DNA of 64,000 nt. It comes from Serratia marcescens (GTDB lineage Bacteria; Pseudomonadota; Gammaproteobacteria; Enterobacterales; Enterobacteriaceae). Position numbers and translations under genes: made by a program. The notes beneath the pieces are model-generated. The model worked only from the letters and a program-made list of their open reading frames with translations, searched no databases and had not been told where the DNA came from. Location: the NCBI GenBank assembly GCA_015548865.1, contig JADMXW010000021.1, positions 1 to 64,000 of the forward strand. Reading direction: 5' to 3'. Position 1 is the stretch's first letter. Each line of letters starts with the position of its first letter. Below, one piece after another: positions 1-64,000 of the stretch.

Positions 1-62
1 TTTTGAACGCTGTTAACAGCGGCCCCGTAGGGGCGAGTCTCATGGATGAGACGAGTTTTCCG
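1..62. repeat. truncated copy of a dispersed intergenic repeat
   Basis: The window opens inside a sequence that resembles the interior of the repeat at 9617-9796. Both carry TTTTGAAC, then a GC hairpin, then GTAGGG, then a GATGAGA segment preceded by its own inverted partner TCTCAT. Only this internal similarity is visible, because the left end lies outside the window. The downstream part is GC-rich and not obviously related. Confidence 0.45.
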
Positions 63-535
63 CGTCGCTGGCGGCCCATCAGTGGGCTCGGGCTCCGAAG
101 GCATCGCGTAGCGGCGTTATTTCCCGCGCAAAGCCAGGGGCCTCGGGGCGAAGGCGATTGAACGCCCCGAGTCGGGCGCGTGCCATGCCCTGCGCAAATA
201 ACCTTATTAGTTAACGCGCACGAAACGTTCACTGCACCAACAAAAAGATTTGACCTAAATTTGTGGAGATCCCTCAGCGCGAAAGCGGGGACCTCTTACA
301 GGTGAAACGCGTTCTTCCTGCCAGAGATCCCCGGCTTTCGCCGAGGATGACGGAGGAGTGCTCACCATTCCCCCCTCACCCGTCATTCCCGCCCCCGTCT
401 GGGTATATTTGGGTATAAGAATAAAATACACACAGGATGATAAACGCACGATGAGGCATTTATTGAGGAAGGCTCAGGAAGGGCTTGCAGGGGAATCGCT
501 CGCACCGCAACACACGCGGCGCGCAGCAGAAAAAC
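63..535. other. non-coding stretch before yjdM
   Basis: No convincing gene is present. Positions 250-400 hold partly self-complementary GC-rich segments, for example GAGATCCC near 268 and GAGATCCCCGGC near 324, with a GACGG/CCGTC pair around 349 and 380. These look like degenerate palindromic intergenic repeats. Short open frames here lack ribosome binding sites and recognisable protein features. Confidence 0.4.
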
Positions 536-874
536 TCAGCTTTTCTTTACAAATTCAGATTTCAGCTTCATAGGGCCAAAACCATCGATTTTGCAATCAA
601 TGTTATGGTCGCCTTCGACCAAGCGGATACTTTTTACTTTGGTGCCGATCTTCAACGTGGAGGAACTGCCTTTGACTTTTAGGTCCTTGATAACCGTCAC
701 ACTGTCGCCGTCAGCCAGCAGATTACCATTGGCATCGCGCACCACCAGCCCATCGTCATCGATTGTTTCAGCGTTCAAAGACCACTCGTGGCCGCATTCA
801 GGGCAATTAAGCTGCTCATCAGCCTGCCAGGTGAAGGCAGAGTCGCATTTTGGACAATTTGGTAAGGTTGACAC
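536..874 (-). CDS. yjdM: zinc-ribbon protein YjdM (PhnA family)
   Basis: This 112-residue protein matches the YjdM/PhnA family over its whole length. The N-terminus has a zinc ribbon with two CPxC pairs (Cys7/Cys10 and Cys24/Cys27). It is followed by the conserved C-terminal PhnA domain with the [14 protein letters not shown] and IDCKIDGFG segments. The family was once linked to phosphonate use because of its position near phn genes in E. coli, but its biochemical role is unproven. It is a single gene here with no phn genes in view. Its divergent neighbour upstream is the Anbu operon, across a 365-bp gap. Confidence 0.93.
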
Positions 875-1239
875 GGCATGACTCCTGAAAATTCAATAAA
901 AAGAAAAAATAAACAATAAAATCATAAGCAAAGATTATGCAGTACCGTTATTTTACCTCAATTGTCCGACAGCGTACAGCCGAAGACCCACACTGCAACA
1001 GAATGGCGCAGACATGCACATCTGCAAAGCAATGCGCACCACATTGACACAAAACAATTGCTGTTTAACGCACCACGGCCTCGCGCAAAAGCGCACAGGC
1101 TGTGCAACTACGCCCTAATAGGGTGCAATCTCCTTTCAGCCCCCCGCTAACGGACTGCTGAAAAATTGAATTGCGTGATTTGGCATTTTTTATGCATGGC
1201 AACCATTATCTTCTTATTGCGTAATGCCTGGAGATGCCA
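875..1239. other. intergenic region between yjdM and the Anbu operon
   Basis: No gene is seen. It must hold the divergent promoters for yjdM and the ATP-grasp gene. Small perfect palindromes occur at 1093-1105 (GCACA-GGC-TGTGC) and 1113-1123 (CCCTA-A-TAGGG). They could be operators, but no known regulator is recognised. A GGAG ribosome binding site at 1230-1233 supports the start at 1240. Confidence 0.4.
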
Positions 1240-2679
1240 ATGATAAAAATAACGCTTCCTAGTGGACCCTATTACGATGAAATGCTAACGGCAGAGGGAC
1301 GGCAGCGGCAGCATTACGATCCCTGGTGGCGCTGGCTGCAACGCACCGATCAGCAATCGGTACGGCAGAAAAAAGAGCAGGCAGAGCTGCTGTTTCATCG
1401 GGTGGGGATTACCTTTAACGTATACGGTGACGATGAGGGCACCGAACGACTGATTCCTTTTGACAGCGTACCGCGCATTATTCCAGCAGCGGAATGGCGC
1501 AAACTCGACAGTGGCATTCGCCAACGCGTCAAGGCGCTGAATGCTTTTCTACACGATATCTATCACGACCAGCACATCCTCAAAGCAGGGATCATTCCCG
1601 CTGAACAGGTGCTGGCAAACGAGCAATTTCAACCCTGTATGCAGGGCATTACCCTGCCCAACCAGATTTATGCCCACATCACCGGCATTGATATGGTACG
1701 CAACAGCGACGGCGAATATTACGTACTGGAGGATAATCTACGTACCCCATCCGGCGTTTCCTACATGCTGGAAAACCGCAAAATGATGATGCGCCTCTAC
1801 CCTGATATGTTTGCCGAGCAACATATTGCGCCCGTTGAGCGTTACCCCAGCTACCTGCTGCAAACCTTGCGAGAAAGCTCTCCGGTCGACGATCCCTGTG
1901 TAGTTGTCATGACGCCGGGGCGCTTCAACAGTGCCTATTTTGAGCACAGCTTCTTAGCACAACAGATGGGGGTGGAACTGGTTGAAAGCGCCGACTTGTT
2001 TATCAAGGAGGGGGCGGTTTACATGCGTACTACCGCCGGGCCGCGCAAAGTAGATGTTATCTACCGCCGCATTGATGACGCCTTTCTCGATCCGCTGGCG
2101 TTCCGTGCTGACTCCATGCTCGGCGTGCCGGGTCTCTTATCGGTGTATCGCGCGGGTGGCGTGGTACTCGCCAACGCTATCGGCACTGGCGTAGCCGATG
2201 ATAAATCCATCTATCCTTACGTGCCGGAAATGATTCGTTTCTACCTGAGCGAAGAACCACTATTGAACAACATTCCTACCTGGCAATGCCGCAAACCCGA
2301 GGATTTGCGCTTCGTGTTGGATAATCTGGATCACATGGTCGTGAAGGAGGTCCACGGTGCAGGTGGCTACGGCATGTTGGTAGGGCCCCGTGCCAGCCGC
2401 GCCGAAATAGAGGAATTTCGCCAGCGGTTGTTGGCCAACCCAGCGAACTACATTGGGCAAGAGACGCTGGCGCTCTCCACCTGTCCAACCTTTGTGGAAC
2501 AAGGACTGGCCCCGCGCCATATCGATCTGCGTCCCTTTGTGCTTTATGGTCAGGAGATCCGCCTGGTCCCTGGCGGATTGACGCGTGTGGCGCTTACCGA
2601 GGGCTCACTGGTCGTGAACTCTTCACAGGGTGGCGGAACCAAGGACACCTGGGTAATGGAGGATGACGAATCATGCTAA
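1240..2679 (+). CDS. circularly permuted ATP-grasp protein of the Anbu operon
   Basis: This 479-residue protein belongs to the circularly permuted type-2 ATP-grasp family (COG2308, formerly DUF404/DUF407). Visible family segments are the YVLEDNLRTPSGVSYMLENR block around residues 165-185 and the GVADDK and VVKEVHGAGGYGM nucleotide-binding stretch in the C-terminal third. ATP-grasp enzymes usually join a carboxylate to an amine, so a peptide-ligase-like reaction is plausible, but the substrate is unknown. The start at 1240 is chosen over the ATG at 1234 because the GGAG motif lies six bases before it and would abut the earlier codon. It overlaps the next gene by 7 bp, which suggests translational coupling. 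Confidence 0.93.
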   Translation: MIKITLPSGPYYDEMLTAEGRQRQHYDPWWRWLQRTDQQSVRQKKEQAELLFHRVGITFNVYGDDEGTERLIPFDSVPRIIPAAEWRKLDSGIRQRVKALNAFLHDIYHDQHILKAGIIPAEQVLANEQFQPCMQGITLPNQIYAHITGIDMVRNSDGEYYVLEDNLRTPSGVSYMLENRKMMMRLYPDMFAEQHIAPVERYPSYLLQTLRESSPVDDPCVVVMTPGRFNSAYFEHSFLAQQMGVELVESADLFIKEGAVYMRTTAGPRKVDVIYRRIDDAFLDPLAFRADSMLGVPGLLSVYRAGGVVLANAIGTGVADDKSIYPYVPEMIRFYLSEEPLLNNIPTWQCRKPEDLRFVLDNLDHMVVKEVHGAGGYGMLVGPRASRAEIEEFRQRLLANPANYIGQETLALSTCPTFVEQGLAPRHIDLRPFVLYGQEIRLVPGGLTRVALTEGSLVVNSSQGGGTKDTWVMEDDESC

Positions 2680-3602
2680 GCCGTACAGCCAGTGAACTGT
2701 TTTGGATGGCGCGTTATCTTGAACGTGCAGAAAGCTTTGCCCGTGTACTGGACGTCACCTATAAGCTATCGATGGTGCCGCGCCATAGCCAGCAGCAGCG
2801 CGATCTGGCGCTGCCGCTGAATCTCTCTCTGACTCATGAACTGTTTCACTCGCGTTATACACAGTTTTCCATGGGAAATCTGATCAACTTTTTTGCTCTC
2901 GACAGCGATAACCCCAGCAGCATATACAGCTGTGTAGAAATGGCGTGGAACAACGCGCATGCCGTGCGCGGTAGCCTCTCTGCCGAGGTGTGGGAGTGCA
3001 TTAACACAACGCGCATTCAGCTACGAACGCTGCGGCAAAAAGGGGTGGAAGAAGTCGGTATCGATGCTTTTTTTGACTGGGTAAAAGATCGCGCCCATCT
3101 GTTTCGCGGTGCGGTGTTCGGCACCTTGTTGCGCAACGATGCGCTCTGTTTTATTCGTATCGGCACGCTGATCGAGCGGGCGTTCGCCACGACGCAACTG
3201 CTGTTACTCAAAGATCAGCAACTCAACAACGATACCGATCCAGTGCGTGAATACTATCGATTGGATACGCTGCTGCGCGCAGTCAGCGCACGCGAGGCCT
3301 ACAATAGTATCTATCGCCAACCGGTGACGCGCGATACGGTAGCCGAGTTATTAATCTTGCGTAACGATGTGCCACGCTCTCTGCGTGCCTGTATCGAAGA
3401 TGTCGTTGGACAGTTGGAGCAGATCGCCAATACTCGTTCTCACCTGCCGTTACGCCTGGCGCACCAGTTGAATGTCGATCTGCGTTTCAGCACGCGGGAG
3501 GATTTGGCGCAATCGGATATGCAGGATTATCTCACTGGGCTGCTGGCCCGTATTAACGCGCTGGCTGACAGCGTACGGCAAACCTATCTGGAGACGGTAT
3601 GA
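2673..3602 (+). CDS. alpha-E domain protein of the Anbu operon
   Basis: This 309-residue protein belongs to the alpha-E family (COG2307). The N-terminus has the typical MLSRTASELFWMARYLERAE-type opening, and the rest is mostly helical. Molecular function is unknown. The family is almost always encoded with an ATP-grasp and a transglutaminase-like protein, as here. The start codon overlaps the ATP-grasp stop, and its own stop overlaps the next ATG (ATGA), so the four genes form a tight operon. It is not predicted to be secreted. Confidence 0.92.
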   Translation: MLSRTASELFWMARYLERAESFARVLDVTYKLSMVPRHSQQQRDLALPLNLSLTHELFHSRYTQFSMGNLINFFALDSDNPSSIYSCVEMAWNNAHAVRGSLSAEVWECINTTRIQLRTLRQKGVEEVGIDAFFDWVKDRAHLFRGAVFGTLLRNDALCFIRIGTLIERAFATTQLLLLKDQQLNNDTDPVREYYRLDTLLRAVSAREAYNSIYRQPVTRDTVAELLILRNDVPRSLRACIEDVVGQLEQIANTRSHLPLRLAHQLNVDLRFSTREDLAQSDMQDYLTGLLARINALADSVRQTYLETV

Positions 3603-4408
3603 AACTGACCATTAACCATCTCACGCGCTATCACTATGATGAGCAAGTGAAATTCAGCACCCAGTATCTGCGTTTGACGCCGCGTAACTCTGCCCGCCAG
3701 CGCGTAAATTCATGGTCCTTAACATTGTCCAGCGGGTCTGCGGTGGCCACCACCGACACTTGGGGCAACGTATTGCATGTCCTGACATTAGATCATCCCC
3801 ACAGCGAAATTATCGTTCATGCTCAGGGCGTGGTAGACATTGCCGATAACGATGATATCGCGTCAGAGGAAGAGCATCTGTCACCATTGGTGTTCCTGCG
3901 CAACACGCCCCTAACCCAGGCAGATGCGCCCATTCGCGAGTTTGCGCTGCGCTATTACCGTCCAGAGGCAGCGGAAGAGAGCCTGAATGCATTGATGGCT
4001 GCTCTGTTGGTCAGTATGCCCTACACCCCCGGAGCCACGCAGGTGCAAGATAGCGCTGCGCAGGCCTTTACACGCGGGCAGGGAGTCTGTCAGGATCACA
4101 CCCATGTATTTCTGGCCTGTTGTCGTAGCCTGCACCTTCCAGCACGTTATGTGAGTGGTTACGTTCACAGCCCGGATTCACATCATGTAGCAATGCATGC
4201 CTGGGCGGAAGTGTGGCTGAATGGCCGCTGGCTGAGTTTTGATATCACCAACAATTCGCGCAGCCTGACGCAGCATTTGCGTCTGGCAACCGGGTTGGAC
4301 TATCTGGATGCCTGCCCGATACGTGGCAGCCGTCTGGGTGGCGGAAGCGAAATGCTGTTTTCTGAAGCTGAAGTGCGGCGCTTTTCACAACAGGCGCAGC
4401 AGCAATAA
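3599..4408 (+). CDS. transglutaminase-like cysteine protease of the Anbu operon
   Basis: This 269-residue protein has an N-terminal bacterial transglutaminase-like domain (about residues 1-90) and a transglutaminase/protease core. The catalytic triad is visible: Cys164 in GQGVCQDHTH, His200 in VAMHAWAEV and Asp215 in WLSFDIT. This fold hydrolyses or transfers amide bonds. It is probably cytoplasmic, since no signal peptide is seen. It lies between the alpha-E gene (4-bp overlap) and the Anbu peptidase (18-bp gap), an arrangement conserved around Anbu in many proteobacteria. Substrate unknown. Confidence 0.93.
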   Translation: MKLTINHLTRYHYDEQVKFSTQYLRLTPRNSARQRVNSWSLTLSSGSAVATTDTWGNVLHVLTLDHPHSEIIVHAQGVVDIADNDDIASEEEHLSPLVFLRNTPLTQADAPIREFALRYYRPEAAEESLNALMAALLVSMPYTPGATQVQDSAAQAFTRGQGVCQDHTHVFLACCRSLHLPARYVSGYVHSPDSHHVAMHAWAEVWLNGRWLSFDITNNSRSLTQHLRLATGLDYLDACPIRGSRLGGGSEMLFSEAEVRRFSQQAQQQ

Positions 4409-4426
4409 CCATGAGATGATCGGATT

Positions 4427-5155
4427 ATGACTTACTGTGTGGCCATGTGCCTGTCGGACGGGCTGGTATTTGCCTCGGACTCCCGCACCAACGCCGGGGT
4501 GGACCATATTGCAACGTTTAAAAAACTGCATGTGATTCACCGCGACAATGATCGAGTACTGGTGCTTCAGTCCGCCGGGAACCTGGCCACCACACAAAGT
4601 ATTGTCAGCCTGCTGGAATCGCGCATGCGCAGTGACAACGAGCCTAACTTGTTGCAGGTGTCTACCCTCTATGACGCCGCAACGCTTGTCGGTGCCACAT
4701 TGCGAGAAGTTATCGATCGTGATAGCCGTATGCAACAACATGCCAGCAGCACCAATTTTGGTTGCAACTTGTTGCTCGGTGGGCAAATCGCCGGGGAAGC
4801 CCCCCGGCTGTTTCATATCTATCCCGAAGGCAATTTTATCGAGGCAACGCGCGACACGCCTTACTTCCAGATTGGTGAAAGCAAATACGGCAAGCCGATC
4901 ATCGACCGAGTATTGTCCGTGGAGACAACGTTAGAGCAGGCGATGTGCTGTGCGCTGATTTCCATTGACTCAACGTTGCGCAGCAATCTGTCTGTAGGGC
5001 TACCGCTGGATGTGATGATTTATCGAGCTGATAGCTTTGATGCCAGCGGACAGCGTCGTGTCACAGAAGATGATCCCTATTTTGCGACGATTCGCAAAGC
5101 ATGGTCAGAAGGATTGCAGAATACGTTTCGCCAATTGCCGCCCTTTTCGCTCTAG
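4427..5155 (+). CDS. Anbu proteasome-type peptidase
   Basis: This 242-residue protein matches Anbu (ancestral beta subunit, also BPH), a third bacterial proteasome relative beside HslV and the 20S beta subunit. It starts MTYCVAMCLSDGLVFASDSR, so removal of Met exposes Thr2 as the expected catalytic nucleophile. The SDSR motif and the Lys near residue 33 (FKKLHV) fit the Ntn-hydrolase fold. Published Anbu proteins form open helical assemblies, but the substrate and any unfoldase partner remain unclear. It closes the four-gene operon and converges with the P-type ATPase gene, sharing four bases (CTAG) at the two stop codons. Confidence 0.93.
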   Translation: MTYCVAMCLSDGLVFASDSRTNAGVDHIATFKKLHVIHRDNDRVLVLQSAGNLATTQSIVSLLESRMRSDNEPNLLQVSTLYDAATLVGATLREVIDRDSRMQQHASSTNFGCNLLLGGQIAGEAPRLFHIYPEGNFIEATRDTPYFQIGESKYGKPIIDRVLSVETTLEQAMCCALISIDSTLRSNLSVGLPLDVMIYRADSFDASGQRRVTEDDPYFATIRKAWSEGLQNTFRQLPPFSL

Positions 5156-7269
5156 CTCGCCACGCGCGTTCGTCTGGCCGCCAGAGCGCGCAGCAATACG
5201 GCAAGGGTGGTGCCATTATGCAACAGTGCGCTGCCTCCAGGGGAGAGTCCTCCCAGTGCTGCCGTTAGCATGATGCCGCTGTTTACCCATTCTGTCAGGG
5301 CGATATTGCTGTGTACCAGCTTCATCGCCTCCAGCGCCAATTCACGCGCCAGCACGACTCCGTTCAGGTTATCCTGCATTAACACCGCATCCGCCGCCTG
5401 CTGCGCCAGTTCAGTGCTCTGGTTCATGGCCAGCCCAACATCCGCCTGCGCCAGCACCGGCGCGTCGTTCACCCCATCACCAATGAACAGCACCCTGCGC
5501 CCTTGCTGTTGCAGTTCCTGAACCGCATCCACCTTGCTCTCAGGTGTGCATTCCGCCACGCACTCATCAATCGCTAATGCGTGGGCCAGTTGCTGTGCCT
5601 TTTCAACGCGATCGCCGGTCAACAACACAATACGATCGATCCCCGACTGGCGAAGTTGTGCAATCACATCACGTGCTTCTGCCCGCACGTTATCCTGTAA
5701 GCCAATCATTCCGACCAACCGTTCATCGAGGCTGATGAACAACAAGTGGCACCCTTGCTGGGCCAACGCAGTAATTTCAGCCTCATAAGGTGAGAAAATC
5801 ACCTGATAGTGTGCTTCCAGAAAATGACGGCTCCCGATCGCCATGCGGTGACCATCCAGCTCACACAACAGACCGTGCGCAATCACATACTCCACTTCGC
5901 CGTGGTTGATATGGGGTAACGCATGGTGATGCGCTGCCGCCACAACCGCTTTCGCCAGTGGGTGGTTGCTGTGTTCTTCGACAGAAGCAGCTATCGCCAG
6001 CAATCGCTCTGCCCAGGCCCGCTCCGGATCGAAACTGACCACTTCCGTTACCTGCATATCGCCATGCGTCAGAGTACCGGTTTTATCGAATACCACCGTA
6101 TCGACGGCAGCGAGCTGTTCAATCGCACGCCCGCCTTTAAGTAACAAACCACTTTGCGCCGCGCGATACATGATGGATTTAAACGCGATCGGCGTACTTA
6201 GCTTCAACGCACAGGCATAATCAACCAAAAACACCGATGCCAGACGACGCCAGTCGCGTGTCAGAGCAAACACAGCCCCACCGACACCGAGCGTGATCGC
6301 CACGCGCCTGTCGGCCATCGCTTGCGTCACTTTTTGCGTTTCACTCTGCTGGCTCAATGATTCACTGATAAAGCGTCGGATGTTGGCAATGGAGGAGTCT
6401 TCCCCGACCCTCTCCGCCCGCACGGCAATATTCCCTTCCTGCACTTGGGTGCCCGCATACAGCCACGCGCCCTTTTCGCGCCGCACCGGCACACTTTCTC
6501 CAGTCATGGAGGCCTGATTAATCAAGCCGACACCTCGTAATACCTTGCCGTCCGCCGGAATGGTATCCCCCGGTCCGAGCAGCATCACTTCTCCAACAGT
6601 TAACGCTGATGAAAGAATTTGAATACGTTCCCCTGCACGCTCGACCCACACAGTGTGTTCCTGTGGCCGTAGCAGACTGGCCAGCAACGCATCAGAATGG
6701 CGACTGGTCTCTTGCTCCATGTACTCGCCCAGCGTCAGCAATGTTTGTGTCAGCATCGCAGTGCGGTTATCACCACGTAGCAGGGAAAGGCCAACGGCCA
6801 GCGCATCCAGCACCTCAACATTCAACTCACGCCGCGTCAGCGATGCCACACCTTCGGCCAGCGTTTCGCCGGTCAGCAGCAGCGTCGGTAACGCAGCCCA
6901 ACGTCGAGGAAGACACTGGGCTAGCAGCAACCCCCCCGCATTGAGCAGATTATCACCGCCGCAATACTCCGGCTCATGATCGCTCTCGGTGCGTTGCTGC
7001 CAGTCAAAACCAGCCACGTGTGCCAACAACATGGGTTCATTGGTTTGTGCCGGATGGTATTCAATGACAACCGAACCTATGGCCGGACGCAGGCGCACCC
7101 GCGTAACCCCCAACTGCGCCAACAACTGATGACGCAACCAATTCGCCCCGTCAGGGAAACGTATCAGCAGCGCCACACGCAGCCGCAAACGCCCGGGCAG
7201 TCGGTGCAGCACGGTAACAGGCGCAGAGAGGGTGATATCCTCTTCATGCGCCGAAGTCAGCGTCCTCAC
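5152..7269 (-). CDS. P1B-6-like metal-translocating P-type ATPase (FezB-like)
   Basis: This 705-residue P1B-type ATPase has TGES (256-259) in the actuator domain, the phosphorylation motif DKTGT (395-399), the SNHPL-type nucleotide-site motif (434-438) and GDGVND (597-602). The membrane metal-site motif is ACALKLSTP (352-360), not CPC, CPH or SPC. An xCA motif is reported for the P1B-6 subgroup, which includes the ferrosome ATPase FezB. The N-terminus lacks a CxxC metal-binding domain and instead has an HMA2-like region with RLPGRLRLRV (24-33). Its start overlaps the upstream small-protein gene by 4 bp, so it is the last gene of a five-gene operon. Inferred role: moving ferrous iron into a vesicle or out of the cytoplasm. 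The metal itself is not proven by sequence. Confidence 0.85.
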   Translation of the reverse strand: MRTLTSAHEEDITLSAPVTVLHRLPGRLRLRVALLIRFPDGANWLRHQLLAQLGVTRVRLRPAIGSVVIEYHPAQTNEPMLLAHVAGFDWQQRTESDHEPEYCGGDNLLNAGGLLLAQCLPRRWAALPTLLLTGETLAEGVASLTRRELNVEVLDALAVGLSLLRGDNRTAMLTQTLLTLGEYMEQETSRHSDALLASLLRPQEHTVWVERAGERIQILSSALTVGEVMLLGPGDTIPADGKVLRGVGLINQASMTGESVPVRREKGAWLYAGTQVQEGNIAVRAERVGEDSSIANIRRFISESLSQQSETQKVTQAMADRRVAITLGVGGAVFALTRDWRRLASVFLVDYACALKLSTPIAFKSIMYRAAQSGLLLKGGRAIEQLAAVDTVVFDKTGTLTHGDMQVTEVVSFDPERAWAERLLAIAASVEEHSNHPLAKAVVAAAHHHALPHINHGEVEYVIAHGLLCELDGHRMAIGSRHFLEAHYQVIFSPYEAEITALAQQGCHLLFISLDERLVGMIGLQDNVRAEARDVIAQLRQSGIDRIVLLTGDRVEKAQQLAHALAIDECVAECTPESKVDAVQELQQQGRRVLFIGDGVNDAPVLAQADVGLAMNQSTELAQQAADAVLMQDNLNGVVLARELALEAMKLVHSNIALTEWVNSGIMLTAALGGLSPGGSALLHNGTTLAVLLRALAARRTRVAS

Positions 7270-7583
7270 GACGCATCATTCTCCTGCTGGCGATAGTAAT
7301 CCAACTCCGCCTGAAGATCCGCCAGCCGCTCTTTTAACTCTTCCACTTCGCCGCGCACAGTCCCCCACGCTTTTTTTGCCGTGGTAGATAACCCCTGCTG
7401 CACCTGCGGGTTAGTCAATAAATAGGCAATCGCCGCACCAGCAACCACGCCAGTCACAAAATGGGTTTTACTGTTTGCCTGACGATAAGGTGCCGGTGAC
7501 GAGGGTTGAGGGTAATTGGCATAAGCAACCTGCCCATTCGGCAAACGGTAAGCGTAAACATAAGGCATATTGGGAGGGGTCAT
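7266..7583 (-). CDS. small YtxH-like membrane protein of the ATPase operon
   Basis: This 105-residue protein has a Tyr/Pro-rich N-terminus (about 1-35), then one hydrophobic segment, VVAGAAIAYLLTN (46-58), and a C-terminal amphipathic coiled-coil-like helix (about 75-100). The hydrophobic segment has small-residue packing typical of glycine-zipper or YtxH-type proteins. The core GAA-I/V-xx-LLTN is shared with the protein encoded at 7896-8582, so the two may be paralogues. Its start touches the stop of the preceding gene and its stop overlaps the ATPase start. Ferrosome clusters are known to encode small membrane-associated proteins beside the ATPase. Assignment to a named Fez protein is not justified. 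Confidence 0.75.
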   Translation of the reverse strand: MTPPNMPYVYAYRLPNGQVAYANYPQPSSPAPYRQANSKTHFVTGVVAGAAIAYLLTNPQVQQGLSTTAKKAWGTVRGEVEELKERLADLQAELDYYRQQENDAS

Positions 7584-7912
7584 TATTGTGCTCCTTCTTC
7601 GGGGTGAGCCTGTTGCGGTTCACGCCTCTGCATAGCATCCAATACATAGAGACTGGCAACACCGGCGCTCGCCAACGTCAACCAGGTAAGCAAAGGTCGC
7701 CCTGCGCTAGCGCTGGCCACGGCCATCACTGCACCGCTCACCACGCCCGCTTTGGCAGCATCGCTTGCCACTTTGACGGCACTTTCATTCAGTGTCGTTT
7801 CACCGCGTTGGTAACGTCGCCACTGCTCGATGCAAGAGGTTGTGGTGCCCACCAGTGCACCAGCCACAACCGCGCGGCTAATTGGACTCAGTGCATCACG
7901 GTTGTTGCTCAT
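7583..7912 (-). CDS. small multi-pass membrane protein of the ATPase operon
   Basis: This 109-residue protein of unknown family has two or three hydrophobic alanine/glycine-rich segments (about residues 13-26, 55-68 and 75-93) separated by a charged stretch containing QWRRYQRGETTLNE. No enzymatic motif is visible. The start at 7912 is chosen because it is preceded by GGAGACACCGG. It overlaps the end of the upstream gene by 17 bp, which implies coupled translation. The membrane topology and position suggest a structural or partner subunit for the ATPase. That is inferred from context only. Confidence 0.7.
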   Translation of the reverse strand: MSNNRDALSPISRAVVAGALVGTTTSCIEQWRRYQRGETTLNESAVKVASDAAKAGVVSGAVMAVASASAGRPLLTWLTLASAGVASLYVLDAMQRREPQQAHPEEGAQ

Positions 7913-8582
7913 CCGGTGTCTCCTCAGGCGCAGCAGTTGCTGCACGCTGGCGCTCTACCGAGGCCTGAAATTCCGCTTTACCCGCCTTCACTGTGTCGCG
8001 AAAAATGGTGCTGCCAGCAGCAACGCTCTCTTTCACACTCTCAGCGCCGCTGGCAACAGAGGATTTCACTTTGTCGCTGCCGGTTTTGAGCAGATCGCCT
8101 GCACTTGCCAATGTTTGCGTCAGCGTTTGGCGAACGCTGTCATTGGTCAGCAACAGCGTAACGGCGGCGCCGATCATCGCCCCTTTCCAAAACTCTTTAT
8201 CATCTGCACCGATAGTACTAATCAGGCTTTTCAACAACCCAGCCTGTTCCCCCATCACATTCTCAACCACACCTTGGGCGTGTGCACTCCAATCAACACC
8301 CGGTGCGGCATGATGCCCATGATGATACGGAGCCTGCGGCACACTATTCCCCGGAAGGGGATATCCTTGCCACACATAGCCTGGAGGTAAATAACCCGGC
8401 GGTACATAACCAGGGGGGACTGCGCCTGGGGCTATCTGCGGATACCCTATCGGCTGCGGCGGCCATCCAGGAGGCGGTGGGAAAGCGCCTTGAGCTGCGG
8501 GATCGCCTTGCGGTACATAATAGGGATAGCCATAAGGCGGAAAATAGGGAGCCTGATTCACAGGATTATTATCATTACTCAT
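7896..8582 (-). CDS. Pro/Tyr-rich YtxH-like membrane protein with PPGY repeats
   Basis: This 228-residue protein is modular. Residues 1-90 are rich in Pro, Tyr and Gly, with three consecutive PPGY units at 56-69. A His cluster (HHGHH, 87-91) could bind metal. A hydrophobic segment, AMIGAAVTLLLTN (135-147), is followed by a long amphipathic tail (about 150-210) of YtxH/apolipophorin-like character. The start at 8582 is chosen for the GAGGG ribosome binding site five bases upstream. The N-terminal low-complexity region resembles XYPPX-type repeats of proteins that self-associate. In the context of a putative iron-vesicle operon, it could organise membranes or mineral. That function is inferred. 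Confidence 0.75.
   Translation of the reverse strand: MSNDNNPVNQAPYFPPYGYPYYVPQGDPAAQGAFPPPPGWPPQPIGYPQIAPGAVPPGYVPPGYLPPGYVWQGYPLPGNSVPQAPYHHGHHAAPGVDWSAHAQGVVENVMGEQAGLLKSLISTIGADDKEFWKGAMIGAAVTLLLTNDSVRQTLTQTLASAGDLLKTGSDKVKSSVASGAESVKESVAAGSTIFRDTVKAGKAEFQASVERQRAATAAPEETPDEQQP
8364..8417 (-). repeat. PPGY codon repeats within the Pro/Tyr-rich protein
   Basis: Three tandem five-residue units (PPGYV, PPGYL, PPGYV) followed by a divergent WQGYP unit are encoded here as 15-bp near-repeats. They are a protein-level repeat, not a CRISPR or VNTR locus. Confidence 0.7.
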
Positions 8583-8604
8583 AACGACCCTCACTTGAAT
8601 ACGT

Positions 8605-8937
8605 TTACTGGGAGAGCACGGCCTGAATTTGCGTCAGCGCCTGCTGCGCGGCGTGATCATCGTGACCAAACAAATGTGTCAGCAATGTTGGTGAGAGTGT
8701 GCTGGGACAATATTCCAGTACCACACTACCGGTTGCGGCATTAATGCTACACGTTTTCAGGCACCCATCGGGGTGACACAGTGATTGCAGTGCAGCCAAA
8801 CGGCTCTGGCTGAGTGCGGAGACCAACCGATTAGTAAAACTGAGACGGATACGCCCCGGTATATGGTGCGCTACGGTAACGAAACGGCGTAACGCCATCA
8901 AACTCTGCAAATCATCTGTCGCCATAACAGTGACCAC
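8605..8937 (-). CDS. HMA2-domain protein of the ATPase operon
   Basis: This protein of about 110 residues resembles the N-terminal region of the ATPase encoded downstream. It has HHIPGRIRLSF (about 28-38) and the TGSVVLEYCPS strand (about 69-79), parallel to LHRLPGRLRLRV and IGSVVIEYHPA in the ATPase. This is the HMA_2 family pattern, a ferredoxin-like domain without the CxxC metal motif. It is the first gene of the minus-strand operon. Start choice is uncertain: the GTG at 8937 follows GGGAGG closely, and an in-frame ATG lies at 8925. A role in docking to or regulating the ATPase is inferred from the shared domain. Confidence 0.75.
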   Translation of the reverse strand: MVTVMATDDLQSLMALRRFVTVAHHIPGRIRLSFTNRLVSALSQSRLAALQSLCHPDGCLKTCSINAATGSVVLEYCPSTLSPTLLTHLFGHDDHAAQQALTQIQAVLSQ

Positions 8938-9181
8938 AGCCTCCCTTTGCCAACCTACGTTAATGCCCTTTCAACACCGTGCGATATAGACCCATGCAAT
9001 GCACACAACAGAGCAACAAGGTTGCCCATGCACGACATCAGAAATGTAAATATTTTGCACGAATACAAGGTCACAATAACGTAACACCAAGAGAATCACT
9101 TAAGATTTATGCGGTTAATTGCAGGTTGTTTGTTTTTTATCAATTAGTGAGGTAAAGAGAGGTGATAGACACTCTCACTAC

Positions 9182-9200
9182 GATAATGTAAATTGTTATC
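9182..9200. promoter_or_regulatory. Fur-box-like palindrome
   Basis: GATAATGTAAATTGTTATC matches the 19-base Fur consensus GATAATGATAATCATTATC at 15 positions, including both outer GATAAT/TTATC arms. It lies 12 bases upstream of the HMA2-like gene at 9213 and in the divergent region before the ATPase operon, a position that fits iron-dependent repression of one or both arms. Binding is inferred from sequence only. Confidence 0.65.
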
Positions 9201-9212
9201 ATTCTAATCCTT

Positions 9213-9593
9213 ATGAGTCGCGGCGACATGTCTCCCTATCTACATCAAACTCAAAATCGCATTCGAATTCGCTCCGAATATATTCAGCGCAACCCGGAAC
9301 GCGTTACCGAGACGATTGCGCAATTGCGCCAGATCGCGGGTGTGTTGGAGATTACACATCGGCATTATGCTGGTTCTGTCGCGATTTGTTTCGACAGCAA
9401 AATTCTGTCTGGAGATGCGCTGCTTGCACATATCGAGCCAGAAGGCTGGCTCTCCGTCGCCAGAAACAAAACCTACATCGACAGATCCCTCCATCGCTAC
9501 ACCCGTTCGTTGGCAAAAGGACTGGCATTGATGACGCTGGATATGGCGATTAAAGGGCCGTTAGTCAAACGACTGGTTACGCTTGTGCGTTAA
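9213..9593 (+). CDS. HMA2-like protein divergent from the ATPase operon
   Basis: This 126-residue protein appears to be a third HMA2-type domain in the cluster. It carries QNRIRIRSEYIQRNP (about 12-26), then VLEITHRHYAGSVAICFDS (about 45-63), matching the strand order of the two other HMA2 domains. A C-terminal basic segment (about 85-126) has one weak hydrophobic stretch, KGLALMTLDMAI. The start is uncertain because no strong ribosome binding site precedes 9213, and ATG 9228 is an alternative. The Fur-like box immediately upstream suggests iron control. It resembles the small FezC/HMA-type proteins of ferrosome loci in outline, but homology cannot be proven here. Confidence 0.65.
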   Translation: MSRGDMSPYLHQTQNRIRIRSEYIQRNPERVTETIAQLRQIAGVLEITHRHYAGSVAICFDSKILSGDALLAHIEPEGWLSVARNKTYIDRSLHRYTRSLAKGLALMTLDMAIKGPLVKRLVTLVR

Positions 9594-9616
9594 ACTCCAC
9601 AGATATATCTATCTTC

Positions 9617-9796
9617 TATACCCCAAATAATTCAAATTGCGGGACAAAACGTTTACGTTTTGAACAGCGCTTGCGCTGATTCGTAGGGTGAATCTCAGGA
9701 TGAGATTCATCAATCCCGATGAGCTTACTCAAGGCTGTGATCCGGGTAAGCGAGCGTGGTCAACACACCTGCAACCTGAAGTATGGCGGGTATATA
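9617..9796. repeat. MITE-like intergenic repeat with imperfect terminal inverted repeats
   Basis: The element starts TATACCCCAAATAATTCA and ends in a segment whose reverse complement begins ATATACCCGCCATACTTCA, giving imperfect terminal inverted repeats of about 25 bases. It spans 180 bp between the HMA2-like gene and the exporter. Elements with these ends (ATACCC..ATA.TTCAA.TTGC) are common in intergenic DNA of Yersinia, Serratia, Pectobacterium and relatives. A truncated relative opens the window, and a degraded end lies near 59126. It has no coding capacity. Confidence 0.7.
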
Positions 9797-9858
9797 TGTG
9801 AGAATATAGCGCTTGGTGCCGTATTGAGGCCCGTTGAACGCATTTGGTTGGAGAAAAC

Positions 9859-10485
9859 ATGGCGCTACACCTCTGGCTCGCCTTTGTCGGCGTGATTACC
9901 GTTTTAATTGCCATTCCCGGTCCGTCTGCACTGATCAGCATGACGCACGGCTTACGCTATGGCCGTGGCCGCGCTGCCGCAACCGTGCTGGGTGGTGTGA
10001 CCGCAGCCCTGGTGCTGATGTCACTCTCGGCGCTGGGATTAGGAGCAATATTGGCTGCTTCAACGACAGCGTTTATGATCCTGAAAATCGTGGGTGCGTT
10101 GTACCTGATTTGGCTGGGTATCGCTTCGTGGCGCTCGGCAGCAACAGCTCACACGCCTGAACAGGTGCAGTCTGAGGCTTCGCCTACGCGTCGTTCACTG
10201 TTCCGCAAAGGCTTTCTGGTAGGTATCAGCAACCCGAAGGATCTGTTGTTTTTTGCTGCCCTGTTTCCCAACTTTATCAGCACGACAGAGCCCCATGCAC
10301 TCCAGTTCGCTATTCTGGCGCTGACGTGGATGCTGTTTGATTTCAGCATCATGTTTTTCTATGCCAGCACCGGGCGACATCTGTCGGGGGTATTTAGCAA
10401 TCCACGCCGTATGGCAATGCTCAACCGCACAACTGGCGGCGTGTTTATGCTGGCAGGATCGGCATTAGCGATCTCCAGCCGCTAA
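9859..10485 (+). CDS. LysE/RhtB family amino-acid exporter
   Basis: This 208-residue inner-membrane protein has about six hydrophobic segments. The LysE/RhtB signature is in the first third (AIPGPSALISMTHGLRYGRGRA), with SNPKDLLFFAALFP in the second half. The family exports amino acids such as homoserine, threonine or lysine, but the substrate cannot be read from sequence. Start 9859 is preferred because GGAGAAAAC ends just before it. It is a single gene between the dispersed repeat and a shared terminator, convergent with dhaM. Confidence 0.9.
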   Translation: MALHLWLAFVGVITVLIAIPGPSALISMTHGLRYGRGRAAATVLGGVTAALVLMSLSALGLGAILAASTTAFMILKIVGALYLIWLGIASWRSAATAHTPEQVQSEASPTRRSLFRKGFLVGISNPKDLLFFAALFPNFISTTEPHALQFAILALTWMLFDFSIMFFYASTGRHLSGVFSNPRRMAMLNRTTGGVFMLAGSALAISSR

Positions 10486-10506
10486 AGCAACATGCCATTT
10501 TAGCGT

Positions 10507-10534
10507 TTTACAGTCCCGCGACGCGGGACGTAAA
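10507..10534. terminator. bidirectional terminator between the exporter and dhaM
   Basis: A perfect stem GTCCCGCG/CGCGGGAC at 10513-10529 is flanked by TTTTACA on one side and GTAAACATCAAAA on the other. It lies between two convergent genes, as expected for a shared rho-independent terminator. Confidence 0.7.
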
Positions 10535-10553
10535 CATCAAAATCCCTCATGCT

Positions 10554-11993
10554 TTAGCGACCGATCTCTCCACTGTCATCATTGAAGGTGATCCTCTCGC
10601 CATGTTGCAATGACTGCGTATGACCAAGCTTATCGATAAATACCGGAATGCCCAGCGCCGTCGCCAACATCGCCGCGTGCGAGTTTCTGCCACTGTCGGT
10701 GAAGTAAATGCCTTTTATCCATGCGGGATCTAACAGCACCGTCTCAGAAGGCAGCAATATGTTCGCCACAATCACCATAGGTGTATGGCAGGGCGTGACT
10801 ACGCTGTCTGGCTGATGGTTCAAATGCCGCCAAACCTGCAGACCGACGTCATAGATATCAATATAGCGTTCACGCAGATAGGTATCTTCAATCGCCTGAT
10901 ACTCCTGCGCCAGTGCGCCAATCACCGCCAGCCATAGACTATCAACCTGCGCCGCGTCTTGCCGCATCCGCTCGGCAACGGCATCATACAACTCACCGTC
11001 CTCCAGCATCATGCGCTGTGCCATAAAGATAGCAGCTTCCTTGTCAGAAAGGCGTTGTGCAGTAAAGGTAAACAGTTCATCAAGATCTTGTACCGCAGCA
11101 TCGATTGCTTGTGTCAGCAGGGCTAATTCAGCCTGTGCGCCCAGACAGGCGCGCGGTGTCACTGTTGGCAACTTACGTTCTGTGCGACATACAGTGGCTG
11201 TAACTCGCTGTCCAACGGAATGCGGTTGAAGACGTACCGAAGAAGGGGTTGTCGCTTCGAGACGATCGCCAAAATGATTTTGTGCCAGCGAAGCAAACGC
11301 TTCAATCGCCTGTTGTGCCTGTTCCCCACTTGCCCGTAGCGTAACGTCATCGCCACGCTTGATAGCCAATAACGTAATATTATTCACGCTTTTGCCATTC
11401 ACAGCCTGAGCACCTTTCACCAACTGCACGTCGGCATTATAGCGATTGAGGCAAGTAGCAATAGCCGAGGCCGGGCGCGCATGAATGCCTGCGGGGTTTG
11501 CCACACGCCAGGAAAAGGTGAGTGCTGATGATGGCGTCTCTGTTGTCAAGGCTGTGGGAGAGATGGCTGCCGTCAGCTTATCGTCTTGACTTAACTGATG
11601 ATATTTCGCCACCAACGCTTGATTCGCTTCAGTAATGACCTGGCGAATATCACCACCAGAAGCGGCCATGACAGCCGCTGCTATCGTCCCTTCAACGAGA
11701 GGTGCCGCGCAGACGTGCACTCGGGTTGCATAAGCCTCCCCCAGCAGTTCCAGTGCCATGTCCGTGCTTAAAATCGCACTACCCATGTCAACCATTACCA
11801 GCACGTCATCCTCGTTGTCCATATCCTGAATTGCCGTCATTACGGCAATAGGATCGGTACCAATCGGGTTTTCAGGATCATCAATCCCGGCAGCCACCGC
11901 AAATTTCACACTACCGTGCGTCATCTGTGCAGCCAGCTCTACCACCCCTTCTGCCAATCGCTTACTGTGAGAAACCACCACGATATTGACCAT
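10554..11993 (-). CDS. dhaM: dihydroxyacetone kinase phosphotransfer subunit DhaM
   Basis: This 479-residue fusion phosphocarrier has three parts. It has an EIIA(mannose)-like domain (about 1-130, His9 in VVSHS), an HPr domain (about 158-240, His171 in NPAGIHARPAS) and an N-terminal enzyme-I-like domain (about 270-479, His439 in GRNSHAAML). It relays phosphate from PEP-phosphorylated PTS proteins to ADP bound on DhaL, so dihydroxyacetone is phosphorylated without free ATP. Length and order match E. coli DhaM (472 residues). It is the last gene of the dha operon, 35 bp after dhaL, and probably ends at the hairpin near 10507. Confidence 0.96.
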   Translation of the reverse strand: MVNIVVVSHSKRLAEGVVELAAQMTHGSVKFAVAAGIDDPENPIGTDPIAVMTAIQDMDNEDDVLVMVDMGSAILSTDMALELLGEAYATRVHVCAAPLVEGTIAAAVMAASGGDIRQVITEANQALVAKYHQLSQDDKLTAAISPTALTTETPSSALTFSWRVANPAGIHARPASAIATCLNRYNADVQLVKGAQAVNGKSVNNITLLAIKRGDDVTLRASGEQAQQAIEAFASLAQNHFGDRLEATTPSSVRLQPHSVGQRVTATVCRTERKLPTVTPRACLGAQAELALLTQAIDAAVQDLDELFTFTAQRLSDKEAAIFMAQRMMLEDGELYDAVAERMRQDAAQVDSLWLAVIGALAQEYQAIEDTYLRERYIDIYDVGLQVWRHLNHQPDSVVTPCHTPMVIVANILLPSETVLLDPAWIKGIYFTDSGRNSHAAMLATALGIPVFIDKLGHTQSLQHGERITFNDDSGEIGR

Positions 11994-12028
11994 TTTCTAC
12001 AGCCTTACCCAGTCGGGTTATCAGGGGA

Positions 12029-12658
12029 TCACATATCCACGACATCACAGAGTGTTTTAAACAACAGATAGCTGGACGTAGCACCAGGATCTTGATGTCC
12101 GATGGAGCGTTCCCCAAGATAACTGGCCCGGCCTTTTGCCGCGCGCATTGGAATTGTGCTCTTCATTCCCTGCTCCGCCGCTTGTAACGCATCCGAGAGT
12201 GAAGAGGAAAGCGGGCTCTCTTGCCGAGTCTTTAGTGATTCCACAATCGCACTGAGCGTATCTACCATGGTTTTATCGCCTGGGTGTGCCATACCTCGCG
12301 CGATAATACGCTCTGTTCCTTCCTGATACATATGGTAGAGATCCGTTACCGTCAGTTCTTCTTTTGCCATGACGGTTTCTGCCGCTTTGATAAAAAAGGT
12401 GCCATACAGAGGTCCGCTGGCGCCACCAATGGTAGAAAGCAGCACCATGCCGGTATTCTTCATAATGGTGCCGATATCTTTATCCGCCAGCGTCGGCAGC
12501 TTTTCCTTTACCTTCCTAAAGCCACGGTTCATGTTCAATCCATGATCTGCATCGCCAATTTCACGATCCAAATCAGTAAGGAACTCTTGCTGTTTTTCAA
12601 ATACATCGGCTGAAGCGTCCAGCCAGGAGATCACCTTGTTTTTCGTTACCACCATCAT
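12029..12658 (-). CDS. dhaL: dihydroxyacetone kinase ADP-binding subunit DhaL
   Basis: This 209-residue protein carries the DhaL signature REIGDADHGLNMNRGF, whose Asp residues bind Mg-ADP, then GGASGPLYGTFF and the C-terminal GRASYLGERSIGHQDPGA. In PTS-type enzymes ADP stays bound as a cofactor and is rephosphorylated by DhaM. A second ATG three bases downstream is an equally good start behind GAGG. It follows dhaK after a 93-bp gap containing a hairpin. Confidence 0.96.
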   Translation of the reverse strand: MMVVTKNKVISWLDASADVFEKQQEFLTDLDREIGDADHGLNMNRGFRKVKEKLPTLADKDIGTIMKNTGMVLLSTIGGASGPLYGTFFIKAAETVMAKEELTVTDLYHMYQEGTERIIARGMAHPGDKTMVDTLSAIVESLKTRQESPLSSSLSDALQAAEQGMKSTIPMRAAKGRASYLGERSIGHQDPGATSSYLLFKTLCDVVDM

Positions 12659-12715
12659 CGCACCTCAGTTTTTACCGCATCAACGCCGGATGCAGGCTGC
12701 ACTGCATTTCCGCGA

Positions 12716-12740
12716 GAGCTGCCACCGTTAGCGGCAGCTC
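12716..12740. promoter_or_regulatory. intercistronic hairpin between dhaK and dhaL
   Basis: Perfect 8-bp stem GAGCTGCC/GGCAGCTC with a 9-base loop. No U-tract follows in the direction of transcription. It is more likely an mRNA stability or processing element, or a small palindromic repeat, than a strong terminator. Confidence 0.5.
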
Positions 12741-12751
12741 GCTTGATTTAA

Positions 12752-13816
12752 CTACATTTTCCATCTCAGCGCCGGAGTGCTGACCGGGAAATCCCACAGG
12801 GAGAGCATTTCGTCATCCGCTTTCAGCACTGTGATGGAGACGCCCTGCATATCAATCGCGCTGCAATAGGTTCCAACCAGATTGCGCGCAATGTTGATCT
12901 GCTTCGCCGCCAAAACCTCTGCCACTTTGCGATAAACGCCATATAGCTCCGAAGCAGGCGTAGCTCCTAGACCGTTAACCAACACAATGACATTGTCACC
13001 TGCATTGAGCGGCGTTGTAGTACGGGTATCGTCAATCCATTCGCCTTTTTTTCGATCCCATTGTCGTAACGTCCGCACATAAGGTGTGTTATCGAGAATT
13101 TCATCCAGCATGGCGCTGACGATAGTATCGCCATCAGTATATTTCTCCCGGCGAATACCGGGTTCACCGTGAATACCAATGCCGAATTCGATCTCATCTT
13201 CCGGCAAAGAGAAGCTGGGCTTGCCCGCCGCAGGCACGGTGCATGAGGAAAGTGCCACACCGATGGAGCGTCCCTGGTTGGCAATACGTGTCGCCAAGGC
13301 TGCACATTGATCCAGGCTATACCCCTCTTCTGCCGCTGCGCCCAGCAGTTTCTCCGCCAGCACAGTGGTAGCAACACCCCGACGACCCGCGGTATACAAA
13401 CTGTCTTTCACCGCAACATCATCATCAATAACGGCCACCTGTACGGCAATGCCTTCACCATGCAACAACTCAGCAGCCGTCTCAAAATTAAGGATATCCC
13501 CGGTATAGTTTTTAATCAGCAACAGTACGCCATTATCATTGCTGATATTCTGGGCACATTCATACATTTGATCAGGCGTAGGTGAGGTAAAAATATGGCC
13601 GGGGCACGCGCCATCCAGCATGCCAAAACCGACAAAACCGGCGTGCATAGGCTCATGCCCGGAGCCTCCGCCGGAGAGCAATACCACTTTAGGTTTGTTC
13701 GAACGACGACAGACATAGAAAGGCTCGGTATTAACCGTCAATTCGGGGTGTGCGAGTGCAAAACCTTCAAGCTGTTCTCTGACAACATCATCAACCTTGT
13801 TGATTAGCTTTTTCAT
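12752..13816 (-). CDS. dhaK: dihydroxyacetone kinase substrate-binding subunit DhaK
   Basis: This 354-residue protein forms a covalent hemiaminal with dihydroxyacetone. The catalytic His is His216 in FGIGIHGEPG. SGGGSGHEPMHAGFVG (about 48-63) and the LLLIKNYTGD stretch belong to the Kaufman family of DhaK. The start at 13816 (MKKLINKV) is chosen because AGAGGAAGGG precedes it and the length then matches E. coli DhaK (356). The upstream open-frame extension is not protein-like. It acts in glycerol/dihydroxyacetone catabolism with DhaL and DhaM, and the facilitator gene just upstream would supply substrate. Confidence 0.96.
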   Translation of the reverse strand: MKKLINKVDDVVREQLEGFALAHPELTVNTEPFYVCRRSNKPKVVLLSGGGSGHEPMHAGFVGFGMLDGACPGHIFTSPTPDQMYECAQNISNDNGVLLLIKNYTGDILNFETAAELLHGEGIAVQVAVIDDDVAVKDSLYTAGRRGVATTVLAEKLLGAAAEEGYSLDQCAALATRIANQGRSIGVALSSCTVPAAGKPSFSLPEDEIEFGIGIHGEPGIRREKYTDGDTIVSAMLDEILDNTPYVRTLRQWDRKKGEWIDDTRTTTPLNAGDNVIVLVNGLGATPASELYGVYRKVAEVLAAKQINIARNLVGTYCSAIDMQGVSITVLKADDEMLSLWDFPVSTPALRWKM

Positions 13817-13887
13817 GACCCTTCCTCTTGATGAACGCCCTTTCACGGGGAAAGAGCGACGTCCATGGGTGAGCGGAGAACCGCCCG

Positions 13888-14607
13888 TTAGGCAAAAACA
13901 GGTAAAAATTTGTAGCACAGCGCACCGATACCACCACCAATCAGCGGACCGACAATCGGTACCCAGGCATAGCCCCAATCGGAATGCCCTTTATTTTTGA
14001 TTGGCAGTAGGGCATGAGCAATTCTCGGCCCTAAATCACGCGCCGGGTTGATGGCATAGCCCGTAGGGCCCCCTAACGACAGGCCAATGCTATAGACCAG
14101 AATCCCCACCGCAAACGGACCAAAACCGGACGCAATCCCGTTGTGAGAATTAAAAATCCCCAGTACGCCAAAGACTAAAACAGCAGTACCGATAATTTCT
14201 GTGACCATGTTCCACTTAAAGTCGCGCACCGCCGGTCCGGTGGAAAAAGTCGCCAATATGAGTCCGGCATCGTCAGTCACATCGTAGTGACGTTTGTAGG
14301 TAAGATAGACCAGAATAGAACCGAGAAAGGCACCGATACACTGAGCAATGACATAGGCCAATGCCATGGTGCCGGAGATGCTGCCGTACAGCCACATCCC
14401 AAATGTGACGGCCGGATTCAGATGCGCCCCACTCACCCAGCCCGTGATATATACGGCGATTGCTACTGCAAATCCCCACCCGGCGGTAATAACGATCCAG
14501 CCGCTATTACCGCCCTTGGTACGCGCTAACACCACGTTGGCTACTACACCGTTGCCAAGCAGTATCAGCACCATGGTGCCAATCAATTCTGCAAGAAAAG
14601 CGTTCAT
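13888..14607 (-). CDS. aquaglyceroporin (GlpF-like)
   Basis: This 239-residue MIP-family channel has both pore motifs: HLNPAVTFG in the first half and GYAINPARDLGPR in the second. The Asp after the second NPAR is typical of glycerol-conducting members. About six membrane segments are visible. It starts at 14607 after AAGGA. It is the first gene of a likely operon with dhaK, dhaL and dhaM, so its inferred job is uptake of glycerol and perhaps dihydroxyacetone. It is a dha-linked GlpF relative, not necessarily the glpFK copy. Confidence 0.93.
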   Translation of the reverse strand: MNAFLAELIGTMVLILLGNGVVANVVLARTKGGNSGWIVITAGWGFAVAIAVYITGWVSGAHLNPAVTFGMWLYGSISGTMALAYVIAQCIGAFLGSILVYLTYKRHYDVTDDAGLILATFSTGPAVRDFKWNMVTEIIGTAVLVFGVLGIFNSHNGIASGFGPFAVGILVYSIGLSLGGPTGYAINPARDLGPRIAHALLPIKNKGHSDWGYAWVPIVGPLIGGGIGALCYKFLPVFA

Positions 14608-14779
14608 CGTTGTTTCCTTTCGTTTTAGGTTGAGGGAATTACCCACATGACTTAACGAACACGATGAGAGTAGAGAGTGGGGTCAGTGCTGTAAAAAAAG
14701 TTTTTTTGTTCAATTCAGAAACAAATTTTTGCTCAAAAATGTTTCAATAAGGAACATAAAAAAAGCTACCCGTAGTATT

Positions 14780-14797
14780 ATTTGACGCCTGTCAAAT
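14780..14797. promoter_or_regulatory. perfect inverted repeat, candidate DhaR operator
   Basis: ATTTGAC-GCCT-GTCAAAT is a perfect 7-4-7 palindrome midway between the divergent glpF-like and dhaR genes. Its position fits an operator for DhaR or another dimeric regulator. Assignment to DhaR is inferred from location only. Confidence 0.45.
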
Positions 14798-14809
14798 TGA
14801 AGAAAAAGT

Positions 14810-14825
14810 TGTGCAGCAGTTCACA
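14810..14825. promoter_or_regulatory. CRP-like binding site
   Basis: TGTGC-AGCAGT-TCACA differs from the core TGTGA-N6-TCACA at one base and has the correct six-base spacer. It lies between glpF/dhaKLM and dhaR. Catabolite control of glycerol and dihydroxyacetone genes would be sensible, but this is a motif match only. Confidence 0.5.
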
Positions 14826-14991
14826 ATACGCATAAAAAATCATTTATTTCAATAAATTAAATATAGGTAATGGTTTTATATAAAAACCAGCACCGTCGGC
14901 GATATGCGTCACACAACCGGCAAAATATTTCCAAAATGGAACATAAATGCGCTACATATTTTCCAGTGATGGCTCGCGGCAGGAGGTATCT

Positions 14992-16974
14992 GTGACACGC
15001 TCTGAATTGCAAACCGTTTGGCACGATTTCATCACCTCCGATCCGATAAGATATCCAAATGTCGCCAGCATGGAACATCTCACGCTCAAGCCCTACATCG
15101 CCGAATCTTGGCTGCGTTGCCGTCGACAACAGCGTCATGATCATTGGGCAACGCCACTCTATGCCAAAGGCATTACTTTTGAATCACTGTGTCGCAACCG
15201 CGCCGATATGATCAATATCTCTTCCCCGATACTGGAGGATATTTTTGCCTATCTTACCACCGCTGAATGTGCTCTGCTTCTGACCGATGAAACGGGATGT
15301 ACACTGAGTTTTCATGCGTCGCCCTCTATGAGCCAACGGCTGATGGCGTTAGGAATTGGTGAGGGAATTTACTGGCGGGAAAGCATGATGGGCAATAATG
15401 CCATCACTACGGCGCTTTTATTGCACGAACCAGTGAGTTTGCAAGGATACGAACATTTCAATCAGTGCCTGCATCCGTTTGCCTGCTTTGCAACACCAAT
15501 TTTTGATAGTTACAGTGCTGTCATGGGGGCGGTTGGACTCATTTTGCTGAACGAAAACGATACAGTCTCTGCTTTAGCACTCGTACATTCTACCGCACAG
15601 CAAATCAGTACAAAATTGCATGCCGATATGATTCTGGCAGAATCCAATCAACATTTAAGTGAAGTTCATGCCTTGTTGGATGGCGTTGAAGAAGGCGTTC
15701 TCGCTTGGGATCATAAGGGCACCATCCTCTATCTGAACAAAAATGGCAGCGACCTTCTCAATGTTAAAGGTGAAAAGCTATTAGGGAAAAACATTCAGGA
15801 TACGCTGATATTACCACAGCGGATAACCCATGCCATTGCCGAGAACCAGGATGTCTATCTGTTTGAAACTGCCGTTGAATTTCAAGGAACATTTATCGCA
15901 CTGGCGATGTCGCTCAAAATTGTCAAAGGCGTTGCCAATACGCCCGATCGCTACATTGCGTTATTGCACCCTATAGATCACATTCGCGAATTGGTGCATC
16001 GTCACGGCGGTGCCTATGCACGTCTGACATTTGACGATCTCGACTACGTCGGAACATCCAGCGCCATCCGACGTGTGGTTCGCCTTGCGCAGCAGGCAGC
16101 GAAGGGGCGCGGTTCAGTGCTATTGCATGGCGAAGAGGGACTTGGCAAAGCCTATCTTGCTCAAGCTATTCATAACGCAAGCGAACGCCGGGATAAGCCT
16201 TTTATTACCATTAACTGCCAGGCAATACCGCGCGAAACTATGGCCAGTGAATTTCTGGGCAGTCATGCTCATACAGATAAACCGGCCATTTCCAAACTCG
16301 AGTTGGCTAAAGGTGGCACATTGCTGTTGGAGAATGTCGAATACCTGACACAAGAAGTGCAAACTGCGCTGCTACAATTGCTGAAAACCGGATTGCTCAA
16401 CAAGGCTAACCACACACTGGTGCCACTGGATATCAGATTGATCACTACCACTGATGTAGACATCAATCAGTTTGTTGACGAAAATCGCTTTCGCCGTCAC
16501 CTGCTTTACGAATTGCAATCATTTGATATTCATGTGCCTGCTTTACGAGAACGCAGCGAAGATATCCCCGCGTTAATCAAGCGCTATCTGAAAATCATGA
16601 GTCGTGAGATTGGTGCAAACGTGACGCTTTCTGAAGATGCGCAGCAGTTGCTCATGCGCTATACCTGGCCGGGCAATAACCGTGAATTACGCAATGTACT
16701 TGAACGTGCCTATAGCTACAGCAATGGCAAGAGAATAAAAGTTAAAGACATCCCAGCACCGTTAAGTGAAAACATTATCAAGACATCTGCCAGAGAAGCC
16801 AGTTTCCCCCCTCATTCATTACAAGATATGGAGCGGGCGGCACTGATTCAAGCGGCTATTCACTGCCGGGGTAAAGCCTCGAAAATGGCCTTAACGCTAA
16901 AAATTGGCCGCACTTCCCTGTGGCGTAAGCTTAAACTGTTTAATATCAATCTTTCCGATTACAAGGTTCATTGA
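14992..16974 (+). CDS. dhaR: dha operon transcriptional activator DhaR
   Basis: This 660-residue enhancer-binding-protein relative has a GAF-type sensor domain (about 30-210), a PAS domain (about 230-350), an AAA+ domain (about 355-590) and a Fis-type helix-turn-helix near the C-terminus (KMALTLKIGRTSLWRKLK). The Walker A region reads GEEGLGKA. The sigma-54 contact motif GAFTGA is missing, with HAHTDK at that place, as in E. coli DhaR, which activates a sigma-70 promoter. DhaK and DhaL compete for DhaR in E. coli. GTG 14992 has an ideal AGGAGG and is preferred over ATG 14947, which has none. The 3' end overlaps iacP convergently by 29 bp. Confidence 0.92.
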   Translation: MTRSELQTVWHDFITSDPIRYPNVASMEHLTLKPYIAESWLRCRRQQRHDHWATPLYAKGITFESLCRNRADMINISSPILEDIFAYLTTAECALLLTDETGCTLSFHASPSMSQRLMALGIGEGIYWRESMMGNNAITTALLLHEPVSLQGYEHFNQCLHPFACFATPIFDSYSAVMGAVGLILLNENDTVSALALVHSTAQQISTKLHADMILAESNQHLSEVHALLDGVEEGVLAWDHKGTILYLNKNGSDLLNVKGEKLLGKNIQDTLILPQRITHAIAENQDVYLFETAVEFQGTFIALAMSLKIVKGVANTPDRYIALLHPIDHIRELVHRHGGAYARLTFDDLDYVGTSSAIRRVVRLAQQAAKGRGSVLLHGEEGLGKAYLAQAIHNASERRDKPFITINCQAIPRETMASEFLGSHAHTDKPAISKLELAKGGTLLLENVEYLTQEVQTALLQLLKTGLLNKANHTLVPLDIRLITTTDVDINQFVDENRFRRHLLYELQSFDIHVPALRERSEDIPALIKRYLKIMSREIGANVTLSEDAQQLLMRYTWPGNNRELRNVLERAYSYSNGKRIKVKDIPAPLSENIIKTSAREASFPPHSLQDMERAALIQAAIHCRGKASKMALTLKIGRTSLWRKLKLFNINLSDYKVH

Positions 16975-17224
16975 CTCTTTTGGAGGGGGAGGCATCGGTA
17001 AAGCGTTCAGCGATATCCTGCACTGTCAACGCAGCACTGATCTGTGCCGACGGGATCGTCACTCCAACTGCTTCAAGACGAATCAGTAAATCAATTATCT
17101 CGACCGAATCCAGCCCTAGTGTGACGATCAGACGGTCTTCCAATCCAATCTGGTCAATAGGGATGCCACTCACCTGATGAATTAATTCCTTCACCAGACC
17201 TTCGCTATCATTTTCGTTTACCAT
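16946..17224 (-). CDS. iacP: T3SS-associated acyl carrier protein IacP
   Basis: This 92-residue acyl carrier protein has the phosphopantetheine attachment site LGLDSVEI (Ser40). The hydrophobic helix II segment that follows is typical of the fold. A gene of this kind closes the sip operon in Salmonella SPI-1 (iacP) and Yersinia Ysa (acpY), always next to the sipA position, as here. IacP supports translocator or effector secretion, but the acylated partner is debated. It is the last gene of the minus arm. Its final 29 bp lie inside the 3' end of dhaR on the other strand, which marks the island boundary. Confidence 0.9.
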   Translation of the reverse strand: MVNENDSEGLVKELIHQVSGIPIDQIGLEDRLIVTLGLDSVEIIDLLIRLEAVGVTIPSAQISAALTVQDIAERFTDASPSKRVNEPCNRKD

Positions 17225-17228
17225 AACA

Positions 17229-19211
17229 TCATGGCCACGACATCTGAGTTGATAACGAACGTCTTAATCCCGGTGTCGTCGTGAAAACCCTCTTACTTCG
17301 CTTTTGCACATATTTATTTACTAACGCTTGTGCGCTTGGGCTCAGTTTTGATAAATCGGTTGGGCTCTGTTTTGATGAATCCTTCTTCGACGAGCTTACT
17401 TTAAGGAATGCCGCATTAATGTAGTTTTGCTGCATATCACTATACGACTCAGAACCAGGCTCCGAAAGAAACGCCCTCTCCAGGAAATACTCCATCGTTT
17501 GGGTATACAACCCGTCCCCGTGCAGGACCAATTTATCGATTTTTGCCGTTTCGTTTTCATTCTCCTTAACTTCATCTTTAAGCCAGTGTTTCAACAGTGC
17601 CAAGTCAGACGAATTGATGCTGGGTAAGTTACTTTTTACTAAAGATGATAAATCTGAACTGCTCACGGCCTCCGCCATGCGAAAACCATCATTCACAGCG
17701 TGCCTATTTTCAGCGTCAGCCACGGAAAGATCAGCCCCCGGCTGACGGTACGATGCCAGTGATGCCAGGGGATTAATGTTCTGCTTTGATGATAGGGTAC
17801 CGATGTTGAAATTATTCAATGGCAATTGTGGTGGGGGCATGGTTGACATATCTGATTCTATAGAATGGTGTGTTGAAAATTGCCGATTTACTTGATCACT
17901 GCGTATCTGTTTATTCTTGCCTATCGGGAATGAATCATCTTTAGTCGAGGCCTGCATCACCGCTGTATTCAATTGCAAAGCGCGATCAGTAGATGACACC
18001 TGATTTGGTTGGCGTCGAACATCACGATTGACCAGCGATGTAATATGCGTGAATTTTTCATCATTAAACGATGTTGGAAGACTTGGAATCTCTTGATTAG
18101 AGATACCATCCAAGCGATTCAATAGTTGGCAGCAATGAGGGGAATACGGTATTATTTCTCGCCTCCCGCCCATAGACACAATCAGTTCTTTTAATAATTC
18201 ATTACGTTTCTCAGTTGTAATTTTATCCGAAGCCAATAACTTGTCTGTTACAGCACTCCAGGGATCAGAAATAGTGGGCGACGCCACTGATGAGGCAGAC
18301 CTATCACTAATGGGTACATAAACATTACCACCAGTAACAGTGATATGGTTTGGAGATCCGGGGGAATTGAGAGTCATCGGCTCCGGTAACTTGTTCCCCA
18401 CAACATCAGGAACATTGATCTTTTCAGGCACCGAAGAGAGATTTTTAATATCCGCTTTCATGTCTTTCAATGCTACGGGAATAACTCTAATTGCCGACAT
18501 TAATGACATAAAAGAATGTCGCAAAAGGATAGGTGATGAACTTGGTTTAGCGTGTTTAACCAATTGATCCGTCAAATAATCGATATGGCTTAAAATATGC
18601 GTAATATCGTAATTGAAAACTTTATTAAGACCTTTTAATGCCTGCTCACGATCGTTTATTTCATGTTTGCTACACCATGCATCAATACACTGATTTAACA
18701 TGAAAGCGGTTATGTTTTTGCTAATATCATTACCGTATTTTACAAATAAAGGTGAAGCATCCCCCCACAGATTTTTATCATATTTGTGGTCAAGTTCAAT
18801 AGGATCTTTATTTTTATTCCCCCACTCGATTACCTTTCCATTTAACAGGGTGCTTAGTTTATTATAGAGATTCAAATCATCAGGAGAAAAACTTTCCTTG
18901 AAGGAATTTAGAAAACTCATTGCCTGTAAAAAAAGCTCGTTATTATTATTAACAATACTGGCATTACGCGTTTTTTCACAACGATTAGCCAAAGAAACCA
19001 ACCCCATGAAATCCATCGATGCAACACTATGGGCAGGATCTTTCATGAAATCATTAGTCACGCGTTCAACATTTTCGTTAGTACAGTTATTCAAATTAGC
19101 TACTAACGTTTTATAACTGCTGTTATCAATATTAATTTTATCAGAAACGATACTGTGAATACTACCTAAATTATGTAACCCTTGGCCCTCGATACCATTC
19201 ATCGCCCCCAT
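17229..19211 (-). CDS. sipA: SipA-like T3SS effector
   Basis: This 660-residue protein sits exactly where sipA sits in SPI-1, between sipD and iacP, and is close in length to Salmonella SipA (685). It is Ser/Asn-rich and has no signal peptide. The N-terminal half is helical (about 1-260). A low-complexity linker follows (about 270-500), then a C-terminal helical block (about 510-600) and a basic tail (KRSKRVFTTTPGLRRS). SipA/IpaA proteins bind actin or vinculin after injection. The linker diverges so strongly that function is inferred mostly from position. The start at 19211 is chosen for AGGAGG seven bases upstream. InvB would be its chaperone by analogy. Confidence 0.72.
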   Translation of the reverse strand: MGAMNGIEGQGLHNLGSIHSIVSDKINIDNSSYKTLVANLNNCTNENVERVTNDFMKDPAHSVASMDFMGLVSLANRCEKTRNASIVNNNNELFLQAMSFLNSFKESFSPDDLNLYNKLSTLLNGKVIEWGNKNKDPIELDHKYDKNLWGDASPLFVKYGNDISKNITAFMLNQCIDAWCSKHEINDREQALKGLNKVFNYDITHILSHIDYLTDQLVKHAKPSSSPILLRHSFMSLMSAIRVIPVALKDMKADIKNLSSVPEKINVPDVVGNKLPEPMTLNSPGSPNHITVTGGNVYVPISDRSASSVASPTISDPWSAVTDKLLASDKITTEKRNELLKELIVSMGGRREIIPYSPHCCQLLNRLDGISNQEIPSLPTSFNDEKFTHITSLVNRDVRRQPNQVSSTDRALQLNTAVMQASTKDDSFPIGKNKQIRSDQVNRQFSTHHSIESDMSTMPPPQLPLNNFNIGTLSSKQNINPLASLASYRQPGADLSVADAENRHAVNDGFRMAEAVSSSDLSSLVKSNLPSINSSDLALLKHWLKDEVKENENETAKIDKLVLHGDGLYTQTMEYFLERAFLSEPGSESYSDMQQNYINAAFLKVSSSKKDSSKQSPTDLSKLSPSAQALVNKYVQKRSKRVFTTTPGLRRSLSTQMSWP

Positions 19212-19224
19212 ATTACGACCTCCT

Positions 19225-19650
19225 TTATAAATCCTCATTAAAATTAGTTTTACCGCAACATAAAATAATATTTTTTATCGAATGAAGAAACTTGTTCTCC
19301 TTGAACTCTGATTTCCCATTAGGATCGTCACCCAAAACATTCCCTTTGTTCAACAATTTATTTTTTTTTGATATTTCATGAACGAGCCGCCTGTGATTTC
19401 TGAGCTCAAGAAATTTCTTCCGTTCCCATGAACTATAAAAATCACCGTTCATTTTATATTTTTGAATATCATCTTCTGAGTTTGACTCTATAGAATTAAA
19501 ACTGCTGAGCATTCTATTTTGCATATCCAACCGATTCATATCAATTTTGATATTATACAAGGTAGCATGCGATGCACCAGCAGAGGCCATTGAATAATAA
19601 TGAGTCCAAAGTGCGGCGTTATCAATTCCCGATATTCTAGACATAGTCAT
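19225..19650 (-). CDS. uncharacterised protein between sipD and sipA-like genes
   Basis: This 141-residue protein has no recognised family. The N-terminus is Ser/Ala/His-rich without a cleavable signal peptide. The middle is strongly charged (about 60-125, many Lys, Glu and Arg). The C-terminus has a short hydrophobic stretch ending in a double cysteine (ILCCGK, Cys131-132). It starts at ATG 19650 with only a weak upstream TGAGAA. It is 14 bp upstream of the sipA-like gene and 23 bp after sipD, so it is surely cotranscribed with translocators and effector. Salmonella has no gene here. Candidate roles are a small secreted effector or a class I chaperone. It is larger and more basic than usual acidic chaperones, which favours effector. 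Confidence 0.7.
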   Translation of the reverse strand: MTMSRISGIDNAALWTHYYSMASAGASHATLYNIKIDMNRLDMQNRMLSSFNSIESNSEDDIQKYKMNGDFYSSWERKKFLELRNHRRLVHEISKKNKLLNKGNVLGDDPNGKSEFKENKFLHSIKNIILCCGKTNFNEDL

Positions 19651-19672
19651 CAATTCTCAAATAGTTAAAAAA

Positions 19673-20884
19673 TTACGAAAGAGATTTAAGTACGTCTTTG
19701 GCGCTGTCTCCTAATGTACTAATTGTGCTACTAAGCACTTTGATCAGATTATCAAATGTACTATTTGCCTGGCTATATCTCTGCGCAAAAGTCTGCATAT
19801 TGCTTTGAAAAGCGCTGCCAACGGAGTTAAAGCTAGCAAGCCACGCCTGATACTGTACCGTAGTAATTCTTATACCATCCTTACCTTTATTTTCCTCTAA
19901 ATCAGGATCAGGTGTTAATGGTGAATTACTTATTTTTTTGAACAGTTCAAGATCAAACACAGCCTTGCCATCAACGTTAACCTCAAACGCGGGTTTCAGT
20001 GTAGCGAGCATTTCTTCCTTTTGCTCATCATCCAATTTATCCCAATTAGGAATCTTGAAAACATTGCCTGATTCTTTATATCGCTTTTCAACCCATTTTT
20101 TAAATTCACTATACCCCTCCTTATAGATCTTAAAACCATCAAACTTCAAATAGTTGGCGTCATCTTGAGGGGATACAGAATTTGCAGCAGCTTTCTGAAC
20201 CATTTGATTATATGCATCATACATTTTAGTATATTCCTGCATTAGACCGGCATAAAAATCAACATAACTTGTTTTTATTTCATTTATAGACGATGCAATT
20301 TCACCCCATAGTTTTGCATAGCCGGTACCTGTAGTAAAAATATTATCAGACTCATTCACCCCAGAATTTCTATAACTATTTTTTTCATCGACATCACTCG
20401 CCTTAGAATTTATCTTACTATTAATACTACTTAACAAAAAACCACGATTTAGCTTTTCATTATGAATTTGATGCTGTACCTTATCATAGAGTTGTTCAGT
20501 AAATTGCGGTGACACCGATCGCTGTTTTCTAACCTTAGGGATATCAAAATCAGGTGAGCGACTATACTGTTGTTCTCGTTGGAGTTCGACGTTTAGCCAA
20601 TCCCACGCCCCCTGTTGAGTTGTGCTATTTACAACATCACTATCTTGAATTTGGGATAGCGCAGCCTCGATACGTACGACCCTATCGTGGATTGATATCG
20701 CAGAAGAAGTACGAGAAACATTTTCATCAGGTAAAAAGGAAAGTAAGAAATTCATTTCTGCATTTTTTTTATCGCTCAATAATAATGGCTCATTTGACAT
20801 GGGAATGAATACGGATGAATCACTAACAAGACTTTCCGTATTGTTCAATAACTCTCGAGAGGATAATGCAACAAGATTTGACAT
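19673..20884 (-). CDS. sipD: T3SS needle-tip protein SipD/IpaD
   Basis: This 403-residue protein belongs to the SipD/IpaD family, which forms the hydrophilic tip complex on the needle. The C-terminal half shows the family pattern: LWGEIASSINEIKTSYVDFYAGLMQEYTKMY-type helix (about 200-225), then KKWVEKRYKESG and the terminal long helix ending in AKDVLKSLS. The N-terminal part, with its self-chaperoning helices and linkers, is longer than in Salmonella SipD (343). It follows sipC with a 68-bp gap and belongs to the sicA-sipBCD operon. Confidence 0.87.
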   Translation of the reverse strand: MSNLVALSSRELLNNTESLVSDSSVFIPMSNEPLLLSDKKNAEMNFLLSFLPDENVSRTSSAISIHDRVVRIEAALSQIQDSDVVNSTTQQGAWDWLNVELQREQQYSRSPDFDIPKVRKQRSVSPQFTEQLYDKVQHQIHNEKLNRGFLLSSINSKINSKASDVDEKNSYRNSGVNESDNIFTTGTGYAKLWGEIASSINEIKTSYVDFYAGLMQEYTKMYDAYNQMVQKAAANSVSPQDDANYLKFDGFKIYKEGYSEFKKWVEKRYKESGNVFKIPNWDKLDDEQKEEMLATLKPAFEVNVDGKAVFDLELFKKISNSPLTPDPDLEENKGKDGIRITTVQYQAWLASFNSVGSAFQSNMQTFAQRYSQANSTFDNLIKVLSSTISTLGDSAKDVLKSLS

Positions 20885-20952
20885 ATTTTTCTCTATTCAT
20901 TTGAATACATTTAGAGAAGATTATTAAGAATCTTCCCTTTGTTTCATTGATT

Positions 20953-22164
20953 TCAACCCATCCTACTTGCAACAGCAGAGCGCGCATCATTCTCATTATT
21001 AAGAATGGCAAGCAAGGATTGCCTTAAAGCAGACTCTCCCTCATTAGCCTTTTTCGAAGATTGCTGATGCATGTTATCCACACCGCTACTCACCGTTTGG
21101 TTGGCCCGCATGAGTTCTTCATTTTTGCGCTGTCCAGCACTCGCGACCTCAAACCCACTCTCTAAAGCGCGCTGGCCCAACATATTCAGTTGAGTTATTG
21201 AATCACCCTGAATACGCATTTTTTGTGCTTTTCCTGATGTTTGTTGATGAAGGTTATGTAATCTCTGACTTTCAATCTTCGATGTAGCGATGGTTTCACT
21301 AAGGCGAGACTTTGCCTCCTCAGTCAGGACTTTTCCTTCTGGCAGCATATCGTTCCTATGACCATTCAAAATGCTTTTATCCAGCTCAATTTTTTGGTCA
21401 ATTTTTTGTGATGCTGCCAAATTTTTCGTTATTGATTTATGCTCAGAAGTCAACGCCTTCCCTGTTTTATAACAAGAGAGAGCTTGAACCCCGCCAGAAA
21501 CAACGCCAGAAGTAATTGCACTATAAAGACGTAATTCTGATGCTTTGATAATATGTTCTCCAGCCTTCTTTGCTGAATTCATGCTTACTTCCGACCATTT
21601 TGCTGCTGAAGAATTGAATTGTGCTTCGTGCTTATTTAGAGACTGAATTATGCTGGAATATGCATCCATAACCCCCATGGGCCCCATCATGTTACTATAA
21701 AAAAAAGGCTTTGATGTCGTCGCCGTAATATCTGTTCCGCCTTCAACAGCTCGATGTGAATGTATAGACTGTGTACTGTCAGGATCTCGCTTCACGGAAT
21801 CGCTAGCATCATAATGGTTACTTCCACTATTCCAACCAGAAAATAGCTGCGCTCTACATAGTGCAGCCGTACCAGAGACGGCCTGTTCGACATTATCAAT
21901 GTCCTTACCCTGTCTCGCATCAGACAACCGCTGGATGAGTTCTACCTTTGTCGAGGATTGTAATGTTTTATTCGAGCTAGTAGGTGGAATCAATTCAACA
22001 GGCACATCACCAATACTGCGCGTGGTATAATTAGAATGCTCGATCGCAGGTAAAGTAAGAATGCCTAAAGAACGCATCGACTGCTGTTTCTCTGTACCAT
22101 TAATATCATTTACTGTATAAACACTACTACCTTGAATTGCAACTGGCGATAAAGGTGTCGTCAT
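20953..22164 (-). CDS. sipC: T3SS translocator SipC/IpaC
   Basis: This 403-residue protein is about the size of Salmonella SipC (409). It has one central hydrophobic stretch with LYSAITSGVVSGGVQALSCY (about 211-230), typical of the minor translocator that spans the host membrane. Polar, Ser/Gln-rich helices lie on both sides, and the C-terminus (about 340-403) would be the actin-interacting part in SipC. The start at 22164 (MTTPLSPV) is chosen because GGAGTGG precedes it. The longer frame begins inside the intergenic gap. It is encoded immediately after sipB and would use SicA as chaperone. Confidence 0.87.
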   Translation of the reverse strand: MTTPLSPVAIQGSSVYTVNDINGTEKQQSMRSLGILTLPAIEHSNYTTRSIGDVPVELIPPTSSNKTLQSSTKVELIQRLSDARQGKDIDNVEQAVSGTAALCRAQLFSGWNSGSNHYDASDSVKRDPDSTQSIHSHRAVEGGTDITATTSKPFFYSNMMGPMGVMDAYSSIIQSLNKHEAQFNSSAAKWSEVSMNSAKKAGEHIIKASELRLYSAITSGVVSGGVQALSCYKTGKALTSEHKSITKNLAASQKIDQKIELDKSILNGHRNDMLPEGKVLTEEAKSRLSETIATSKIESQRLHNLHQQTSGKAQKMRIQGDSITQLNMLGQRALESGFEVASAGQRKNEELMRANQTVSSGVDNMHQQSSKKANEGESALRQSLLAILNNENDARSAVASRMG

Positions 22165-22224
22165 TGTTATATCCACTCCAACTAATAAGTAAGTTAAACA
22201 TGATATTTTAGATAACAAATAATA

Positions 22225-24150
22225 CTAACCCGCAACATTACGAATTTTGTGAGTAATATACTTCCCAGCTTGAATTTGATTCTCAGCCACTGTCGCCATA
22301 TTTTCAATAATTGCATTTGCTGAAGAAATTCGGTGACTGAAACCATCAACCATGCGGTCCATCAATTCATTTAAAAGCTGCTGTAAAGTTATACTTTCCA
22401 AAATACCAGCCCGTAATGTATCCGCTTTCATTTGATATACTGAAGATGTTATATTCAATGCAGTATGGAGACCAGTATTAGCTCCTGCTGCTATATTATT
22501 GGCCTGCTTGAGAACATTTATAGAACGTTCCCCGATAATATTCCGAGATCCCAACTTCTGAGATATCGTTGATGTCATACCTTTTAACATCTTTAAAATA
22601 TTATTATCAATTATTCTTTTCATAACTCGATTCATCATTGCGCGAGAAGTTTGCACAACGCTTGTTGTTGCCAGCTTTGTACCTATACTAGAAAGAATCC
22701 TACCTGCAAAACTGCTGGCCAGAACCGCTAATACAATGATCGCAACGGCCACAACAATAGCACCGATTATATTACCGATTAAATCAGCCGTTCCTTTATC
22801 TACCCCCATACCTTGCAATAGTGAAGAGATATTTTTTGCTAAAAAATTCATTAATGGCTGTATGACAGATTCCATTAATGGAGTCAAAGCTTGCTCAATA
22901 AAAGACTTTCCTGTTGCTGCCTGATATATCTCATCTCCTACCGCCAGCGCCAACCCAATGCCCGCCAATGCCAACGATGCGCCCCCCGTAGGTATAGCAG
23001 CAATGAAGGAAATACCAGTAATGACCCAGCCAATAATTTTACCAATGCACCCCATAGTTTTTTGCAGTTCTTCCGCTTTACGCTGCTCTACTTCAAATTC
23101 ACGAGCTTTTTTTTCTGTACTTTTAGCCGCTGATTCTGCCATCTTTTGCTTTAGCGATGCACCAGCCTGCAAATCATCACTAGCACTTTCATTGATTAGT
23201 TGAGAAATAACAGCTAACAAATAGCTGAGACTTTTTGCATTTTCATTCTGCTGTTTTTGCTTATATTCAATAACAGATGCTTGTTGAATAGAAATAGTCC
23301 CCAGCAGAGCCTGCGCTTGCTTTTTTAAATTTTCCAGGCTCGTTTTACTCGCACTTTCTGCCTGTTGAGCAGGTTTGAGCCTGTTATCGACAACATCTTG
23401 ACGCTGGCCCAAGAGTCGATCTTTATCATTATATTTCTCACGAATAACGTACTTTGCATCTTCTATTTTCTTGTTCAGTTCAGGAGATATAATCCCCTTT
23501 TCATCTAACTCTTTCTCCGCCAATATCTGCAAAGATACCAAATCATCTTGCGCTGCGGAGATTTCTTGAGTCTTAGCATCAATCATCTTTTTAAGTTCAC
23601 CAACCTGACTATGCGCTTGCGCCAGCTCATCATAGTCGTTAGCCCACTGTTGAGCGTGCACCTCCAATTGCTCGGCGAGTGTGTTGTAAGCCTGCGAGTG
23701 ATCAGACAACTGCATATTGTAAATCTTTAGTTGATCAACCATTTGCTGTAGTGTTACATCGCCGGTAAGCTGATTTATTTTACCTAACAGACCAATCATG
23801 CGTGCGGATGCACTCAGAGAAGTCTCATGTTCACCGGAACTCATGGTCGTTTTTGACAAAAAAGAAAAAGGCTCAGATGCCAACTTTGGGATATTGGCAT
23901 CTTGTGGTGTCCAGAGTTGGGAAGGGTTTCCCTGCAACGCTTTAGTGGTATCTTGCAAAATAACAACCAGTTGCTCTGGTTGTAAAAATTTAATTGCTGA
24001 TGCCACTACATCCCGTTGAGGATGGTCTCTCAACGCAGACTCACCAAAGCGCTTGATATTATTGCTTTGTGCATTCAGTATGGACCGGTTTGCTTCAATC
24101 CTCCCATTGTCCAAAAAAAACGTAGAAAAATCATCAATCGTAATATTCAT
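22225..24150 (-). CDS. sipB: T3SS translocator SipB/IpaB
   Basis: This 641-residue major translocator (SipB is 593) has a long coiled-coil N-terminal half (about 130-310) and two hydrophobic membrane-insertion segments at about 368-404 and 456-484. They are separated by an amphipathic region. SipB and SipC form the pore in the host membrane. The chaperone-binding segment is expected near residues 50-75 (SAIKFLQPEQLVVIL). Start and sicA stop overlap (TAATG), so translation is coupled to its chaperone SicA. Confidence 0.9.
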   Translation of the reverse strand: MNITIDDFSTFFLDNGRIEANRSILNAQSNNIKRFGESALRDHPQRDVVASAIKFLQPEQLVVILQDTTKALQGNPSQLWTPQDANIPKLASEPFSFLSKTTMSSGEHETSLSASARMIGLLGKINQLTGDVTLQQMVDQLKIYNMQLSDHSQAYNTLAEQLEVHAQQWANDYDELAQAHSQVGELKKMIDAKTQEISAAQDDLVSLQILAEKELDEKGIISPELNKKIEDAKYVIREKYNDKDRLLGQRQDVVDNRLKPAQQAESASKTSLENLKKQAQALLGTISIQQASVIEYKQKQQNENAKSLSYLLAVISQLINESASDDLQAGASLKQKMAESAAKSTEKKAREFEVEQRKAEELQKTMGCIGKIIGWVITGISFIAAIPTGGASLALAGIGLALAVGDEIYQAATGKSFIEQALTPLMESVIQPLMNFLAKNISSLLQGMGVDKGTADLIGNIIGAIVVAVAIIVLAVLASSFAGRILSSIGTKLATTSVVQTSRAMMNRVMKRIIDNNILKMLKGMTSTISQKLGSRNIIGERSINVLKQANNIAAGANTGLHTALNITSSVYQMKADTLRAGILESITLQQLLNELMDRMVDGFSHRISSANAIIENMATVAENQIQAGKYITHKIRNVAG

Positions 24151-24704
24151 TATGCATCCCTATCAATATCCTCTTTTTGACTTCCATTCTCTTCATTAGC
24201 ATCCATGTCTTTTAATGCGGCTAAATAAGCTTGTGCTTTTTCCTTCAAACTTTCATCGCTACATTTCTCGGTTACAATGTCAAAACACTTACTCGCCTGA
24301 ACTGAACGACAGAGCATAAGGTTGCATTGCCCTGCATAGAGCATTGGCCGGTAATCATTTTCTGATAGAGAATAAGATAAAGCATAAAAATCAATAGCTT
24401 TTGAGTAATCCTTCTTAAGTTGATAAACGGCGGCTAACCCCATAGCATATTCTGGGTTATAAAAATCGTAGATGCATAAAAAACGAAAAAGTGATTCAGC
24501 GTCATCTAACTTACCCATATGGTAAAAGTCATAAGCAAGCTTATAAACATCACTCATTGTTTCATTAGAAACGCCATGAACGTCTTTCAAAGTCGCGCCA
24601 TTATGAATAGCATCCATAAGTTGCTCAGAATAATCTTTGAGCAAGGTTTCCTCGACCTCGTCACGTAATTCATTTTTAGCATCCATTACTTTTTTAAAGC
24701 TCAT
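24150..24704 (-). CDS. sicA: T3SS translocator chaperone SicA (IpgC/SycD family)
   Basis: This 184-residue class II chaperone has three TPR units, seen in KLAYDFYHMGKLDDAESLFRFL, YAMGLAAVYQLKKDYSKAIDFY and the third repeat with YAGQCNLMLCRSVQASKCF. It is slightly longer than Salmonella SicA (165) because of an acidic C-terminal tail. It holds SipB and SipC before secretion. In Salmonella, free SicA also acts with InvF to activate effector genes, a loop that could operate here because an invF homologue is present. The start at 24704 has GGAAGG seven bases upstream. Confidence 0.92.
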   Translation of the reverse strand: MSFKKVMDAKNELRDEVEETLLKDYSEQLMDAIHNGATLKDVHGVSNETMSDVYKLAYDFYHMGKLDDAESLFRFLCIYDFYNPEYAMGLAAVYQLKKDYSKAIDFYALSYSLSENDYRPMLYAGQCNLMLCRSVQASKCFDIVTEKCSDESLKEKAQAYLAALKDMDANEENGSQKEDIDRDA

Positions 24705-24841
24705 TTTTAGACCTTCCACATTAATTATAAAATGGAAAAAACGTTATAATAACGTCAAGTTCACCCAGAATGCAGACAGTAATGAATACAAGCACATCAT
24801 ACTGTTCACCAATGCAGCACAGATACAAAAAAAACGCACTA

Positions 24842-25978
24842 TTATTTCTTATCACATAATTCAGTTCCAGAATCTGCTAATTGTGTTTGTGGCGAAAAAT
24901 CTTGCCCCACCCCATCTATTTCGTTATTAGCATTGAATGTATCCAACTCCTCAAACTCAACGCGCCGCAACCATACTAATATATCCATAACGGCCAAAAG
25001 TGCATCATCATTTATTGATATAAAGCTGTAAACACTATAACTATTATAAAGTCTTCTCGCCAACTTGACGTCACGAACAACAGGTATCCCCTCTTTTTCA
25101 GCATAAGCAATTGCGGCTTGAGCTTTAAGATTGGAACATCGTAGAGAGATAAAAGGGAAAAGTGCAACATCCATATTAAAATAAATAGCAACTGCAATAT
25201 GCGTAGGATTAGCCATAACCACTTCAGAATTTCTGATAGCAGACTTCTCTTCACCAGAGAGAATTTCATGATGCGCACGGCGTCGAGCACGCTTAATTTC
25301 CGGATTACCATCTAATTCTTTTCGCTCTTGCTTTACTTCATGCTTATCCATTTTCATCTCTTTTATGTAGAGAAAATACTCCACAATAAATTCCGCCAAC
25401 AGGACAAGCAGAGACCAAAGGACAAAAAGCAATATGGTTTTTATAGTAACAGACACCCAATAGGTAATTAACTGCATCAGAGTACCATGATAGACCATTA
25501 ATATATTTTTTAATTCATTAGAAACTAGCGTATAACAAGTAGCGGTCAGAACAAAAAAATATAAAATAGACTTCACGAACTCTTTGACTGTTCTCAAACT
25601 AAAAATTCTTTTGAATCCATCTATCGGATTTAGCGCTTTAATATTAAAGCGTAATGCTTCGGATGCTATCGAAAATTTAGTTTGCAACAGTGTGGCAGCA
25701 AAACCGGTGAGCACGCATAAGATTATAAAAGGTAAACTCATTTTCAGTAAGACTATTGTCAACTGAGTAATATAACCAGCCTCTGTCATTTTATGATTAT
25801 AAAGCAATGCCATGCTGTATAGCTCAATAAGAGGAGAAAAGTCCATCCCGCTACCCAGAAAAAAAACACCAGAAACTAATACTACAGTGGCAACAAGATC
25901 CCTACTCCGAAAGGTTTGTCCTTTTTTTGCTGAATCACGTCTTTTCTTTTCTGTCGGTTTTTCTGTTTTTTCAGCCAT
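24842..25978 (-). CDS. spaS: T3SS export switch protein SpaS (SctU)
   Basis: This 378-residue inner-membrane protein of the FlhB/YscU/SctU family has an N-terminal basic start and four membrane segments (about 28-45, 72-95, 133-155 and 170-205). A cytoplasmic domain follows with the autocleavage motif NPTH (257-260). Cleavage between Asn and Pro switches substrate specificity from needle subunits to translocators. The C-terminus carries an acidic extension beyond SpaS (356). Last gene of the spa export cluster, followed by a 137-bp gap before sicA. Confidence 0.94.
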   Translation of the reverse strand: MAEKTEKPTEKKRRDSAKKGQTFRSRDLVATVVLVSGVFFLGSGMDFSPLIELYSMALLYNHKMTEAGYITQLTIVLLKMSLPFIILCVLTGFAATLLQTKFSIASEALRFNIKALNPIDGFKRIFSLRTVKEFVKSILYFFVLTATCYTLVSNELKNILMVYHGTLMQLITYWVSVTIKTILLFVLWSLLVLLAEFIVEYFLYIKEMKMDKHEVKQERKELDGNPEIKRARRRAHHEILSGEEKSAIRNSEVVMANPTHIAVAIYFNMDVALFPFISLRCSNLKAQAAIAYAEKEGIPVVRDVKLARRLYNSYSVYSFISINDDALLAVMDILVWLRRVEFEELDTFNANNEIDGVGQDFSPQTQLADSGTELCDKK

Positions 25979-25996
25979 ACATCCTCTTCCTCGGAG

Positions 25997-26761
25997 TCAT
26001 ATAAAAAAGCGTTGAAACGCCTGTAAGGAAAAAAGAGGCAATGGCTTTTCAGTAAATGACTGAAAGCCATAAAGCATGAATATAGCCAAAGCAATAGCAC
26101 TTTTAATGGTCAACGACAGCGAGAAGGGGTTAAGCTGTGGGCAATAACGAGAGAAAACGCCTAACAATACCTCTGACAACATCATGACAACCAACACCGG
26201 AGCTGCTAACATAATGCTGACCTGCATTAACATCAGCAATAAATTCCCAGTTTCATTAATGTTCATATATATCAATTCACTACCTTTCGGCAATACTCGG
26301 TAACTTGCTGCCAACATCTCAACCAGCATGCGCATACCGCCTTGAGCAAAAAAAATTGCGCCGAAAGCAAAATTGAAAAAACCTGAAAGAATTGAACCTT
26401 GAACACCATGTACGGGATCAATGCTATCACTGATTGTTGCACCCCGTTGGTTATCGATCAGTTCACCTAATGCAATCACAATCCAAAAAGGCAAACAAAG
26501 TGTTACTGCTAAAATCAGACCCACAATCACTTCTTTTGCCAGTACAACCAACCATTCCTGTTCAGGAACAGGACTCACAACAACGCACGGCCATAAACCA
26601 ATAATCACGAGGAATATTACGGTATTCTTCACGATAAGATTAGCCAGTACCCGCTCCCCCAAAATGGGTAACATATAAAAAACAATAGCCAGGCGAGCAT
26701 AAGCCAGCATTAGAATGCTGACATTATATTGAAAATTCAAATAAAGCTTAGCAAACAACAT
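25997..26761 (-). CDS. spaR: T3SS export apparatus protein SpaR (SctT)
   Basis: This 254-residue polytopic membrane protein of the FliR/SctT family has about six hydrophobic segments, including the family stretch AVTLCLPFWIVIALGELIDNQRGATISDSIDPVHG. Together with SpaP and SpaQ it builds the helical export gate in the inner membrane. It lies between spaQ (12-bp gap) and spaS (18-bp gap), the fixed order of the injectisome export genes. Confidence 0.94.
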   Translation of the reverse strand: MLFAKLYLNFQYNVSILMLAYARLAIVFYMLPILGERVLANLIVKNTVIFLVIIGLWPCVVVSPVPEQEWLVVLAKEVIVGLILAVTLCLPFWIVIALGELIDNQRGATISDSIDPVHGVQGSILSGFFNFAFGAIFFAQGGMRMLVEMLAASYRVLPKGSELIYMNINETGNLLLMLMQVSIMLAAPVLVVMMLSEVLLGVFSRYCPQLNPFSLSLTIKSAIALAIFMLYGFQSFTEKPLPLFSLQAFQRFFI

Positions 26762-26773
26762 AGAATTATTCGC

Positions 26774-27028
26774 TCACTGAAAGGCCATTGAAAAAACCTG
26801 GTAAGAAAAATAGAGCATCTCTGCGGAAAACCAATCAACCAACATAAAAAGACTGGCAAATACCGCCAATAACTTAACGCCAAACGGCAGCGTTTGCTCC
26901 TGTATCTGCATTACCGTCTGAAATAAACCCACGACGATCCCCACAATAGTTGCAAAGGCGATAGGGACTGCGGTTAACTTCAGTACTAATAACAGAGCAT
27001 TATTACCAACAAATAAAATATTATTCAT
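26774..27028 (-). CDS. spaQ: T3SS export apparatus protein SpaQ (SctS)
   Basis: This 84-residue protein of the FliQ/SctS family has two hairpin hydrophobic segments (about 10-35 and 47-72) separated by MQIQEQTLPFGVKLL, the conserved loop of the family. Size matches Salmonella SpaQ (86). It is part of the SpaPQR export gate. Start overlaps the spaP stop by 4 bp. Confidence 0.94.
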   Translation of the reverse strand: MNNILFVGNNALLLVLKLTAVPIAFATIVGIVVGLFQTVMQIQEQTLPFGVKLLAVFASLFMLVDWFSAEMLYFSYQVFSMAFQ

Positions 27029-27693
27029 GATGTCATGAGTTCTGAGTATTGAGTGATAAGCCCCTTTGTCAGCAGACTCCAGCCATTCATCGCAACAAAC
27101 AAAATTAGCTTAATCGGAATAGATATCGTGATAGGACTCATCATCATCATCCCCAATGCCAACAGAATACTTGACACAACCATATCGATAACAACAAATG
27201 GCACATAGAGATAAAATGCAATTTTAAATGCACTTTGAATCTCACTAAGCGCATAAGCCGGCATCAATGTCATGAGCGGAAGCGATTGCATTTCATGTTC
27301 TTCTAAATGAACCAAGCTATCTTTATTATTTTGCTGGACATTGTAAAAAAAACGGATCAAATCGTGATCAGAATAATTAACCAAATAATATCTATAACTC
27401 TCCAATCCTTTATCCATGAAAAAATCAACTGACTGAGTATCATTAAAATTGATATTATTACTTTCAACAAATCGCAACATGTTCTGCGTGACAGGCATCA
27501 TAACAAAAGCAGTCATAATTAATGCAATACCGTTCAATGTTAACGTTGAAGGTACTTGTTGAATTCCCAAAGCGTTACGAACCATAATCAATACAATAGA
27601 GAATTTTATAAAACAAGTACCACCAGCAATAATAAAAGGTAGCAATGTAAAAAATGATAAAAGTATAATTAATGAAACATCATTACTCAGCAT
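27025..27693 (-). CDS. spaP: T3SS export apparatus protein SpaP (SctR)
   Basis: This 222-residue protein of the FliP/SctR family is nearly identical in length to Salmonella SpaP (224). Conserved stretches include the N-terminal membrane segment with FIKFSIVLIMVRNALGIQQVP and the C-terminal VDMVVSSILLALGMMMMSP. Five SctR copies with SpaQ and SpaR form the export gate core. It overlaps spaO by 11 bp upstream and spaQ by 4 bp downstream. Confidence 0.95.
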   Translation of the reverse strand: MLSNDVSLIILLSFFTLLPFIIAGGTCFIKFSIVLIMVRNALGIQQVPSTLTLNGIALIMTAFVMMPVTQNMLRFVESNNINFNDTQSVDFFMDKGLESYRYYLVNYSDHDLIRFFYNVQQNNKDSLVHLEEHEMQSLPLMTLMPAYALSEIQSAFKIAFYLYVPFVVIDMVVSSILLALGMMMMSPITISIPIKLILFVAMNGWSLLTKGLITQYSELMTS

Positions 27694-28612
27694 AAATTGA
27701 ATCCACTTGCCCTATTGCAGTGCCATTCATACTATTTACCTCCACAGCCAATGAACCATCATCCAGTACAACCAATTCACCACGTGCAAATAACTTATGA
27801 TTAAGATAAATCCGGATCTTTTTTTCAGCATCGCTATTTAATGGTAACTGTGCCCCAGGTTGTAAACCATCTAACTCCTCCACAGTGAGTGTCACCATGT
27901 CTAATACAAACTCAATATTTACGGGTAAGTTCATCCAGTCAAAAGTCAGCTCTTCCTCTTCTCTCTGAGCATCCTCTGAATCAGTGATGTAGTATTCCTC
28001 CACGAAAACCTCCAAGTTCTGAGTTAAACAAAAATGAGCGATTGGGCTACGTTCGATTAGCAGCATGGGGTCATAATCTTCAATACGAATCAAATCCCCC
28101 GTGGTTATATCCACCAATTGAAACAGTGCCAAGCGACTGTGTCCCAACATATAGCGCAGCCTGAAAGGAAGCTTTTCAAGCCAGGGACGACTCTTCAGTA
28201 ATGCTTCATCTTGATTCTCCGGCCAAGTGCGGCACAGCAATGGGCACGGCTTGGCGGGTAAACGTGTGAGCGAAGCAGGTAATGACGCTGTCGGGATTGA
28301 TGCCTGTTGAATTGACCATCGTTTATTGGCAATCCACCATTCAGTCTGGCGATGACAAAGCCAACGCGAAAGGTAGCCTAGCGGTACCTGTTCCCAGGGT
28401 ATACCCGGCAGTTCACAACTACTCTTCGCAGCCCATTCATCGGCATCAACCCAGGCTTGCGCGCAATTCCGTTCCTCATCTATCAAATCAAGGTGAAGGT
28501 AACGTTTGGAGTTATCAGGTTGCGCAACCTGACAGTCTGGAATCTGAACGATACTTTCCCGTGTAGCACTAACCTGCCGCAGCCTGCGAGGTAATCGGTC
28601 CCGCAAATTCAT
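27683..28612 (-). CDS. spaO: T3SS sorting platform protein SpaO (SctQ)
   Basis: This 309-residue protein (SpaO is 303) belongs to the C-ring/sorting platform family. The C-terminal SpoA2 domain (about 232-309) is clear, with LTVEELDGLQPGAQLPL and the terminal VEVNSMNGTAIGQV segment. A less conserved SpoA1 domain precedes it. In Salmonella an internal start makes a short C-terminal form. Met227, coded at 27934, lies at the equivalent place just before SpoA2 but has no close ribosome binding site. It binds OrgB and InvC to load substrates. Confidence 0.92.
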   Translation of the reverse strand: MNLRDRLPRRLRQVSATRESIVQIPDCQVAQPDNSKRYLHLDLIDEERNCAQAWVDADEWAAKSSCELPGIPWEQVPLGYLSRWLCHRQTEWWIANKRWSIQQASIPTASLPASLTRLPAKPCPLLCRTWPENQDEALLKSRPWLEKLPFRLRYMLGHSRLALFQLVDITTGDLIRIEDYDPMLLIERSPIAHFCLTQNLEVFVEEYYITDSEDAQREEEELTFDWMNLPVNIEFVLDMVTLTVEELDGLQPGAQLPLNSDAEKKIRIYLNHKLFARGELVVLDDGSLAVEVNSMNGTAIGQVDSIYAE

Positions 28613-29508
28613 TATTGGTCCTCTTCCTGCTCTCGCTGCTGCTGGCGTTCACGTTGCTCATCTCCCATGCTATCGGGCCGTAAAATTTCAGGAGTCTGCT
28701 TTGACCAGTGTTCAAGCTGCCTGGATAACGCATCAGACGCACGTACATCTGATGGTTGCAAGACCATCGCGCCTTCATGCAGGTTTTCACGACGTAGTGA
28801 TACTTTGACAGAATGCTCGCCTAACCAACGTTGAAACGGATAACTGATCCGCACCGTTTGATCATCCCCACTTTTCTCAAGCCAAAGACCATTTAACCTT
28901 TCTTGCTGTGTAACTGAGGCAAAGGGAGTGGGCATCTGCCCGTTATGATGTGAATGCGAAGTGCGAGAATGTGGTGTTACTTCATCTGTGTGACGATAAG
29001 AATATGCGGATGCCCCCAAAGGAAGGATATCTACCGCATGCGACTTTTCCGGCACTGAGACATTATCGGGCTTCCCAGACACCTTGGTGTCTCCTTGGTT
29101 AGAAAAGGAAGCACTGCTCTGCTGCAATTTCTCCATAATAACTGAACGATTTATCACATCGACTGCCCCACCTACGCTTGTTGCTGAAACAACAGATGTC
29201 GGTATAGCAGCCTTAGAACTCGCTTTAAGCACAGTGCTAAATGAATCACGCATATCCGGCTGATAAGCTTGTTTACCCTGCATCAGATATTTTTTTCCTT
29301 GCACAAATCCCCCATCCCCTTTCAGACTCAGGGGTTTGTCATGCAATATCGCTGGGTAAGAATGCAAATACGTAATATCCCCTTCATTTTTCGCTTCCTT
29401 TTTTCTCTTTTTTCGAGCAGCCATTTTATTCATAAAAACATCATCATCAGATGCACTTTCCGATACCACCTTTGCTTCCATCGATACTTCACTTGATTTT
29501 ATTTCCAT
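28612..29508 (-). CDS. invJ: T3SS needle-length regulator SpaN/InvJ (SctP)
   Basis: This 298-residue hydrophilic protein sits at the invJ/spaN position, between invI and spaO. Like InvJ (336) it is poorly conserved: a Lys-rich N-terminal region (KKRKKEAKNEGD, about 32-43), Ser-rich middle, and a folded C-terminal part with VRISYPFQRWLGEHSVKVSLRREN (about 218-242). The family measures needle or inner-rod length and triggers the SpaS switch. Identification rests on position plus the C-terminal domain. It overlaps invI by 20 bp and abuts the spaO start. Confidence 0.8.
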   Translation of the reverse strand: MEIKSSEVSMEAKVVSESASDDDVFMNKMAARKKRKKEAKNEGDITYLHSYPAILHDKPLSLKGDGGFVQGKKYLMQGKQAYQPDMRDSFSTVLKASSKAAIPTSVVSATSVGGAVDVINRSVIMEKLQQSSASFSNQGDTKVSGKPDNVSVPEKSHAVDILPLGASAYSYRHTDEVTPHSRTSHSHHNGQMPTPFASVTQQERLNGLWLEKSGDDQTVRISYPFQRWLGEHSVKVSLRRENLHEGAMVLQPSDVRASDALSRQLEHWSKQTPEILRPDSMGDEQRERQQQREQEEDQ

Positions 29509-29950
29509 GAATCACTGTCTCCTCAATATCGTTCTCAGCATTTATATCTGCACGCAGTAGCTCATTACGTCGCATACGTTGAAGATTACGTGAAATATTT
29601 TGGTGCCGCTTTTCACTCTCGACGATCTCATTCTGACATTGTTGTATTTTTTGTTCTTCAATATTAACTTCGCATTGCAAATCACTGAGTTGCTGAGCAA
29701 TATCTTGTTGACGACTCATCAATAGGCCTTGCCGCCGAATGCGTTGATATATTTCACTACGACTTAGCACACCAGGCGACATCAATTGAGCCATATCAAG
29801 ATTTATTTCTTCGTAATTTCGTTGGCATTTAGAAATATTCTGCATGATGCTATCCAACTGAAATTCGCTCTTTTTTTTATCATGTCTGGCACGAGTCTGC
29901 TTGTGTTCCAGTAAAGTGAGAAAAGTACGTCCTTTACGCCAGGCATGCAT
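29489..29950 (-). CDS. invI: T3SS stalk protein InvI/SpaM (SctO)
   Basis: This 153-residue protein is almost entirely coiled coil, as expected for SctO, the central stalk that links the ATPase to the export gate. The segment LSRSEIYQRIRRQGLL resembles the matching part of Salmonella InvI (147). The start at 29950 is chosen by alignment to InvI, with the ribosome binding site being weak. It begins 17 bp inside the 3' end of invC. Confidence 0.85.
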   Translation of the reverse strand: MHAWRKGRTFLTLLEHKQTRARHDKKKSEFQLDSIMQNISKCQRNYEEINLDMAQLMSPGVLSRSEIYQRIRRQGLLMSRQQDIAQQLSDLQCEVNIEEQKIQQCQNEIVESEKRHQNISRNLQRMRRNELLRADINAENDIEETVIHGNKIK

Positions 29951-31229
29951 ACAGTGTATCCAAACAAACATTTATGTCTGTTTTCTGGTTCATATCCTGC
30001 TTGAGAAAATCTGTCATACTTACTTTTTTATTCAGTGCTATATCATTTTCTGCATTCTCTCCAGGCTGGTATTCTCCCAAGTCCAGATACAATTGCATCT
30101 CGCCTTGTCGAAATAACAACTCTCGAAAACGTGCTGCAGCACGCTGCTGTTGCAATTGTGTAATATGAAGAAAAATACGGCTGATACTCTGCAAAACATC
30201 AATCGCAGGATAATGCGACTGAGCGGCCAACCTTTTACTCAGATAAATATGCCCATCCAGAATAGAGCGAACCTCGTCCCCAATAATATCCGGTTCTTCT
30301 TCGTTCTCAATCAAAACAGTATAGAATGCGGTTATTGAACCGTGCTGAAAACGCCCTGGTCGCTCTAGCAGTTTGGGTAATGCTTCAAACACAGATGCAG
30401 GATAACCGCGCCGAGCAGGCATTTCCCCCATACTGAGGGCCGTATCACGCAAAGCACGAGCATAACGAGTAATGGAATCGATAAATAATAGGACGTGCTT
30501 TCCTTTGGCGCTAAAATATTCCGCCACCCGTGTCGCTATCTGCGCAGCATTGTAACGTTCAATACAAGACCGATCTGATGTGGCATAGACCAACACCACT
30601 TGTGAGCAGCGTGAGGATTGCCTTAGTGACTCTATAAACTCGGTAACTTCACGTCCGCGTTCACCGATAAGGCCAATAACATAAATATCCGCCTCGGAAT
30701 GCTCAATCAGCATGCTCATTAGTGACGTCTTGCCGCAGCCTGCAGCAGCAAAAATGCCCATACGCTGGCCCAAACCACAGGTGAGCAACCCGTCAATAGC
30801 ACGAATCCCCGTCACTAGCGGTGCATCAATAGGTCGTCTATGGGTAAAGTCTTTAGCTTCCCCCTGTACTGCTAGCACATCTACCTCAATGGACTCGCGT
30901 AATACTTTAGCATCAAGGCGACCACGGATATTACCCATTGCGTCAACAATAGCACCAGCAATATCATCATTCAGCGCTATCCTGAACGGCTTACCTGTCG
31001 GGTACAGTACATTGCAGCGCGAAAAGCCCTGGTTGTCATTTAGAAGGCTTAACAACGTATATTCATGATTGAAACCAATCACTTGTGCAAATCCGACAGT
31101 TGTTGAATCCTGAAGAGAACGCTGTACCTCACAAACCTCGCCAATATAGGTATCAGGTAAATACGCTTCTATCACGTTCCCCTGAATTCTTACCGGATGA
31201 GCAAGATGGACAAAACTTTGCGCGACCAT
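29934..31229 (-). CDS. invC: T3SS ATPase InvC/SpaL (SctN)
   Basis: This 431-residue protein is identical in length to Salmonella InvC. The Walker A loop AAAGCGKTS is at 161-169, and the Walker B region reads KHVLLFIDSITRYARA. The F1-ATPase-like signature PARRGYPASVFEALPKLLER is also present. It forms a hexamer under the export gate that releases chaperones and unfolds substrates. It lies between the invB chaperone gene and invI. Confidence 0.96.
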   Translation of the reverse strand: MVAQSFVHLAHPVRIQGNVIEAYLPDTYIGEVCEVQRSLQDSTTVGFAQVIGFNHEYTLLSLLNDNQGFSRCNVLYPTGKPFRIALNDDIAGAIVDAMGNIRGRLDAKVLRESIEVDVLAVQGEAKDFTHRRPIDAPLVTGIRAIDGLLTCGLGQRMGIFAAAGCGKTSLMSMLIEHSEADIYVIGLIGERGREVTEFIESLRQSSRCSQVVLVYATSDRSCIERYNAAQIATRVAEYFSAKGKHVLLFIDSITRYARALRDTALSMGEMPARRGYPASVFEALPKLLERPGRFQHGSITAFYTVLIENEEEPDIIGDEVRSILDGHIYLSKRLAAQSHYPAIDVLQSISRIFLHITQLQQQRAAARFRELLFRQGEMQLYLDLGEYQPGENAENDIALNKKVSMTDFLKQDMNQKTDINVCLDTLYACLA

Positions 31230-31245
31230 TATTGGCCTCCAGTGA

Positions 31246-31653
31246 TTAATTCAATGCTGTACGGTACTGCTGCAAAACAGTTAAAAAGGTATCAAGCATC
31301 TCCATAAAGGCAGATGCCGATTCAAAATGTTTTCCTTTTACTTGAGCTCGAAGATCTAAAACATTATCGACTTGATATAAACAAGGTTGGCCCGCATAAA
31401 ATACGTCCTCGTTATGAGCTAATAGCAATGGAAATAAATTTGCACTACAATAACTGAGAGTAGAAAGGTTTACTTCTCCTAATTGAGCCCAAACCCATAT
31501 CTCTTCATCATTGTTCTTGATATGAATCGTCGGAATATCGTCTTTCATATGCAATGATATCGTTGAGTGATTATTCAGATCTTTATCAAGAACATCTGAC
31601 ATCCCTACCTCAGCTAAAATCTCAGTTAGCAACGCGACAACATCATATTGCAT
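31246..31653 (-). CDS. invB: T3SS effector chaperone InvB (Spa15 family)
   Basis: This 135-residue acidic protein of the InvB/Spa15 class IB chaperone family matches Salmonella InvB (135) in length. Recognisable features are the N-terminal helix with VALLTEILAEVG and the WVWAQLGEVNLSTLSYCSANLFPLLL stretch. InvB guides several effectors, including SipA in Salmonella, so the sipA-like protein at 17229 is the likely client. It is encoded between invA and invC, as in SPI-1. Confidence 0.9.
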   Translation of the reverse strand: MQYDVVALLTEILAEVGMSDVLDKDLNNHSTISLHMKDDIPTIHIKNNDEEIWVWAQLGEVNLSTLSYCSANLFPLLLAHNEDVFYAGQPCLYQVDNVLDLRAQVKGKHFESASAFMEMLDTFLTVLQQYRTALN

Positions 31654-31663
31654 AATTCACCTA

Positions 31664-33718
31664 TTAATTTTGTAGTAATCCAATAACGTCAATGTCTACA
31701 CTTTGTGAAATTTCACCAAATGAGAGCACGTCCATTTCAGGATAATGCTCCTCAACCAATTTCTTTACAAAACGTCGGATATCGAGAGAAACCATTAAAA
31801 TGATGTCTCGGGCATTGACTCCGTTGCCATGAATACTTTCTTCCAAACAATGAAGAATTCGCTCTGTCTCTGGTGGCGGAAGATTTATAAAAGTCCCGCC
31901 AGAGGTCTGTCTAATACCATTACGCACTGACGCCTCCATTTCATGGGACATCACAAATGCACGAATTTTTCCCTCTGTCGAAAATCGATTCGATATGTAG
32001 CGAGATAAAACACCGCGAACATGCTCCACTAACATAATGGGATCTTTCTCTTTCGGAGCCCATTGCACAAGTGCTTCAAGAATGAGTCTCATGTTTCTGA
32101 TCGAAATTCGTTCTTGAAGCAAGCGTTGAAAAACCTCAGTAATACGCTGAACAGTATTATTCCTATAACATTCTTTGAGTAGCTCGGGGTATTTTTTATC
32201 AAGATCATCGAGAAGCATTTTTGCCTCCTGAATACCAAAAAACTCGGTAATATTGCGTGCTAGCAGTGTCGATGCACACACGTAAAACTCATCCTGTGCA
32301 TTACGCGTATAGAACCCAAGGCTGTGTGCTTTTGTGCACTGAACCTCCGGCAACCAATAGGTTTTTATCTGATTAATTTCACTTAACTGGACAGTATTGT
32401 CCAGAATCTGATACTCATCACCGCGCAATAAAATTTTATGCAGACCGGGAAAAAGCGGAAATGTGGCCGCTTCAATTTCATTAATTAAAATAGCGATAGT
32501 ATTCGGCTGCATATCATTCTTATAATTCATCACAATGTCAGGCAGACGGACACCATACTCAATAAAAAAATGACGTTTCAGATATGAGGAAAAACCGTAC
32601 TGATTTAATATTTTCTCATGTCCAGAAAAGGCATTAACAATTAAGGGTATTGTTTCTGGAATAAACTCACCGTCAATCACAACCGGTTTTCCCTTCTCTT
32701 CTGCTTCATTTTCACCTTGCTCTAAACCAGATTTTTCATCTCCTTGCCGTTTTTCATGCAACCGGTATTTTATGTAAAGCCCCAAAAGTAGTGCCGCGAG
32801 CAATGTAAATACCGGTAACGGGAAACCAGGCAGCAAACCGAGCGCAATAGCAAGAACAGCAGTAACCACCAGTATAAATTTATTGGAAAACATATCCTGG
32901 ATAATCTTAGAGCCCAGGTTATTATCTTCATTATTATTGACACGAGTAACAATCAACCCCCCACTGATGGAAATTAAGAGTGCGGGTATCTGTGCTACCA
33001 ATGCATCCCCAATCGTTAGCAATGTGTAGACGGAAAGCGCTGTCGACATACTCATGCCATGCTGCATTACCCCAACAGAAATGCCACCTAATAGATTAAC
33101 AAATATGATAACAATTCCTGCTATCGCATCACCTTTAATAAATTTCATGGCACCATCCAGCGCACCATAAAGTTGGCTTTCTGCCTCGAGCACTGTACGC
33201 CGTTGCCTAACTTCCTTCTCATCAATGACTCCTGCTCTGAGATCGGCATCGATACTCATTTGTTTTCCAGGCATCGCATCGAGAGAAAAGCGTGCTGCAA
33301 CCTCAGCAATACGTTCTGAGCCTTTGGTAATAACGATAAACTGCACAATAGTAACGATAAAGAAAATCACAAAACCCACGATGAGGTTATCAGCAATAAC
33401 AAATTCACCAAAACTGGAGATAATTTCTCCAGCATCTGCATCCGTTAACACCAAACGACTCGTACTAATAGATATAGCTAATCTGAAAATGGTGCTAATC
33501 AATAAGATTGCAGGGAAAGATGAAAAATCAAGGATCCTGTTGATGTAAAACGATCCTAAAAAAATCATCAATGCCATTGTTAAATTAAAACCAATGAGAA
33601 AATCGACCACGTACGTAGGCAAAGGAACAATCAGCATCACGACGACCAGGATCATTATCAATAAAATAATGAGCTCAGGGCGATTTCTAATCTGGATAAT
33701 AAAATTATATAGCATCAT
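31664..33718 (-). CDS. invA: T3SS export gate protein InvA (SctV)
   Basis: This 684-residue protein (InvA is 685) has an N-terminal half with about seven to eight membrane segments (to about residue 325) containing FRLAISISTSRLVL, GSERIAEVAARFSLDAMPGKQMSIDADLRAG and FIKGDAIAGI. The large cytoplasmic domain forms the nonameric ring. It shows TETERILHCL-type linker and QTSGGTF near the end. It binds chaperone-substrate pairs and controls secretion order. It is a core component, and no disruption is seen. Confidence 0.97.
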   Translation of the reverse strand: MMLYNFIIQIRNRPELIILLIMILVVVMLIVPLPTYVVDFLIGFNLTMALMIFLGSFYINRILDFSSFPAILLISTIFRLAISISTSRLVLTDADAGEIISSFGEFVIADNLIVGFVIFFIVTIVQFIVITKGSERIAEVAARFSLDAMPGKQMSIDADLRAGVIDEKEVRQRRTVLEAESQLYGALDGAMKFIKGDAIAGIVIIFVNLLGGISVGVMQHGMSMSTALSVYTLLTIGDALVAQIPALLISISGGLIVTRVNNNEDNNLGSKIIQDMFSNKFILVVTAVLAIALGLLPGFPLPVFTLLAALLLGLYIKYRLHEKRQGDEKSGLEQGENEAEEKGKPVVIDGEFIPETIPLIVNAFSGHEKILNQYGFSSYLKRHFFIEYGVRLPDIVMNYKNDMQPNTIAILINEIEAATFPLFPGLHKILLRGDEYQILDNTVQLSEINQIKTYWLPEVQCTKAHSLGFYTRNAQDEFYVCASTLLARNITEFFGIQEAKMLLDDLDKKYPELLKECYRNNTVQRITEVFQRLLQERISIRNMRLILEALVQWAPKEKDPIMLVEHVRGVLSRYISNRFSTEGKIRAFVMSHEMEASVRNGIRQTSGGTFINLPPPETERILHCLEESIHGNGVNARDIILMVSLDIRRFVKKLVEEHYPEMDVLSFGEISQSVDIDVIGLLQN

Positions 33719-33760
33719 ATTTCAACGTCATGAATATAATAGAATAAGTTACACGTCTTA

Positions 33761-34882
33761 TCAGGTATAGTAATCAGACCATGGACCTCGCCTCCGCTCA
33801 TTTTCATGAAATGAAGTAAGCAGAGAAGAAATAAAGTTCAAAAGATGTTGACGACACGCTGGGTCAACGTACATTCTTTCAGGTGTTTTATTATAAATTC
33901 CTCGCAATGTCTGTATCACCGTTGCTCGTTGTTTTAGCAGCAAGTTCTGCATAAATTCATTATTAAAATTATAAAGAGAATCTTCAAACTTGTGGCTTTC
34001 GACAATACCGTTCAGATAGAGCATGACGATATCATGTTCATCCATTAGTTTAATTTCATTTTTTAAACTTTCACGAAACGATAGAGCAGAAAACTGCTCA
34101 TTTAATAATAAATCCAATGTGTGAATCGTTCTGGCATCAGATAATCTGTCACTTAATGGGCCAAACTCGTCAAAATGGATGCCGGGTTCAGTTGATTTCA
34201 TATCTGCAATAAGCGCATTCATTGTAAAGGCCAACAAACGCTTCCGGTTATGGCACCCATATTGTTCTATCCAATCCTGATAAATGAAACTGCCAGGCAG
34301 ATCCAACTCCAGAAAACGTAAGTAGCAAGCACGCAGCTCACGAGCAGACATACGTTGTTGGCCATCCATCTCGCTAAAGCGTTTTGCAAGACGACCAATA
34401 TTCATACCCGAACGCATTTTAGAACAATCAGCGAACTTTTCGAGATCGACAATCGCCTCTTTTATTTTTTTCTTTTGTAACGCAGAAAGTTGTCGGCTGA
34501 GCATCAGTTCGCGTAACGCCAACATCAAATCGCTATCATTTGGGAAAAGGCTTCTCCCATATTTCAGCAGTGCATCACTGTTCAACAACAGCTTAGAAAC
34601 TTGCTTAATCAAAGTATCATGCTTTTCATCGGCCTTCTCTTCCAACATAGAAGAGAGAAAGTCGTTCTCAACGTTGTCATTCCTGCGTCCCATCCGGCTG
34701 AAACGCCCAAATGTACTTAACACATCAGCAAATTCTTCAGCCGCATTGCTGATCTGCTCCTGCAAATTAATTGCAGGTAAGCGATCGCCATCATCATTGG
34801 CGGTCGTAGACATCCTCGCTGTACTGTCCTCCTCCCTGAAATCTATTCGCAGGAGGCTATTGCGTCCAAGAGGAGGAATCAC
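33761..34882 (-). CDS. invE: T3SS gatekeeper InvE (SctW)
   Basis: This 373-residue protein (InvE is 372) belongs to the SepL/YopN/InvE gatekeeper family, which holds back effectors until translocators are secreted. The family segment LMLALRELMLSRQLS (about 118-132) and helical repeats fit. It starts with GTG at 34882 preceded by AAGGAG six bases upstream. The resulting N-terminus (IPPLGRNSLLRI) parallels InvE, which begins MIPGTTSGISFSRI. It lies 10 bp after the secretin gene. Confidence 0.92.
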   Translation of the reverse strand: MIPPLGRNSLLRIDFREEDSTARMSTTANDDGDRLPAINLQEQISNAAEEFADVLSTFGRFSRMGRRNDNVENDFLSSMLEEKADEKHDTLIKQVSKLLLNSDALLKYGRSLFPNDSDLMLALRELMLSRQLSALQKKKIKEAIVDLEKFADCSKMRSGMNIGRLAKRFSEMDGQQRMSARELRACYLRFLELDLPGSFIYQDWIEQYGCHNRKRLLAFTMNALIADMKSTEPGIHFDEFGPLSDRLSDARTIHTLDLLLNEQFSALSFRESLKNEIKLMDEHDIVMLYLNGIVESHKFEDSLYNFNNEFMQNLLLKQRATVIQTLRGIYNKTPERMYVDPACRQHLLNFISSLLTSFHENERRRGPWSDYYT

Positions 34883-34892
34883 CGTACACTCC

Positions 34893-36668
34893 TTAACGTT
34901 TGTTCATAAATTGTCGCAACATGGAAACCGTTGACTGCAATGTTACTGTATCCTCACCGGCGACATTTCGCCCTAATACAGGGTTATTATTCCATCGTCC
35001 TTGCCAAGTTTCACCATACGCGAGTAATCGGGGTTGAATAAGAAATAGCCGTACCATGTTTCTATGAGTGGTGTAGGTGTAATCGAATAGCCTTCCCAAT
35101 AAAGGAATATCTTTCAGCAACGGGATCCCACCACCAAGTTGCTCATCCTGCTCTCGACTATAGCCACCAATCAATAAGCTGTATCCCATCGGAACGCGTG
35201 CAGTAGTACTGATTTGTGTATTGCTAACAACAGGTAGTGTTCCAATAGTTTCCGTGACTCCATTGTTTTGATTTATTTTTCCGTCTTGGATATTAAGTAT
35301 CATCTCTATTTCTTGACCTTGTTGTCCTAAACGCGGGGTAACACTGATCATGGTACCATAGGTCACTTTTTCTAATGATGAGTTACGTTCTCCGACCAAG
35401 CTAGTATAAAAGCTGCTGTTATTATCAAACAGCGCAGGGACATTTTCCTGGGTCAACAGTTCTGGTCGTGAAACTACTTGTGCATTACCCTTTTCTACCA
35501 GTGCACTCACTGTTGTTAAAAAATTCATACTAGTAGTTGGATTCAAGGCGCTCGTAGCACCATTGAAATTAATACCAACACTGCCTATATTTGCCTGTCC
35601 TCGCCAAGCCACACCCAATTTTTCCACATCATCTTTTGAGATATCAATAATCCATAATGATAATTGGATTTGCTGTTTAGCAATATCAATAGCTCTGACT
35701 AAATCTTCAATAAATGCGACCTGTCTTTCAGTTCCCTGAATGAGTAAACTGTTTGTATCCGTATAAGCAACAATATTAATTCCCCCTCCGTCTAAACCAT
35801 TAAACATATCATCCTGACGTGTTCTTGGAGTAGAGCTAAGATCAGATAAGGGAAGTAAATCACCCACTCGCCGGACATATCCTCCCTCGCGTGCATTTCT
35901 TATCTCGTTTTCGGTTGTAGTGGGTATACCGGATAACGTTATATTAGCACGACTGTAATTCTGCCCCTTATTGAGCAATTGATTTAATACTGTTGCAACA
36001 CCGGGAATAGTAACTGGAGAATCTCGCAATGAAAATGCACGATCGTTAACAAAAACATTTTTGAGTTCTATAACCCTAACAACACTTTCCCCTGCCCCTG
36101 GTTGAGAATAAGTACTATCAATATACTTCGCTGCAGCTGCCACTAACTCAACATAAACCGGTGGTCCCGATAAATAAAATGATCCTGACCCTCCATGCGA
36201 TCGTGGAGGGAAGCGAGAGTCATATAGTCCTGTCGCTTGTAAGTATGCTTCCAGACGGTTAAATGGAGCATAAGCCAATTTTATTACACGACTTTGTATT
36301 TCATTTACATCGTAAACATAAATAGAGCTACCATCGTCATACCAGAGCAGTGCTGTACGTGCTGACAATGCATTTAACAACTGTCGTGGATTCGTCAAAT
36401 CAAAATTACCCGAAATGCGTTTTTTTGCCGCTTCTGTACTGACAATAATAGGTTTTTCCAGCACACCACCAAGGACGTAAAAAAGTTGTTGTACACTATT
36501 GTTATTAGCAACATAAGTTGTTGTGCCATCTGCTGAAAAAGCATCCCTGCTATTCAGTTCATCGCTCATTATCTCCGTATTTACGGACATAGCTCCCGAC
36601 ACGGGAAAAACGATGCTTATTCCAACAAAAAACAGTGCATAAAAATCTATTTTACCCATTCTATTCAT
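34893..36668 (-). CDS. invG: T3SS outer-membrane secretin InvG (SctC)
   Basis: This 591-residue protein (InvG is 562) has a signal-peptide-like N-terminus (MGKIDFYALFFVGISIVFPVSGA), N0/N1/N3 ring domains and the C-terminal secretin core. The core shows VSRPELLTQENVPALFDNNSSFY, MISVTPRL and YSLLIGGYSREQ. The start at 36668 is set by GGAAGG eight bases upstream. The longer open frame overlaps invF out of frame. It overlaps the invF stop by 8 bp. The usual pilotin gene invH is not found beside it, so outer-membrane targeting must use another factor or none. Confidence 0.95.
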   Translation of the reverse strand: MNRMGKIDFYALFFVGISIVFPVSGAMSVNTEIMSDELNSRDAFSADGTTTYVANNNSVQQLFYVLGGVLEKPIIVSTEAAKKRISGNFDLTNPRQLLNALSARTALLWYDDGSSIYVYDVNEIQSRVIKLAYAPFNRLEAYLQATGLYDSRFPPRSHGGSGSFYLSGPPVYVELVAAAAKYIDSTYSQPGAGESVVRVIELKNVFVNDRAFSLRDSPVTIPGVATVLNQLLNKGQNYSRANITLSGIPTTTENEIRNAREGGYVRRVGDLLPLSDLSSTPRTRQDDMFNGLDGGGINIVAYTDTNSLLIQGTERQVAFIEDLVRAIDIAKQQIQLSLWIIDISKDDVEKLGVAWRGQANIGSVGINFNGATSALNPTTSMNFLTTVSALVEKGNAQVVSRPELLTQENVPALFDNNSSFYTSLVGERNSSLEKVTYGTMISVTPRLGQQGQEIEMILNIQDGKINQNNGVTETIGTLPVVSNTQISTTARVPMGYSLLIGGYSREQDEQLGGGIPLLKDIPLLGRLFDYTYTTHRNMVRLFLIQPRLLAYGETWQGRWNNNPVLGRNVAGEDTVTLQSTVSMLRQFMNKR

Positions 36669-37530
36669 TAAGAAAGCCTTCCAAATTCTTGAACTCCCTA
36701 GGGGTAATACCAAAAAGTGTTTTAATTTCAGTAGAAAAATGAGATGATGATGCATAGCCATTATTCCAGGCAACGGTAGCAATAGATTCATCATTTTCAA
36801 TTAACTGTAATGCACTGTAAGCTGCACGCCACATTCTGAGTTGTTTCTTAGGTCCACAGGTAAAAGCGTTATAACAAAGTTTTCTAAAATAGGATTCAGA
36901 AACGCCATACTCTTTACATGAGTTGTAGAGTTTATGAGATTTCATACTTTTACTGTTATCAAGAACTTGATCCAATAAAAACTGAGCAACCCAATAGCTT
37001 TCAATACCACGAATGAAATGACACAGTTTATTTATTACATCCGTATCACTGATAAAATCACGGCAAAACACTAAATCCATAAAACTCATTTGAGCATTGT
37101 CAATAACTGCGCAGAAGCTCTTTTCTGTTTCAAATAGAACTTTATGTTGTAATGGTGCAGCGCTGGCTCCCCATAATCGGGATGACTCTTTGAATCGATA
37201 CTCTGTGAAAGCTAAAAAGGTCGCTAATTGCGTAATCAAAGATCTTCCAACCAACCATTCCCCATGTAACGATAACTCAATATCACTATTTGATACCAGT
37301 ACCGCAGATTGCTCCCCTGCAAAAGTTAACTTTTCTCGGCCATTCATTATTGAGAAAGTAAATGATGACTCAGGTGTTAATGGCCTGATAAAGAATAATG
37401 AATCACTGACTTTTAATATTTCATCAGTAATTACTGAGTCTTCAACCATAGCATTATACCCGGGGTTGTACTTACAATTCGGAAAGCTGGTATTAGTAGC
37501 GATACTCTTATTCTGAAGTTCTCTAGACAT
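36661..37530 (-). CDS. invF: AraC-family T3SS regulator InvF
   Basis: This 289-residue protein has a C-terminal AraC-type double helix-turn-helix (about 190-289) with YGVSESYFRKLCYNAF and the conserved WNNGYASSSHFSTEIKTLFGITPREF. The N-terminal domain is longer than in Salmonella InvF (216 or 249) and has no obvious ligand motif. It is the first gene of the inv-spa arm, as in SPI-1. InvF with SicA activates the sip/effector genes there. The start at 37530 is chosen for AGAGG five bases upstream. A HilD-like role cannot be excluded, but position favours InvF. Confidence 0.88.
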   Translation of the reverse strand: MSRELQNKSIATNTSFPNCKYNPGYNAMVEDSVITDEILKVSDSLFFIRPLTPESSFTFSIMNGREKLTFAGEQSAVLVSNSDIELSLHGEWLVGRSLITQLATFLAFTEYRFKESSRLWGASAAPLQHKVLFETEKSFCAVIDNAQMSFMDLVFCRDFISDTDVINKLCHFIRGIESYWVAQFLLDQVLDNSKSMKSHKLYNSCKEYGVSESYFRKLCYNAFTCGPKKQLRMWRAAYSALQLIENDESIATVAWNNGYASSSHFSTEIKTLFGITPREFKNLEGFLNE

Positions 37531-38204
37531 AGTGACCTCTGTATAATTCGCATGACATTTATAGACAATTGCGTCAGCCATACTGAACTGCGCAGCTCAT
37601 ACGCTCTAGAATAATAGTTAACTCACGACAGCAATGCAGTGCGATACATAGAGCGAGAATATTCACTAAAAAACAACAGGTCAAGCCACATCAAAAAATG
37701 TAAAAATAAATTAATCAAGATAAAATAAATATCACAAAAATATCATAAATAATTTTTTATGAATAAAGGAATAATGCCATTAACCTACAAACTCATGAAA
37801 TGTCACGTTTAGTAATTTCAGATTAAAGGCAAGCATAACAAACTGATAACAAAGAAAATAAAAACTCATAAAAATGCATACAAAGAGTGAGTGACACATT
37901 TAAAGCATCACAACAAAATATAACAAACAATAAAAATATCACAAAAAACTCAACACCGTTCCATTGCCATATCTGATTATATCGATATTATTGGCCTACG
38001 TTTTTTCAAGCGTACTCTTAATACATCACTATAAATAAACTCATAACAAGAGGAATATAAAGAAAAACAATTATAAAAAACACCTCCACTCATCAAAAGT
38101 CATCAATGTAATTATATATAACATTGTTTTTGTGCATGAAGATTAAGGCAACCTTTAGAGTTGTCGCTAATCAAATTAGTAAGTAAACTATTTAGGGTAG
38201 CCAT
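37531..38204. other. A+T-rich divergent promoter region between invF and prgH
   Basis: No gene. This very A+T-rich 674-bp gap separates the two divergent T3SS arms and must carry both main promoters. Long A and T runs (for example 37660-37760 and 37850-37960) are the kind of DNA silenced by H-NS. No clear HilA or HilD box could be recognised by eye. Confidence 0.6.
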
Positions 38205-39461
38205 ATGGGTAAACAATACATTGATGATGAAGTTGTTTCTAGCAAAGATAGTTTTACATTAAAAATTCTTTTTGGCCCCATGTTCGGTTGTGAGCTTTGT
38301 CTACCTGCTGATGACTATTTCTTTAACATCCACCCAGGAATAAAACAAAACAATACATATCATGAAATGCGGCAAGAAGTCGCAAACACGGCATCTTACA
38401 CATGCAAAACCTTATATATACCTTGCGATACGAACTCACCTAATTTACTTCTCAATTTATCTAAAAAATCGGAAATTGATGGTGGCAATGGATATGATAT
38501 TGATATACTTGATCCAGATGGATCAACATCAGAATGCATTGAAGAGAATGTTATTTTTCAACATAAAAATATACGACTTGCACTAAAAAAACATGACAAC
38601 CAATGGTCCGAAGAAATATCAAGCTGTAATTGGCCTGAAATCAGTCAATCATCTTATTTATCTGAAGCATCAGTTAAAAAAGAAAAAATAAAGAAATCCA
38701 ATATTTTTCTGTATTACTTTTTAACAATAACAATTATTATTTTCGGCCTTGTTTTTTGGTATAAATATTCTCAACAGTATAACAATGTAGCTTCGCTAAA
38801 TGCCGTCCTTTCCGGTTCACCAGCGCCACTGAAGATAGTAAAAAATGATAATAATATTTATGTTTTTGGCGATGGATATCAAGAGATTGCATGGCTGCAT
38901 GAAGTGCTCTACAAACTAAATGAGGTAAACAATGTTACACCTGTTTGGACACAAAAAACACGAAAAGAAGTTATAAAAAAATTGCATAGTAAGGGATTTC
39001 CTGCTTTGCAGGTAGATTTAACCGCACCTGAATTTCCTCAACTGTACACATACCGGAAACTTGATCGTGAACAAGAGGCATCGTTAAAAAAACAGGTACA
39101 CCTAGCACTACCTTATGCAAAACGTATTGATATCTTTTTTAAGGATAAAGAATCTTTAGTCAAAGACGCTCAGCACGGACTTGATCGTATTCAAATCCCT
39201 TATCTTCGAGTCACTACTGGCACTGGCTATGCGTTGATTATAAGAGATGAACTTAGCGACAGTGAAATAAATTCACTAAATAGTTTCATCACTGATTTTT
39301 ATAATCAATGGGGGGATCAGACTGTTAATTTTTTAATAAATATGAATGAGAACGCACTGAAAGATAAATCATATCTCAATGCAAAAGAGGGATATGTTTT
39401 TATATCCTCTCAGCATTGGTATTTTCCACACAACACAAGAGGCATAAATTATGAGCGGTGA
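38205..39461 (+). CDS. prgH: T3SS inner-membrane ring protein PrgH (SctD)
   Basis: This 418-residue bitopic protein (PrgH is 392) has an N-terminal cytoplasmic FHA-like domain (about 15-130), one membrane segment (NIFLYYFLTITIIIFGLVFW, 166-185) and a periplasmic ring domain (about 200-400). With PrgK it forms the inner-membrane rings of the basal body. First gene of the plus-strand structural operon. It overlaps prgI by 11 bp. Confidence 0.93.
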   Translation: MGKQYIDDEVVSSKDSFTLKILFGPMFGCELCLPADDYFFNIHPGIKQNNTYHEMRQEVANTASYTCKTLYIPCDTNSPNLLLNLSKKSEIDGGNGYDIDILDPDGSTSECIEENVIFQHKNIRLALKKHDNQWSEEISSCNWPEISQSSYLSEASVKKEKIKKSNIFLYYFLTITIIIFGLVFWYKYSQQYNNVASLNAVLSGSPAPLKIVKNDNNIYVFGDGYQEIAWLHEVLYKLNEVNNVTPVWTQKTRKEVIKKLHSKGFPALQVDLTAPEFPQLYTYRKLDREQEASLKKQVHLALPYAKRIDIFFKDKESLVKDAQHGLDRIQIPYLRVTTGTGYALIIRDELSDSEINSLNSFITDFYNQWGDQTVNFLINMNENALKDKSYLNAKEGYVFISSQHWYFPHNTRGINYER

Positions 39462-39735
39462 TACTATTACTACTACTCCTCCTGCTAGAGAACCTGTATT
39501 CGATCCAAATAGTTTTCTCGATGGCATGGCTGGTAATTTTGAGACTAATGCACAAACATTGATAAATAATTTAAACACTGCGAAAGCTGAACTCGTTAAG
39601 GATCCATCAAATCCCGCAGTTTTGGCAGAGTATCAAGCAAAACTTCAGGCATACACGCTTTTCAGAAATGCTCAAACAAGTACTGTCAAGGCTTATAAAG
39701 ATATTAGTGCGGCCATTATACAGAACTTCCGTTAA
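39451..39735 (+). CDS. prgI: T3SS needle filament protein PrgI (SctF)
   Basis: This 94-residue helical-hairpin needle subunit is somewhat longer than Salmonella PrgI (80) because of a Pro/Thr-rich N-terminus. The loop between the two helices has the family KDPSNPAVLAEYQAKLQ pattern, and the C-terminus IIQNFR corresponds to the conserved end of needle proteins. It polymerises into the external needle. A 116-bp palindromic element separates it from prgJ. Confidence 0.93.
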   Translation: MSGDTITTTPPAREPVFDPNSFLDGMAGNFETNAQTLINNLNTAKAELVKDPSNPAVLAEYQAKLQAYTLFRNAQTSTVKAYKDISAAIIQNFR

Positions 39736-39757
39736 GAGAATATTCATTATCTATTCA

Positions 39758-39873
39758 GAGCCTATCCCTGTAGATATAATTAGCGCAGCCGGTCTAGGCA
39801 AGAATTGCACTCAGAACGCCGAGTGCGCTCGGAGCTAAAGCAATAAGCAAGGTGGTCCTAATGGGATAGGCTC
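39758..39873. repeat. 116-bp palindromic element between prgI and prgJ
   Basis: The element is bounded by perfect 11-bp inverted repeats, GAGCCTATCCC (39758-39768) and GGGATAGGCTC (39863-39873). The interior is also partly self-complementary: an inner hairpin GCACTC/GAGTGC and imperfect pairing of AGGCAAGAATTGC with GCAATAAGCAAGG. It would fold into one long RNA hairpin inside the operon transcript. It looks like a non-autonomous palindromic repeat that could also tune prgI over prgJ expression. Confidence 0.75.
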
Positions 39874-39902
39874 ATACCTTTTTTTACTTTGGAGGAAATT
39901 AC

Positions 39903-40226
39903 ATGGTACAGACAAATAAAACATTGCTTGAATTGACACATCTCACGCCAAAAGAGAATTATGTGGAAGACCCTGCATCGACTCGTGTCCACGATCAAAC
40001 ATTCAGCATGCTGGTATCCAATACATTTAAACAAATGAGTGAAACTGATGAACAATTTAAACTTGCAATTAATACCTTAAGCAACTCACCGCACTTTACT
40101 AGCAATCCAGAGGCATTATTGCAGCTACAAAGTTATCTTGGGGAATACAGTAACTACGTTTCATTAATCAGTACATTGGCCCGAAAAGGCGTTAGCGCCA
40201 TAGAAACCTTGGAAAAAGCACAATAA
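39903..40226 (+). CDS. prgJ: T3SS inner-rod protein PrgJ (SctI)
   Basis: This 107-residue protein is close to PrgJ (101) in size. The C-terminal helical half, with NPEALLQLQSYLGEYSNYVSLISTLARKGVSAIETL, matches the rod/needle-type hydrophobic pattern. It connects the needle to the export gate in the basal body. The start has GGAGGAAATTAC immediately before it, a strong ribosome binding site. Overlaps prgK by one base. Confidence 0.92.
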   Translation: MVQTNKTLLELTHLTPKENYVEDPASTRVHDQTFSMLVSNTFKQMSETDEQFKLAINTLSNSPHFTSNPEALLQLQSYLGEYSNYVSLISTLARKGVSAIETLEKAQ

Positions 40227-40996
40227 TGTTTAGAATACGTGCCAAAGCGATATTAACAGTATTACTCGCCATGTTACTCATGGCGTGTAATGAGAATAAC
40301 TTACTTGAAAATTTGACACAGCAACAAGCAAATCAAGTGTTGGCTATTTTGCAACAGTATGATATTTCTGCCCACAAACAGGGCGGAGGGAAAGCGGGTT
40401 ACACTATCGCAGTTAACCGTGCAGAGGCCACTGCTGCATTATCAATTATCAATCTTTATCAATTACCATGGTCAGCCGATATACAAATTGGACAGGCCTT
40501 CCCCGAGAGTGCGCTGGTTGCCTCACCCAATGCGGAGCAGGCCAGAGTGATATCACTGCAAGAACAACGCCTCGAACAATCATTACGTATTATTGGCCAG
40601 GTTGTGAATGCAAAAGTCCACATCAGTTACCCCGTGTTTAGTAATGATAGTGCCAACAAACTTAGCAACGATCATGTTGGTGTGATTATTACTCATAAGG
40701 GAAATATTGATGAAAGTGTGTTCATTTCACAAATAAAATCATTAATAAAAAATAGTCTTAGCAATATTCGCTATGAAAATATTTCCGTTGTGCTTTTCTC
40801 AGCACCCTCAATTCAATATGTTTCTCCCACCAAGGTTCGTTCTGCTGAGTTCACTGTTTGGCAAGGTGGATTGATTGTTGTTGTATTTGCAGCACTGCTG
40901 ATCGGAATTTATTTCATCATCAGAATGATGCGTCTTACATCATCCTCCAACAATACAACCACAACGATGACGCCAGATAAGGAGCCAACAGCATGA
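40226..40996 (+). CDS. prgK: T3SS inner-membrane ring lipoprotein PrgK (SctJ)
   Basis: This 256-residue protein (PrgK is 252) has a lipoprotein signal with lipobox LLMAC (Cys21), then two periplasmic ring-building domains. A C-terminal membrane segment follows (VWQGGLIVVVFAALLIGIYFII, about 210-231). The family stretch ATAALSIINLYQLP and the EQARVISLQEQRLEQSLRII helix are clear. It forms the inner ring with PrgH. Confidence 0.95.
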   Translation: MFRIRAKAILTVLLAMLLMACNENNLLENLTQQQANQVLAILQQYDISAHKQGGGKAGYTIAVNRAEATAALSIINLYQLPWSADIQIGQAFPESALVASPNAEQARVISLQEQRLEQSLRIIGQVVNAKVHISYPVFSNDSANKLSNDHVGVIITHKGNIDESVFISQIKSLIKNSLSNIRYENISVVLFSAPSIQYVSPTKVRSAEFTVWQGGLIVVVFAALLIGIYFIIRMMRLTSSSNNTTTTMTPDKEPTA

Positions 40997-41562
40997 ACAT
41001 CTGCCCCGAACAGCTCTTTCGGCTGCTATATCATCCCGTTGCCTATACCCATTGCTCTCATCTGCCCCATACCTGGCGCACTGACGAGCAGACTAATGCG
41101 CTATTACTGAATTACTGGCTTCATACACATTATCAACTTGCTCATCTACCTGAAACTTGGGTCGCCTCAGACCCATTAATAATAGCAATAATACAGCAGT
41201 GGTATCGTTTGCCGAATATCTCACATTTATTAGGGGGTTATCTGCTAAAATCCTCAATGCTTAATACAAGCTCGACGCTGTTTTCTGATCCGCAGTTACT
41301 GACTTTTATTGCTCTACCAATGGTTCATCAGGCTGATATTGCCATACAGAAGCATGGAAAACATACAACGCAGGCATGTGGAGCTGCATTCATTCTAAGC
41401 CAATGCAATTCTATGCCACAGGCGCTGCACCAGCGATTTATGCTGCTATTCCCCGCCGATATTGTACTCCCCAAAATGCAAGCACCACGAACACCTGATC
41501 ATATCAACCTATTTAATATGGCCACTCATTATGCGAACTGTTTCCCTGGCAGAGCTGCCTGA
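40993..41562 (+). CDS. orgA: T3SS accessory sorting-platform protein OrgA (SctK)
   Basis: This 189-residue cytoplasmic protein (OrgA is 199) has the SctK-type N-terminus (ICPEQLFRLLYHPVAYTH) and a HLLGGYLLKSSML segment. SctK links the inner ring to the SpaO pods. It overlaps prgK by 4 bp and orgB by 32 bp, as compact as in SPI-1. Confidence 0.87.
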   Translation: MNICPEQLFRLLYHPVAYTHCSHLPHTWRTDEQTNALLLNYWLHTHYQLAHLPETWVASDPLIIAIIQQWYRLPNISHLLGGYLLKSSMLNTSSTLFSDPQLLTFIALPMVHQADIAIQKHGKHTTQACGAAFILSQCNSMPQALHQRFMLLFPADIVLPKMQAPRTPDHINLFNMATHYANCFPGRAA

Positions 41563-42193
41563 AAATTATCGAGATCAAGTACTTATCAAGGCAGATATGC
41601 GTAAACGACACCACCGTTCGCAGGATGCCATTGAGCACACCTTGCGTCGCTGTAAAGAGATTCACGACGAGCAGAACCGAGTATCAGCAGAGGTGAAAAA
41701 GCAGAAAGAAAGGGAGGGCTTTTCCATTGGCTTTCATCTTTTTTTCACGACAATACTCTCCACATTAAATTCGTATGAAGCGTTGCAAAGTGAGCGCAGG
41801 TCGGAACAACGCCGACATTTACAGGAGGCATTAACTCACACACTACATGACCCTGTCATCGTTGAATACGTAATTAAGCAGCTACATGAATGTTGCAACT
41901 TCAGTGAAACATTGACACTCATCTTGCCAGATGGACTTTCGCTGCCGACCCAGTTACCGCATATGACGTGTTTAACGACCCAAGAGAACCACATCACTCT
42001 TCAGTGTGGTACGTGTGCGCTACGTTTTCCCATTGAATCACTTTGCCAGCAGTGGATGACACAGGCAGATAATAAAATGCACGATGTCACACACCAACTG
42101 AATGCACTAATACCCGCAACCCTACAAGACATAATAAAAACACTGCAACAAGTGACATTAACTTCTATAGAAGCATCCACCGAGGATAATTGA
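41531..42193 (+). CDS. orgB: T3SS ATPase regulator OrgB (SctL)
   Basis: This 220-residue protein (OrgB is 226) has a charged N-terminal helix (KADMRKRHHRSQDAIEHTLRR) and a C-terminal FliH/SctL-like domain with LQEALTHTLHDPVIVEYVIKQL. It forms the spokes joining InvC to SpaO. The start at 41531 (MRTVSLAELPENYRD) is chosen because the longer reading lies wholly inside orgA and is not family-like. Confidence 0.87.
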   Translation: MRTVSLAELPENYRDQVLIKADMRKRHHRSQDAIEHTLRRCKEIHDEQNRVSAEVKKQKEREGFSIGFHLFFTTILSTLNSYEALQSERRSEQRRHLQEALTHTLHDPVIVEYVIKQLHECCNFSETLTLILPDGLSLPTQLPHMTCLTTQENHITLQCGTCALRFPIESLCQQWMTQADNKMHDVTHQLNALIPATLQDIIKTLQQVTLTSIEASTEDN

Positions 42194-42567
42194 TGATACC
42201 ACGCACCGATAACCACGATGTTTATGTGACTTCGAATAATAATACGACAGATGTAGAAAATGATGAATTTGAGGCCAAAGTTTTACATTACCTTAAAATT
42301 AACCATCCTACAGAAAACCTGAATACCTTACTAGAAAAGCTGAAAATGCTTTCGCCAAACGTTCCCTTGACGCTGGCAGTAATCAATAAAGCGGTGAACG
42401 TAGCCAACGAAAAAATGCGGAATGATCCCAAACATAAGGAATATGCCGATAAAATTCTCTGTAAAAAATCGATGCAACTTACCGGTACAAATGTTCTTTA
42501 TACAAACATGATGTATGAAATATTTTTCCCTACGGATGACGACAAATCTGAAATTGAAAAATGGTAG
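42193..42567 (+). CDS. orgC: OrgC-like T3SS protein
   Basis: This 124-residue protein has no strong motif. It begins MIPRTDN, similar to the MIPGT start of Salmonella OrgC, and occupies the orgC position directly after orgB (ATG shares the last base of the orgB stop). OrgC is secreted and promotes needle assembly in Salmonella. The C-terminal part (about 70-124) is helical and basic. The call rests mainly on position and the shared N-terminus. A different small secreted protein is possible. Confidence 0.65.
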   Translation: MIPRTDNHDVYVTSNNNTTDVENDEFEAKVLHYLKINHPTENLNTLLEKLKMLSPNVPLTLAVINKAVNVANEKMRNDPKHKEYADKILCKKSMQLTGTNVLYTNMMYEIFFPTDDDKSEIEKW

Positions 42568-42606
42568 AAAACAGTTAATTTTAATAATTCAAATAGATAC
42601 AACAAA

Positions 42607-42625
42607 CGCCACCATTCAATGGTGG
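42607..42625. terminator. hairpin at the end of the prg-org operon
   Basis: GCCACCATT-C-AATGGTGGC is a perfect 9-bp stem in the gap between orgC and the convergent regulator gene. No U-tract follows, so termination is likely but not certain. A second stem (TGCTCA/TGAGCA, 42635-42650) overlaps the regulator's last codons. Confidence 0.5.
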
Positions 42626-42638
42626 CCAAATATGATGC

Positions 42639-43304
42639 TCAGCATTGAGCACCCCATTCAGATGAATGTATTCCACTATCATACTCAACAACGACAGAAT
42701 GCGTAGAAATAGTCGAATTTTTTGTGCAATACCATAAAAGGTAAACAGTGAAAATAAATATCACAACCAATATAACGCTTCTAAAACGTATATTTTTTTT
42801 CTTTGGTCTGACACAAGGTGAAATAGCCAGCGAATTGACAGGGATAGGTGTCAAATTGATCAATGCGGTACGGTCATAGACAAACTGTCCACACGAGGTA
42901 TCATACTGAGCTGTATAGATCGTTTCTGTTTCAGAATAAGCGCTAAAGCGCTCCTCAACTACACACTCCTGAGGCTCATCAAAAGAAGGGGTCACGCCAA
43001 ATCGGTAACCCAATTTGGGAATAGTTACGATAATTTGCTTATCCTTATCCTGCAAGTTTCGCCGCAGCGCACGGATCACCTGGGCTATACTTTGTGGTGT
43101 TACATATCCCCCTTCCCACACGCATGACAGGAAATCATCCTGAGATACAGGATGAGGATACCTCTCACAAAGCAAAGCCAAAACATCTGACTCCTTTTTC
43201 CTTAATTGATATAGGGTGTCACCACAGCTTAATGTCCTGAGCTTGGGGCTAAAAATGAAGCCAAGAAAGTAGATATTGCCATCATTCATTAAGCTAGTGT
43301 TCAT
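42639..43304 (-). CDS. membrane-anchored winged-helix regulator (ToxR/CadC-like)
   Basis: This 221-residue protein has an N-terminal OmpR/PhoB-type winged-helix DNA-binding domain (about 5-105), with KKESDVLALLCERYPHPVSQDDFL, TPQSIAQVIRALRRNL and TIPKLGYRF. A linker follows, then one membrane segment (SVILVVIFIFTVYLLWYC, about 176-193) and a short periplasmic tail of about 28 residues. This is the ToxR/CadC/PsaE layout, in which a transmembrane protein binds DNA directly. It abuts the T3SS operon, so control of the T3SS or of the invasin upstream is inferred. HilA shares the winged-helix type but is 553 residues and cytoplasmic. Start 43304 has AGGCGG eight bases upstream, and 43310 is an alternative. 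Confidence 0.82.
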   Translation of the reverse strand: MNTSLMNDGNIYFLGFIFSPKLRTLSCGDTLYQLRKKESDVLALLCERYPHPVSQDDFLSCVWEGGYVTPQSIAQVIRALRRNLQDKDKQIIVTIPKLGYRFGVTPSFDEPQECVVEERFSAYSETETIYTAQYDTSCGQFVYDRTALINLTPIPVNSLAISPCVRPKKKNIRFRSVILVVIFIFTVYLLWYCTKNSTISTHSVVVEYDSGIHSSEWGAQC

Positions 43305-44326
43305 TTTCATATCCGCCTGATATTTTATCTAACAAAGGAATCCACCATCAGGGAATTCTCTCTACAAACTGTGGTGGCATTGATTACCACTCCTCCTTAA
43401 ATTTTAGCAACCAAGATACTCATCATTTATCCTTATGATAAATCACCATAAAAGCGTACCTTGATTTGATCATGCCGTGGAGAGAATACTTTTATAAAAA
43501 TGCGAAGTGAAATAATAAAAACAGTGTTTTAATTTATGACGCATTGTTCTCTCTCAATGTAATGCATACATGATCATTGTAAACGCACGGAATTAAAACC
43601 TGTTTTAAACTATTAATAACATTGTATCCAATCGATAAGACAAATCATTCTCATCGTAAAAATACAACATTTAATAACTAAATGTAACTACTGTTTTCAT
43701 TTCTCTCGCAAAAACAAAATACGCATTACAAGTGTACATAAGCAAAATATCATTTCAAAAAACACGTTCCCTCAAAGAGGCCAAATCAATAAACTCAATG
43801 TATTTCAATGGATTGAAATGTTATGCCTAATGAAAAGCAATCACGCATTCCTTCATCTCATTTTTGTATTCCTCTCTAGGGCATTAGATAAATCCTTGCA
43901 AATGGCTCAGTGTCAATCCATCCCTATTTTTAAACTTATACTATCACCCACTCTCTTTAGCGCTTAAACCAAAAACAGAAAAGCACAAATAAATATATAT
44001 GCAATAATAAGCTTCATGATATAGCAACGCTACCAGCGGCATATATCCTGTTACACAACTTATAACATCCACAACCTTGAAGAACACATGGTTCAATAAA
44101 AATAATAAAACGCAGTTTTAGTATAATGCCTAGTTTGTTATGTACGTTAAATGCTCCTATAAACCACTCGTTTTTACAAGATATGATTCATTTATGATAT
44201 GGCACTATAATCTTCCAAGCATGCTTGCTCTTGCAAAAAACGATTCTTACAGAAAATCCTTTACTCTGGTCGCGAGAGAAACAATGATTGCGTCCAGGTA
44301 ATTACAACCTGAACGCATAGCAAAGC
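43305..44326. other. 1-kb A+T-rich intergenic region
   Basis: No protein-like frame or RNA gene recognised. It lies between the start of the membrane regulator gene and the stop of the invasin gene. It must carry the regulator promoter. An inverted repeat TTTATC-CTTAT-GATAAA occurs at 43426-43442. The rest is A+T-rich and may be H-NS-bound or hold a degraded gene. Confidence 0.5.
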
Positions 44327-47300
44327 TTATCCGTGCCACTTGAAAGACTTGTTGACTACCTCAGATTCGCCCATAAATGTCATACGCGTTTGCAATACTC
44401 CAGTTCCTGAGTGGCTGGCCCAACATTCTTCTTTAATTGCATAGTGATGGGATTTATCACGATAGCCAACAAAGGTGCTGGAAAATATCTCTGAGTAAAC
44501 GGGGTAATCAACATTACGAGTATCCCCTTGCGCGTTAATAACCCGATGTGTAATTGTCAGCGGTGCCATAAGCCTCCGCTGCCCAGCTAAATCAAAACGC
44601 GTTTCCGGCTGCAACAGCATATGATGCATTCTGCCCAAATGGCTACTTTGGCAAGCATCATCATACTCCCCAGTAGCAGTAATGATGCTACGCAGCACGA
44701 AGCTCGTGGCTAGTCTGCTGTCATATATTTGCGTCGGTTTGGTGGCCTTGACATTTATCTCAGAAGTAGATGTTTTTCCTTGCAGCTCACCGTGACCATG
44801 AACAACCACATCCACATGTACGCGTTTACCGATATAATTTACCTGCGGCTCGAAAGCAGTTTCGATGCTGCCAACCGGAGAGTCAATACGTCGGCGAACG
44901 AGTATCCGGCCCTGTTGATCAATTAAGTTAACCTCGGCATAAAGGGGTTTATCATATGGCGTACTGCTGTTAACTCCCCATCTAACGCGCAGCGTATCCT
45001 CTGTGAAAACCGGGGTCCATTGACTTCCAGACTCAACAGGCAAGCCATTATTACCATAATTTATACTTGATACGGTGGCTTTAGGCGTAGTGAATACCTG
45101 CACGTCATAAGCACCCGAACTCGTGGTATAAAACTCATTTTCCTGAATCGTTAACGTAAGCCGTGTTTTTCCCTTATTGACTCGCCCAGATACCTGTCCT
45201 TGAGGCGTGAGAGTTATCACATCCCGGTCACTAGAGCTCCACTCAAATTGAGTGTCTATTGGTAGATTGGCGGGTTGTTGAACGGTGAAAACGGCTTGAT
45301 CGGTTGTGTCTACCGTACTCGCTGTAAACTTAATAGGCACATTCCCCTTACGTAGCACGTACGAAACACTTATCGTTTCGGAGATAAACTGCTCCGTTTC
45401 CGGTGTACTAATCGAGATCATCGTATTACCGGGTTTTATCGGCCGCAGTACTCCGCCATCTGTAATCTGGACGACTTGCTCGCGTTCGATTTGATATTTC
45501 AAGGATAACGATGTGCCTACATCAGGGTTACTGAAACGCCCTCCAACAGAATGCGTCGTGCTATCTCCCCAGGTGGCCATAATTTGTTCGGCGCTGGCGC
45601 GTAGACCTGGAGAAGCTTTTTCAATCTGAAGTTGATAACTCGCACTCGCAGGATGATATTGAGCATTACCTGCCGTTTGCACCGTGATAGTTACCCGCCC
45701 GGCTTTGTGTAACGTTATCTGCCCATTACTTCCCGCAACCGAAGCAATATCAGGGTCTGAACTCGACCACATTTGTTGTAGCGTGTCGGGGAGCCCTTTT
45801 ACCGTCTGAGAGTGGCGGAATTGATGAGTAAAAGTCACCTGCTGTAGCGCGTTGTCAAACCGTAAATCTGGCGTCACAGCCCCAACCGAGATAACCACCG
45901 TCTTTCCAATACTTTTCCCATCCACGCTCGCTTTCAGGGATACGAGCCCCTTTGCTGTTGATGTCGCCATTGCCAGATAAGAGCCATCATGATTATCGCG
46001 TACCGAGGAAATGGTGAAGCCTGGAAGTGAATCTGCACCATGAAACATCACTGTTTTACCTGGGATAGCGTTACCATAAGCATCGCGCAGCATAACGCTC
46101 AACAACACAGTTTCCTTACCGTCAGAGCCAATCTCCGTTTTATCAGCGCTAAAGAGTGAAGTATCGATATCGACATTGGCAGGCTCAATAGCGACATCGG
46201 GTGCCATTTTTTGACTCTGCTCGTTCAGATACGCCGTCATGCGCAGAGTTCCTGCCGTTTGGCTCTTTGCCGTTGTGTACGCTACCCCGTTGGTATCCGT
46301 AGTTGTGATACGATCTATTCCTTCGAGATTGCCCTCGGGATGCCAAAAAACCATCATACCGGGTAAAGGATTGCCATTAGGATCAACGATAGTGGCATGA
46401 TAAGTGACACCAAGAGGATCGCCGGCAATTATCCGCCTCTTGTTAACGCTAACTGAGTCAACAACGCCTTTGCTCCCGTCACCAGTCACCACCAAACGTT
46501 CAGAAAGAGTGAGCGGAACATCATTAACCCGAACGGAGAGCAATGCCTCTTGCGCTCGTGTCGCGCTTATGTCAATGCGGTAACGTCCATTTGAGAATTC
46601 TTTCGTTTCCCCAAACTGCACGGCAGCGCTATCACTGATAGCAACCACCTGCTGTCCACTCAGTGGATTCCCCTGCTTATCACGTAATATTAGCGTCAAA
46701 GCCGCTTTTTCTTTACCGGCAACAATCGTTTTTGGTAAGAGATACAAAGATGAACGATCTTCTGATAGCACATCTGTTGTAAAGGTAATTGCCTCAGCAG
46801 TGCGAGAAGAAAGTGGGCTCGATGCTGTCACAGCAACATCAAATGCCTGACTGCTGGTAACGGAGGTCATGGCAATACCTTCACTATTAGAAAGGTTTTG
46901 AACCTGGCTGAACTTGACCACGCGAGCATCTCGATCGGAATGCCAGTCAACAATCACTCCCGGAACTGGGTTACCCAAAGCATCCGTAACGCGCGCACTA
47001 AAGCTCACGGGTGATTGACCATCTGCGATATAAGGCCCAGAGGAAGGCCGCAATTCGGTGACAGTTGCCGTTTGACGATCGGGCTGAAATGTGAGTACCA
47101 CCTGACGCGCCCCAGAACCATTAATATCGGCTGTCACTGTACTGATGCCAGAGCGCGTGCTTGTCAGTGATACGCTAGCCTCACCTTGGACATTGGTTAA
47201 CGCTGTCGCACTGAGGGTAGCGCCGTTGTCAGCACGTAAGTTTATCAGCACATTCGAAACCCGATTCCCACCAGCATCAGTGACCGTAATATTGATAGCA

Positions 47301-49003
47301 TTTGTTGCAGCACCATTTGCTACGGCGTTGTTGGACTCTACCACAAGGTCACTGATAACCGCGCTTGCGGCATCGGCCGTTAATGTGACATGCGCTGCAG
47401 CAAGCGTGACATCTCGCGCCGCAGGTTCAATCGTAAATGTGGTGGGTTGCGTACCGGCTGTTAAGGTTGCAGTATATTCTCCGGCGGACTGACGTTGAAA
47501 TTCAGAAACAGTAGAGAGACCAACGCTACGCTTCATCCTTTGAGCTCTGACGCTAATCTCTTCCGGCTCCAGATCGACAGGGTTTCCATTCATGTCTCTG
47601 ACCTTAAGCATTAGGCGTTGTTGCGCTTTACCATCGGCCGGTAGCAAGATATTTTCAGGTTCCAGAGTGCTCTTCAACGCACTAGCTTCTGATTGCAATA
47701 CCGTCACCTGCGTCATCTTACTGCGAGACACATTGCCTTGAGTATCCACGGCAACAGCACTCATACTATAGGTATTTTCCCCTTTCGGACGATAGGGCGG
47801 GAGTAAAAGACTAAAACGATCTATGCCTTCTCTGATTATTCCTCCCCCATGGGCCACGAGCTCTGATGCAGACCAGTCAATACGCGCCAAAGCATATTTG
47901 CTGTTGACCGAAACCGGTAATGCCTTCTGTTCACCGCCATATCCCATAAGTAAAGATGGGGTAAACAGGTGAAGCAGACCTGGCTTACGGTACTCTAGTA
48001 CAATCTGATTATTACGATCGACAAAACCAAAACGGCTGCCCGCAACGCTGCGCAATGCAGCAACCTGGCCAGGATCAACCTGCTGATGCCAAGGCTCATT
48101 TAAGCGATAATTAAGTTCCATACCCCATCGCATCTCATTTTCACCTGATTTTCCCTGACGCTGTTCAGCGTTTAAGGTTAAGAGCGGAAATGGTGTATAA
48201 CTGCTTCCAATAGTGAATGCATACGGGTTCCGTTGACGCTCGTCTTTGCCAAATAGCGCTACTTCATCACCGTAATATTGTTCATAAATCAGTTTACCAC
48301 CCAGTTGTGGCCAACCAGGCAAATATCCCTCGGCACGAATATCCCAACCATTAGCAGGGCGAGCCTGATAATCAATAACGTCTGACGACATCTTCCAATT
48401 GCTTACACGAAAATAACTATTGATACCAAACTTTAAAAAATCACGCCAATATTCCAGACCAAAGCCAATACGGGCATGCGAATGGGACAAGTCGTAATCA
48501 AGAAAAGTATTTCCCCCATAAAGATTACCATTATAACCATAGCGCACACCAAAACCTAAATTAGCCTGAGTATATTCATTGCTATTATGTACGCTTCCCT
48601 GCATAAATATCAGCTTGTCTTTGTTATCCAGCAACGGATAAAGTACATCGAATTGAGAACCTTTCAACGAAAAGCGACTGTCCAAACCTAGCTGTGCTCT
48701 GACGGAAGCATAAGGACTTAACCATTGAGTAATTGCTTGATTTGCCCTCCCAGCAGCAATGTCACGCGCTATACTTGCTGAGTCAGCTCGATAGGGATCA
48801 CTTAACCATCCCCCTGTTCGGGAAGCCCACTCCGCCACCGTCTGAGCCTGAGCGTCAGCAGATACAACGGTGGGTGCGGGCAGTGCTAATGCTCGAGGGG
48901 ACAAAAAAGTGCCAACAAGCGGAAAGCATACCTGAATACCAATATTCACCCAGGCAAAGAGCTTCTGACAGAGTGATATTTTCCTCTGGGAATAAATGTT
49001 CAT
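44327..49003 (-). CDS. invasin/intimin-type inverse autotransporter adhesin
   Basis: This 1558-residue outer-membrane adhesin has a long basic signal region (about 1-40). Its 12-strand inverse autotransporter barrel (about 90-340) shows LGLDSRFSLKGSQFDVLYPL, the GYNGNLYGGNTFLDYDLSHSHARIGFGLEYWRDFLKFGINSYF pattern and ELNYRLNEPWHQQ. The passenger follows: several Big_1 Ig-like repeats (about 440-1070) recognised by recurring NPVPGVIVDW / NPLPGMMVFW / NAIPGKTVMF loops, then Big_2-like repeats (about 1080-1370) and a C-terminal domain with two cysteines. It lacks a LysM domain. It probably mediates binding to host cells or other bacteria. The receptor is unknown. It is a single gene between the T3SS and gss. 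Confidence 0.92.
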   Translation of the reverse strand: MNIYSQRKISLCQKLFAWVNIGIQVCFPLVGTFLSPRALALPAPTVVSADAQAQTVAEWASRTGGWLSDPYRADSASIARDIAAGRANQAITQWLSPYASVRAQLGLDSRFSLKGSQFDVLYPLLDNKDKLIFMQGSVHNSNEYTQANLGFGVRYGYNGNLYGGNTFLDYDLSHSHARIGFGLEYWRDFLKFGINSYFRVSNWKMSSDVIDYQARPANGWDIRAEGYLPGWPQLGGKLIYEQYYGDEVALFGKDERQRNPYAFTIGSSYTPFPLLTLNAEQRQGKSGENEMRWGMELNYRLNEPWHQQVDPGQVAALRSVAGSRFGFVDRNNQIVLEYRKPGLLHLFTPSLLMGYGGEQKALPVSVNSKYALARIDWSASELVAHGGGIIREGIDRFSLLLPPYRPKGENTYSMSAVAVDTQGNVSRSKMTQVTVLQSEASALKSTLEPENILLPADGKAQQRLMLKVRDMNGNPVDLEPEEISVRAQRMKRSVGLSTVSEFQRQSAGEYTATLTAGTQPTTFTIEPAARDVTLAAAHVTLTADAASAVISDLVVESNNAVANGAATNAINITVTDAGGNRVSNVLINLRADNGATLSATALTNVQGEASVSLTSTRSGISTVTADINGSGARQVVLTFQPDRQTATVTELRPSSGPYIADGQSPVSFSARVTDALGNPVPGVIVDWHSDRDARVVKFSQVQNLSNSEGIAMTSVTSSQAFDVAVTASSPLSSRTAEAITFTTDVLSEDRSSLYLLPKTIVAGKEKAALTLILRDKQGNPLSGQQVVAISDSAAVQFGETKEFSNGRYRIDISATRAQEALLSVRVNDVPLTLSERLVVTGDGSKGVVDSVSVNKRRIIAGDPLGVTYHATIVDPNGNPLPGMMVFWHPEGNLEGIDRITTTDTNGVAYTTAKSQTAGTLRMTAYLNEQSQKMAPDVAIEPANVDIDTSLFSADKTEIGSDGKETVLLSVMLRDAYGNAIPGKTVMFHGADSLPGFTISSVRDNHDGSYLAMATSTAKGLVSLKASVDGKSIGKTVVISVGAVTPDLRFDNALQQVTFTHQFRHSQTVKGLPDTLQQMWSSSDPDIASVAGSNGQITLHKAGRVTITVQTAGNAQYHPASASYQLQIEKASPGLRASAEQIMATWGDSTTHSVGGRFSNPDVGTSLSLKYQIEREQVVQITDGGVLRPIKPGNTMISISTPETEQFISETISVSYVLRKGNVPIKFTASTVDTTDQAVFTVQQPANLPIDTQFEWSSSDRDVITLTPQGQVSGRVNKGKTRLTLTIQENEFYTTSSGAYDVQVFTTPKATVSSINYGNNGLPVESGSQWTPVFTEDTLRVRWGVNSSTPYDKPLYAEVNLIDQQGRILVRRRIDSPVGSIETAFEPQVNYIGKRVHVDVVVHGHGELQGKTSTSEINVKATKPTQIYDSRLATSFVLRSIITATGEYDDACQSSHLGRMHHMLLQPETRFDLAGQRRLMAPLTITHRVINAQGDTRNVDYPVYSEIFSSTFVGYRDKSHHYAIKEECWASHSGTGVLQTRMTFMGESEVVNKSFKWHG

Positions 49004-49531
49004 ATTTGACTCACCGTAGCAAAAAGAAAAAACAAATCATGAAATTCAAGAAATAAAAACTTGGCACTAACGTCGAGAGCCTGTTTATTAATCAATGAAA
49101 GCGTTATAAACTAACTAAAGTCAATCAGAAAACGACAAGGCAGGATACGCCATAAAAAATTGGACGAATGAATTAGCGCCATATCAATACAATAATTTCA
49201 ACATACAACCTCGCAAACTATCTTCCTAATTTCGATACATCTATTCATAAAATGGGAAACACGCTTAAAAACAAAAATCCGATTTAAATAAAAAGTAAAG
49301 CGAAAAAGAAAAGAAGGGAAAAAATATCATTTCAATTTTTCCATGCTTGTAACTTTCCATTCCCCCTAGCAGCAGCATCAGGTTACACTCTCTATAAGCA
49401 GCATTTCATTTTCACAGGAATGATTGGTGGTATCATTGGAGCCACATCTGTCTGAGATGCACCTTTGGCTGGATGGCAAAGAAGGATTTCAACCGCAGCG
49501 GCCAGAGAGGCATACATCTGAGGTCTGACTA
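49004..49531. other. intergenic region between the invasin and gss
   Basis: No gene seen. It carries the divergent promoters. Positions 49080-49330 are A+T-rich like the island, while 49420-49531 is more balanced. The boundary of lower-GC DNA appears to fall here. Confidence 0.45.
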
Positions 49532-51412
49532 ATGAGTACAGCGTCAACAGGTAGCGATGCCCCGTTTGGCACACTATTAGGATATGCGCCCGGCGGCGTA
49601 GCGATTTATTCTTCAAATTACAGTAGTTTACCTCCCGAACACGATCATCGTGATGCCAGTTTCCGCAGCTATATTGGTAACGAGTATATGGGGCATAAAT
49701 GGCAATGCGTGGAGTTTGCTCGCCGCTTTTTGTTCCTGAACTACGGTTCTGTTTTTACCGACGTCGGAATGGCCTATGAAATTTTCTCATTACGCTTCTT
49801 GCGTCAAGTCGTTAACGATAACCTGCTACCCCTTCAAGCATTCGCGAATGGTTCTCCGCGTCCCCCTGTTGCAGGGGCATTGTTGATCTGGCAGAAAGGT
49901 GGTGAGTTTAAGCATACCGGCCATGTTGCAGTGATCACGCAGCTCTTGGGGAATAAAGTTAGGGTTGCCGAACAGAACGTTCACCACACTCCGCTACCGC
50001 CCGGCCAACAATGGACGCGGGAATTAATACTGGAAGTGAACAATGGTCACTACACCATCAAAGATACCTTCAGCGATACGACTATCTTGGGGTGGATGAT
50101 CCAGACCAGTGACACAGAGCATTGCCTGCCGCAGCCAACAGTTCCCCCAGCAGCACTGACTCTTGGTAGCGCGCGGCTTGAAAACAAAGGGCAGTATGAG
50201 GGTAAATGGCTTAATGAGGCCGATCCGTTGCAAAACGCCTATGTACAGGCAAACGGCCACCGAATTAATGCCGATCCTTACCGTTATTTCACCATGACGG
50301 AACGCGCCGAACAGGAATTGATCAAGGCGACCAACGAACTGCACTTAATGTATCTGCATGCAACAGACAAGGTCTTAAAAGATGACGACCTACTGGCGCT
50401 GTTCGATATTCCCAGGATCCTGTGGCCACGTCTACGGCTCTCTTGGCAACGCAGACGTCACCATATGATCACCGGGAGACTGGATTTTTGTATGGATGAG
50501 CGAGGTCTGAAGGTCTATGAGTACAACGCCGATTCTGCATCATGCCACACAGAAGGCGGCCTGATCCTTGAACAATGGATGAAGCAAGGCAACGTCACTG
50601 CAGGGTATAACCCTTCAGAGGATTTACTTGATGAATTATCGGGTGCCTGGCAACACAGCCATGCCGCTCCCTTCGTTCACATCATGCAAGATAAGGATGT
50701 GGAAGAAAGTTATCATGCACAATTCATGCAACGCGCACTGACACAAGCAGGTTTTGACAGCAAAATCGTCTACGGTTTGGATGAGTTGGGCTGGGACAGC
50801 GCAGGACAATTGATTGATAGCGAAAATCGCCCCGTAAATTGCGTGTGGAAAACCTGGGCATGGGAAACCGTGATTGAGCAGCTTCGCGAGGTAAGCGATA
50901 CCGAATATGCCGCGCTGCCTATCCGTACCGGTCACCCACAAAACGAGGTTCGTCTTATTGACGTATTGCTGCGCCCAGAAGTTCGTGTCTTTGAACCTCT
51001 TTGGACTATGATCCCAGGAAATAAGGCGATTCTGCCCGTATTGTGGTCACTGTTTCCCCACCATCGCTATTTACTCGATACCGATTTCGTGGTGAATGAT
51101 GAACTGGCACAAACGGGTTATGCGGTAAAACCCATTTCTGGTCGCTGTGGCAACAATATTGACCTGATCAATCGGCACGATGAACTACTGGGTCAAACCC
51201 ATGGACAATTTGTTGATAGGAAAAATATCTATCAGCAACTTTGGTGTCTGCCGAAGGTCGACGGGAAGTACCTTCAGGTTTGTACCTTTACGATCGGCGG
51301 TAGCTATGGTGGTGCCTGCTTGCGTGGCGACGATACCTTAGTGATTAAAAAGGAAAGTGATATCGAGCCACTTATTGTTTTGCCTGAAGAGAATGCTCAG
51401 CAGCGCAAATAA
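49532..51412 (+). CDS. gss: bifunctional glutathionylspermidine synthetase/amidase
   Basis: This 626-residue protein (E. coli Gss is 619) has an N-terminal CHAP-type amidase domain (about 1-200). Its catalytic Cys59 (KWQCVEF) and His131 (HTGHVAVI) sit at the same positions as in E. coli. A C-terminal ATP-grasp-type synthetase domain follows (about 205-615) with YEYNADSASCHTEGG. It couples glutathione to spermidine with ATP and can hydrolyse the product, affecting polyamine and redox balance. Monocistronic, ending at a strong hairpin shared with ecpE. Confidence 0.95.
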   Translation: MSTASTGSDAPFGTLLGYAPGGVAIYSSNYSSLPPEHDHRDASFRSYIGNEYMGHKWQCVEFARRFLFLNYGSVFTDVGMAYEIFSLRFLRQVVNDNLLPLQAFANGSPRPPVAGALLIWQKGGEFKHTGHVAVITQLLGNKVRVAEQNVHHTPLPPGQQWTRELILEVNNGHYTIKDTFSDTTILGWMIQTSDTEHCLPQPTVPPAALTLGSARLENKGQYEGKWLNEADPLQNAYVQANGHRINADPYRYFTMTERAEQELIKATNELHLMYLHATDKVLKDDDLLALFDIPRILWPRLRLSWQRRRHHMITGRLDFCMDERGLKVYEYNADSASCHTEGGLILEQWMKQGNVTAGYNPSEDLLDELSGAWQHSHAAPFVHIMQDKDVEESYHAQFMQRALTQAGFDSKIVYGLDELGWDSAGQLIDSENRPVNCVWKTWAWETVIEQLREVSDTEYAALPIRTGHPQNEVRLIDVLLRPEVRVFEPLWTMIPGNKAILPVLWSLFPHHRYLLDTDFVVNDELAQTGYAVKPISGRCGNNIDLINRHDELLGQTHGQFVDRKNIYQQLWCLPKVDGKYLQVCTFTIGGSYGGACLRGDDTLVIKKESDIEPLIVLPEENAQQRK

Positions 51413-51422
51413 TACGTAAAAA

Positions 51423-51451
51423 GAGGGAGGCTGCGCTTCACAGCCTCCCTC
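51423..51451. terminator. bidirectional terminator between gss and ecpE
   Basis: Perfect 11-bp stem GAGGGAGGCTG/CAGCCTCCCTC with a 7-base loop, between two convergent genes. An A-run precedes it on the plus strand, giving a U-tract for the ecp transcript. Confidence 0.8.
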
Positions 51452-51469
51452 TCACTCATCTGTGCATTA

Positions 51470-52168
51470 TCAAAGGCAATCTTGCGATATATTGATGAAT
51501 TTATCGTTATAAATAATAAATTTGCTCCCGCTTTGCTTTAAATAAGTATCGCGTAGTACATCGCCAGGCCGCAAGTAAAAAGTACGGCCTTCATCCTCTG
51601 TCGCTTGACAGTTGGGTTTGACGATAAACTTGAAAAAGGTATTCCCTACGTTTTTCAATACCCCATTGCCTTTGTCAAACTCCCATTTGAAATTTATTTT
51701 CTTTGGTCGAACAACAAAAATGGCATCGATTACCACAACCGGCTCCAGCGTAATTGATGAACCAGAATTCTTCCTGGCATTAATCGCTTTGGCGGGAATT
51801 TCCCGAAAAGAGATCCGATAATAGCGTTCCTTATCGTCGTGAGGCCCATTATAAAAGAACTTAAAATAATCCCCCTCTCCCTTTTGCAGCGTCAGTGTTT
51901 TAGGTGAGTAAAGTACTTCACCATCTGCCGGTCGCGTGCGGACCTCTTTTTCTCCAGGTTTGTCTATACCGATCACTGAAACGGTATAGACTCTGGCCGA
52001 GTCGTTGTTATTCAATACTCGTTTTGCCGTAAACGAACCTTCCTGAGGTAAAGAAAACGTCAGATTGCCAATATAGATCCCATAGGCCGAATGCGGCCCA
52101 TAGAAAACAGCCATGGCAAAAATAACGCAGAGATACCTAATTAATGTTACGCCAGGTTGCTTGCACAT
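51470..52168 (-). CDS. ecpE: pilus chaperone EcpE
   Basis: This 232-residue periplasmic chaperone of the alpha-pilus (alternate chaperone-usher) family has a signal peptide with YLCVIFAMAVFYGPHSAYG. The family pattern includes NLTFSLPQEG, ARVYTVSVIGIDKPGEKEVRTRPADGE, KERYYRISFREIP and PKKINFKWEF, then YNDKFINIS. It matches E. coli EcpE (236). It assists EcpD folding. The start at 52168 is set by GGAG seven bases upstream and overlaps ecpD by 32 bp. Confidence 0.95.
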   Translation of the reverse strand: MCKQPGVTLIRYLCVIFAMAVFYGPHSAYGIYIGNLTFSLPQEGSFTAKRVLNNNDSARVYTVSVIGIDKPGEKEVRTRPADGEVLYSPKTLTLQKGEGDYFKFFYNGPHDDKERYYRISFREIPAKAINARKNSGSSITLEPVVVIDAIFVVRPKKINFKWEFDKGNGVLKNVGNTFFKFIVKPNCQATEDEGRTFYLRPGDVLRDTYLKQSGSKFIIYNDKFINISQDCL

Positions 52169-53780
52169 GAATTTCTCCAGAGGCACTGACCTCGCCAAAC
52201 CACCCTTCATTATTCACCGTTCTCTGCGAGATCGGGTTGTTCATCGGGATCGAAAACTTCACCGTCGATTTATTCAGCAAGCCAACATCTCCGGAACCAT
52301 CGCTCCAAGGCGTACTAAGCCATAATGCATCAGTCATGTCACGCCAGTTGCCATCACACCCCACATCGTAGGAGGTCACAGTCCCTGATTTCGAGGTAAA
52401 AGCCAGCAATGCAGGGAAAGGCACCTGCGTCACACCGTCAGATGACGAGAAAATACAATAAGGTCGACCAGCAATTGTACGCGTAGGCCCATTAACTTTA
52501 ATCAATACCTCATCAGCAGCCGATTTTCCACTGGTCGTAACGATATAGCCAAAATCCAGTGCCGGACTATCACTTGCCACGTTACCTTCTTTTGACGGAG
52601 CAAAATCATAATCATCAGAAATGATACTGATACTGAAATCTCGAGGTTTGATAATCAGTCTGTTAGACGTCGAGAACTCATACCAACCAGACTCCGGAGA
52701 GGTGGTATTATAAAATCTGAAATTAAACAGATCGCTACTGTTGGTATCACTGATACCGAGAGAAACCATCTTTTTAAATAGATTACTGGAGAAGAAAACA
52801 TAAATGGAATCTGAAGATTTGAGTTGATTAAACGTATAATAATAACTGATCCCACTTACAGGCCGCCACGTATTACCATCAAGGCTAAACTGCATATCAT
52901 ATAGCGTAATACCGGCCGAGAGCGACGCATTATTGATCGATGGAAAAACATGGATCGACTCATTACTCACCCCATTGCTGGTTAATGTATAGTTAACCAT
53001 TTTGCAGCTAACCCCAGTTAAGGCGCCGATAGTTTGGATACGGCAATTAGAATTACCCTCACCGAGCGTTGGCCGACCATCACTATTAATAAATACTTCT
53101 GCCAACGCATTGGTATTAATCAGCTTCAGATGTGCAGCTTTGGTATGTGTCACATTTCTTGTATACCAATAACCTGAAGCCTGATCTTTGCAACGTGCCC
53201 CGGTATTGGCATCATATAGTACAGATGTCATGCAGGAGTTTATCGTCGTGGTGAAACTCCCGCCAACCGGAACTTGCTGCAAATAATGATAAAATGAATC
53301 CGACATCATGCCGTGCATCCATTTTTGATCTCCACTCGGCACCGTCACGCCGTAAAAACCTTTAGCATCCGTTGACTGCGGCAAAATAAGGCTGGTATTC
53401 AGGTTACAGCCATTATACCAACTGATACAACGCAATCCCTGTAGCGGATTTGATACAGGCGGGTTATCCAGCCACATATCAAATTTCCAGTTGGCGTATA
53501 ACCCCGTATTGTAACCATTATCAATGTAGCCAAGGCTTTGCTGAACATAGCCCCCGGTTCCCGTTGATTTCAGCCCCGTCCACCGGTTTGCGCCGGTCAT
53601 GCGCGGATCCAATGCTCCTGCGGGGGTCACAAAAAAGTTATCATCCGCATTATTTTCAACAAAAACATATTGCATCGCGGGCGCATCAGGCCAGTTGGTT
53701 TTTGTCACGGCGGCGTTCACCGATGCAGCAGATAACAGCGCACCCACAATACTGAGTAAGATAAACCCATTAACCTTCAT
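52137..53780 (-). CDS. ecpD: pilus tip adhesin EcpD
   Basis: This 547-residue secreted protein is identical in length to E. coli EcpD. It has a signal peptide ([21 protein letters not shown]), then a two-domain adhesin. Conserved segments include [20 protein letters not shown] near the N-terminus and several paired cysteines in the first half (for example CISWYNGC). It caps the common pilus and contributes to host-cell and abiotic attachment. The start at 53780 follows GGAGAACACC. Overlaps the ecpC end by 11 bp. Confidence 0.95.
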
Positions 53781-56340
53781 GGTGTTCTCCTGATGACAAA
53801 TTGCTGGCATAGCTACTCAACCCGGTACAAATAACATCCCCCACCCACACGGCCCCCCGCGCACTGCTCAAATCGAGTTCCACTTCACAACGCTGATTGT
53901 TGCCATAGCTGTAGTCAATAACGGGGTACTTTTTATCAACATCAATGACAAATTCGCCATTCTCATCCGTACGAGTGCGGCCAATGTGATTATTGATGTG
54001 CGCATTGGCTAACAATGAGCCATCCTCAGCGCGAATGCGCCCAAATACAGTAACTCGCTGTTTCACTTCTGGTTCAATCACAGCGACGTTGCCAGGATAA
54101 AGTGTCAGTTGGCGCTTGCGTCCCGTGACAATATCGTAGCTATCGACAGCATCCTTGCTGTTTTGAATTTCAATTTCATAACGACTATAGGGAGAAAGTG
54201 GTAAATAATTGCGCTTTCCGTCTAATTGGAAAGTCCGCCCGTTCACTTTCGCACTCAGTTTGCCATCATCAGCTACATCCGTTTTGAAGATAATGCCCGC
54301 ATTTCCGTCAGTACGCCCGCTTGCAGCCAGTTGATTCCCCTGCCAACCTACGCTCCCTTTTGCCGTCAGGTTGGTATTCACATAACCATCAGCGCTACTG
54401 TTAACATTCAATGTTCCCGCAGAATATTTGGTATCAAATTGCGTATAGGCGCCTCCGCTCAGCGATTTATCATCGCCCGTATCTCCCGAGATCGCTCTGG
54501 AAATATTGGCACCCACTGTACGGATCGCGCCTTCATTAAATTGCTTGCGAGCCGACAAGTTTGCCATGGTGTATCCGTTCTGGTGCGTGGTACCCGCGCT
54601 AAACCAATTCCCCAACGGCATAGAAAAATCCAGCGCAATATATCTGCCGGTATTACTGTTGCTACCACTGTAGCCATTACTGTTTCCATTGTTGCTATAA
54701 CCATTGTTATAGCCATTTTGGTAACGCTGGATCCCCATACGCAGCCCCAACGTTCCCATCGTGCCGCTGTAGACCATCTGGCTATAATCCACGTTGTAAT
54801 AATTACTGTCATTATGGCGATCGTTATTATAGCTAACGTTAAGTACGCCTAATTTCGACCACAGCACATTCATATTTAGCGTACCGCCAATCGCACGGTT
54901 ATCCGCGTCGCTACGGCGTAAATCATCACCAATGGATGTTTTTTCCATATTGACCCATAACGAACTGAATCCACCAGGCAGCGCAGCGGTAACATTTCCA
55001 ATAGTACTCAACGAGCTGTCATTTGCCGCCATTTGTTGCAGGTTGGCACTGATTGATTCAGTAATGGGCACAGAAACTCGCCCTTCACCGATCATGGCAC
55101 TATCGTACCCATACCCGGTTGCAGACCAATTCGTCAGGCCTGCTGAACCCGACAAAGAGCCTCCCAGCAGGTAAGTATCCTTTGCTGGTTTGGTTTTTTT
55201 GCCGCTTTCATACCAGCGCTCCATATGCATGCTGCCGCCCCACACCTGCCAACCTAAAGGAGCACCAGACGCTCGCCCGCGCGTAAATAGCTTGTTCACA
55301 CGCTCCACTCGCCGACTGACAATGCGTCCATTGACGACAACTGAGACATCTACATCATAAATACCGTAGGGCAGCCCACGCGTGTCCACTTCATGACTGC
55401 CCATGCCAAAATTCTGTACACTGAGTAAACGTCCTTCACGAGAAATATGCACTTCACCGGCAGAGGATAAAAAGACAATGATCGGCGTAGCCGATTGCGA
55501 ATTATCAAATATGGTCGAACTTGCCGCATTTCCCCAAGAGGCACCATAAATCTTGCCTGAGGAGAGAGCCGTCATTGGCCCCAACGACTGAAGATTCCAA
55601 CTATCAAGCATGCCGGCAGCAAAACGATATCCGCCGAAATCACGTTCATACATTGCTTTATACATCGTACTGTCACGATTGCTGGTGCCCATGCCATAAA
55701 ATGCACCATCAAGCACCATGTGATGCTCACGCAATGCAGCCACATTATTCAGAGACAAATAGCTCGACGTGTTATTATCACCATTACGCATCTGGTTGTT
55801 ATACAAGCCAAAATTGTAATTCAGAGTACTACTGACCGTATCAACACTAGCGTTACCAATATCTTCGCTACGCGGACGTAAAAGTGTGCCTAGTGCTTCT
55901 TGCCGAACCACCAGTTGCAAAATTAATTGCTTCAAGTTGAATTTCAACCAGGCGTCGTTTGCTATTTTAATTTCCAGATTTTCATTAAATGGTGCATCAG
56001 TTAAAGACATTAACGCATTACGTGTTTTTCCATTCACCGTAGCATTGTCATCTTTTTCCTCTAGATTCACCAATTTAACTTTAACATCATCACCATCTAA
56101 CCAGATAACCGCATTACCGATACGTTGGTCATTCTGCGTTTCTGAACTGCCATCCAAATGAATAAACAACGGTATACTCATTCCGTCTTGCAATGCATTA
56201 CGGAATGCCTGAGGTATCAAAACGCCACCAATATGTTGAATATTTCTCTGCGCAGATTGCACGTCAAATGCAACAGAAAACAATACCATCATGGATATTA
56301 CAATTTTTTTTGGTTTAGTGCTTATTTGCAATTTTAACAT
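53770..56340 (-). CDS. ecpC: pilus outer-membrane usher EcpC
   Basis: This 856-residue usher (E. coli EcpC is 841) of the alpha-pilus class has a signal peptide ([19 protein letters not shown]). Its N-terminal domain contains [15 protein letters not shown] beta-barrel core follows with ARGAVW-type C-terminal strand, and the plug/carboxy domains include [32 protein letters not shown] Gly/Asn/Tyr/Ser-rich stretch near 550-575 ([15 protein letters not shown]) looks like a species-specific loop expansion. It threads EcpA subunits across the outer membrane. Confidence 0.95.
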
Positions 56341-56366
56341 AGTATTAATTCTGTCAGGCGTACGAT

Positions 56367-57035
56367 TTATTTAACTGAAACGAATTTTTCGGCCTGCCAC
56401 ATGGCAACTCGGCCTTTTTTATCCTCAGTATTTACACGAGAAAAAGTGCGTGATTTACCCGGCATGAGATAATAATTTTCTTTACACTCTTTGCCATCAT
56501 CCTGTTTCAAACACGGGCCATAAGCAATCACTCTTAACGTTGCATTCCCCGTATTGGTTATTTTTCCATTGGCATAGTGATAGTCAAAATTCACCTTCCT
56601 GGGAGCAACGACCAGAATCGTTCCAATCCGAGCTGAAGCAGTCGCGACAGCACTCTTATTTGACGATCCGTTCTGTGCATCACTTAAGGCTTGATCAAAC
56701 CAGACAATCCGGTAATACCGTTCTTTATCATCATTAGAACCCTGATAGAAAAAACGAACAACATCACTGTTTTGTGCTGGCAAGAGCAAACTCGCAGGGG
56801 TGAGTAACAGTTCATCTTTCTTTTCCATCGGAATAACAATTCCACCTTCCAGCGGAGAAGATAATTTTTCCACTTTGACATTGACCAAGCGGCCATCATT
56901 CGTCGTGTTTTTAATTTCTTTGCTGAGCGTTGTACTATTACTGTGAATGAAAGATGTGATATCCCCAACATCTAATGCTAAAGCAGGCGCAACATTCGTT
57001 AAAAATAAACTGATAATCAAAATAACAGGCTTCAT
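56367..57035 (-). CDS. ecpB: pilus chaperone EcpB
   Basis: This 222-residue periplasmic chaperone equals E. coli EcpB in length. It has a signal peptide ([18 protein letters not shown]) and conserved [63 protein letters not shown] and [15 protein letters not shown]. It binds EcpA before assembly. The ATG at 57035 is preferred to the GTG at 57053 by alignment and length. Confidence 0.95.
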
Positions 57036-57063
57036 GAGTTTTCCATTTTTCACATTGAATAAA

Positions 57064-57080
57064 GGCGGGTTACCCCGCCC
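57064..57080 (-). terminator. intercistronic attenuator between ecpA and ecpB
   Basis: The minus-strand transcript after ecpA can fold GGCGGG-GTAA-CCCGCC followed by UUUAUU, a partial rho-independent terminator. Such hairpins downstream of major pilin genes raise pilin output over chaperone and usher. Confidence 0.65.
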
Positions 57081-57099
57081 TTTTTCTCACTGAGAAAAC

Positions 57100-57687
57100 T
57101 TAGCTGGTCCAGGTAGCGTCGAACTGAACGCTCACGTCACCGCTCCAAATCCCTTCCGGCAACAAGCTGTAATCGGTAACAGCGGTAGTACCGTCACTCG
57201 TGCCGCTAATAATGGCGAAGGTGAATGCATCTTGAGCCGTAGCGCGGCCAGATTGGTTATAACCGTTTGACAGCGCACTCAGGTTACCGCCGAGAACACC
57301 GTTAGCAGTATCGATAAGCACGGTGTCCGTCATTTTATCAATGGCAGCGCCGTTATAATCGACGCCCACATTCAACGTGGAGCCTGATGAATCCAATTGA
57401 GTCAGGGTATTGCTGACCAAACGTGATGTCAGTTTAAAAGATGTCGCGCTGGTGTCGCCCTCTACTGCAACATCAAACAGACCCTTTTGAGAATTGAAAC
57501 CGTTTACGCCTTCAGCATATTGGAATGCGAGGCTACCGAGCGGTGTAACAACCAGTTTGCTGGTGGTATCTTTTTTAGCCGTGGCTGACCAGGTCGCCAT
57601 CGCCTGGGCAGTTACATCAGCAGCCTGAGCCACGCCCATGTTAATAACCGTAGCGGCCAGAGCAAACATCATAATATTTTTTTTCAT
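57100..57687 (-). CDS. ecpA: major pilin EcpA (MatB) of the common pilus
   Basis: This 195-residue protein is identical in length to E. coli EcpA and extremely similar throughout. It has a signal peptide ending GVAQA, mature start [29 protein letters not shown], then [16 protein letters not shown] and the C-terminus [10 protein letters not shown]. It polymerises into the pilus rod. It starts at 57687 after AAGGATG. First structural gene of the operon. Confidence 0.97.
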
Positions 57688-58054
57688 TATTACATCCTTA
57701 AGATTATTACTGCATATGTTTGATATAAAGAAAAACAACACTTTGCCGTATTTATGTAATACAGCAGGTCATCGATTAAATAATCAATTTATCAATAAGC
57801 TCAACCTCATAATAACGTCTCTAAAAAACAGCCTCAAAAAGACGGTTAGAAAAATATCAATTTCGTATAGTAAAGGAAAAACATGCCAGCTCTTAACATC
57901 TACTAGCAATGCTATATTTAAAACGCAACTTTAAGTTAATTACATTACAACTCAGCTAAAACCACACGTAACATCGCCTTGAAGAAATACCTCTCGGCAA
58001 TGTTCTTCCACAAACATAAATTATCATCATGAAATAAAACATCAAACAGAAAAA
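57688..58054. other. promoter region of the ecp operon between ecpR and ecpA
   Basis: No gene. This A+T-rich 367-bp gap lies between ecpR and ecpA, both on the minus strand. In E. coli, EcpR acts on the DNA upstream of ecpR, and here the gap is long enough for a separate ecpA promoter. No individual operator is claimed. Confidence 0.5.
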
Positions 58055-58675
58055 TTAAAATTGAAAGGCATAGAACAGCCTAACACCCAATTTTCTTTCA
58101 ATTGAGTATTTGATGTTGTATAGCCTTTTACTGTCTATTTGTAATTTTCCAGCGATTTCTTTCAATGAAAAACCATTAAGCACAAGAAATAAAACAGAAA
58201 CTTCTTTTTCTGTCATTTTTCCTCGCACTTTTGTTGTATTCATTTTTCTTAAGTAGATCTTATCAATCGACTTCAAGATACTCGCATAGCCATCACTGGT
58301 GTACAACACTGAAAAAATTCTGTCATCCCGTTTTTTCCAATAAGCAGCCAGAGGCTCCATTAATTTGTCAGAAACAAGAACCACACGCAACCCAGAATGT
58401 ACAAGGTAGTCAAGCCAACGAGCATTGGTGAAAATTTTTATATTCGCCAATGAGAAGTCAACAAAAACAAACCCACCCCCCATGTAGTTGTATTTACTAT
58501 TAGCAACAACATCGACCAATCCAATGCTAAGGTAATAGTTACTTTCAGGCCACACACAGAACTGTTCTTTAATGCAATTAATTGTTCTTAAAGAAGGAAA
58601 AGGTAATAATTCACACCGAAACTGACAACTTATACAATTCAAACCATTAAATATTTTTGTAGTTTTTCCTTTCAT
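58055..58675 (-). CDS. ecpR: LuxR-type ecp operon regulator EcpR
   Basis: This 206-residue protein (E. coli EcpR is 196) has a C-terminal LuxR/FixJ helix-turn-helix (about 150-205) with KMTEKEVSVLFLVLNGFSLKEIAGKLQIDSKRLYNIKYSIERKLG. The divergent N-terminal domain has no receiver aspartate pattern. It lies directly upstream of ecpA, the conserved place of ecpR. EcpR activates the operon in E. coli. The N-terminus has an unusual Cys-rich stretch (CISCQFRC, about 14-21). Confidence 0.85.
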   Translation of the reverse strand: MKGKTTKIFNGLNCISCQFRCELLPFPSLRTINCIKEQFCVWPESNYYLSIGLVDVVANSKYNYMGGGFVFVDFSLANIKIFTNARWLDYLVHSGLRVVLVSDKLMEPLAAYWKKRDDRIFSVLYTSDGYASILKSIDKIYLRKMNTTKVRGKMTEKEVSVLFLVLNGFSLKEIAGKLQIDSKRLYNIKYSIERKLGVRLFYAFQF

Positions 58676-59466
58676 CTATCATTTTTCCGATTATCGTACC
58701 TACTACCTCTCTATAAATTACTTAAGCCCATAACAATTAGTTTGTATTTTATTCAAACAGAAAAATATAGCAATACATTTTTTACCATTTACCCAAAAAA
58801 ACAAAAGATTAATATTCCTAAGAAAAAAAATACATACGCCAGAGTCTTTATATATAAAAAGTTACAAATCAATACCCTAAGAGAGAATAAATGCCATCAG
58901 ATATATACAAATAAGAATATTCCAACATTGATTAAGAATTTTACGTATTAATTTACGACACTGCACCAAAGTAGACACTACAAAAAATCGTCACCATTTT
59001 GAATTGCGAGTGTTACGTAATACTCGTAGAGATACAAATCTGTTACCAACACATTCAATAACGGCCTGACTTGACAATACTTTAGCAGTAGCAAATCCAA
59101 CAGATTTTCCCTGCCATGCAGGGAATGTATATGCCCTAAGTAATTCACGTCACCGGAAAGCTACAAGCGAAGGACGGATCTGCCGGGTGCTGATTTTAAC
59201 GCTGCTTGCAGCATGCTCAGCTAAATTTACGAACGACTTCGCGTAAACTGACGCCAGCACCAGAATCAGATACATTTCCCGCTAGCGCTTTGATAACGTT
59301 CCGAATAGCGGGTCTCTATGGATGAATCTCTATGGGGGTAAGTGGTAAGATAGACAATATTTTGGATTGATAATGTCGCTGGCAGGGGCTTTCGGTTTAG
59401 GCAGGCGCTTGCAGCATGAGTGGATCAGCCATTGAATCCCCAATAGTTAAAATGAGTAAAACATAC
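58676..59466. other. region between ecpR and mutS with degraded repeats
   Basis: No gene recognised. The ecpR-proximal half is A+T-rich. From about 59060 the composition becomes balanced. Near 59126 the segment ATGCCCTAAGTAATTCACG resembles the end of the dispersed repeat at 9617. A 12-bp direct repeat GCTTGCAGCATG occurs at 59204-59215 and 59407-59418. This looks like an eroded island edge beside mutS. Confidence 0.5.
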
Positions 59467-62031
59467 ATGAATGAACCTATCGACAAGGATTTCACCGACC
59501 ATACGCCCATGATGCAGCAGTACTTCAGACTAAAGGCGCAACATCCTGACATCCTGCTGTTTTATCGTATGGGAGATTTTTATGAGTTGTTTTACGACGA
59601 TGCCAAACGAGCGTCACAGTTGCTGGACATTTCGCTGACCAAACGGGGGGCTTCAGCTGGGGAGCCTATCCCCATGGCAGGCGTGCCTCATCATGCTGTC
59701 GAAAATTATCTGGCAAAGCTGGTGCAACAGGGCGAATCTGTCGCCATCTGCGAACAAATCGGCGATCCAGCCACCAGTAAAGGGCCAGTTGAACGCAAAG
59801 TAGTGCGTATCGTCACCCCAGGCACCATCAGCGATGAAGCGTTATTACAGGAAAAACAGGACAACCTGCTAGCCGCCATTTGGCAGGACGGACGCGGTTT
59901 TGGTTATGCTACGCTAGATATCAGCTCTGGACGTTTTCGCGTCATGGAACCTGCTGATGAAGAGACAATGGCCGCGGAACTGCAACGCACTAATCCCGCT
60001 GAGTTGCTTTACCCAGAATCCTTTGCTGCCTCTCATTTAATTGAACACCGCCATGGGCTTCGCCGCCGCCCCCTGTGGGAGTTTGAGCTGGAAACGGCGC
60101 GTCAGCAGCTCAACATGCAGTTTGGCACTCGCGATCTGATTGGCTTCGGCGTGGAACAGGCTAAACTCGCACTCCGTGCTGCTGGCTGCCTGCTACAGTA
60201 CGCCAAGGATACACAACGCACCTCTCTGCCACATATCCGTAGTATTACGATGGAACGCCAGCAAGATGGCATCATTATGGATGCGGCCACTCGTCGTAAC
60301 CTTGAACTCACGCAAAATCTAGCTGGTGGTGTAGAAAATACACTTGCTGCAATTCTGGATTGCACGGTGACCCCCATGGGTAGCCGCATGCTCAAACGCT
60401 GGCTCCACATGCCAACCCGCGATATCCCAGCGCTAATTCAACGCCAACGCACCATTGGCGCGTTGCAGCCGCTGGCAGCCGAGCTCCAACTCCCTCTGCG
60501 TCAGATTGGTGATCTGGAACGTATTCTAGCGCGTCTGGCTTTGCGAACCGCCCGCCCACGCGATCTGGCACGCATGCGCCATGCATTTCATCAATATCCG
60601 GCCATTCATGCACTACTAGCAGAAAGCCACGCAGATTATGTACAGCAGCTTTCTCAGAATATCCATCAGTTTGATGAGCTGTGCGAACTGTTAGAGCGCG
60701 CAGTGGTGGAAGCGCCTCCGGTGCTGGTGCGCGATGGTGGCGTTATCGCCAGCGGGTATAATGCAGAGCTGGATGAATGGCGTTCGCTGGCGGATGGTGC
60801 CAGTGACTACCTCGATCGACTGGAAGTACGCGAACGGGAAAAATTGGGACTGGATACCCTGAAAGTCGGATTTAACGGCGTGCACGGCTACTATATTCAG
60901 GTGAGTCGTGGTCAGAGTCATCTGGTCCCCATTCATTATGTGCGCCGCCAAACGTTGAAGAATGCTGAACGCTACATTATTCCTGAATTAAAAGAGTACG
61001 AAGACAAAGTGCTCACGTCCAAAGGTAAAGCGTTAGCACTGGAAAAAGCGCTGTATGACGAACTCTTTGATAAGCTGTTGCCGCACCTTGAAGCACTGCA
61101 ACAAAGCGCTGCCGCGCTAGCAGAGCTTGATGTCCTCACCAACCTGGCGGAACGCGCGGATACCCTGAACTACGTTTGCCCGACGCTTAGCGAGCAACCA
61201 GGTTTAAAAATTGAAGGGGGCCGACATCCGGTGGTGGAGCAAGTGTTGAGCGAACCGTTTATTGCTAACCCTCTGTCACTCTCACCGCAACGCCGAATGC
61301 TGATCGTTACCGGTCCGAATATGGGGGGGAAGAGCACCTATATGCGTCAGGCGGCACTGATCGTGCTGATGGCTCATATTGGCAGCTTTGTGCCTGCTGA
61401 TAAGGCTACCATTGGTCCTGTTGATCGCATATTCACACGAATTGGTGCCGCAGACGATCTTGCCTCTGGGCGATCCACTTTCATGGTGGAGATGACGGAG
61501 ACGGCTAACATTCTGCACAATGCCACTGCAAACAGCTTGATATTGATGGATGAAATTGGACGTGGCACCTCTACTTATGATGGGTTATCACTGGCTTGGG
61601 CCTGCGCGGAAAACCTGGCGCAACGCATTAAAGCCATGACGCTATTCGCAACCCATTATTTTGAATTAACTACGTTACCGGAAAAAATGGAAGGCGTCGC
61701 TAATGTGCATCTGGATGCACTGGAGCATGGTGACACAATTGCGTTTATGCATAGCGTTCAAGAAGGGGCTGCTAGCAAGAGTTACGGCCTCGCCGTTGCG
61801 GCATTGGCGGGCGTGCCTAAAGAGGTCATAAAACGCGCGCGGCAAAAACTAAAAGAACTGGAGTCGCTTTCCAATCACGCATCTGCCAGTCATGTTGACG
61901 GCACGCAATTAACGCTGTTAACCAGCGAAGAACCCTCTGCCGCGGTAGAAGCATTGGAAACAATCGATCCCGATACGCTAACGCCGCGTCAGGCTCTGGA
62001 ATGGATGTATAAACTGAAAGCGATGATATAA
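59467..62031 (+). CDS. mutS: DNA mismatch repair protein MutS
   Basis: This 854-residue protein (E. coli MutS is 853) has the mismatch-recognition motif [11 protein letters not shown] near the N-terminus (Phe-x-Glu). Connector, lever and clamp domains follow, then an ATPase domain with Walker [10 protein letters not shown] (about 616-624) and [12 protein letters not shown], and a C-terminal tetramerisation helix ([15 protein letters not shown]). It detects base mismatches and recruits MutL. The ATG at 59467 ([16 protein letters not shown]) is preferred because it aligns with the E. coli start. Upstream in-frame ATGs at 59416 and 59452 also lack good ribosome binding sites. Confidence 0.96.
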
Positions 62032-62044
62032 CTTCATGATTTGC

Positions 62045-62070
62045 GGCCTTTCCCTGTGAAGGCCACTTTT
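62045..62070. terminator. terminator after mutS
   Basis: Stem GGCCTT/AAGGCC with an 8-base loop followed by ACTTTTTATC, a rho-independent terminator for mutS. The convergent nlpE gene ends shortly after. Confidence 0.8.
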
Positions 62071-62091
62071 TATCTCGTTGTTCCGATGCTG

Positions 62092-62775
62092 TTACTCGCT
62101 ACAGTGGGTTTGCGCCTTCATCTGAAATGGCGCACTACTCGGGACCAGACTTTTTACCGTCATCCCCTCTTCCATCGAAGGCACAACAGCAAAATGGGCG
62201 CTGAAGGTAAGCAACACCGCTTCTCCTGGCGCACTACGTACCTGTAAATAACGCTTTTCCATAGCAATATTGTTTACCACTGGGTAAGTCACACCGGTAA
62301 AACAATCGGCAAATACCGCTGCATCAGCCATATAGCGATACAAACCACGCATCGCCATCGGGGTTGTCGGTAATGGTGCTTGGGTTGCCATCAAGCGATA
62401 ATTATTGGACGAAACGATCGGTGCCCCGTCCCGATCGAGCATTTCCAAACCATTATCCAACGGGCGGAAATAGCTTTTTTCACCCTGAACATCCGTAAGC
62501 ACAAGCTTATCTGCCGTACGCGCCCATTTTCCATAGGTCGCAAACACGCGATTGCCTGGGCGATCGGTTTTATAGTGGTGTTGCAATATAAACGTGCCGT
62601 TTTCTGCCAGGAATAATGAAGTATCAATACCCGCGCAATCGGCACAAGGTAATACACCGCGGTAACTCTGTGCCATGGGCTGCAATGCCTCCTCACGTAT
62701 CGGCTTTGGCGTATGACAGCCAATCAATACTGCCGCCACAAAAACCAATAGCGAGCCAAGCGCCATTTTTTTCAC
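62092..62775 (-). CDS. nlpE: outer-membrane lipoprotein NlpE (CutF)
   Basis: This 227-residue lipoprotein has lipobox LIGC (Cys at about 20), then the NlpE N-terminal domain with SYRGVLPCADCAGIDTSL containing the conserved CxxC. The C-terminal OB-like domain has a Cys pair (FADCFTG and the terminal THCSE). It signals surface contact and lipoprotein trafficking defects to the Cpx system. The GTG start at 62775 is supported by GGAGGAG seven bases upstream and aligns with E. coli MVKKA. It lies 45 bp after yaeQ, with no arfB between. Confidence 0.94.
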   Translation of the reverse strand: MKKMALGSLLVFVAAVLIGCHTPKPIREEALQPMAQSYRGVLPCADCAGIDTSLFLAENGTFILQHHYKTDRPGNRVFATYGKWARTADKLVLTDVQGEKSYFRPLDNGLEMLDRDGAPIVSSNNYRLMATQAPLPTTPMAMRGLYRYMADAAVFADCFTGVTYPVVNNIAMEKRYLQVRSAPGEAVLLTFSAHFAVVPSMEEGMTVKSLVPSSAPFQMKAQTHCSE

Positions 62776-62820
62776 GCGATTCTCCTCCCCATCCTCTCCT
62801 GTCATTCAGGATCATGACGA

Positions 62821-63366
62821 TTATTGGGCCGGTTGCCACTCGGTAAAGGTAATTTCCAGATTATTCTTATCATCAGACAGCCACACAGAGCCATCCTGAA
62901 TGGTTGCCTGTAAAGTCATGGTACGCTGCGCTAATGCAGTCAACGCCTGTAACTGGCGGTCGTCTAAAAAACGGACAGTAAGGTTACGGTAAGACCGCAA
63001 CTTTTGTGCCATAGATTGCCACCAGACATGGGCTGCGCGTTCACTGTATACATACAGCACAACCTTTGGGGACTGGTTGCAGGCTTTTTTTATGCGGCGC
63101 TCATCCGGTTGCCCCAGATCAATCCACAACTCTAGGGCCAGAGTGTCGTCGCGTAACCAGATTTCCGGTTCATCATCCGCACATAACCCTTTGGTGAAGC
63201 GTAAATTTTCATTCGCATGGCAGATCCAGGCCAGCAAGCGCAACATCATACGCTGTTCCGTTTCCGAGGGGTGCTGAGCCAATGTCAAACTGGCATCGTA
63301 GAAAAAAGAGCGGTCCAAATCCGCGATATTTACTGCTGCTTTATAAATCGTTGCTTTCAATGCCAT
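62821..63366 (-). CDS. yaeQ: YaeQ family protein
   Basis: This 181-residue protein matches E. coli YaeQ (181) over its full length: [19 protein letters not shown], then [40 protein letters not shown] and [21 protein letters not shown]. It has a PD-(D/E)XK nuclease-like fold. Cellular function is not settled. The start at 63366 follows AGAGG. The longer frame extends into a hydrophobic non-family extension and is rejected. Confidence 0.95.
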
Positions 63367-63682
63367 CCAATACCTCTTCTCTGTCTGCGGCAAGTGTACC
63401 TTGAGAACAGGTAAGACGCACAGCATACAGACCATAATAAGTAGAGTAGAGCAGACCAGCCGTAGCCGACAGCATGACAAAGGTAGACCTAAAAACTGTG
63501 CGCTAACTGAATCATTGCTTAACATCGGAATGCTGATATCCTGCTGATGCCTATGCTATAGTCCATTTGATAACGAATACTTATTCTCGTGGGATTATCT
63601 CCCCTTATCAGCAAAAAACGAGGCCAACGCAGTGGAAACGGGCACGAGAGCCCACGGCGGTGGACTTCCAAGGGAGGATATT

Positions 63683-63883
63683 GTGCAGCAACGTTCTGAA
63701 TTGGTTCGTCGTTTATACGCGGAGATCGCCAGCGGCAATCTGGGCTACATACCCGATGCATTAGGCTGTGTTTTGCAAACTCTGGATGGGATCGCAGCCA
63801 ATGGCGACTTGCCGTCCACCGTCAGGGAACAGGCGGCCTTCGCCGCAGCTAACTTATTGGTGAGCGATTATGTCAATGAGTAA
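63683..63883 (+). CDS. yaeP: UPF0253 protein YaeP
   Basis: This 66-residue protein equals E. coli YaeP in length and shares RYAEIASG-type N-terminus, [12 protein letters not shown] and the end [13 protein letters not shown]. Function unknown. The GTG start at 63683 has AGGGAGG five bases upstream. Coupled to rof, which starts inside its last codons. Confidence 0.95.
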
Positions 63884-64000
63884 CGAATATCAACCCATCA
63901 ATTGTGATGATTACGATAGCCTTGAGGCAACGTGCCAGCAGCATTTAACGCTAATACTGGAGTTACGCAACGGAGAAACCCTTACAGGCAAGGCCAGTGA
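63870..64000 (+). CDS. rof: Rho-binding antiterminator Rof (partial)
   Basis: The first 43 codons of Rof are present: start [16 protein letters not shown], then [26 protein letters not shown], matching E. coli Rof. The gene runs off the window end. Rof binds Rho and inhibits termination. It overlaps yaeP by 14 bp, as in E. coli. Confidence 0.93.

Follow-up and report, generated by a model that had tools for sequence, protein, structure and literature searches.

Positions 5152-9593 of the window (the whole stretch of 64,000 nucleotides of Serratia marcescens DNA that was analysed) carry a six-gene set that, judged from its genes, is probably a ferrosome (fez) cluster of the type that has six genes. 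One of its small membrane proteins, encoded at 7583-7912, appears to be remotely homologous to MamC, a protein of magnetosomes, and profile comparisons support a shared ancestry. The MamC relationship is the unexpected part. The features are as follows:

5152..7269, minus strand: P1B ATPase of the FezB type, 705 aa (motifs, HMA_2 profile, tree)
7266..7583, minus strand: Pro/Tyr-rich small protein, 105 aa (ORF, profiles; conserved beside the ATPase)
7583..7912, minus strand: MamC-like membrane protein, 109 aa (ATG at 7912 probable; longest ORF to 7945)
7896..8594, minus strand: Pro/Gly/Tyr-rich protein with 11-residue repeats, 232 aa (ORF, profiles, repeat analysis)
8605..8937, minus strand: HMA_2-like protein, 110 aa, with IPGRIRLS and without CxxC (ORF, profile)
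9182..9200, plus strand: palindrome resembling a Fur box, between the divergent genes (consensus score, palindrome pattern)
9213..9593, plus strand: divergent HMA_2-like protein, 126 aa, with NRIRIRS and without CxxC (ORF, profile, conserved layout)

The ATPase gene and the gene at 7266-7583 (minus strand) overlap by 4 bp. Since the gene at 9213-9593 is a member of the set, the locus consists of a five-gene operon and one divergent gene. All the features named in the original prediction were found at the positions it gave or very close to them, including three tightly coupled small membrane proteins (7266-7583, 7583-7945 when the longest ORF is taken, and 7896-8594) and two further HMA2-like proteins, which score 28.0 bits (8605-8937) and 29.3 bits (9213-9593), both just under the Pfam gathering score of 30. 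It had missed the relationship to MamC, and the place of the divergent HMA_2 gene in a widely conserved layout.

The host is an insect-associated enterobacterium, and its genome also contains FeoB and four ferritin-family matches, one of them containing a stop, so the cluster would not be the sole iron store. In the window the neighbouring genes are a proteasome-subunit cluster and dihydroxyacetone kinase-type genes, not iron genes. Positions 4000-11000 of the window give no near-identity match in E. coli genomes.

The ATPase shows DYACALKLSTP in TM4, ahead of DKTGTLT, together with TGES, HP and GDGVNDAP, and thus has the ACALKLSTP motif that had been predicted. Like the original prediction, we take the xCA motif in TM4 to be the mark of the P1B-6 subgroup. 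The protein contains Cys but no CxxC, and its N-terminus has the expected Arg-rich PGRxRL (here LPGRLRLR) and a degenerate HMA_2 domain at residues 18-85, with 27.5 bits against the gathering score of 30; the start codon is uncertain, as the matches of relatives begin near residue 9-18. DY[SA]CALKL is kept in 80/84 ATPase relatives. PGRxR is found in 68/84 relatives against 1/21 reference ATPases, while CxxC occurs in the N-terminal part of 2/84 relatives and anywhere in the protein in 18/21 references.

In a tree of the ATPases, 29 rows of the cluster type, drawn from the 84 relatives plus the window, form a single clade with a support of 100/100, apart from the references (18 CPC-type, which by eye are CopA-, ZntA- and FixI-like, and 3 KdpB). 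The separation from Cu, Zn and Co exporters on which the original prediction depended therefore holds for the CPC-type ATPases and KdpB, the Co-type SPC (P1B-4) and the CPH ATPases being outside the tree. CPC-type ATPases (CopA, ZntA, FixI) share the P1B core and the catalytic motifs with the cluster's ATPase; however, they have the CPC motif, mostly also CxxC, and fall outside its clade. Because of this separation, identity with a Cu/Zn exporter was rejected.

The predicted Fur-like box is found at 9182-9200 (GATAATGTAAATTGTTATC) and agrees at 15/19 positions with what we take to be the E. coli Fur consensus, where the best of 60 shuffles reaches 14. A looser palindrome pattern matches twice in 64 kb, where 0.42 matches would be expected; 6/100 shuffles also reach 2, so the box is by itself modest evidence. 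The identical 19 bases are present at the cluster in 4/4 other genomes of the genus. Elsewhere the quality of Fur-like boxes varies, and 19/63 divergent regions exceed all 60 shuffles. No weight was given to an FNR-like site, whose 7 matches in the window compare with 4.6 expected and are not above chance, or to a promoter scan, which found 2 where shuffles gave 4.1.

The same gene set is found in Enterobacterales, Vibrionaceae, Shewanella and Ferrimonas, and by our own count 18 named genera share its layout, which is more than chance. The scan for relatives took in 80 loci, and the genomes of the named Fez systems were outside it. The MamC-like gene is present in 88/90 sources and the other family profiles in 89-90/90, in the same gene order; there is cross-matching among the HMA profiles and with the ATPase, as well as between the two YtxH-like profiles. 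Within the genus the cluster is decayed in 2/4 other genomes. The flanks of 25 distant loci, where 89 proteins of 127 candidates were scanned, contain 8 TonB receptors and 6 FeoB (raw counts).

These iron-uptake genes beside some copies, as well as the Fur-like boxes that some members of the family have, speak against the ATPase moving another metal, with the cluster as a metal-resistance module. NCBIfam assigns the protein to the heavy-metal subfamilies TIGR01525 and TIGR01512, and the tree was made without the Co-type SPC ATPases, both of which would suit such a module. However, with a clade apart from the CPC-type ATPases and no CxxC metal domain, we consider another metal very unlikely.

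A six-gene fez operon is present in Shewanella putrefaciens as well as in Rhodopseudomonas palustris. The window shares with such operons an ATPase that we presume to be of the same xCA kind, a subgroup label that also stood in the original prediction, but differs in having one divergent HMA_2 gene and two small proteins with Pro/Tyr-rich tails. The central FezB-type ATPase is also shared with FezABC of Desulfovibrio magneticus and FezX-FezAB of Clostridioides difficile, whose partner genes are, as far as is known, other than those of the window. R. palustris is reported to make its ferrosomes with the six fez genes RPA2333-2338 (PMC12016538). The cluster fits this set in gene number and content, and this supports the fez-type reading of the original prediction. 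FezC of D. magneticus, described as a DUF4405-like cytochrome (PMC11334425), has no counterpart in the window: none of the six proteins matches DUF4405 at E 0.1, and a D. magneticus-type fezABC was therefore rejected. For FezA and FezB of C. difficile, Fur repression has been reported (PMC12574912).

A co-directional version with six genes is found in one Shewanella-genus genome, where 5/6 genes are matched by profiles and the third gene by no window-derived profile, and also in Azospirillum, from a reading of overlapping ORFs. Both contain HMA, HMA, small protein, MamC-like, TM protein, ATPase. Going by gene order, the MamC-like counterpart in R. palustris would be RPA2335.

Could the ATPase simply export Fe(II) to the periplasm, with the small proteins as accessory or scaffold and no organelle at all? 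P1B ATPases are typically exporters, no vesicle is evident from sequence, and the FeoB and TonB neighbours suit detoxification as well as storage. Plain efflux is nevertheless unlikely: five conserved partners, among them the MamC homologue and two proteins built of a hydrophobic segment and a tail, would be unusual for an efflux pump, and the six-gene kind yields ferrosomes in R. palustris (PMC12016538).

Of the two segment-plus-tail proteins, the 105-aa one has a Pro/Tyr-rich N-terminus, a single hydrophobic segment and a Glu-rich C-terminus, with weak, sub-threshold similarity to YtxH. The 232-aa protein has a Pro/Gly/Tyr-rich N-terminus, a weak YtxH-like segment and C-terminal 11-residue repeats. 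At lag 11 its self-identity in the window is 0.34, and in 35/61 relatives this lag is the best. The amphipathic moment of the repeat region is reached by 22% of shuffles, so that we claim the 11-residue repeat alone.

The middle small protein matches the NCBIfam MamC model NF038051 with 30.1 bits (E 4.6e-7; cut-off 100 bits), as do 22/26 members of its family at E 0.01. In the 120-aa ORF, the Kyte-Doolittle scale alone marks 59-86 and 84-105 as hydrophobic segments; the protein is alignable with MamC over about 80 residues. The family gives no match among solved structures at E 1. No magnetosome genes stand beside the cluster, where the neighbours are fez-type genes. The low identity, the score under the cut-off, the 4/26 family members and 3/12 genomes without a MamC match, and the divergent Shewanella-genus cluster, whose protein has no NCBIfam MamC match, could reflect convergence of short Ala/Gly-rich membrane proteins rather than ancestry. 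However, profile-profile comparison with hhalign gives 61.8 for a set of 11 sequences without magnetotactic members, where 59 column shuffles reach 18.8 at the highest; a second comparison scores 86.8, while 60 shuffles stay at or below 14.3 and the reversed control gives 18.7. Further, the NCBIfam model matches 16/398 Pseudomonadota genomes, solely in MamC above the cut-off (13) or genes of the cluster type (3), and in the reciprocal search the MamC profile matches 90/5041 ORFs, all 90 from the cluster's MamC-like family. Convergence is thus highly improbable.

In MamC, Asp66 and Glu70 belong to the magnetite-interacting loop (PMC6206293); by spacing we placed them at D45/E49 of the MamC alignment. 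The equivalent of Asp66 is D in 3/47 and E in 10/47 family members and K in the window, while that of Glu70 is D/E in 23/47 and D in the window. As the magnetite-contacting Asp is unconserved, common ancestry is supported but common mineral contact is not. MamC (Mms13) of magnetotactic bacteria is likewise a small membrane protein in the context of an iron organelle, a context that the genes suggest for the window. However, with 30 bits against a 100-bit cut-off and Lys in place of the contact residue, we rejected naming the window protein MamC itself. The MamC family has been listed without a conserved domain (PMC3905215). Our literature search, with the text of the ferrosome papers outside it, found no earlier report of this relationship.

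From the gene content we infer how such a ferrosome could work. When iron is scarce, Fur would leave its box and the cluster genes would be expressed. The P1B ATPase, in vesicles derived from the inner membrane, would use ATP to transport Fe(II) into the lumen, and the MamC-like protein in the vesicle membrane may organise or contact the iron deposit. The two anchored Pro/Tyr-tailed proteins, one with the 11-residue repeats, could coat or shape the vesicle, while the arginine-rich HMA_2 proteins, without a metal-binding CxxC, may attach to the ATPase, or else to anionic lipid or phosphate.

The ferrosome is an organelle that has been described only recently. The full set is present in an insect-associated enterobacterium and also in species of Hafnia, Kluyvera, Shewanella and Vibrio, which means that there are tractable hosts. 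Iron-storage vesicles and magnetosomes are usually described apart; the MamC homologue provides a concrete, testable link between them, and is the first small protein to examine for the shaping of the iron deposit. We lean towards the view that magnetosomes and six-gene ferrosomes have a homologous membrane protein. In that case MamC, known from magnetosomes, would belong as one branch to a family of membrane proteins of iron organelles that is older and wider, and part of the mineral-control kit of the magnetosome would have come from iron-storage vesicles, or the transfer would have run the other way.

Every open reading frame named in the original prediction is present at the locus. Between 8937 and 5152 five genes lie on the minus strand, listed here in reading order, and a sixth runs in the opposite direction:

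8605-8937, minus strand, first gene: HMA_2-like protein, 110 aa
minus strand, second gene: 232-aa protein with a Pro/Gly/Tyr-rich start
7583-7912, minus strand, third gene: small membrane protein (MamC-like), 109 aa counted from the likely ATG
minus strand, fourth gene: 105-aa protein with one hydrophobic segment
5152-7269, minus strand, fifth gene: P1B ATPase, ending at 5152
9213-9593, plus strand, rightward from 9213: HMA_2-like protein, 126 aa

The tight coupling that had been proposed is seen: minus-strand neighbours overlap by 1-17 bases, with a 10-base gap between the first two genes. Pfam HMA_2 matches are found in both small HMA_2-like proteins and at the ATPase N-terminus, each slightly below the gathering score. 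CxxC is absent from all six proteins, as had been claimed for the N-terminus of the ATPase, which carries DYACALKLSTP upstream of DKTGTLT. The C-terminus of the 232-aa protein consists of 11-residue repeats (self-identity 0.34 at lag 11, 0.16 at the next best lag), a kind known from membrane-binding helices. The amphipathicity of this repeat region is not above that of shuffles, so coat or curvature roles for the protein are speculation.

Twenty-nine of these ATPases form a single clade (support 100/100), and 18 CPC-type ATPases and three KdpB fall outside it, which agrees with the predicted separation from the CPC type; these outgroups come from eight of nine reference genomes or records and do not include P1B-4 (SPC) or CPH ATPases, and the CopA-, ZntA- and FixI-like labels were assigned by eye. 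The tree tool flagged a long-branch join of the ZntA-like rows and KdpB, which leaves the clade of interest unaffected. DY[SA]CALKL is present in 80 of 84 relatives of the ATPase, and PGRxR in 68 of the 84 versus 1 of 21 references. In Cereibacter azotoformans (locus L032) the motif, read from the alignment, is DYACPVKL.

The ATPase is matched in all five genomes of the window's genus, the window's own counted. In two of the other four (G001, G003) it is interrupted by stops and further genes of the set are shortened. At L115 and L117, the decayed loci of two other Symbiopectobacterium-genus genomes, the ATPase has stops and the HMA_2 and MamC-like genes are shortened. PMC10019282 describes Symbiopectobacterium as insect-associated bacteria, isolated from potato tubers too. 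The cluster occurs in 19 of 246 genomes of the GTDB family (11 of 154 genera), in 12 of 129 genomes of the genus Shewanella, and in 2 of 369 genomes drawn evenly from the class, the window's own being one.

Named genomes were scanned with a Vibrio-led alignment, and the best 80 of 473 confirmed relatives were used. Family profiles started from the window proteins detect each of the other genes in 89 or 90 of 90 sources and the MamC-like gene in 88; these counts are not independent, since the HMA_2 profiles cross-match among themselves and with the ATPase, and the two YtxH-like profiles also hit one another. The two sources without the MamC-like gene are L109, where the contig starts next to the ATPase, and L119. 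Five genes plus a divergent HMA_2 gene are found in Vibrio, Photobacterium, Shewanella, Ferrimonas, Moritella and Endozoicomonas, among others, and also in Budvicia, Leminorella, Kluyvera, Hafnia, Brenneria and Symbiopectobacterium; the divergent HMA pair was detected automatically in 63 of the 90 sources. Six co-directional genes are seen in Azospirillum (L033, a reading based on overlapping ORFs) and in a single genome of the genus Shewanella (G1064), whose ATPase shares 38% identity with the S. fidelis ATPase. Their order is HMA with a hydrophobic tail, HMA, small protein, MamC-like protein, TM protein and ATPase, and the third gene has no match to any of the profiles used. The set has two layouts, six co-directional genes (L033, L190) versus, as in the window, five plus a divergent HMA_2 with Pro/Tyr-rich partners, and both are found inside Shewanella. 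The MamC-like gene adjoins the ATPase at all 12 Shewanella-genus loci.

The NCBIfam MamC model (NF038051, cut-off 100 bits) matches the window's MamC-like protein with 30 bits and E 4.8e-7 (4.6e-7 for the shorter form). It matches 22 of 26 family members at E 0.01 or better and is silent in four, and no other NCBIfam family matches more than one of the 26. At E 0.001 it finds matches in 16 of 398 Pseudomonadota genomes and in 0 of 14 control genomes. Thirteen are above the cut-off (118-141 bits), and the one such locus examined holds MamZ, MamX, MamD/Mms6-like and FeoB genes; the three below it, from the window, Vibrio rhodolitus and genome G830, all lie within a cluster of this kind. At E 0.01, 9 of 12 cluster-bearing genomes match, always at the cluster and two weakly, and three are silent. 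The MamC-like protein of G1064 has no NCBIfam match and is linked solely via the family profile (36 bits).

Profile-profile comparison with MamC scores 61.8 for 11 window-type sequences, none from a magnetotactic source, where 59 column shuffles reach no more than 18.8. For the 26-sequence set the score is 86.8, where 60 column shuffles reach no more than 14.3 and the reversed profile 18.7; the four families next to it give 12-18. When 10 MamC proteins are used as a profile, 90 of 5041 ORFs match, all 90 in the MamC-like family, which numbers 105 ORFs in total, some of the loci coming from one genome. The reverse family profile, which contains two Magnetovibrio MAG proteins outside any magnetosome cluster seen, recovers 10 of 10 MamC and 0 of 200 shuffled copies. 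In this MAG (L095:374-883) two MamC-like genes lie near a FezB-type ATPase and FeoB, and of these the NCBIfam model matches only the one inside the cluster, and weakly.

The Fur-like palindrome that had been pointed out is present at 9182-9200 (15/19). Over 63 divergent regions the best Fur-box match averages 13.5 versus 11.3 in shuffles; 19 regions exceed all 60 shuffles and the other 44 do not. Iron control is thereby supported for some of the family, and the evidence at any one locus is weak.

The window's own flanks of the cluster hold no iron genes. At 1234-5155, circularly permuted ATP-grasp, Alpha-E, transglutaminase-like and proteasome-subunit proteins are grouped, a make-up known from the Anbu proteasome-like system, the last gene being convergent with the ATPase gene and overlapping its end by 4 bases. 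At 10554-16974, dihydroxyacetone kinase-type genes, a GlpF-like channel and a DhaR-like regulator were read by eye from translations. Of 89 proteins scanned in the flanks of 25 distant loci (from 127 candidates), 8 are TonB receptors and 6 are FeoB, counts with no background rate behind them. Two TonB receptors lie around the Arcobacter copy, and FeoA, TonB receptors and a sigma factor/FecR pair surround the Cereibacter copy. The latter is on a plasmid typed conjugative; therefore the set may travel.

R. palustris forms ferrosomes with six genes, RPA2333-2338 (PMC12016538). According to the passages seen, rpa2333-2338 were grouped with metal-ion transport genes decreasing at low light (PMC6879726), and C. 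difficile needs FezA and FezB, both Fur-repressed, for its ferrosomes (PMC12574912). FezC of D. magneticus is described as a DUF4405-like cytochrome (PMC11334425), a type that is absent from the window cluster. A link between MamC and ferrosomes was not seen in the open literature searched, nor in the ferrosome passages of PMC12713370 or those of PMC12778047 that contain the term, 'mamc' there being a fragment of a surname; subscription papers outside this search, the ferrosome papers among them, may note it.

Asp66 and Glu70 in the MamC loop contact magnetite, as stated in PMC6206293; judging by spacing, we took them to be the D and E that never vary in the MamC alignment. At the Asp66 equivalent, 3 of 47 relatives have D and 10 have E, and the window has K; at the Glu70 equivalent, 23 of 47 have D or E, and the window has D. 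Deletion of mamC alone in M. gryphiswaldense gave no crystal defects, according to passages of PMC3905215. Because the Asp66 equivalent is not kept, the same mineral contact as in MamC is not supported. What is supported is common ancestry of the MamC-like protein and MamC, together with an iron-organelle setting. The window cluster is real, intact and widely conserved; from its gene set and ATPase clade, we infer that it belongs to the six-gene ferrosome kind (Rhodopseudomonas palustris RPA2333-2338 type), and the new point is the MamC homologue within such a cluster.
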